Origin: Spirogloea muscicola
Lineage: Eukaryota; Streptophyta; Zygnematophyceae; Spirogloeales; Spirogloeaceae
Reading direction: 5' to 3'
Length of the DNA: 29,931 bases
NCBI GenBank assembly: GCA_009602725.1
Contig: WELB01000086.1
Location: 205,928 to 235,858, forward strand
In this document: positions 1-29,931 of the stretch, in pieces
How the letters are laid out: each line of letters starts with the position of its first letter
How positions within the stretch are numbered: position 1 is the stretch's first letter
Made by a program: the position numbers and the translations under genes
The notes under the pieces: model-generated
Told to the model about the DNA's origin: nothing
The model's database searches: none
Seen by the model: only the letters and a program-made list of their open reading frames with translations

Positions 1-180
1 CCCCCCCCCCCCCACCCGGGGCGCCTTACGCGCCTCGTATCTCCGACTCAGGGTCGATTCCGCCTGGCCAGCCGGGCCCCACCGGCGCGCCGCGCCGACC
101 CCCCGACCGATGCACGGCACCGACTCGCCCTACGGCTCGATCGCGGGGGTCTCAGCCCTTCTTCGTCCGATCATGGTTTT
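1..180. other. GC-rich contig edge with poly-C start
   Basis: The window opens with a run of 13 C and continues as very GC-rich DNA. I see no credible coding exon, tRNA or rRNA core motif. A stretch near 45-65 (CTCAGGGTCGATTCCG) is faintly like a small-subunit rRNA segment, but the flanks do not match. It probably marks an assembly edge. Confidence 0.5.
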
Positions 181-620
181 CTGGGCTGGCCTCTTTTCAA
201 AGTGAAGAGCTCGCCCATTGAGGATAGGGGCTGGAAAAAGCCAGCCCAGAAAAGAATGAACAAAGGACGAGAAGGGGCCAGGGGAAGTACCTCTTTTCAA
301 AAGAAGAAAGGAGCGGCCGAACTGAGTGGTAGCTCTGAGAGGCCAGCCCAGAGGAATGGACAAGGTCTGCAGGAGCCGGAGGGAAGAAAGGAAAGTCTGG
401 AATAGCTCGTCCAAGAAACAGTTCTTCTCGTCTTGCAGCATCCACTCCACATTGTAAAAAGGCTGTTTGGCTGTCTCTTTTCCCTGTTGGCCTCGTCCGT
501 TTACATTGTCCATTCTTTTCGGGCTGGCTTTGCCAGCCTCTCTTCTCTGTGGCGCGAGCACTTTCTTTCATTTGGGCTGGCCTTTTGAGAAGGACGCTTC
601 CAGGAGTGGGACGATGGCTT
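181..620. repeat. Cluster of hairpin-repeat units, both orientations
   Basis: Several copies of the window's main repeat lie here: forward copies near 181-200 and 500-600, reverse copies near 205-260 and 335-380. The forward copy at 522-538 is a perfect stem, GGCTGGC-TTT-GCCAGCC. The reverse copy at 230-246 also pairs (GGGCTGG with CCAGCCC). The block at 209-237 is an exact 29 nt reverse complement of 27831-27859. Flanks carry the usual unit parts: a CATTCTTTT leader before the stem and a GGGCGAGC/GAGAGCC motif after it. No gene is evident. Confidence 0.8.
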
Positions 621-1479
621 CAAAGAAGTTTCCTTTTGCGAGCCCCCAGACTTTGCTCGCCTCTGCCTGAACAGTGTGTCCGCTTGATCTGGCCTCCCTT
701 TTATGACACCGCGCCGTCAACACTTCTCGTCGTCTCTTCCGCAGCCACGCCACCTGACATGTCACTTCACTTTGGATTGCACGTGTGGCTACTGTGACCC
801 TCGACCCTGGACCCCACCGATCGGGCTGAAGAGGAGCGTTGACCAAGGCAAGCCCAAGTGGCTGCTGACGGCGGCGGTTTGGGATGTGGATCCGCCGTGC
901 TCCGCTCGTGTCCCCTCTATTTCGGGCTGGCTTTTCACAGCTCTCACCCCCTTTTCGGAAGGGCTCACTTCCTATATTTGCCTCATTGTCTGCGAGTGCG
1001 AGCTTCTGCTCTATGCATCGGCCCTTTGTTGGCTGTCGGCTCGACCCTCCTCCTGTACTCTCACCACGATCTGGATACATGGCATCCAGCACCCCACACC
1101 TTCCTCTGTACGTTCACCTTAATAAAGCTGAACGTGTATATTCACCTCGGAGTGGCCGTCAGGAGCCAAGAGCCCCCTCTCTCTCGTCAGTCTCCCCATC
1201 GCTTGTCAATGACTGGGTAGCACAAAACCCACGCCTTTCCGACGCCTGTCAAGGACCCGCTAAGCCCTTCCTTCGGCGCTTTATACATTTTTTTCTTTGG
1301 CTGGCCAATCACAGCCATCGCCCTCTACTGGAAGTGTCTTTCTCTCTTCAGATTGTGCTTTCAAGCCAGCTGAGGTGGGGCCTTCAGTCCCCTGGCTAGC
1401 TGTCGCTCTGTCGGCCACAGCCCAGGACGAGGCGCCTGAGAGCCTGGATTCAAAAAAACTGAGCTGGATTGCTAGCGCG
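621..1479 (+). repeat. Repeat-rich spacer with two forward hairpin units
   Basis: Hairpin units occur at about 915-975 (GGGCTGGCTTTTCACAG, then a CGGAAGGGCTCACTT tail) and 1288-1350 (TTGGCTGGCCAATCACAGCC, then TGGAAGTGTCTTTC). AATAAA lies at 1119-1124, but no convincing gene ends before it. Several frames stay open for 100-170 codons, yet they overlap the repeats and have no recognisable domain or splice pattern, so I do not call a gene. Confidence 0.6.
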
Positions 1480-2295
1480 TCCTGTGCTTGCTTGTGCATT
1501 TGTCGTTCCCAACGGCCGGGCCGTCCTTTCCGAGGCAGTACACCGGACGGCGGTCCACCGGCACCGGGGCCTCCTTCCTCCCTGCCTCGTTGGCGTCGTG
1601 CAGTGCGAATGAGGAGCCCGCCACGCCGACAATGCGGAGCTGGCTGCCCACATGCTCCGCTGTCCGCACGGAGGTGAGCGGACCGGCTCTCACGACCTCT
1701 TGGAGGACGCCATGCATTGAGTGTTCCTGGAGGCCGGCTACATCGTCGCTGTGGAAAACTCTTCTGTCATGCCCATCCAGCTGGGCGCGGATGGTCAGCT
1801 CCACACCCGGCGCGCAGACCTGGTTGCCATCCCGCCCGGCGGGGCCCGCATCACTGCGGATGGGGCGACTACTGACTGCGTCGACTCCGCGAGCCCCATC
1901 AAATCGGCGTTGACAGCAGGGCATGCGGTCGGCATGGCAGCTCGCGGCAAGGAACGCAAATACGCGGATCACCCGGTTGGGGTTGAATTTGCGGCCCTTG
2001 CGATCGACGTACACGGGCCTACGGCAGTCGCTGGCTGGACCTCCTGCAGCGGCTTGCCCGGCAGGCCATTGATCGGCGGGTGGGTTCGCCAGGGGAGGTG
2101 CCGGGCTTCAATGCTGCCGGCTCGCTTGCTCAGGTCTTTCGCATGCGGCTCTCCGTCTCTCTCCAGCGCTCTTTGGCTCACGCAGTCCACACGCGTGCCG
2201 GCCGCGCTATGGCTGCTGCCTCAGGGTCTCGCCGGAGTGCTTCCTCCTCAGCAGCGAGTTATTCAGACCTGATGTTGCTCACTCGCGGGCACTGA
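1480..2295 (+). mobile_element. Broken reverse-transcriptase-type retroelement, C-terminal part
   Basis: The segment encodes, in pieces, the C-terminal part of a retroelement protein. Recognisable are a region with the layout of a restriction-like nuclease (RRADLV...then CVDSASP), a block KYADHPVGVEFAALAIDVHG typical of this family's tail, and the end MRLSVSLQRSLAHA...LLTRGH followed by a stop. The second copy at 26977-27351 shares the same order, which confirms the assignment. I infer a non-LTR (LINE-like) family with an RLE-type tail domain; the polymerase core is absent. The copy is old and carries several breaks. A forward hairpin unit follows about 70 nt after the stop. Confidence 0.7.
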
Positions 2296-2425
2296 GCTTC
2301 CGTATGTATCGTCTTGTGTCTAGTTGTGTAGTTTTTCTTTTCGGCACCCTTTTTGGCTTTGGATATTGTCCATTCTTTTTGGGCTTGCTTGGCCAGCCTC
2401 TCTCTCTCAGGGCGCGCCATTCCCT
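2296..2425 (+). repeat. 3' tail of the element with a hairpin unit
   Basis: Directly after the element's terminal stop comes a T-rich spacer, then GATATTGTCCATTC and a degenerate forward hairpin unit (GGGCTTGCTTGGCCAGCC, then CAGGGCGCGCC). The order stop, short spacer, hairpin recurs at 27351-27470 and, on the reverse strand, at 14381-14290 and 25630-25550. That supports reading it as the element's 3' untranslated region. Confidence 0.6.
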
Positions 2426-2430
2426 TTCCC

Positions 2431-2500
2431 AGCTGGCTTGATTTGGCTTGGTTTGGTCACCCTTTCGGTCCATGCGCAGTGCGCGCCTTCTTTTTGACGA
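2431..2500 (+). repeat. Family B dispersed repeat, copy 1
   Basis: TTTGGCTTGGTTTGGTCACC followed by CATGCGCAGTGCGCGCCTTC matches copies at 3630-3700 and 28679-28735 (same strand) and at 5981-6046 and 28451-28520 (opposite strand). Its ends are not defined and I see no coding content. It may be another part of the retroelement 3' region or an independent short repeat. Confidence 0.55.
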
Positions 2501-2859
2501 GAGCCTTCTCTTCGCGCCTACTCTCCGCTTCGACGCACATTGCTGGCCACGCAGTGGGAGGTGCTGAGCAGAGAAAGCTCCGACACTACTCTAACTAACC
2601 CCGCAGCGATCACCTCCTACCGGCGGCTATTGACACTTTCGGCTGCACGGGGCCTTGCTTCCATACCTTACTGGAGAATATTGCAAGTTTGGTATATGCT
2701 CGACGTGAGGAAATGCTCCCAGCTCAGATGGGCATGCCGGCAGCCTACTTGTCATTCTTGCGACCTCGAGTGTCAACTTGCCTGCAGCTCAGGCTCATGC
2801 CTTGCATCAGAAAGCTGGTCGAGCCTTAGCTGGTAGCTCAAGAGCTTGTCAATTGCCGT

Positions 2860-3010
2860 CCGGCATCAATTAGTGACCTCTATGTGCTGACTCGTGGGTA
2901 CTGAGCGGGTAAGCTTAGCAGCAGGTGATGTACATCTGTCAATGTGCTTGCCTTTGTACTTGGCCACATAGGCCCTCCATCTCTTTATACACACTCATTT
3001 TCTTCTCTGG
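2860..3010 (+). mobile_element. Detached 3' end of the same retroelement family plus tail
   Basis: Positions 2860-2904 read PASISDLYVLTRGY and a stop, matching the last codons of the copies at 2250-2295 and 27351. The following tail (GAGCGGGTAAGCTTAGCAGC, then TTGCCTTTGTACTTGGCCAC) is shared with 26380-26440, 26575-26640 and 20305-20365. Only the extreme 3' end is present, as expected of a heavily 5'-truncated insertion. It is a fossil. Confidence 0.7.
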
Positions 3011-3132
3011 TAGCTGCGTGCCCCACGATCAAGGCGGTTGCCAAGCACGGCCCTGATGGGACCTCCAACCTCCTTCCTGGCACTGCTGCGCACGGCTGGT
3101 GGCCCGAGCCAGAGGATCAGACGATGGAGGGA

Positions 3133-3200
3133 TCTTGTCAATTCTTCTCGGGCTGGCTTCTCACAGCCCTTGCCCCCATTGGGAGAGCCACTTCTTCTTC
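3133..3200 (+). repeat. Hairpin-repeat unit, near-consensus
   Basis: This is one of the cleanest single units: leader CTTGTCAATTCTTCTC, stem-loop with GGGCTG at 3150-3155 and CAGCCC at 3164-3169, then TTGCCCCCATTGGGAGAGCC. It is almost identical to the two units in the 27361-27735 array. Confidence 0.85.
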
Positions 3201-3204
3201 TTCT

Positions 3205-4040
3205 GATGGAGGGGGCCTTGCCACCGGATTGGCCGCATCCCTCCATTTCGACAAGTGGATGTGACTCCCTTTTGCGCTTGAGGCATGTGAATGCCCTCGC
3301 TTTTCCCAATGGACCCCAACGTCCTCCTTCTGGCACTTACGACAAAGACGTGAATGATGAGCACGAACGGGCACCACCAGCCGCCCACCGAGCTGTCGGC
3401 GCGCTGTCGGTGGGCGGGGAGGCTGGAAGCGAACCTTTCAGCCCTGCCCGTCCGTTCACTGTAGAGCCAACATTCAACCAGCTGATTCTTTGCCCCACTA
3501 CTGACCAGGAGAAGAGCTATTCCTCAGCTTTATGAGAAATAGCTCTGCCCGTCGCCAGCATAATGAGGCCGTGAGGTTAGGGCCTGGTGCGTTTCCTTCT
3601 TACGATAGCCCCTCTTACGTTTTCATTGTTCTTCTTACACAGTGTTACTGGCTTGCTTGGACTTCATCGCATTACATGCGCACCGCGCGCCTCCCTTTTG
3701 CTTGTACAGTGAGTCGGACCTTCAACGATCCGCGTGACTTGACGATTGCTCGCCCTTGGGCCCCATCATACTGGCTCGGCGCAGCGGAAGCGGCTCGTTC
3801 TGGGGCAGGTGCAACTTCGTTGCACATTCAGCTCTGCACAGTGCCGTCTGCTTGCGCAGCTCCCGCTCAACACTGTGGCAGGCATGTGCAGAACTTCGCT
3901 GAAGTACACGTCGGTCGTACGCCCGACAGCACCACCTCTGACTGCTTGCGCACTTCGGGTTCAGGTATCACACACAGAGGCCCTCTTGTCCGGCGCCTCC
4001 AGCGTCGGACACTCAGCTATGGCGGGGTGTCTTTCCGCCC
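3205..4040. other. Unassigned spacer with a Family B copy
   Basis: A Family B copy lies at 3630-3700 (TGTTACTGGCTTGCTTGG, then CATGCGCACCGCGCGCC). A small perfect hairpin, GTGCAAC-TTC-GTTGCAC, lies near 3810-3826. A forward frame stays open for about 180 codons (3532-4083), but its composition is that of translated repeat DNA and no domain is visible, so no gene is called. Confidence 0.45.
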
Positions 4041-4260
4041 CGTTTGGAAGAGGCTCACTTCTCTCCGGCCAGTCCGGACCTAGTCCATTACATTTGGGCT
4101 GCCGTCTCACCGCCGTCGCCTTACTTTGTAAGTGCTTTGGTTTCTCGATTAGCCAAAAAAGAAGCTAGTTCTATGAGGGCAATGGCAAAGGAAAGAGGCA
4201 GCTCTTGAAATGGACCGAGGGCTGTGAAATGCCAGCTCCTGAAAAGAGAGTTCAGTGGAC
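4041..4260. repeat. Divergent hairpin units
   Basis: A forward copy (GAAGAGGCTCACTTCTCTCC, then CATTACATTTGGGCTGCCG) is followed by a reverse copy at about 4190-4255 (AGAGGCAGCTCTTGAAATGG, then GGGCTGTGAAATGCCAGC). Both are eroded but keep the leader, stem and tail order. Confidence 0.55.
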
Positions 4261-5980
4261 AATGGGGGGGCTAACAGGAGCTAGTCCAGAGGGGACGGAC
4301 AATGGGGCATGCAGCACCAGGGAATGGGATTCAAAATAGCGGAAGCATCAAGACTGTGCCAAACGCCCCTTCTGGAGACCTTTTGGCTGGTCTCCTCCTT
4401 GTGCCTTTCTCCTCCCAAGGGCATAGAGTTTTCGTGCTAAACCAGATGGTGATTGAGCATTTGAGAATGAGCAACAAGCTGCAGGTCGATCGGATGTGAC
4501 TTCTGCAAGTACTCAACGAACACCATAACAGCTTGTCATTGCTAGTCCGGACAGGCAGCCAATCAAGGAGGGCTCCACCGTTCTCGTTCCAGTAGTGAGG
4601 AAGTAGTGCTCACAACGTGGAAAAGGTATTGATGATTTAGAAGGGGCAGCTGTCCAACAAGGGCTCCACCATTCAAAAGCAGATTGGGGCGGTGGTGCGC
4701 TGGCAAGGCACCGCTCTGCGAGGCTGCGGCAGCAGTAATCTTGCACAGGTTCCAAAGCGCCTTCTGTGCTCAGGTCATGGAAGTCACCCTGGGACCAAAT
4801 GGCACACACGAATGTGCTATGTGTTGCCATCTGCCTGCTGAGCGTCAAGAGGATGGCTTGTTTAGGGAATTTGCTTGACAAGGCTTCTCCCTCTTGCTGC
4901 AAGCTGCACCTGCTCCTGCGACACGAGCACCCCTTTTGCAACCATGATGCACCCATGCTTGCCCATTGCTCTAATACTTCGTAGCCATGGATATCAGATC
5001 TTGCCCATGCAGGAAATCAGGAAAAAGAGTACATAGGAGGCGGTGGCTGTAAAAGGCTAGCCCGGCATTAAAGGTGGTCACCATCATCAGGACCCGCGGC
5101 CGACTCTACTGAGAAGGTGGAAAATGCGGAGGAGCCTTCGTAGTCTGCTGAAATGTGTGCCAGGAGCTGAGGAGTCAGAGCGGCAGCTGCGACTTCAGCC
5201 GCTGTGTGGGCATTGCTAAGCCTTATCAATACTGAGAAGATGTCAGATTCTTAGCTGAGGATGTTGTGGTGTGCTCGGGTAGGGTAGCCTGTTCTGAATG
5301 TTGCAGGCTGGGGGGGCTTGGGTCCTTGCGATGCATCCTGAGATTTTGATAGCCAGGGACTTTTCTTAGCGAAATAGTGCTCGTAAGCTCGGCTTCTGTT
5401 GACTATCCTGGCTAATTGTCTGCAAGAGCTTTGAAAGACCTGTACGATTAATGGCATGTAGTATCTGTCTTTGAATGATGATGCTGCAACAGTGACCTCG
5501 TCTTCTTGAGCACCGATAATTCCCCTCAATCTGGTCCTTTTCTTTGATTTGCTGCCTACTCTCGTGATCAGTCTATGCTGACCCTTCATGATCTAGGTGG
5601 TAGGGATCACGGTTGGCAAGCGTAAGGTGCTCGACGTCCAGAGAGCAGCGTACAGTTGCAAGCTACCGTGCAACACGTGCTCTGAAGATAGGGTCCGATC
5701 GCTGGGGTTTCTGTCATGGCAGCGCCAGAAAAAAAGCCCAGAGTAGGAGTCTTGCCATGCGGCGATGTCAACAATGGCAAGAGAAATTGAGGGCTGTGGG
5801 CTGTGGCGTGCCCGGGCCCTTGCCTAGCTCGTTCTGAAGTCACTGTGCACTCGCTTGGGACTCAGCTCCCCACATGTGAGTCGTCACTTTTACTATCAAG
5901 TGTCAGGTCTTGACGTCTGTGGAGGGCTTGACCTCCAGATGCTGGTATAGGAGGTGGCATCAACGTGCATGGGCGACTCT
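4261..5980. other. Intergenic stretch without a supported gene
   Basis: One weak reverse hairpin unit is visible near 5041-5075 (GGTGGCTGTAAAAGGCTAGC). Two reverse-strand frames (4513-4956, 5251-5589) and a short forward block ending near 4878 are open for 65-147 codons. None shows a known domain, supporting splice pattern or typical coding composition. The region probably holds the distal upstream sequence of the SUMO-ligase gene. Confidence 0.4.
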
Positions 5981-6090
5981 GGGAGAGAAGGCGCGCTGTG
6001 CACATGAAATGAAAGAATGGCCAATTCAAGCCACACATCGTTAAGGTAAGAGCTAGTGCAAAAGTGGGGCTACATGAAACGAAGTCCCAT
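5981..6090 (-). repeat. Family B repeat, reverse copy, with adjoining block
   Basis: GGCGCGCTGTGCACATGAAA followed by GGCCAATTCAAGCCACACAT is the reverse of the Family B forward copies and closely matches 28451-28520. The next block, GCTAGTGCAAAAGTGGGGCT (about 6053-6072), has its reverse complement near 12863-12895, so that piece is repeated as well. Confidence 0.55.
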
Positions 6091-6383
6091 GCTAAGGAGG
6101 GAGAAGGAGCCAACTTAATAGAAGCAGCTCTTAAGAGCCGTCGTAGGGGCATGCCTCAGCAGGAAAGATCAGCTTTGGAGTTACTGGACACTCTCGGCTG
6201 GCGACAGAGAAGCGGGACGCACTTGACGAAGTCAAGCAATAGAGCAGCTGAAAGTGGACGCTTCACTAGCGCACTCGAGCCATGGCGGATGTCAGGCGGC
6301 CTAGGAGTCAGGGCTGAGCATTTCTGGGCGAAGTGCTCAGCGCCCTCAGGGCTAAGTCAGCCGCATCGGCATCCCAGCGGCTG

Positions 6384-6408
6384 CGGCGGCGGCGGCGGCG
6401 GCGGCGGC
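6384..6408 (+). repeat. CGG trinucleotide run at the SUMO-ligase gene start
   Basis: A pure CGG run ends one base before the proposed ATG at 6409, inside a sharp GC-rich island (about 6360-6590) in otherwise moderate-GC DNA. The same kind of island starts the next two genes, so I read it as a CpG-type promoter/5' UTR. I could not pick out a TATA box. Confidence 0.6.
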
Positions 6409-9400
6409 ATGGCGGCGGCTCCGGCGGCGGCGGCAGCGGAGGAGGAGGAANGGCAGGGGCCGCAGGAGGACGCCGGCGGCCGCCGGCGGCTGGCAGTGGG
6501 GAAGATGCTGGCCGCCGACATTGCGCGGCTGCGCCTCAAGGCCGGCACGGCCCGCGCTCCGGGCATCACGCCGCACGACCTGCTCAGGCTTTCCAAGTGA
6601 GTGTAGAGGTCAGAGGATCGAGTGTAGAGGTCAGAGGATCAAATCGGGACAAGAACAGGGGACACCTTTACTTCAAGGTCAGGGTGAGCTCTAGGCCCTG
6701 TGTGGTAATGTGTATCGTCTATGTCAGGAGCCGAGCTGCCAACCTGAGGACTGCCGCCATGTTGGGAAGTGGTCCTATCAAGGCAAGACAGTGATGTGAG
6801 CATTTAGGCACCTTCCGCCTTTGCTGGAGTGTGGTGGAAGGGCTGGTTGCGCTTCATGTGCCGACATTGGTGGCAAGACTCAGAAGCTCTGACAGCCCAA
6901 GTGGTTATCATTCGGTCCCAGAGGTAGCTCGGCTTTGCCACGTTGATATGGTCGTAATGGTCGCACCGACGACTAGCGCCAGGCGAGCTTGTGCTTGGCC
7001 TTGGCTTGGCCTGGCAAGGCTTCTGCTGCAACAGAAGAGGCGAAAACTCTCAGCACTTTGCCCGTGCTGAGTGCCAGCACTTCAGTGCTGGGTTATGTGC
7101 TAGGATTGAAGTATGGCGCTTAAGCTTTTGGGGTGTTCTCTATCCTGCAGCTTCTGATAGCCACAGTGCTTGGCTGGCTTACTCCACTGCACTGCTACGA
7201 GTTTGGCTTGCTTGGGGCAGTGCACTCCTTGACTGCGAAAAATGCTTACAGGAGCAAGTCACTGGAAGTTGATGACCAGTGGGGATCAGACAAAAGTAGT
7301 AGCTCTCAGATTGTCATCGTCTGTGCTATTGATTGTGACTTGCTTGTGTGTTGCTGCCAATGTTGCTCCCCGTCTGCTAGGTTGCTAGACTGCTCTGTTG
7401 GATACGAGCAGAAACCACAGAACCTGGATGCCCTCCGGGAGCTGCTCATGTGGGTAGGCACCATTGTTTCTGCCAGAACAAAGGCCTCCTATTGGTTGTC
7501 TTAGTAGCTCATGCCATTGGGGTTTTGCGTAAGCTTGCGATTGATTGAGTGCAAATTCTACATGCAAGTGTCTGGCCTAGAGGTTTATGGTCTGGGAATA
7601 GGGGCATTGCTTCTACATATGAGGCATTTGAGATGTAGAGGCTTACTTCCAAATCGACGGTACTTTGAGGTTAAAAGTGTGCTACGTGGGGGGTGCACTG
7701 AAAATGTGCAGCTCTGGCAGCTGGCTGACAACCCCGCTTTTCGCCCTGCACTCATGGCCCTCATGCTCTCAGTCAAGGTAGGGCTACTGCTCCAACTCAC
7801 CCCACCTTCTAGCTGGGTGTCCTGCAGATTTGCAAGCGTTCCTGGAGAAGTAGAGCATATTAGCCGGAGCTTCATTCAGACGACTTCTGACAGGCTATTA
7901 GTGGTCACTACAAGCTAACAACATGCATGACGACGTTGCTTCCCAGAGAGTTTGTCGCTTGGGGTGGTTCAAGCAGCAGAAGGTGGTAGAGCTGATGAAG
8001 CCCCTGCAATTGGTAAGTGCCTGCCTTGAATCCAACTATCTGCCTGCTCAAATATTGCGATATACAACTCTGTTTCCTGCAGAAGCTGTGGGGCCTGCTT
8101 CTAGGAATGCTCCTGTCCATGTTGTAGTGGCAGGTCAGCTGCACAAGGCCAGGATATTGCATGTGACGTGTTTGCCAGCCTATTGTGCAGCTCTGGGGTC
8201 ACTTTGTGCCTACTCAAGCTCGCCAGAGCAGCAGCGACGACCTCCAGCGTGTGCTGGCTCCTTCAGGAGGAGCTGCTCTGTTGCAGCTTGAAGGCGTGAT
8301 TGACCATGTGAAGAGGCTCTCCAGTAGGTAAACCTGAACCTTGATTCCCATCCTATATCCTATACTCTAGCCTGTGCCCTCGTCTTCTGTGCCTGTATTT
8401 CCCACATCTCATCGAAGAAAGGAAAAGTCACCTACATGCTAAAGGAAGGTCGTGCACGATTGCCATTGTGAAAGTTGTGCTTGTTCCTGCCTTCAGAAGG
8501 GCACTTGCAGCTCACAAGGACGTCATAATAGCGTTGCAATACTGTTGATGCACAGGTACTTTCCAACCTTGAGGTTGCGCTCAGTTCTCATGGCAATGAA
8601 GGCAGAGGTGAGACTCTGAGTCAATATTCACTCCAGTCTGTTGTCTACCTTGATTGGTGGCACCTCCCTGCATGCAAAGGCATGCTACCTGCTTGCTTGC
8701 CTCATCCCCTTGTTTGCATCCTACACAAGGGAGCTTCAAACCATCTCTCCTGCACTCCTTCCAAGGATTCACACAAGATGTGAAGGACTGATTGGAACAT
8801 CATAGTCCCGTGTTGTGCAGCAAGGGTATCAGGTCTTGACGGCAGACTTTGGCATCCTCATCAAACTTCACCGAGATTACAATGTTGTAAGACAGAAAGA
8901 TAGCATCTGCTCTCACTGCATCCAACTCTTATTATGTAGTGGAGCTGAGCAATACTCTATTAGAAATGTGATCCTATCCATTATGACCTGTTTGTTCAGG
9001 CGAAGTACAGGGGTACCAGCAGGTTTTGAGAATTGTATCTCACACAGTGCATTGCTTTCATGCTCATGGCAGCACCTTCTGATTTCGCAGTACCCAGACA
9101 TCAGCACCTCTGCTTCCCTCGCGACACCATTGCAAGTCAGGTAGATGCATTTGCAGATTCTTTGATATTCAGTATCACTGAGGGGTATGCTGTCTTTGAG
9201 CATCTCCCTATCAACATAGCAAGGCTACTACTTACAGGAATTTTTGTAACCTCAGCGATTACTCCTTTGGGTCAATGCATTCTGAGTGAAAGCTTTGCAG
9301 ATGTGGAATGGTATGATGCATGATGAAAAGGACGCCACTTGTACATTAGCACATAGATGTTTGCTAGGCCAGAGTTGCTCCTGCTATTTCTCTCTTTGCC

Positions 9401-11132
9401 TTGATACATCGGCTTGCATTGTGCCAGCTTTCTATTAAATGGAGTGGAGGTGCCGGGTCGCACGTTGGTAAAGATGGTGAGAGCAAAGATTGTGCGGCTG
9501 GCTCAGAAAACTTGCTTGTATCCATTTTGTGTATGTATGTGTTTATGTATGTATGGAATCGGTTGGGGTTGGGTAATCCAGCAAAGAGCCTCACAGCATA
9601 TGCATGTCTTGGAGTAGCTGCCTGTTGTCTGTGCTGCTCAAGAGACAGGTAGACGAACGTAAATTTCAGTTCTGTACTGATCGTCAACATATGCCTTCTT
9701 ATGAGCCAGGAGAAGGGCTTGCAGATGCCAACACTGGTGAATGATGGAGTCCGAGTGGGGCCCAACCTTCTCCAGGTCATTGGGGAATTTACAGGTGTCC
9801 CTCCATTGCTTCCGGAAATTCTGTGAGAACTATCTTGTGGGGCAATTCACAGAGGTGGCGAGGTGACAGATGGGCTTTCACTGTCCAGTATACCGGGCTT
9901 AAATTGATGTTGCATGTGGCAGCCCCGTACATCATCGTTGTGGCCTTAATGAAGAGCATCAAGGTGGACGCTTCAAAGATACTGCTAGAGCCCCACGTGA
10001 CTCCGACAATCGAGCAATCCCGTTCACTAGCACCAGGTTGTTGAGAGCTCATGGTGGATGTGGAGGTCGTCACTGTGTGGTCTCTTCTGATATTCATAAG
10101 CTGGCGGTCTGTCCGTTGAGGACTGCCTGGGCTGCCTTTTCCAGCTCCTGCATGCGTGTAATTGTGCACCTGTGCTTTCAAATCGGTCACATAGTCTAGC
10201 CGCATCAAGTTGGTGTCAGAGAGGTCCTGTGCAGGATACCCTCATGCACACTAGCTGACACCAGCAGACGTTTGGCATAGTTGATGACACCACGACCAAA
10301 CTTACAAGGAGTGACAGCGACGAGCTGGAGATCATATTGGGGCCTACGAAGCTGTCCCTCCTTTGCCCCATCAGCCACAAGCGGATGGTCAGGCCAGTGA
10401 AGGGCGTCGTGTGCCGGCACGTGCAGGTAGAGGTCTACACAGTTCCTTTTGGCCTTTCAAGCTTTCTGCTCGGGCGGATACATGCATATACGTCATACCT
10501 TGCCCATATGTGCTGCTTTCAACAGCCTTTGGAAGCATCCACTGCAAGACTTGCAGACTGAGGTCGTGATAAATCACGATGCCCTTGCCTATCGCTGATC
10601 TCCTGACTCGTCTGTCTTGGCGCCGCAGTCATTTGACCTGAGCAGCTTCCTGGAGATAAACACCTCCCTGCCTGCGTGGCGATGCCCGTGCTGCAACTCT
10701 CATACGTCTTTCGTTGACTTGCGCCTAGATGCTGTGACCGCCGAGGTACACTCTTGCTGGTCAGCAGGTACTGCATAAAAGGGCCTGTCAGAAGTCCATC
10801 ACTACCATCTAACACGTCAGACTGGCCACTGTTCTATTGTCCTCGATTTTGCAAGCATGTATCTGCAGGTACTGAAGTGCAGCTGGTAGCATCGACGTGT
10901 TTCCTGTTTCTTGCAGATTCTTGAAAACACTCGCAATATGTTGGATACAATGGAGGCTCTTGTGTTGGAGGATGGGTCCTGGCGGCTCGTCAAAGAGGTT
11001 GAGGATCTTCAGATGAGGAGAAAGCGCCAGCGATTCGCGTCTGAGTCTGCAAGCGAGGACGACAAAGAGCCTCGGTCTTTACCGGTTGGGCAGCTGGACC
11101 AGGCTTCCGCGGCCGCTGCGACGACAATATAG
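6409..11132 (+). CDS. PIAL-type SUMO ligase (SP-RING), 14 exons
   Basis: A SUMO E3/E4 ligase of the plant PIAL branch of the PIAS/SIZ family; the Arabidopsis members extend SUMO chains and work with MOM1 in transcriptional silencing. Proposed exons: 6409-6596, 7381-7453, 7712-7777, 7947-8012, 8191-8327, 8556-8607, 8821-8886, 9073-9140, 9428-9476, 9725-9794, 9923-10036, 10281-10426, 10629-10745, 10917-11132. All phases agree, giving 475 codons. Family landmarks appear in order: MALMLSVK (~103-109), LGWFKQQ, RYFPTLRLRSVLMAMKAE, the PINIT-like SFLLNGVEVPGR, VGPNLLQVIGEF and YIIVVALMKSIK, then the SP-RING (~343-387) LLCPISHKRM, VVCRHVQ and WRCPCC, then EDGSWRLVKE and a basic RRKRQRF stretch. The zinc ligands C361, H363, C384 and C387 are present. 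A Ser (366) replaces the Cys that usually follows the HxQ. The disordered C-terminal tail of land-plant PIALs is nearly missing. The start is inferred; an N lies in codon 15. Confidence 0.88.
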
Positions 11133-11361
11133 GACCCTCCCGTTTCAACAGCTTGCTTGAAAATTGAGCCGCAAATTGAGCCGCAATTTGAACGAGAGCA
11201 AGAGAAGGTAGATGGGCGATCACTGTTGGTTCTTTCGCTGTGTACGGATTGTTTCTAGATGAAATTGCATCTGTGACACGTAGCCTTGCTCGGGCAACCT
11301 GTCATTGCCATGCATCTTGCAGATTGGATGGAAGAGGTGGTACTCTAGACTAGGCATTTGA
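11133..11361 (+). other. Possible alternative 3' coding end of the SUMO-ligase gene
   Basis: The frame of the last exon stays open past the TAG at 11130-11132 and reads DPPVSTACLKIEPQIEPQ onward to AAG|GTAGAT at 11207/11208, a usable donor. A good acceptor (TGCATCTTGCAG) ends at 11322, and the in-phase exon 11323-11361 reads IGWKRWYSRLGI and stops. GTTGAG at 10998 is a possible donor and TATAG at 11132 a possible acceptor, both phase 0; using them would skip the TAG. LKIE fits the SUMO-acceptor consensus (hydrophobic-K-x-E). This could be an alternative isoform or simply 3' UTR. Confidence 0.35.
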
Positions 11362-11432
11362 GGCCTCCTGTGCTCTGAGTGCCACGAGGAGCAGGCTTGA
11401 TCCGCTAAGGACTATTAACTCACACTCGGATG

Positions 11433-11514
11433 TGTCACTCACAAGATTGACCTTGGAACCTCTGCTTGACCATAGAACCCGAGGTGTCACTCACAAGATT
11501 GACCTTAGAACCTC
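11433..11514. repeat. 30 nt direct repeat pair
   Basis: TGTCACTCACAAGATTGACC followed by TT-G/A-GAACCTC occurs at 11433-11462 and 11485-11514 with one mismatch, a 52 nt period. It lies downstream of the SUMO-ligase gene, in non-coding DNA as far as I can see. Confidence 0.8.
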
Positions 11515-11823
11515 GGCATCTCTGGCGCCTTGTTTGATGTGGTTGTATGGTGAAGCAGCCTGTTGTGCCAACTTGAAAGTCATCTAAATCAATCAGCCTA
11601 GTGGGTATTGGGCCCTTCCTGTCAGAAGGGAAGCCCCAGCCCATCGGCCTCATCATGGATCTGAGGCCGCCGCACCGATCTGGTTCGGGCTTGCTATGCC
11701 TGCCGTCTACTCTGGGTGCGGGCAGATCAGTGCCAGTTTCATCTCTGTCTTCTGCAACAAGCGGATCTGCCTCTGCGCTGCCGAGATGAGGGCAATCTGC
11801 TGGCCCTGTGGAGAAGGGCAAAC

Positions 11824-11962
11824 GCCCAGCTAACATCAAGGGTTGCAAGATCTGGAACCCCAGCAGCCTTGACCTGGTCAAGACTAAGTAGTTCCGCAGA
11901 GCAAAGGCCCAGCTGACATCGAGAATTGTTAGATCTGAAATTTCAGCAGCCTCGACTTGGCC
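11824..11962. repeat. 56 nt degenerate direct repeat pair
   Basis: The segments 11824-11879 and 11907-11962 align without gaps and share GCCCAGCT-ACATC, AGATCTG and CAGCAGCCT-GAC. The 83 nt period and many differences indicate an old tandem duplication. A reverse frame is open through both (11435-11965) but has no recognisable domain. Confidence 0.65.
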
Positions 11963-12700
11963 CACACTGTGCTAATTCCAAACCACTAGATTGACGACCT
12001 ATTCGCATCACGGCGCGGCAGGGTCACACATGTTGCTTATCATTCGTTGTTAAGAGCTGTGAAGCCTCCATTCTGCAAGTATGATTTGGCTGACGACAAG
12101 ATGCTTGTTTACGAAGGCGGCACTGGCCGCAAAAGGGTCGGCCCAAAGAACATGGACAAGGTCAAGGGGGGAGCCCCAACACGAAGGCGCAAGTATATGA
12201 GCAAGCCAAGTGGTTCCCACGTTGAAAGTGCGCTTCCCACAATGGGAAACACAGACTGACTGCTCCCGACGTGGTAAACGGTCAAGAACGTGACGACTGG
12301 TCGGCGGGCCGCATCGACGTTGAGTAGGTAGTCAGACGGCGAAGTCATACCGTTGGCTCAGACGTAACGGCGCTTTGAGGGAAGCGGAATCTCCCGCGCG
12401 CGAGATGCCCAAGGGTGCCACGTGGCGTGTCGAGAGCGCCCGCTCCAAATTGCGCGCGGATGGCATTCGGCACGTGCGCCCCTCCGCGGTCACGAGAGTG
12501 CGACGCGTGGCATCGACGGGCCGCAAACCGCTGCTAATTGACTCACTTCAACTGGCTCTAACCACCTGTGCTTAGGCAGGGTTGACATAGCTCAATGTTG
12601 ATGCCTTTTCACAGTGCTCACCTTATTTGTCGTGACGCGATGAACATCAAGTGCACTGGTTGACGACCATCAAAGAAATTGCTCATTCGAAGAGAAGTGA
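11963..12700. other. Unassigned intergenic DNA
   Basis: A very eroded reverse hairpin unit may be present near 12121-12165 (CTGGCCGCAAAAGGGTCGGC, then AACATGGACAAGG). A GC-rich stretch at 12385-12535 contains GCCACGTGGC (12417-12426) and GGCACGTGCG, G-box-like cores also seen at 26740-26820. I see no supported gene. Confidence 0.4.
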
Positions 12701-12944
12701 GCTCTCAAAGGAGGGCTGTGAAAGCGGCCCAAAAAGAGAAACTGGTCAAGGCCCAAACGGCCGACAGGCAAACCACACAGCTATTCAAGTGGGTATTGAA
12801 GTTCCCCTTCAGCCTGCATCCACGCTGACACCTTAGCCTCCCTTAGCATGGTCCTTCATTTTGTCTAGCCCCACTTTTATTGCACTAGCTTTTGCTAAAC
12901 AGTGTAGTGCCTTGATAATTGCGAAGACAGCAGCAAGGAGACTC
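12701..12944 (-). repeat. Reverse hairpin unit and shared block
   Basis: At 12690-12760 the reverse-unit order is visible: GAAGTGAGCTCTCAAAGGAG, then GGGCTGTGAAAGCGGCCC, then AACTGGTCAAGGCCC. The block near 12863-12895 (AGCCCCACTTTTATTGCACT) is the reverse complement of part of 6047-6075. This lies immediately 3' (reverse strand) of the element end at 12945. Confidence 0.6.
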
Positions 12945-13031
12945 TCAGTAACCTCTAGTCAGTAGATGCAAGTCGAAATAGCTAGCAGGCGGATAGATGT
13001 CGCCCTGCCGGACGCCGGAGGCCGAAAAAGC
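12945..13031 (-). mobile_element. 3' end of the retroelement family, reverse strand
   Basis: On the reverse strand this reads SASGVRQGDIYPPASYFDL then HLLTRGY and a stop, matching ASGFRQGDSLPAASLSDVRL of the fragment ending at 27351. Only about 29 terminal codons are present, as in a 5'-truncated insertion. A reverse hairpin unit (13031-13120) adjoins its 5' edge. It is a fossil. Confidence 0.75.
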
Positions 13032-14360
13032 CCTTCTTTGAAGAAAAGCACCTCCAAGGGGCGATGAAGGCGACGGCTGTGAAATGCCAGCCCGAAAGAA
13101 GGAACGGAGAAGGTCTGAAGGGGCATGCCCAGAACAAGTAGGAAGTTCTTCATAATACTATTGATCCTCAATGCAATCCCCAAATACTAAGTCCTTTCTC
13201 GATTGCAAGAGCTTATGCTTTTTCCAGAAGGAATTGTGGAAGGCGAAAACAGGTCTTCCAATGTAATGCAGTGGCTTAGCCACGATTGGAGAAAGGTCGG
13301 AAGGGTCCGGCAAGCAGATTATCCTCCGCACCTTCCAGACATATATTATTCTGTTTGGGCTGTCACAGCCATCACCTTAATACAAGAGAGCCATTTATTA
13401 CAGAGGGGTGATTCATTTCAGAGGGGGCGATAGCTGAGAGAAGCAGGTCTTCCCAAGTAGCGAGGGCTGTGAAAGGAGAAGCTGCTCTATCGAAGGGGGC
13501 GAGGGCCGTAAAAAGCGAGCCACAAAGGTTGAGCAGCTTTTCCAAATGGTGCGAGATTATGAAAAGCCAGCTCACAATTGAATGGACAAGGTCTAGCCGG
13601 TAAATGTATCAAACAATAAGCATGCCTGCTCAGTAAGAAAAGCCAGCCCAAAAATCAAAAGGAAAGAGAAGTAGATGTGGACAAGGTCCAAAAGAGAAGC
13701 AGCTCTTCCAACGGGAGCGAGGGCTGTAAGTAAACATCTCGGTCAACGTGCGGCAATGGCTGCGAGGAGTAAAAACTCTCAAAAAGGGGGCTGTGAAAAG
13801 CCAGCCCGAAAAGAATGACAAGGTCCGCAGGGGCCAAAACTCCCCCGAAACCCTAAAACCCAGCTCCAACATAGAGCTGGGCTTTCTACACAGTTTTTCC
13901 AACATAAAAAGGCCAGCCCAACGGACTGAACAAGGTCTGAGAAGTGGTTCTCCCACTGGGGCAATGGCCGTGAGAAGCCAGCCCGAAAAGAATTGACTAA
14001 GGTTCGAAGGGGCCAAATGACGGAGGGGCCTAAAGCCACAATGACGGAGAGAAGTGGCACTCCCAATGGGGGCAAGGGGCTGTGAAATGCCAGCCCGAAA
14101 AGAATTGACAGGTTCGAAAGGGCCAAATGGCGGAGGTGCCTAAAAAGCGCTCAGTAGCTACGAGTGATGAGGTCTGAGTGCTTCGTAGCTGCTTCGTTTC
14201 ATTTTTGTGCTTGTTGTTCTGAGAGGACTGAATGCGCTAAAAGAGCGGCCATCCGACCAAGGTTTGACAAGAAGCAAGCGCGGCCAGATTAACTGGTGGC
14301 TGGGAGAGGCCAGCCCAAAAGAATGGACAAGGGCTGAAGGAGTCGGAGTGCTAAGGACTG
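13032..14360 (-). repeat. Dense reverse-oriented hairpin-repeat array
   Basis: At least ten recognisable units, mostly in the reverse orientation, fill this stretch. Stems lie near 13074, 13500, 13550, 13636, 13788, 13910, 13968, 14078 and 14300. A typical unit reads GGGGCTGTGAAATGCCAGCC, then CGAAAAGAATTGACA, then GGTTCGAA and GGCC. Spacing is irregular (about 60-120 nt) and units differ by many substitutions, so this is an aged, partly tandem array rather than a satellite. AAACCCTAAAACCC at 13851-13864 is telo-box-like. No gene is visible. Confidence 0.85.
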
Positions 14361-14380
14361 AGACAGCAGTAAGCGAACTC

Positions 14381-14500
14381 TCAGTAACCTCTCGTCAGTA
14401 GATGCAAATCTGAGTAGCTAGCAGGCGGAAAGACGTCGCCCTGACGGAAGCCGGAGGCCGCCGCCAGAGCGCGGCCTGCGCGCAAGTGGACCGCAAAAGC
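14381..14500 (-). mobile_element. 3' end of the retroelement family, reverse strand, longest reverse copy
   Basis: Forty reverse-strand codons read AFAVHLRAGRALAAASGF, then RQGDVFPPASYSDLHLLTRG, Y and a stop. They align over their whole length with the C-terminal end of the 26977-27351 fragment. A reverse hairpin unit lies 35-90 nt past the stop (14290-14350), as at the forward copies. It is a truncated fossil; the rest of the element is absent. Confidence 0.8.
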
Positions 14501-14574
14501 TAGGGACCGCGGGTGATTGACAAGGGGTCAGGGGTCGCGGAAAGAGCACGCCACGCAGCTACGACGGAGTTGTG

Positions 14575-14670
14575 GCGCCTCAAAAGGCGACGGAGACGTC
14601 GTCGTCGGAGATGGTTGTTTAGGGGTTTAGGCGGGCCTTCTTTCGGAGATGGTTGTTTTACGAACGGAGC
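14575..14670. promoter_or_regulatory. Repeated motif upstream of the split-barrel gene, telo-box-like
   Basis: TCGGAGATGGTTGTTT occurs twice, at 14607-14622 and 14643-14658. Between the copies lies TTTAGGGGTTTAGG (14620-14633), close to the plant telomere-type repeat and to the telo box found in some plant promoters. Its position 250-300 nt before the next coding start fits a promoter role, but this is inference. Confidence 0.35.
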
Positions 14671-14803
14671 CAAGTTGGCCAAACCGAAGTCCATCACAGC
14701 ACTGTCAATGCACAGGAGTGACACCTAACGGTGGGGCGATAGGCCATCCCGATTTCGCGCTTGCGGCTGTTGCTCCCAAGCCCGCAGGCCCCTGCGTCGT
14801 CCG

Positions 14804-14863
14804 TCGGCGGCGGCGGCGGCGGCAGCGGCGGCGGCATCGGCGGCGGCGGCGGCGGTGGCGGCG
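14804..14863 (+). repeat. CGG trinucleotide run before the split-barrel gene
   Basis: A CGG run, slightly interrupted by CAG and CAT, opens a GC-rich island that lasts to about 15200. It parallels the CGG run at 6384-6408 before the SUMO-ligase gene, so it probably marks the transcription start region. Confidence 0.6.
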
Positions 14864-14918
14864 CTGGCGTCCGCCTGTGGGGCCGCGTGGCGAGCGCCGT
14901 GCGGCGCGAGTACGAGAG

Positions 14919-17900
14919 ATGGTGGCCCCCGCTGCGGCTCCGCTGAGGCAGGCAGGAGGTGTGCGCCTGCCGAGGGGAGACCGTGCTGGGGCGCTGCGGG
15001 AGCCTGCCTCTGCGGCGCCGCCGCCACAGCGCCCGCTCGCCTTGAGGCTCCTTGTCGTGGTCTCAGCTCGCTTTGCCTTGCTCGCCGCGTCCGGCAGCAG
15101 GTCTGCTGTGCCAGCCGCTGCCGCTGCCGCAGCAGCCGCCATCGACGTGCCGGCAAGAAGGCCATGGCGGCGCCGCCGTCCACCAGGCCTGCGCCTTGCC
15201 GCTGAGACGGGGCTATCCGCCCCCTTCTTCGTCGGCGACTCTCCGATCAGACTCCTCGGCTGGTTGCACGAGCAGTCGACGCGCTACGGTCGCCGGCAGA
15301 GCAGCCTGCGCGTAAGTTACCTTCGCCATCTCTCCGTCTTCGTGGAGAAGCAGAGTCACTGTCGCAGCCATAGCTGGCTGCGAGACATCGAGTTACAGTA
15401 GTCGCACTGTGGCCTCATCACAGCGGCAGCAGCGACGCGAAGAGGCTCACTTTTAGAGGTTAATCGTCCTTGGTTGTTAGCTTGACCAGCGGAGGTCAGG
15501 CATCTGACCAGTGTGCTGTTGCTTTCGTCGACTGATCAACAAGCTTCATCACTTGCTGAGCTGCAAGCCATTGGCATCATGCAGCCTTTTGTGTGAGCTA
15601 CCTCGGCGCCTTGTGCATCGTCCAGAGAGCCACAACTCCTGGGACTGGCACAGAAGGAGAGGCACGGGGGCCAGAGCTGAATTGTCAGAAACGAGGTCCG
15701 GAGCCGAATCTCGCAAGTCCTCGGGATATCATCCTCTCGAGGAGCTCTCTAAGCCGGACAGGAGGAACAAGGCAGTCCGGGCAACTGAGCATGTACTGTC
15801 GAGTGCAGAGTTAGCCCGTACCATTGCTGAGGTAAGTGGCATGTCCATGCACCTGCCATTACCAGTTGGTGGTTGGTCTGCCTAAAAGCATGACCAGTGA
15901 AGTGGTTGATCTAGCTGCCAGCTTTTTGATTGCACGCAGCGGCTGACGGTTGGCCTGAAAATGCTCAGGTGAATGCGGAAGGCATCATCTTCAACTCAGT
16001 GGTGCCTGAGGATGTTACTGTTCTGGGAACGGACGTCAACTTCTTGGTTGCAGACAATGGAGGTCAGTGCAGTGCAGACCTTACTCCTTGTGCGATACAG
16101 GTCGCTCAAAATTACTTGTTCCAGCTGTGAGTGTTACCTTACTGATAAGAGCTTCGCTTTTCTGCAGATGTCTTCTTTGAACTGGACGATGACGAGGAGT
16201 TTCTCCACAATCTAGAAACGAGCCAGAACTGCACTGTAGGCACTCATTTAAAGCTGATTATCAGGCTTTGCATGGCTATCTCCTACCATGCCAACCAGAC
16301 GTCAACTTGCTCTTTGTCACATGTTATGGTGATAATGCCTTGAGGATTCACGGCAATAGACCGCGCAAGACTGCTAAGATTGTTTGTGTAGTGAGGATCT
16401 TGATCACAAACTGACCTAACAACTGTCTACATGCCGCAAGCAGCTTCTTGTAAATTTTGGCAAGTGGGACGACGTCATGATGTCAGACTTCATAGAGGAG
16501 GTAGACGGAGTTGGGTGGATCGAAGTTGTGGATGACGAGGATTCTGATTCAGATTCATCTGGTGATTATGACGATGACAGTGGCAATCTTCTGTATGAGG
16601 ATAGTGAGGTAACTGTTGCACTACATCATGCATTACTCTTGTACAACTTAATAACAGTCTCCTCAGAGTAGTCCTTCCTGCTGCAACTTGCCTTGTGAAT
16701 GCTGGCGTGCTTCCACTAGTGTTGATACTGTTGGGACTTCAAGCTTCCTCCTTTGGGAAAGTCCTATGGTTGTCCTAAGCCATGGACTGTCCTTCTTCAC
16801 ATTTGTGGTGTAGATGTGGGAAGCCATGCTGCCAGGAGGGGTGGAGAGCTTCTATGATAGCATCACACCAGAGGCCATGGGGTCGCTTGGTGGTTGGGGA
16901 GGACCTGAGACATTAAACTGGGTGCATCCCATGGAATTTGCCACGCGGCTTGCTCATGTAGGCCAGCAACTCTCTCTTGCTTTTGGAGGACATCTGTGCT
17001 CTAGAGGCAAGACATCCTAGAGACTTTGCATGCCTTATGAGACAGAGACATGAGACATGGCAGATGAGCTCAATCTGCTAAATGAGAAGGTGCAGTACAT
17101 ATCATGACGACATTATGATTATCGGAGGTTTTTAACTTGGTGCACTGGCTGACCAGGTCGCTGAACACGACTATGCGAAGGAGATTGACAACCCCTGTCT
17201 GCGCCTTAGCATCAGCGGCATCGTCAGGAAGGTCACGGCTGATGAGGAGGAGTATGTCCGGGAGCTATGGGACGACAGATTCATTGCACCCGACACAGAT
17301 GACGAGGAGTCCTCTGATGTGGAGGAGGCAGATAGCATCCCCAAGCCATCCAACAGCTCGGTGGCACCCAGTGACGATTCTGATAGGCAAGCAAACAGTG
17401 ACATGGAGCAGGAGGAAGCGGGGACCTCACCAAAGGGCGTCGTCAGAAACGGCGTTTGGATGGGAGAGTTGATCTCTGGCAGGGCTCAACGAGGCAAGGG
17501 CTGGGCACCTGGGGAGAACCTGAGGAGGCGGACGAGGAATGCCTTAGGAGTAGGGCCAAAGGAAGACAAAATGCAAGGGTCCACTGCAGAAAGCTCTGGA
17601 GTTGCTGAGGTAGTGGAGGGGTTGTCTGGCGTGAAGGGCTTGATCGAGAGGGCTAGGCAAGCCGTAGGCTTGGGCACTGACCAGCAACAACCAGATAGAA
17701 GCAGTTGTTCCGAGGTTGAGGATCAGGCTTGCTCATCTGGGGAAGCTAGCGCAGCTGACACTGCCAAGTCAGCCTCACAAGTAGAGGTCGAGGTTCCGGA
17801 AGGTGACTATGTGGTTGATGTGGGAGAAGATGGATCGGCAACCTTCACCTGGATGCCTGCAACGGCGAAGAAGTCCCTGGAGGATTTGTTACGTTCCAAC

Positions 17901-19166
17901 AAGGGGAAGGTGCTTGCTGTGGAAGGGGGCGAGTTTGTCTTTGCGGCGGAGACTGAGGACCTAGATGGAGACAAGATCTGGGAAGAGTTCGGGGAGGGCG
18001 TCGGAGCATCATTCTACAAGCTTGAAATACTGACCATCCAGCTTGATAGCGTTTCCGGTATCCAGGTGCGGCTTCCGTCTGCTGTTCACTGCCCCCACAA
18101 GTGTAGCACATTGTCCGCATTCGTATTGCTCTTCGTGGTTCTGGCTTACCTTCTGAACGATCCAGCAACTTGAGTATTGGTGCTGACTGCTTCTTCTATG
18201 TGTCGTTCCTTTGGCAGCACACAATCGACGTGGCAGACTTTTGTTCAGCATCACCAGACCTCATGGCCCATGCTTCGGGCTCTATTGCTGAGGTAGTCAA
18301 TACTCACAAGCGCAGGGAGATGGCAGCCCTTTGCCTGAGAGAAAAGGACTTGCAAGTGGAGGTGAGCTGATAAGTGACCCTTCCATCCAATAGCTTTCCT
18401 CTTTATGCATGTCTAGCCATTATTAGCTCCTGCAGCATCCATTCACATACCTCCTGTACAAGAGACCCTTAGCTGATCCTGACTTACAAATGCTGCTACT
18501 GCCGCTTGATTGTCGGCTTCTTATTTCTGCTCTGCTGTCTTTCATTTATCATCGCACTGGGATGTTTGCACCAAGTAAGGTTTGCACCAGAATAGATCAT
18601 GCAGAGGCAGCACGTTGTAAATGAGTTCCTCTCATTGTCTTGCATCATAAGCTGCCCTGTGCCTTAGGTGGTGAAATATTCCATGCTTGCAGGAAGTTTG
18701 GATGGTTGGCGTAGATCGTTATGGGCTGGACATACGAGTTCGAGAAGGAATTGAAATCCGAACGCTCCGCTTTCCATTTCGCAGACCTGTAAGTTGCAGC
18801 GTTGCTGGTAGAAGTGAAGTCAAATAATCAATGTTGATTTTTGGTTGGTTGATCACATAGAGCAACAAGCCTTGGAATGTATGGACAAGTCCACTCTAAC
18901 CAAGAATCACTCTTACATTACTGTATTCAGCAGCATGCTGTTGCTGTTCGTCATCTTTAGAGAGACCCGGATTTCATGTGAACTTGCCTTGTGCAGCACC
19001 TGACAGGCTCAATGAACCCTTCAATTTGAGAATTTGGCAGGCAACGAACGAACGGCAGGCAGAACAGATGATCCAGGACATGCTGCATCCGCGGAAAGCT
19101 GGTATCCGGCAACGGCGTCGAGGACCGCTACGCGTCAAGCGTCGATTCCGGCCTCGTCGGCGCTAG
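14919..19166 (+). CDS. Plastid-type FMN split-barrel / DUF2470 protein, multi-exon
   Basis: A member of the plant pyridoxamine-phosphate-oxidase-like family (the Arabidopsis At1g51560/At5g24060 group, predicted plastid proteins). A DUF2470 domain, as in HugZ-type heme proteins, ends the chain; the reaction is not established. Exons from the split barrel on are phase-consistent: (15568 or 15585)-15831, 15969-16062, 16168-16235, 16444-16608, 16814-16957, 17157-18065, 18218-18361, 18693-18788, 19041-19166. Order: SSAELARTIAE/VNAEGIIF barrel start, an acidic DEDSDSDSSGDYDDD stretch, NWVHPMEFATRLAHV, LRLSISGIVRK, a long Ser/Glu-rich linker, FYKLEILTIQLDS, TIDVADFCSASPDLMAHA, MVGVDRYGLDIRVREG, IRTLRFPF and ATNERQAEQMIQDMLHPR, then an Arg-rich tail. 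The first exon is uncertain: ATG 14919 gives an Ala/Arg-rich transit-like leader ending at the GTAAGT at 15312, phase-compatible with 15568; total about 800 codons. Confidence 0.85.
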
Positions 19167-19525
19167 CGAGTTGTTGTCTGCAAGTTCTGACTTCCGTGCC
19201 TATCAATCCTGACTCTCCCCTCTTATTTTGAGTCGCTCACACCTGTACACTCACAGAATATTTAGGTTTCGAATTCCAGAGATATTGCCACCATAAGTTT
19301 GACAGACAATAAGCTCTAGGTTGCTCAAAGGAGACCATTTCGAAATGCTCCGGTAAGCATGAGGTCAATGGCACGGCACTGTTGTGCAGAGGTTCCATAG
19401 GCACCTTCTTCCACGTCAAGCTTGTTCGCTTACTGGGATGCTCTGGAGCCATTCCTTGGCCAAGTCCAAGATCATGGCAAACAGCACAATGAATACTTTG
19501 CCTACTGCAGAAGGATTTTGGAGTT
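19167..19525. other. 3' flank of the split-barrel gene
   Basis: This probably includes the 3' UTR. A reverse frame (19237-19452) is open and ends at a plausible reverse-strand donor (TATTCT|GTGAGT), and there are forward splice-like sites (CCG|GTAAGC at 19351/19352, GTGCAG ending near 19389). No domain is recognised on either strand, so no gene is called. Confidence 0.35.
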
Positions 19526-19726
19526 TTGGTAGAGTTGGACCTTGCTTACTTTGTAAAATGCTTACCTTCGAAGTGCCAATCAATAGCAGCTAGTCAACAT
19601 ACAGACATTGCAGAAGGTGTAGGTGATGAGGAAGTTCTGATAGCTATTTCCGTTCATCAAAGAAAGCCTGCACTGGTTGTGGGAGCTCGGCCATTGCCAA
19701 ACAAGGTGAAAGCCTCACTGATGTGA
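19526..19726 (+). other. Exon-like open block of unknown function
   Basis: A forward frame reads DIAEGVGDEEVLIAISVHQR, then KPALVVGARPLPNK, and is followed by the donor-like AAG|GTGAAA near 19704. The alternation of beta-type and charged residues looks more like protein than the surrounding noise, and a TTGCAG acceptor lies downstream at about 19778. I do not recognise the family. It could be an exon of an unannotated gene, an early exon of the WD40 gene, or chance. Confidence 0.25.
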
Positions 19727-19909
19727 TGGAACCACTCACGATTCTGCTCATCTCGACCTCAACATCAGCACTTGCAGGCCTCGCCACCATCACCTGCAAG
19801 TCTTGGAATCGCACACATTGCGAAGGTCAGGCTTTGACATTATTTCCCACTGGTGCGGATGTACAAAGCTCCTGTAGCCAACACGACTCACTGATCGATC
19901 TCTCGTTGC

Positions 19910-20460
19910 ATGCTGCGCCATGATCACGGCCTGGTCGAGCGGCGCAGGCAGTGGAGGCGGCGGCGGCCTTGGCCTCCGGACGAGCTGCCCCGGAGCTCGC
20001 GCCGCCGTTGAATCTATTGCCAGACCGGCGACGACGGCGGCAGGCCGGGCGCCGGCGCAGCGGGAGCTTCTGCTGGTCGCCGCGAGCGCAGGCTTTGATG
20101 ACAAATGCCGGCCCTCGACGACGTTCGCCCGGGTATGCATCAAGAAGTGAATGCGGCTGCTGATCGTAAAAGAACGGCTGGAGAAGGCGGCCATTGCAGG
20201 CCGGCGCTGCCATACGTCGGCGAGGTTATTGGCGGAGTGCCATGGCCTATGGCTGGCCGTGCTGCAAACGAAGCTCAGCGTGGACGAGCGGCGCAAGCAA
20301 TTAGCTTGCTCATGTGTTTGCCTTTGGACTTGGCCACTTCATCACTTGATACACAGTCCGATTCATTACTCTTGTGTGGCTTGTCGAGCGAGTTGTAGGC
20401 GCAGGCTCTCAAGTGCCGAAGGCGGCAGCCATGCGCCAACTTGGAGCACTTAGCTTTTAG
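19910..20460 (+). other. GC-rich probable first exon(s) of the WD40 gene
   Basis: A sharp GC-rich island (about 19920-20240) resembles those that start the other two genes. Two forward frames look domain-like: RELLLVAASAGFDDKCRPST (then TFARVC) and RCHTSARLLAECHGLWLAVL. They recall the two halves of an F-box (LP..LL...L then VC..w..l....LW). I could not join them by a convincing splice pair, so the start codon and exon limits stay open. A retroelement tail fragment lies at about 20305-20365. Confidence 0.4.
20305..20365 (+). mobile_element. Retroelement 3' tail fragment
   Basis: ATGTGTTTGCCTTTGGACTT followed by GGCCACTTC and ATACACA matches the tail at 2938-3000 with only two differences over the first 31 nt. 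It also matches 26400-26445 and 26590-26640. It therefore places a piece of the dispersed retroelement tail inside the 5' part of the WD40 gene, probably intronic. Confidence 0.6.
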
Positions 20461-23400
20461 GTGCGCCGCCAACGCCGGTGGCAGCAACGGGAGCAGCGAC
20501 GACGGTGCCACGGGATCGCAGACGGGCGAGGAGGCCGAGGACGACGAGGCTCCTGCTGGGGCGGCCACTCCAGCTGCGACGCCCGGGCCTCGCGACGGAC
20601 GCCATCAAGCTACTCCTATCAGCTCGAGCGATGCCGGCGCTCAGGTGTGCACACTCTATTGACAACGACCTGTACCCTCCCTCAGACGACCCATAAAATG
20701 AAAGCAAGAAGCGAAACTAGAAGCGGAACTATGGCCTCCAGTGTCCCCAACAGTTGCTGTAACATACTTGCTGACTGATAGCTTCAGATTGCTCCTGATA
20801 TTCTGGAGCCCCAAGTTTGCAGGTTTCTTCACATAAGATGGGATCTCTCAAGCCAGCATTCTCCTTTTGTTCCTCTTTTGGCTGCATCTGGTATTTCAGG
20901 CGGTAATGTTGAGAGGCAATTGCCTTTGCAGGCTGGCCAGCCAGATGGCGGGCCGGACATGCAGGTGCTCGCCCAGCGCATCCAAGTGGTGCAGGCCCAA
21001 GAAAGGCTGGACGCTGAGGCGACGCGGCGTAATTGGCGAGTGGGCAATTGCCGGCACAGGTTGGCACATCAATTGGCAGATCAGATATCGCCTCTGTACG
21101 CTCTTAAGTAGACTGGGTTGTATAGTTGGGTCAAAGAGACTGCTTGATTTTGCATATGTATACCATGAGTACCCAAGTACCCTAACACCAAGAGCACTGA
21201 TAGAAGGTCAAGCAGCTGCAGCTTAAGCAGCTCAGAATATCGAGAAATGTCAACACTTTCACTGTGCCTGCTCATGAGTCTTGTCTTCAGCTTGTTGCAG
21301 CCATCACAGTCATGATGCACAGACTTAGACAGACTTGTGCTTCTTGAGCCCAAGTTGCAACCCCGGCTCGCTGTAATACTATCCTTTCACTTCATCACTC
21401 AGGGTGGCTGCGACTCTGGGGGACTGGGTCAGGAAGCTGCGCTTCTCTGGGGACGTTGTTGCGTGTGGCACATTTGGCGGGACAGTCTTCACCTTTAGCC
21501 TGTCCACGGGGCAAAAGCTCGGGCGTTACAAGGGCCATGGCTCTGAGATCACGGCCCTCGACTTTGATGGCAGCCGCCTGGTTGCAGGTTCGCCTGGCTG
21601 CGGCTCTCAAGCTCTCAGAGCAGTTGTTCCTTGTTATGCTGTACCTTGACCTCCATGTGATCATGTCTGACACTATATCTCAGTAAGTAGGTCTCTTGTG
21701 ACTGCATTCTGCAAAGAAAAGTAAGACATCCTTGCTTTGATTCCATAGTCTGTAGTGCTCTCCTTTGACAATCTCTGGAGAACAATCTTAAGAAATAGTG
21801 ATTATTTTAAGGTCAGGTGTCCTATGCAGGCTCTGAGGCTTCTGCGTTCCTTCTCTGGGACACAACAAGGAGCAATGGTCGGAGTGATGCAGGAACCTCA
21901 TTCAGGTGCTAATCTTCAAGGGCTGCTTGAAGCCTTGGTCCTAAGCAACAAGATGTTTGTCGCGTGCATGCTTGTGCTCTGAAGCTGATGTTGACACATA
22001 TGTTTCATTCGTCACCACGCTGGAGTCTGTATCTTGAATTATGCTTGTGTGAATCTAGAACACATCGTGGACACAAGTATCTGGTATTCACAGAACACCT
22101 GCTCCGTGATTCTTACTTGACCTGAGTGCTTCCGACTTTCTTGTCACTAACTGCAGCACACGCATGTGTGGCGCGGCAGTGGCCACACGAGGGGCGTGAC
22201 CAGCCTGCAGCTGGATGGGAACCTGGTCTTCAGCAGCTCCGAGGACGGCACAGTCAGGTAACGCATACTTTGGGCGATTCACGGAATGACTTGCCCGTCT
22301 AGGATGCCCGTTAAGACCTCGGTCACTTTGTCCAGCCAGCTAGATAAGGTCTTGGGGTGTCACGCTGCACTTGCACGGCATCCGTGCTTGTGCTCCACCT
22401 TTAGCTCACAGGTAGCAGCTGCCATTTCTTCATTGTCACCGACCACAATGCCAGCATGTTGTGGAACTTGAGATATGGGCTCCAAGAGCTCCATTCGCTG
22501 ATGAGGATGTGTTCAAGGGTAGCAGGGTCTGGCAGGCGGACATTGGCGAGTGCCTCTACACGCTGCAGGTCGGCTACCCGGTGCGCTGCCTCCACAAGAG
22601 CGGCCCAGCTCTGGCGCTTGGCTTGGCCAATGGCACAGTGGTGATCTACTCGTTGTCTGGCCAGAAGCTCCTTCGCACTTTCCAAGGCCACGCTCTTCCA
22701 GTGGTCTGCGTGCAGGTGCACGCCTGCCAAATGACTTCAACGTGCCATTCACAATGACCACAAGAACCCAAGAGTTCTATTACACAATTCCCTGTTGAGC
22801 ATGAATACCTTTGAATTTTCCACTAGAGTCATCCTTTGTACTGACACTGTAAGCTACTCCTATTCAAGTCGACAGTCTTGCTTCTGCAGGCAAGGACTGA
22901 TCTGTCCTTCCTTCGGCCGTTGCTATAGGCTCGGGTCATTTTCGATGTATCTAGCAAGAGTTTGCTTCCTGGTCTCACAAGCTTAGTTGGTGCGTGCAGC
23001 TTGACCAGGAGCAATCAAGGCTTTGCACAGGCTCACTGGATGCAACTGTGCGCCTCTGGGACACCAGGAGCGGCGACTGCCTCGTGGTATTTAGAGGCCA
23101 CACGGTAGGGTGAAAGATGTTGATAGCTTGGCAGTGGCTCGCACAAGCCTGGGCAGTTTGGCCTGTGTTAGAGTACCAACTTTTCTCCAGCCCTGTGAAT
23201 TTGACAACAATCCGCTTCCTGAAAGACCAAGCATATACTCACCAGGATCTTCCACTTGTATATTTGGATCTACAAGATTTGAGTATGTGACTTGCAGTCA
23301 GGCTCACCTTGCATGTAATGGACAGGGTCAGCTGACAGGGTCAATTTATAGTTGCCATTCAATGCCGCAGGCACCAATTGTGAGCCTTCAATTTGACGGC

Positions 23401-23765
23401 GACAAGCTGGTGACGGCGTCCCGTGATGGCAGCGTGCGCGTCTGGGACGTGGGCACTGGGGAGAGCTGGTACAGCATCTGGGGTCACACTGGTGAGTCCG
23501 CAATTTGTCATTTCGGTCTAAGAAATTTAAGACCTTCATACCTTATCTATGACCTGCATAACCCTCTCTGTGCTTCCTTGAGATTGCTGAAACTTCATCG
23601 CCTCAGTAGCAATGGAGACTAGATTACCCAGGGAGCTCAATAAGGCAGGAGTGAAGTGTGAAATTCCTGCGTGCAGCCTACATTGGTTCCGCCCAGTTTG
23701 ATGTCTCCCAGCTGGTGATTGATGGCACCAACAACGTGATCTGTTGCCACGACTTCAGTGCCTGA
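20461..23765 (+). CDS. Seven-bladed WD40 repeat protein (possible F-box/WD40), 5' end unresolved
   Basis: A WD40 beta-propeller protein, presumably a binding scaffold and, if the upstream F-box-like sequence belongs to it, an SCF substrate receptor. Phase-consistent exons: 20461-20644, 20788-21059, 21403-21587, 21830-21905, 22180-22257, 22526-22715, 23000-23104, 23371-23491, 23677-23765; about 432 codons. A Ser/Asp/Glu-rich linker and a helical lead-in (RLDAEATRRNWRVGNCRHR) precede seven blades: WVRKLRFSGDVVACG, ITALDFDGSRLVAG...FLLWD, GVTSLQLDGNLVFSSSEDGT then VRVW, YPVRCLHKSGPALALG, VQLDQEQSRLCTGSLDAT then VRLWD, IVSLQFDGDKLVTASRDGS then VRVWD, and IGSAQFDVSQLVIDG. Seven blades close one propeller, and the stop at 23763-23765 falls right after the last strand, so the 3' end looks complete. 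For exon 22180-22257 an alternative acceptor at 22156 would put the exon in a different phase. Confidence 0.85.
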
Positions 23766-24320
23766 TACAGTCATTGAGTGCCGGAGCTAACACTTCAGCT
23801 CCAAGCTATCTAAAGGTGAGGGTGCTTTTAAGTCCTCTGTGTTGCAGCCATCCTTGTCAGCTGTGTGTGCGTCCTCCAAGAAGTCCTTGCTAGGTGCCCT
23901 ATGTCTCGCCAAGCACTGGGTGACTTTGAGGTCTGGTGAATTACATCATTTTTCGCTTCTTTGCAGGGAGCGCCGTCTTGTTCGCTTGCACCTGCGACAA
24001 CGTCCGTCACAGAGGGCCAACGTTTTGCGTCCCCAACCTACAGGACCACTCCCTCAACCCCATGAAGCCTAGGGGACGAAGAATCACAAGAACATCACAA
24101 GAAGGGATCTCAAGAACGACCACAAGCAGCGGTGGCCGCGAAGAGCCAGCCTTGATTCTGGACAAGAGCCATAAGGATTTGGGCTTCCTGGCAGTCGGGC
24201 TCTGCTGAATGTTGTACCATGGTACACCAGCGAACTGGGCTGGTAACTCCTGTATAGCGTCCAGTGGGCCATGATAGCGCTCCCTGAGAAAAGACCCCGA
24301 CATATCGGGCTCATTTCGAA
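23766..24320 (+). other. Downstream of the WD40 gene; one exon-like block
   Basis: After the stop there are two good acceptor-like sites (CTGTGTTGCAG near 23848, CTTCTTTGCAG near 23967). From the second, a frame reads GSAVLFACTCDNVRHRGPTF, then CVPNLQDHSLNPMKP and on to a stop at 24206-24208. No domain is recognised. It may be a spliced 3' UTR or part of another transcript. Confidence 0.3.
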
Positions 24321-25060
24321 CCTTGTTTGTGTCTGCTGTGCTGGGTTGTGTCTGGAACGCTGAGACGGGGGCAGTCTGCCGGTCCCGTAAAGATGGGCAA
24401 CAGCCAGCTGAGGACGTGGAGTGGAAAGACGAGAAGCAGCGGCTCTTTCACACAGTCAAGAAGTGCACTATCAGGACTCGCCAAGATGGAGACTAAACAG
24501 ACCGCACAGCCGCGCTCTCTAGTGGAGCTTGATTAGGACAGGTCAATCATTGGACACACAAATAGCAATAGCAGCCTAGCTCTAACTCGTATTCCAATTA
24601 GCCATTCCTGCACCAAGCACTGTGATGTAGATCACATAAGATGCCCTAGCTAGCGGAGGAGTTGAAAGTGCACTGCAAGTAATGCGTCACACAGGAGATG
24701 GTGGCAGCCTGCCTGATCAAAGCATTGCCGCATGACAAGTACATGCTCTGCGTTAGTGGCATCGGGCTGTGAGCAAGAAGTAAATATCAATAGGAGCCCA
24801 GAGTGTACACCAAAGTAGTGGCCCCACTCAAGTGTGATTTGCCCAAGATGGAGGGGTAAACGTTGTCCGCTTGAGGCCACGCCTGTCTCATGGGTCTGGT
24901 TCGCATCGTCAGTGAGGTGTGCGTGCATGCCCAAGCAGACTCGTTGTACATGCATGGCAGTAAAGAAGTTGCAGGTCGTGCTGCAGACTGCTCACGTATG
25001 GCCGGTGGGAGATGCCACAGTGCCAGATTCTTGCTTGTGGTCGCTTTCAGGAGAAACATT
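24321..25060. other. Intergenic, nothing supported
   Basis: Open frames of 70-105 codons exist on both strands (for example reverse 24650-24955), but none has a recognisable domain or splice pattern. I see no hairpin units or element tails here, so the stretch looks like plain spacer between the WD40 gene and the right-hand repeat block. Confidence 0.4.
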
Positions 25061-25125
25061 TTCCGAGGCAATGGGGGTGAAAGGCCAGCCCACAGACGAA
25101 TGAACAAGGCCCGAGGAGGCCGCGG
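25061..25125 (-). repeat. Hairpin-repeat unit, reverse
   Basis: CAATGGGGGTGAAAGGCCAG then CCCACAGACGAATGAACAAG and GCCCGAGGAGGCC follow the reverse-unit order (tail, stem, leader). The stem is partly eroded. Confidence 0.65.
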
Positions 25126-25464
25126 GGGAACAAAGAAAGCGCGACTTCATACAACTAAGTGAGTGGCTACCACGACTGGGTGCTCAATCATCCCTAGTCA
25201 GCTTCAAAAGCCAGAGTACCTTGCAGCCTGAAGAGTATCACCATTGTGAGACCAGGAGCAGCAGCCAGCCTGGCCTGCAAGTGCAATCGGCCCAGGAGTC
25301 ACACTGATTTAGCTGGAATCCCGTGGGAATCTTGTGGCATTAGCCAGAAACTGAAGAAATCGTTGCTCACTATTGTGCCGCTGCGCCACGCCGCCCCAGC
25401 CTGCCGAGCGCCGGAGCGGGTTTCCCTGTCGTGGTCGCCGTGGTTGGCTGAGAGGAAGAAGAGG

Positions 25465-25612
25465 CAGCTCTGAATGTGGTGGGGGCTGTGGATTGCCAGC
25501 CCACTCATGGACGAGGTGCAGAAGAAAGTGAGCTCTTTCAACGTGGGCGGGGCTGTGAAAAGCCAGCCCAAAAAGAATGGACGAGGTGCTGAGGAGTCGA
25601 GAAGCATCCAGG
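25465..25612 (-). repeat. Two tandem reverse hairpin units
   Basis: The first unit has GGGGGCTGTGGATTGCCAGC (about 25484) and ATGGACGAGGTGCAG; the second has GGGGCTGTGAAAAGCCAGCC (about 25550) and GAATGGACGAGGTGC. The period is about 67 nt. They lie 20-165 nt past the stop of the reverse-strand element end at 25630, in the same orientation. Confidence 0.8.
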
Positions 25613-25629
25613 CCTCTAAGGATGCCTCC

Positions 25630-25676
25630 TCAGTGACCCCTAGTCAGTAGCCGCAAGCAGGAAAGGTCGTCTCCGA
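25630..25676 (-). mobile_element. 3' end of the retroelement family, reverse strand
   Basis: The reverse strand reads GDDLSCLRLLTRGH and a stop, matching the terminal codons of the other copies. Only about 15 codons are recognisable. The adjoining sequence on its 5' side (25680 on) is again hairpin repeat. It is a short fossil. Confidence 0.65.
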
Positions 25677-25679
25677 TAA

Positions 25680-25810
25680 AAGGCGATGGCTGTGAAAGAA
25701 GAAGTGGATCTTTTCGAGGGGGAGAGGGCTGCAACAGCAAGTAAGCTCTTCCAAAGGGGGCTGTGAAAGCGAAAGGGCCAGACCACAAATGAATGACCAG
25801 GAGAGACGGA
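25680..25810 (-). repeat. Reverse hairpin units, eroded
   Basis: AGGCGATGGCTGTGAAAGAA, GGGAGAGGGCTGCAACAGCA and GGGGGCTGTGAAAGCGAAAG mark three successive units whose second stem arms are mostly lost. The leader GAATGACCAGGAGAG follows the third. Confidence 0.6.
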
Positions 25811-25849
25811 AGGCGGATAGCAAGCAGGAAAATTAGGAAAGCCATTGAT

Positions 25850-25985
25850 ACAGCTGCCAGTGGACCCTATCAAGCAGCCGCAAGTCGAAAGTACTAGCAG
25901 CTGGATAGAAGTGAGTTCTTCCAGAGGGGGCGGGGGCTGTGAAAAGCCAGCCCAGAAAGAATTGACAAGGTCCAAAACTTCCAAT
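25850..25985 (-). repeat. Eroded element 3' end followed by a reverse hairpin unit
   Basis: At about 25853-25910 the reverse strand still reads YPAASTFDLRLL, an old copy of the element's terminal codons. It is followed on the + strand by GAGTTCTTCCAGAGGGGGCG and a good reverse hairpin unit (GGGGCTGTGAAAAGCCAGCC, then AGAAAGAATTGACAAGGTCC) ending near 25977. Confidence 0.6.
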
Positions 25986-26282
25986 CACCTTGCGCTGGCC
26001 GCTCACAGCCCATTTTGATAGAGCTTGAAACTGTCATTACAAGATATGGTAAGGCGAACAGCTTCTGATGAGTGACTGGGACAAATCGGAGTAGTACAAA
26101 GGCAAGCACACCTACCAATGTGACGTACCTGTCCTCTGTCAGCCAGCTTCCGCACTGTTGCCTCAGCCCCTTCAGCATAGGGCTTCGCTTCAAGTACAGC
26201 CCCCATTCTTCGCACCAGCTTTTGCCTGCATACAGTATTGGCCTGACTTGGGCTCCCTCTCAAGCGTACCGCGCACCTTCTC

Positions 26283-26345
26283 CTTGTACATTCTTTTGGG
26301 CTGGCCTCTCACAGCCATCGCCTGACATTGGAAGAGCTGTTACTT
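26283..26345 (+). repeat. Hairpin-repeat unit, forward
   Basis: TTGTACATTCTTTTGGGCTG, then GCCTCTCACAGCCATCGCC and TTGGAAGAGCTGTTACTTTC. The stem has one mismatch. This marks the switch from reverse- to forward-oriented repeats in the right-hand block. Confidence 0.75.
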
Positions 26346-26374
26346 TCCGCTCTATCTCCTGCAAAGTGAACTCC

Positions 26375-26470
26375 TCGAGCGGGTCAGCTTAGCAGCAGGT
26401 GATGTACAACTGTGCTTCCCTCTGTACTTGGCCACTCAGGCCCTGCCTCCCTCATTCATTACGCACTCCC
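26375..26470 (+). mobile_element. Retroelement 3' tail without coding end
   Basis: GAGCGGGTCAGCTTAGCAGC, AGGTGATGTACA and CTGTACTTGGCCACTCAGGC match the tail that follows the stop at 2904 almost base for base. The terminal codons that should precede it are not seen. It is a very short truncated copy or a tail duplicated on its own. Confidence 0.65.
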
Positions 26471-26513
26471 ATCACCTTTTGCAAAGGGCTTTCATTTGCC
26501 ATCTGGTGTCCAA

Positions 26514-26660
26514 GCAACGATTGGCGACCTCTATATGCTGACTTGTGGGGATTGAGTGAATCAATATGCAGTGGTTAATGTACGTCATCGGTTGTGCTTG
26601 CAGTTGTATTTGGCCACTCGGCCTTCCATTAGTTAAATACACGCAAGTCATTTCTGCGAA
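26514..26660 (+). mobile_element. 3' end of the retroelement family plus tail, forward
   Basis: Positions 26514-26555 read ATIGDLYMLTCGD and a stop, related to PASISDLYVLTRGY at 2860. The tail (AATGTACGTCATCGG, then GTATTTGGCCACTCGGCC and AAATACACGC) follows, as in the 2904-3000 copy. Two tail copies within 200 nt point to serial insertion or local duplication. Confidence 0.65.
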
Positions 26661-26739
26661 GTTAAGTGGTTGGGGGGGTGCTTCCCGTTTCCAACCGGGA
26701 ACCGGGCCCTCGCCCCAACCGCCCGCCCCGACGGTGCAA

Positions 26740-26825
26740 AGCCAACGTGGCGGTTCCCGCCATGACACGTGGCACCCGCCGGGGCGCCTGTAGGTACACG
26801 TGGCAACCGCCGGGGCGCCCATAGC
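26740..26825. promoter_or_regulatory. Tandem G-box-like repeats
   Basis: ACACGTGGCA followed by CCGCCGGGGCGCC occurs at 26765-26788 and 26796-26819 (one mismatch, 31 nt period). A third, partial CCAACGTGGCGG lies at 26743-26754. CACGTGGC is the core bound by plant bZIP/bHLH factors. It lies upstream of the forward element fragment and of no gene I can identify, so function is open. Confidence 0.5.
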
Positions 26826-26924
26826 GTGACTTAAATTGAAGTGCGTTAGCGGCGGAGTGACTCGGAGTTGACGGGAAAGTGGACCCGGGGTGATGATTGC
26901 GTCTTTATGAGGTGCTTGTACACA

Positions 26925-26976
26925 CCTTTGGGCCCAATCACAGCCATCGCCCTCGTCTGTGGAAGAGTCTTCCTCG
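26925..26976 (+). repeat. Forward hairpin unit cut by the element junction
   Basis: TTTGGGCCCAATCACAGCCA, TCGCCCTCGTCTGTGG and AAGAGTCTTCC give the stem and tail of a unit closely like that at 1288-1350. The coding fragment begins right behind it, so the element's 5' truncation point lies in or next to a hairpin unit. Confidence 0.6.
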
Positions 26977-27351
26977 CGGGCTGGCCACGCTGCGGCAAAG
27001 GCGGCTCGCAGCAAGGCGGCCAAACACGCCGACCACCCGGCTGCCGACGAGTTCGTCCCCCTGGCTGTGGACGTGCATGGGGCTCTCGGATCCCACTGGC
27101 TCGACCTGTTGGCCAGGCTTGCACGGCGTGCTGTGTCCCGCAGGCGCGGTGAGCCGGCTGACTTCAACGCCGCTGGCTCGTGGGCTCAGGTGTCTCGTAT
27201 GCGCTTGTCCGTCTCCCTCCAGCGGTCCATGGCCCACGCCTTGCATCTGCGTGCTGGCCGTGCTCTCGCTGCGGCCTCCGGCTTTCGTCAGGGGGATAGT
27301 TTACCGGCAGCTAGTCTGTCGGATGTGAGGCTCCTCACTCGTAACTACTAA
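26977..27351 (+). mobile_element. 5'-truncated reverse-transcriptase-type element, C-terminal fragment
   Basis: About 124 codons read AGHAAAKAARSKAAKHADHP, then EFVPLAVDVHGALGSHWLDL, LARLARRAVSRRRG, FNAAGSWAQVSRMRLSVSLQ, RSMAHALHLRAGRALAAASG, FRQGDSLPAASLSDVRLL, TRNY and a stop. This is the conserved tail region after the reverse-transcriptase domain in a LINE-like family; the polymerase itself is missing. The fragment looks unbroken over its length, so it is younger than the 1480-2295 copy. Its 3' side runs into the hairpin array, which I read as the element's 3' UTR. Confidence 0.75.
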
Positions 27352-27360
27352 GTGGTCCAT

Positions 27361-27800
27361 CCTCCCCCGTTCTGCCATAGCCTCTTCAGGCCCCGCAGTC
27401 GCTGCTTAGCTCGTACTTTGGCCCCTTCGAACCTTGTCAATTCTTTTCGGGCTGGCTTCTCACAGCCCTTGCCCCCATTGGGAGAGCCACTTCTTCCTTT
27501 CATTCATTGATTCCAGCAACTTTCCGGCCGCTTCGGACCTTGTCAACCTGTTCGGGGCTGGCTTTCACAGTTCCTCGCCCCTCTTCGAACCCCCCGCTCC
27601 CCCGTTTTGCCATAGCCTCTTCAGGCCCCGCAGTCGCTGCTTAGCTCGTAGTCTGGCCCCTTCGAACCTTGTCAATTCTTTTCGGGCTGGCTTCTCACAG
27701 CCCTTGCCCCCATTGGGAGAGCCACTTCTTCGTCGAAGAGCTTACTTCTCTAGCTTCTTTACTTTGCGCTGGCCTCTCACAGCCATTGCTTAAGAAGCTA
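27361..27800 (+). repeat. Forward hairpin array with a 235 nt near-identical duplication
   Basis: Positions 27364-27490 recur at 27599-27725 with about three differences. Each copy holds GCCATAGCCTCTTCAGGCCC, GCAGTCGCTGCTTAGCTCGT, CTTCGAACCTTGTCAATTC and the consensus hairpin (GGGCTG 27449-27454 with CAGCCC 27463-27468; 27684-27689 with 27698-27703). A divergent unit sits between them (27530-27590), and another follows at 27757-27795. The duplication is recent; the other units are older. Confidence 0.9.
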
Positions 27801-27823
27801 GAGAGCGGCCCTCCCCTTCTGGA

Positions 27824-27955
27824 CTGGCTATTTCCAGCCCCTATCCTCAATGGGCGAGCCCTTCTGCCTTTGGAGAGTCAATCTCTGGGGCGGGGGCTGT
27901 GACTGGCCAGCCAAGAGAAAATGGACAGAGGTCCAAAGGGGCTGGAAATAGCCAG
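27824..27955. repeat. 19 nt perfect inverted repeat from two head-to-head hairpin units
   Basis: CTGGCTATTTCCAGCCCCT at 27824-27842 and its exact reverse complement at 27937-27955 flank a 94 nt centre with GGGCGAGCCCTTCTGCC and GGGGGCTGTGACTGGCCAGC. Together they form a forward unit and two reverse units. The 29 nt at 27831-27859 also occur in reverse complement at 209-237. Confidence 0.85.
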
Positions 27956-28004
27956 ATCACACAGCTTCCAAGAAAAGCTGTACAAGTCTTATTTCTATAT
28001 CTTC

Positions 28005-28430
28005 TATGGGTGCCGCTCCCCAGGAGAGGCCCTCACTGGCCGCCGCGCCAAGGTGCGCCGGAGAGGGGAAGGCGACCGTGGCGCCACACTTCCTCCCTGC
28101 CCCAGCAGCACTGTCGGTAGGCTTTCGGAGTGCCCGGGCGGCGAAGGCCGGCACCGCGGCGTCGCGACAGGCGCGCCGGCGGCCTCGTGTGGGGCCCGTC
28201 CGTCAACATGGCGGTCGTGGCATGCTGCGCACGACCAGCCTGGGTGGCCATTGGGGCGCCTCCTCCTCGGGGGGGCCCCGCCACATTCTGCGCGTACGGT
28301 GAGAGCAGCCATGGGGCCCCCGCAAGCCCTGCTTGCGCTCGGTGGCCGGACGGCAGCCCGCCCTGTCGCCCGTCACTGCTGCAGCCATGTGCCGCAAGCA
28401 TGGCCTCCAGCATAGCTGTGTAGCAGGTTG
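28005..28430 (+). other. GC-rich island with a possible orphan first exon
   Basis: Strongly GC-rich DNA like the start islands of the three genes. ATG 28208 in good context (CAACATGGC) opens MAVVACCARPAWVAIGAPPP, then RGGPATFCAYG and a donor-like GTGAGA near 28299. Another frame from ATG 28006 reads MGAAPQERPSLAAAPRCAGE. No downstream exons are recognised and repeats begin again at 28446. It may be a promoter with a first exon cut off by insertions, or a stray CpG island. Confidence 0.3.
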
Positions 28431-28450
28431 GCGCCTTTCGGCCATTTGGA

Positions 28451-28520
28451 AGAGAGGGAGAAGGCGCGCGGTGCGCATGAACTAAAAGGGTGGCCAATTC
28501 AAGCCAACACATTGTTAAGG
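28451..28520 (-). repeat. Family B repeat, reverse copy
   Basis: GAGAAGGCGCGCGGTGCGCA, then TGGCCAATTCAAGCCAACAC and ATTGTTAAGG, closely match 5981-6046 and are the reverse of 2431-2500 and 3630-3700. This is the best-preserved copy in the window. Confidence 0.65.
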
Positions 28521-28678
28521 CCACGTTCTAGAGCCTCAGGCGCCCGACCAGCCGTGCCTGCTGCCGCAGGACCTTCCAACTCTGGAGGAGGCATGGCCGT
28601 CGCCACTGGCGACCTTAGCCACCTTAGCTAGGGCTTTCTTTTATGTAGCCTTGTTGTTTTCCACTAGTTTCTGCCTGA
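28521..28678. other. Short unassigned spacer
   Basis: A CTGCCGCAG acceptor-like site near 28569 precedes a short frame ending in GGGMAVATGDLSHLS and a stop (28629-28631). It might be an exon belonging to the GC island upstream, but nothing else supports it. Confidence 0.25.
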
Positions 28679-28735
28679 ACAACACTTATTGGCTTGACTG
28701 GGCAACCCATGTTTTTCATGTTGCACGCCATCCTC
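28679..28735 (+). repeat. Family B repeat, divergent forward copy
   Basis: AACACTTATTGGCTTGACTG, GGCAACCC and CATGTTGCACGCCATCC align with the reverse complement of 28451-28520. The pair therefore forms a long imperfect inverted repeat about 160 nt apart. Confidence 0.45.
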
Positions 28736-28764
28736 CCTATCCTGCAGGGAAGCTTTGGGAAAGC

Positions 28765-29035
28765 GCTCTTCCGGCCCCTTTGGACCTTGTCAATGTCTTT
28801 TCTGGATGGCTCTTCACAACCCTCACCCCTTTCCCTTTGAATGAGCCACTTTCTTCTGTCATGTGAATTGTTGGCATTCTCTGTCACGCGTAAGGGCTCG
28901 GTTTGGCTTTCCCACGTCCATTTCAAGCGCGCCGCGCGCCCGCCCTTGCTGGGCTGGCTTTTCTGGGCTGGCTTTGCTAGCCCCTCTTCTTCTCTGGGCG
29001 AGCATTTCTCTCTCTCTTGCCGGAAAGCACTGAAG
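28765..29035 (+). repeat. Forward hairpin units
   Basis: The unit at 28775-28860 has GGACCTTGTCAATGTCTTTT, CTGGATGGCTCTTCACAACC and GAATGAGCCACTTTC. The unit at 28950-29015 has the stem GGGCTGGC-TTT-GCTAGCCC at 28965-28983 (eight pairs, one G-U), then CTGGGCGAGCATTTCTC. Confidence 0.75.
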
Positions 29036-29340
29036 CACAACTAAGCAAGTGCCATGTAGCATAATGTAGCATGTAGCAACGGCTAGCCCGACACAGTGGA
29101 CGCGGCCCTGGGGGTAGCCCCAACGCGACAGCCGAAACCGCGCACGCTAGACTGCGCGAGGTTGCAGCAGACGGCCGCTTCGAGAGGAGCGGCGACAAAG
29201 TAAAGTACCTGGTGGTGGCACGAGCCATACGGCGCTCTGCACGGCAGCCACACGGCTCACCGCTGGTCAATCGAGTTTCTCTTTGTCTTTTGTCCGGGCC
29301 TGGCCTTAGTACTTTTCCTTCTTTTTCCACAGGCCTCACC
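29036..29340. other. Unassigned spacer
   Basis: The short repeat CATGTAGCATAATGTAGCAT continues into GTAGCA at about 29053-29078. The rest is moderately GC-rich with no supported gene. A long reverse frame runs through here (28977-29852), but it is judged non-coding. Confidence 0.4.
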
Positions 29341-29480
29341 CTTCTCGGATGCTCAGTCTCTAGCTTGGGCTGGCCTCTCACAGTCAGACGGCCCAACAAT
29401 GGAGGAGCTGTTACTTTCACACAGCCTGCTTCTCGCTCAACCCTTGCTCTCATTGGGGGAGAGTGGGGCCCACGACGGGG
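29341..29480 (+). repeat. Forward hairpin unit, eroded
   Basis: GCTTGGGCTGGCCTCTCACA, GTCAGACGGCCCAACAATGG and AGGAGCTGTTACTTTC match the unit at 26283-26345 closely in stem and tail. A further piece, CTTGCTCTCATTGGGGGAGA, follows. Confidence 0.7.
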
Positions 29481-29559
29481 CTGGCGGGTCGGCGCCGCGG
29501 GCCTACAAGGAGCCTGGTACGGCTTGGCGGTTGACTTGCGGCGGCGAGGTGGAGAAACG

Positions 29560-29931
29560 GCGAGGAGGAGGAGAGGTGCAGAGAAAAGGAAGGAGTTCTT
29601 TTCTTCTGACAGTGGAGAAGAGCTGGAGAAGAGCTGGATTGAGAGGAAGAGCGCGCCCATAGGATTGAAAGGGGGGAAAAGAGGGGGGCTAGGGAGGGAG
29701 GAAGGGAGGAAGCGCAGAGAGACAGAGGGTTTGGGAAGGAAGACTCTTCCAGTAGATGAGCGATGGCTGCGATTAGATATCGAACAGCCGCAGGCCAGAG
29801 AAACGGGTAGCGGGTTCCCCCTGTCTATGTATAGCCAGAGCGCGACCAGCACGGGAAGAGAGTGGAGACGGAAATGGGGAGGGGGGGAGGGAGGGAGAGA
29901 GAGAGAGGGAGAGAGAGAGAGAGAGAGAGAG
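29560..29931. repeat. Purine-rich end grading into a GA microsatellite
   Basis: From about 29560 the + strand is mostly G and A, passing through GGGA/GGAA runs. It ends in GGGAG and GA repeats from about 29876 to the last base. A fragment near 29740-29780 (GACTCTTCCAGTAGATGAGC, then GATGGCTGCGATTAG) may be a last reverse hairpin remnant. The assembly probably stops here because of the microsatellite. Confidence 0.8.

Follow-up and report, generated by a model that had tools for sequence, protein, structure and literature searches.

A dispersed hairpin repeat is best read as the 3′ tail of a LINE family

Introduction

LINEs (non-LTR retrotransposons) with stringent-type tails, such as UnaL2, ZfL2-1 and ZfL2-2, carry a hairpin in the 3′ UTR near the 3′ end. 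As summarised in PMC4176376, the ORF2 protein of zebrafish LINEs binds its own 3′ stem-loop, and mutation of the stem-loop of the eel element UnaL2 cuts retrotransposition. For a plant L1 lineage, a conserved 3′ hairpin common to SINEs is described in section 4.3 of PMC3747384; the maize elements LINE1-1_ZM, ZmSINE2 and ZmSINE3 are presented there with a conserved 3′ end of about 50 nt and a putative hairpin. According to a proposal in the same source, recognition of a specific RNA template was a property of the ancestral L1 of green plants and was later relaxed. The green algal element Zepp inserts into existing copies, and its arrays consist mostly of 3′ ends, according to the outline in PMC8226300.

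Here, we analyse a dispersed hairpin repeat in a 29,931-nt stretch of DNA (the window). Like the tails of UnaL2, ZfL2-1 and ZfL2-2, it has a stem-loop near the end of what looks like a LINE 3′ UTR. Unlike them, the window units, known from sequence and compared by description, came without a detected reverse transcriptase, and compensatory stem changes (covariation) are absent among the copies. Such changes are reported for the maize lineage in PMC3747384, whereas on the same descriptive level only one of 222 stem cells qualifies here. Nested arrays of 3′ ends are a feature shared with Zepp and Zepp-like L1 elements of green algae (PMC8226300); the tails in the window are CTT-like, in contrast to the poly(A) 3′ repeat given for Zepp in Table 3 of PMC3747384, and three clusters occur within 30 kb, whereas PMC3446292 describes about one Zepp cluster per chromosome in Coccomyxa. 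In our best reading the repeat is a known kind of thing, a LINE 3′ tail, and the original prediction of a stem whose pairing outlives its sequence is unsupported.

Results

Number and distribution of the repeat units

A nhmmer profile with 76 model positions was built from seven clean copies and run against both strands of the window. It detected 37 units at E<0.01, including the seven seeds (Table 1), and 39 at E<0.1; the predicted number of more than 30 units was thus borne out. The pattern GGGCTGN8CAGCCC with up to two mismatches occurred 27 times versus 3.5 expected, and none of 100 shuffles reached this number. A common leader, stem-loop and tail had also been predicted for all units. Indeed, a profile of the same seven copies with the hairpin masked still found 12 units at E<0.01, five of them non-seed, so leader and tail are common beyond the seeds, but weakly. 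Near-complete matches, spanning 60 or more of the 76 positions of the model, make up only 13 of the 37, the exact leader and tail strings were found two and three times, respectively, and the matches start at model positions varying from 3 to 36.

Units are restricted to 0.2–5.1, 12.7–14.3 and 25.1–29.4 kb, and nhmmer gave no unit at E<0.01 within 5.1–12.7 and 14.5–25.0 kb. Ten units at E<0.01 lie within 13032–14360, nine on the minus and one on the plus strand, so the natural reading of this part is the reverse complement. The stems quoted in the original prediction were located at 522–538, 228–247 (there 230–246) and 28965–28983; the form at 228–247 is a minus-strand unit read off the plus strand.

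Rfam yielded no match in the window at the gathering score. ARAGORN reported no tRNA gene in the window, a result that a decayed tRNA-like head could escape. One exact 25-base pattern had no match in the viral and genome contigs searched, and titles and abstract openings of the searched literature revealed no earlier report of the repeat.

Pairing and conservation of the stem

Stem pairing was counted in two ways. Alignment A2 had 37 rows, i.e. 36 of the 37 nhmmer units (13439–13474 was dropped) and 28940–29013 added by hand; the rows of 27530 and 27741 were shortened. In the MAFFT alignment 80.2% of the stem cells pair compared to 79.3% in shuffles (136 of 500 as high), and four cells are changed on both sides compared to 2.9 (158 of 500). 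Since this alignment misplaces a few units, the stems were also anchored by hand, using the sequence at both arms. This table also has 37 rows, comprising 35 of the 37 nhmmer units (all but 13439–13474 and 26937–26968) and two units added by hand (28965 plus, 27960 minus). Standard pairs occupy 188 of its 222 cells versus 188.5 after shuffling one arm among the copies, and there is one two-sided change versus 1.9. The claim that pairing outlives sequence therefore fails on both counts. Furthermore, the six stem pairs rank between 551 and 1809 among 2485 column pairs for covariation, and RNAalifold predicted no pairs at all on the MAFFT alignment; none of three tests found covariation above background on the stem, which is the result that the original prediction had named as refuting it. 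The strongest covariation, between columns 38 and 50, reflects subfamily linkage (T..C vs C..A), not pairing, and was rejected.

All six pairs are intact in only 14 of the 37 stems, nine of them through identity, and 23 have at least one broken pair. The several stem forms that had been said all to pair have one common 5′ arm, GGGCTGGC, and differ in the loop and on the 3′ side. Longer stems have a seventh pair (units 273, 14340, 27796 and 27960) or an eighth (496, 2356 and 28965), and these extra pairs derive from the 3′ side of the loop. The majority fraction, in a set whose detection favours the hairpin motif, is 0.90 for the 5′ arm, 0.78 for the 3′ arm, 0.76 for the loop, 0.64 for the leader, 0.63 for the spacer and 0.57 for the tail. 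Thus, both arms are better conserved than leader and tail, as predicted, but the 3′ arm barely exceeds the loop.

Pair counts at the level of shuffles indicate that the stem pairs decay independently, as in dead copies. This removes the evidence that had been stated for selection on the hairpin. Nevertheless, dead copies are free of constraint, and selection in the source elements is compatible with the lack of covariation among copies.

Predicted folds

Eight units and two tails of a sister family (see below) were folded. The full arm-to-arm hairpin is part of the minimum-energy structure of seven of the eight units, although the folding energies of the eight do not stand out (z between −0.06 and −2.72). 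An outer helix between leader and tail is added in the predicted folds of two units (199–262 minus, 505–570 plus). It pairs in 61.5% of cases compared to 55.3% in shuffles, with 1 of 500 shuffles as high and 2–24 of 500 for other measures, and after four near-identical copies are dropped P is about 0.01. This helix was picked after the folds had been seen, and of 1953 arbitrary helices taken from that alignment about 2% perform as well. We treat it as a weak lead from modelling. A second hairpin, formed by the purine spacer and the CTT tail in some folds, was rejected (63.4% paired, 62.9% in shuffles). By eye, a 12-nt inverted repeat (CTCTAGCTTCTT ... AAGAAGCTAGAG) encloses unit 27763 within 27741–27815 as a larger potential hairpin.

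Putative LINE ORF ends next to the units

One C-terminal ORF recurs around the units, with differing 5′ cut points and the same end. By tblastn, fragments A, C, D and E belong to one family and fragment B is more distant. Two further ends, D2 and F, were recognised by a short end motif; they consist of 7–8 residues each, and tblastn did not find them. The motif, chosen after the ends had been seen, occurs seven times in the window and not in 60 Markov sequences. The hairpin on the same strand starts 85 nt after the stop codon in A, 97 nt in C, 64 nt in D, 54 nt in D2 and 60 nt in F; fragment E is the exception among the six ends. A unit lies at most 100 nt downstream of 14.7% of the oriented positions in the three unit-bearing stretches. 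With this base rate, five of six ends give P 0.0004, and three of the four tblastn ends alone 0.011.

Between fragments A and C, 62% of the synonymous sites and 23% of all others are changed. For this one pair dN/dS is 0.20 over 84 codons, as for an ORF under protein constraint, with dS (1.34) near saturation. Pfam gave no match better than E 0.98 for three C-terminal pieces and none for five long ORFs. No reverse transcriptase or endonuclease domain was detected in the pieces scanned, the copies holding only the C-terminal end, and viral contigs and plasmids contained no relatives of the LINE protein. The LINE identity rests, therefore, on anatomy. The upstream part of fragment A (1649–2017, plus strand) includes a Cys/His-containing stretch ahead of the conserved C-terminal region, without a Pfam match; by eye, this part has what we take to be a possible nuclease-like motif.

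Candidate insertion traces and arrays

Three copies have candidate target-site duplications. Copy 3132–3204 (73 bp) is flanked by a duplication of 9 bp and ends in CTT repeats, while the tails of other copies are less regular pyrimidines. The minus-strand copy 202–289 (88 bp) has a 12-bp duplication. The third, of 5 bp and found by eye, borders a 143-bp insert within unit 27532, whose flanks joined across the insert score 27.0 bits versus 17.9 for the left part alone. This insert carries a near-copy of the fragment C 3′ UTR (97.8% over 135 bp). The repeat of 135 bp, with copies at 27362 and 27597, starts 11 nt past a LINE stop codon. A blind scan was not clearly above control, with a word of at least 9 shared in 6 of 37 units versus about 8% (about 3) in mispaired controls; some of the six words are repeats between units.

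The strand order of the units forms 8 runs versus 19.4 expected (P 5e-5). A same-strand unit follows within 60 nt for 10 of 37 units compared to 3.9 at random (P 0.003), and under jitter of up to 400 nt the head-to-tail excess has P 0.036. A 110-bp tandem pair lies at 13939–14144, and neighbouring units can be of differing subfamily, e.g. at 27424–27861.

Neighbouring sequence

A second 3′ UTR family is present on the plus strand at 2893–3010, 26368–26480, 26548–26660 and 20285–20370. Three of its four aligned copies have a GGCC hairpin with a loop of 4–5 nt, which in two of them lies 57 and 56 nt past the stop of sister LINE ORF ends at 2904 and 26555 (the latter identified by short motif). 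The copy at 20285 is without the second GGCC arm and lies near the putative WD40 gene.

The regions between the unit stretches resemble split host genes. WD40-type models matched three of six open stretches scanned at 21348–24205, all below the Pfam cut-offs (best WD40 repeat model 26.1 bits, cut-off 27), and four further open stretches scanned elsewhere in the window had no Pfam match. The open stretches at 21377–23619 (plus strand) are probably one split gene; the WD40 matches only suggest that it is eukaryotic. A perfect two-copy 21-bp tandem repeat lies at 6599–6640, at what was judged by eye to be an exon end.

Table 1 Repeat units, putative LINE ORF ends and candidate insertion traces in the window
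Feature	Position	Strand	Evidence
LINE C-terminal ORF fragment A, in-frame stop and frameshift	1649..2295, stop codon ends 2295	+	tblastn
LINE C-terminal ORF fragment C	26965..27351, stop codon ends 27351	+	tblastn
LINE C-terminal ORF fragment D	14381..14521	-	tblastn
LINE ORF end D2	14151..14174	-	short motif only, DLITRSY*
LINE ORF end F	25630..25656	-	short motif only, LRLLTRGH*
LINE C-terminal ORF fragment E; next hairpin 214 nt away	12945..13037	-	tblastn
Candidate target-site duplication, 5′ copy, 9 bp	3123..3131		
Candidate target-site duplication, 3′ copy, 9 bp	3205..3213		
Candidate target-site duplication, 3′ copy of minus-strand insert, 12 bp	190..201		
Candidate target-site duplication, 5′ copy of minus-strand insert, 12 bp	290..301		
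143-bp 5′-truncated insert inside unit 27532, TCGAA on both flanks	27590..27732	+	
Unit, last part of 143-bp insert	27661..27732	+	nhmmer 3.8e-24, seed
Unit, 3′ end of LINE fragment C	27426..27496	+	nhmmer 4.9e-24, seed
Unit in 73-bp insert with 9-bp duplication	3128..3198	+	nhmmer 3.1e-23, seed
Unit after LINE ORF end D2	14048..14118	-	nhmmer 9e-21, seed
Unit	25906..25976	-	nhmmer 3.3e-20, seed
Unit, second of 110-bp tandem pair	13937..14005	-	nhmmer 4.4e-20, seed
Unit after LINE ORF end F	25523..25591	-	nhmmer 6.6e-18, seed
Unit, CAGCCA subfamily	26282..26340	+	nhmmer 1.5e-11
Unit	13776..13827	-	nhmmer 6.5e-11
Unit	28779..28853	+	nhmmer 4.1e-9
Unit	920..970	+	nhmmer 8.8e-9
Unit, 7-bp stem type, 88-bp insert with 12-bp duplication	208..265	-	nhmmer 1.1e-7
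Unit	13048..13097	-	nhmmer 2.4e-7
Unit, degenerate 5′ arm	13693..13730	-	nhmmer 1.2e-6
Unit	13475..13522	-	nhmmer 1.3e-6
Unit	4192..4247	-	nhmmer 1.5e-6
Unit	4074..4135	+	nhmmer 1.5e-6
Unit after LINE fragment D	14297..14337	-	nhmmer 2.7e-6
Unit, 8-bp stem type	503..538	+	nhmmer 3.3e-6
Unit	27886..27936	-	nhmmer 4.1e-6
Unit, decayed stem	13533..13595	-	nhmmer 5.1e-6
Unit, sole hand-anchored stem with two-sided change (T-A for G-C)	1294..1336	+	nhmmer 5.5e-6
Unit	331..369	-	nhmmer 1.8e-5
Unit	25740..25800	-	nhmmer 2.9e-5
Unit split by 143-bp insert	27532..27581	+	nhmmer 4.5e-5; joined flanks score higher
Unit	29365..29415	+	nhmmer 1.3e-4
Unit	25458..25521	-	nhmmer 1.5e-4
Unit after LINE fragment A	2358..2397	+	nhmmer 2.2e-4
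Unit	27763..27789	+	nhmmer 2.4e-4
Unit	25067..25112	-	nhmmer 5.3e-4
Unit, 7-bp stem type	27817..27861	+	nhmmer 6.4e-4
Unit	5032..5065	-	nhmmer 7.5e-4
Unit	12696..12754	-	nhmmer 1.2e-3
Half unit without 5′ arm	13439..13474	-	nhmmer 3.2e-3
Unit, 3-nt loop	13348..13394	+	nhmmer 3.4e-3
Unit	25989..26025	+	nhmmer 5.7e-3
Unit, 5′ arm partly deleted, immediately upstream of LINE fragment C	26937..26968	+	nhmmer 6.2e-3
Weak unit, hairpin with 8-bp stem quoted in the original prediction	28965..28983	+	only E 0.63 envelope; folds as 8 bp

Discussion

With a length of about 70 nt, the unit resembles the terminal part of a LINE 3′ UTR, and we consider it likely that it represents the 3′ end of a LINE family. 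The host would be a eukaryote and, as gene style, base composition and a resemblance to algal LINEs suggest, probably a green alga. An intact element end would consist of the C-terminal ORF, a stop codon, about 50–100 nt of 3′ UTR, the leader, the hairpin, a purine-rich spacer and a pyrimidine (CTT-like) tail. The window holds the link to ORF ends, the differing 5′ cuts, the head-to-tail excess and the three candidate duplications. In target-primed reverse transcription the protein of the element would grip the hairpin, and copying would begin at the tail. As copying would often end early, many insertions would retain just the last 70–140 nt and resemble a free-standing repeat. New copies may often insert into or beside older tails, building same-strand head-to-tail arrays such as that of 13032–14360. 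Source elements would keep the hairpin, and scattered copies would be free to decay; this would account for the lack of covariation among copies. By analogy to the known systems, the LINE protein probably selects its RNA by gripping this hairpin. Thus, of the predicted selection at the RNA or cruciform level, the basis in covariation is gone, but the hairpin still likely acts at the RNA level because the unit appears to be a LINE 3′ end, where hairpins read by the element's own protein are known.

That the repeat is instead a free-standing structured RNA or cruciform under selection for pairing, as originally proposed, appears very improbable to us. The high conservation of the 5′ arm (0.90), the full hairpin in seven of eight minimum-energy folds and the stems that stay paired while loop and stem length vary would fit such an RNA; nevertheless covariation is lacking, 23 of 37 stems have a broken pair, the 3′ arm (0.78) is barely above the loop (0.76) in conservation, the units track LINE ends, and Rfam has no match. 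Somewhat less remote, but still unlikely, is that the short units are a SINE (a non-autonomous retroposon) with a borrowed LINE tail rather than truncated LINE copies. Two of the inserts with candidate duplications are indeed just 73 and 88 bp long, and a LINE and a SINE with a common 3′ end of about 80 nt are known in Chlamydomonas, as noted in PMC3747384. However, the starts of the matches vary (model positions 3 to 36), the 135-bp repeat begins 11 nt after a LINE stop codon, and ARAGORN detected no tRNA gene, though it could miss a decayed tRNA-like head.

The arrays alone could have another origin than landing in old tails, namely ordinary tandem duplication of the DNA or a reverse transcriptase that jumps between templates; we regard this as possible, if less probable than nested insertion. 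Template jumping would yield the same head-to-tail order, and the 110-bp pair at 13939–14144 and the 135-bp pair with 97.8% identity could be read as tandem duplications. This origin is at odds with the insert that lies within another unit and has a 5-bp duplication, and with adjacent units of different subfamily, as at 27424–27861. The arrays fit target-primed reverse transcription together with nested insertion, to which template jumping or tandem duplication could add.

With the LINE reading, what at first seems a mysterious structured repeat is accounted for as a set of LINE tails. The case also illustrates a trap, since stems that seem to pair in several forms can owe their differences to subfamily variation in the loop around a constant arm. 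If the LINE is an L1 with a required 3′ hairpin, the finding would bear on the proposal, as set out in PMC3747384, of template recognition by the ancestral green-plant L1. Going further, the element might be a green-algal LINE with a two-level 3′ RNA that its own protein reads stringently, ending in CTT instead of poly(A) and preferentially inserting into its own tails, a combination that we regard as doubtful. In the modelled RNA, the inner GGGCTG/CAGCCC hairpin would be closed by the outer leader-to-tail helix. Should this two-level reading be true and the clade be L1, it would favour the view that green-plant L1s ancestrally read their tails stringently.
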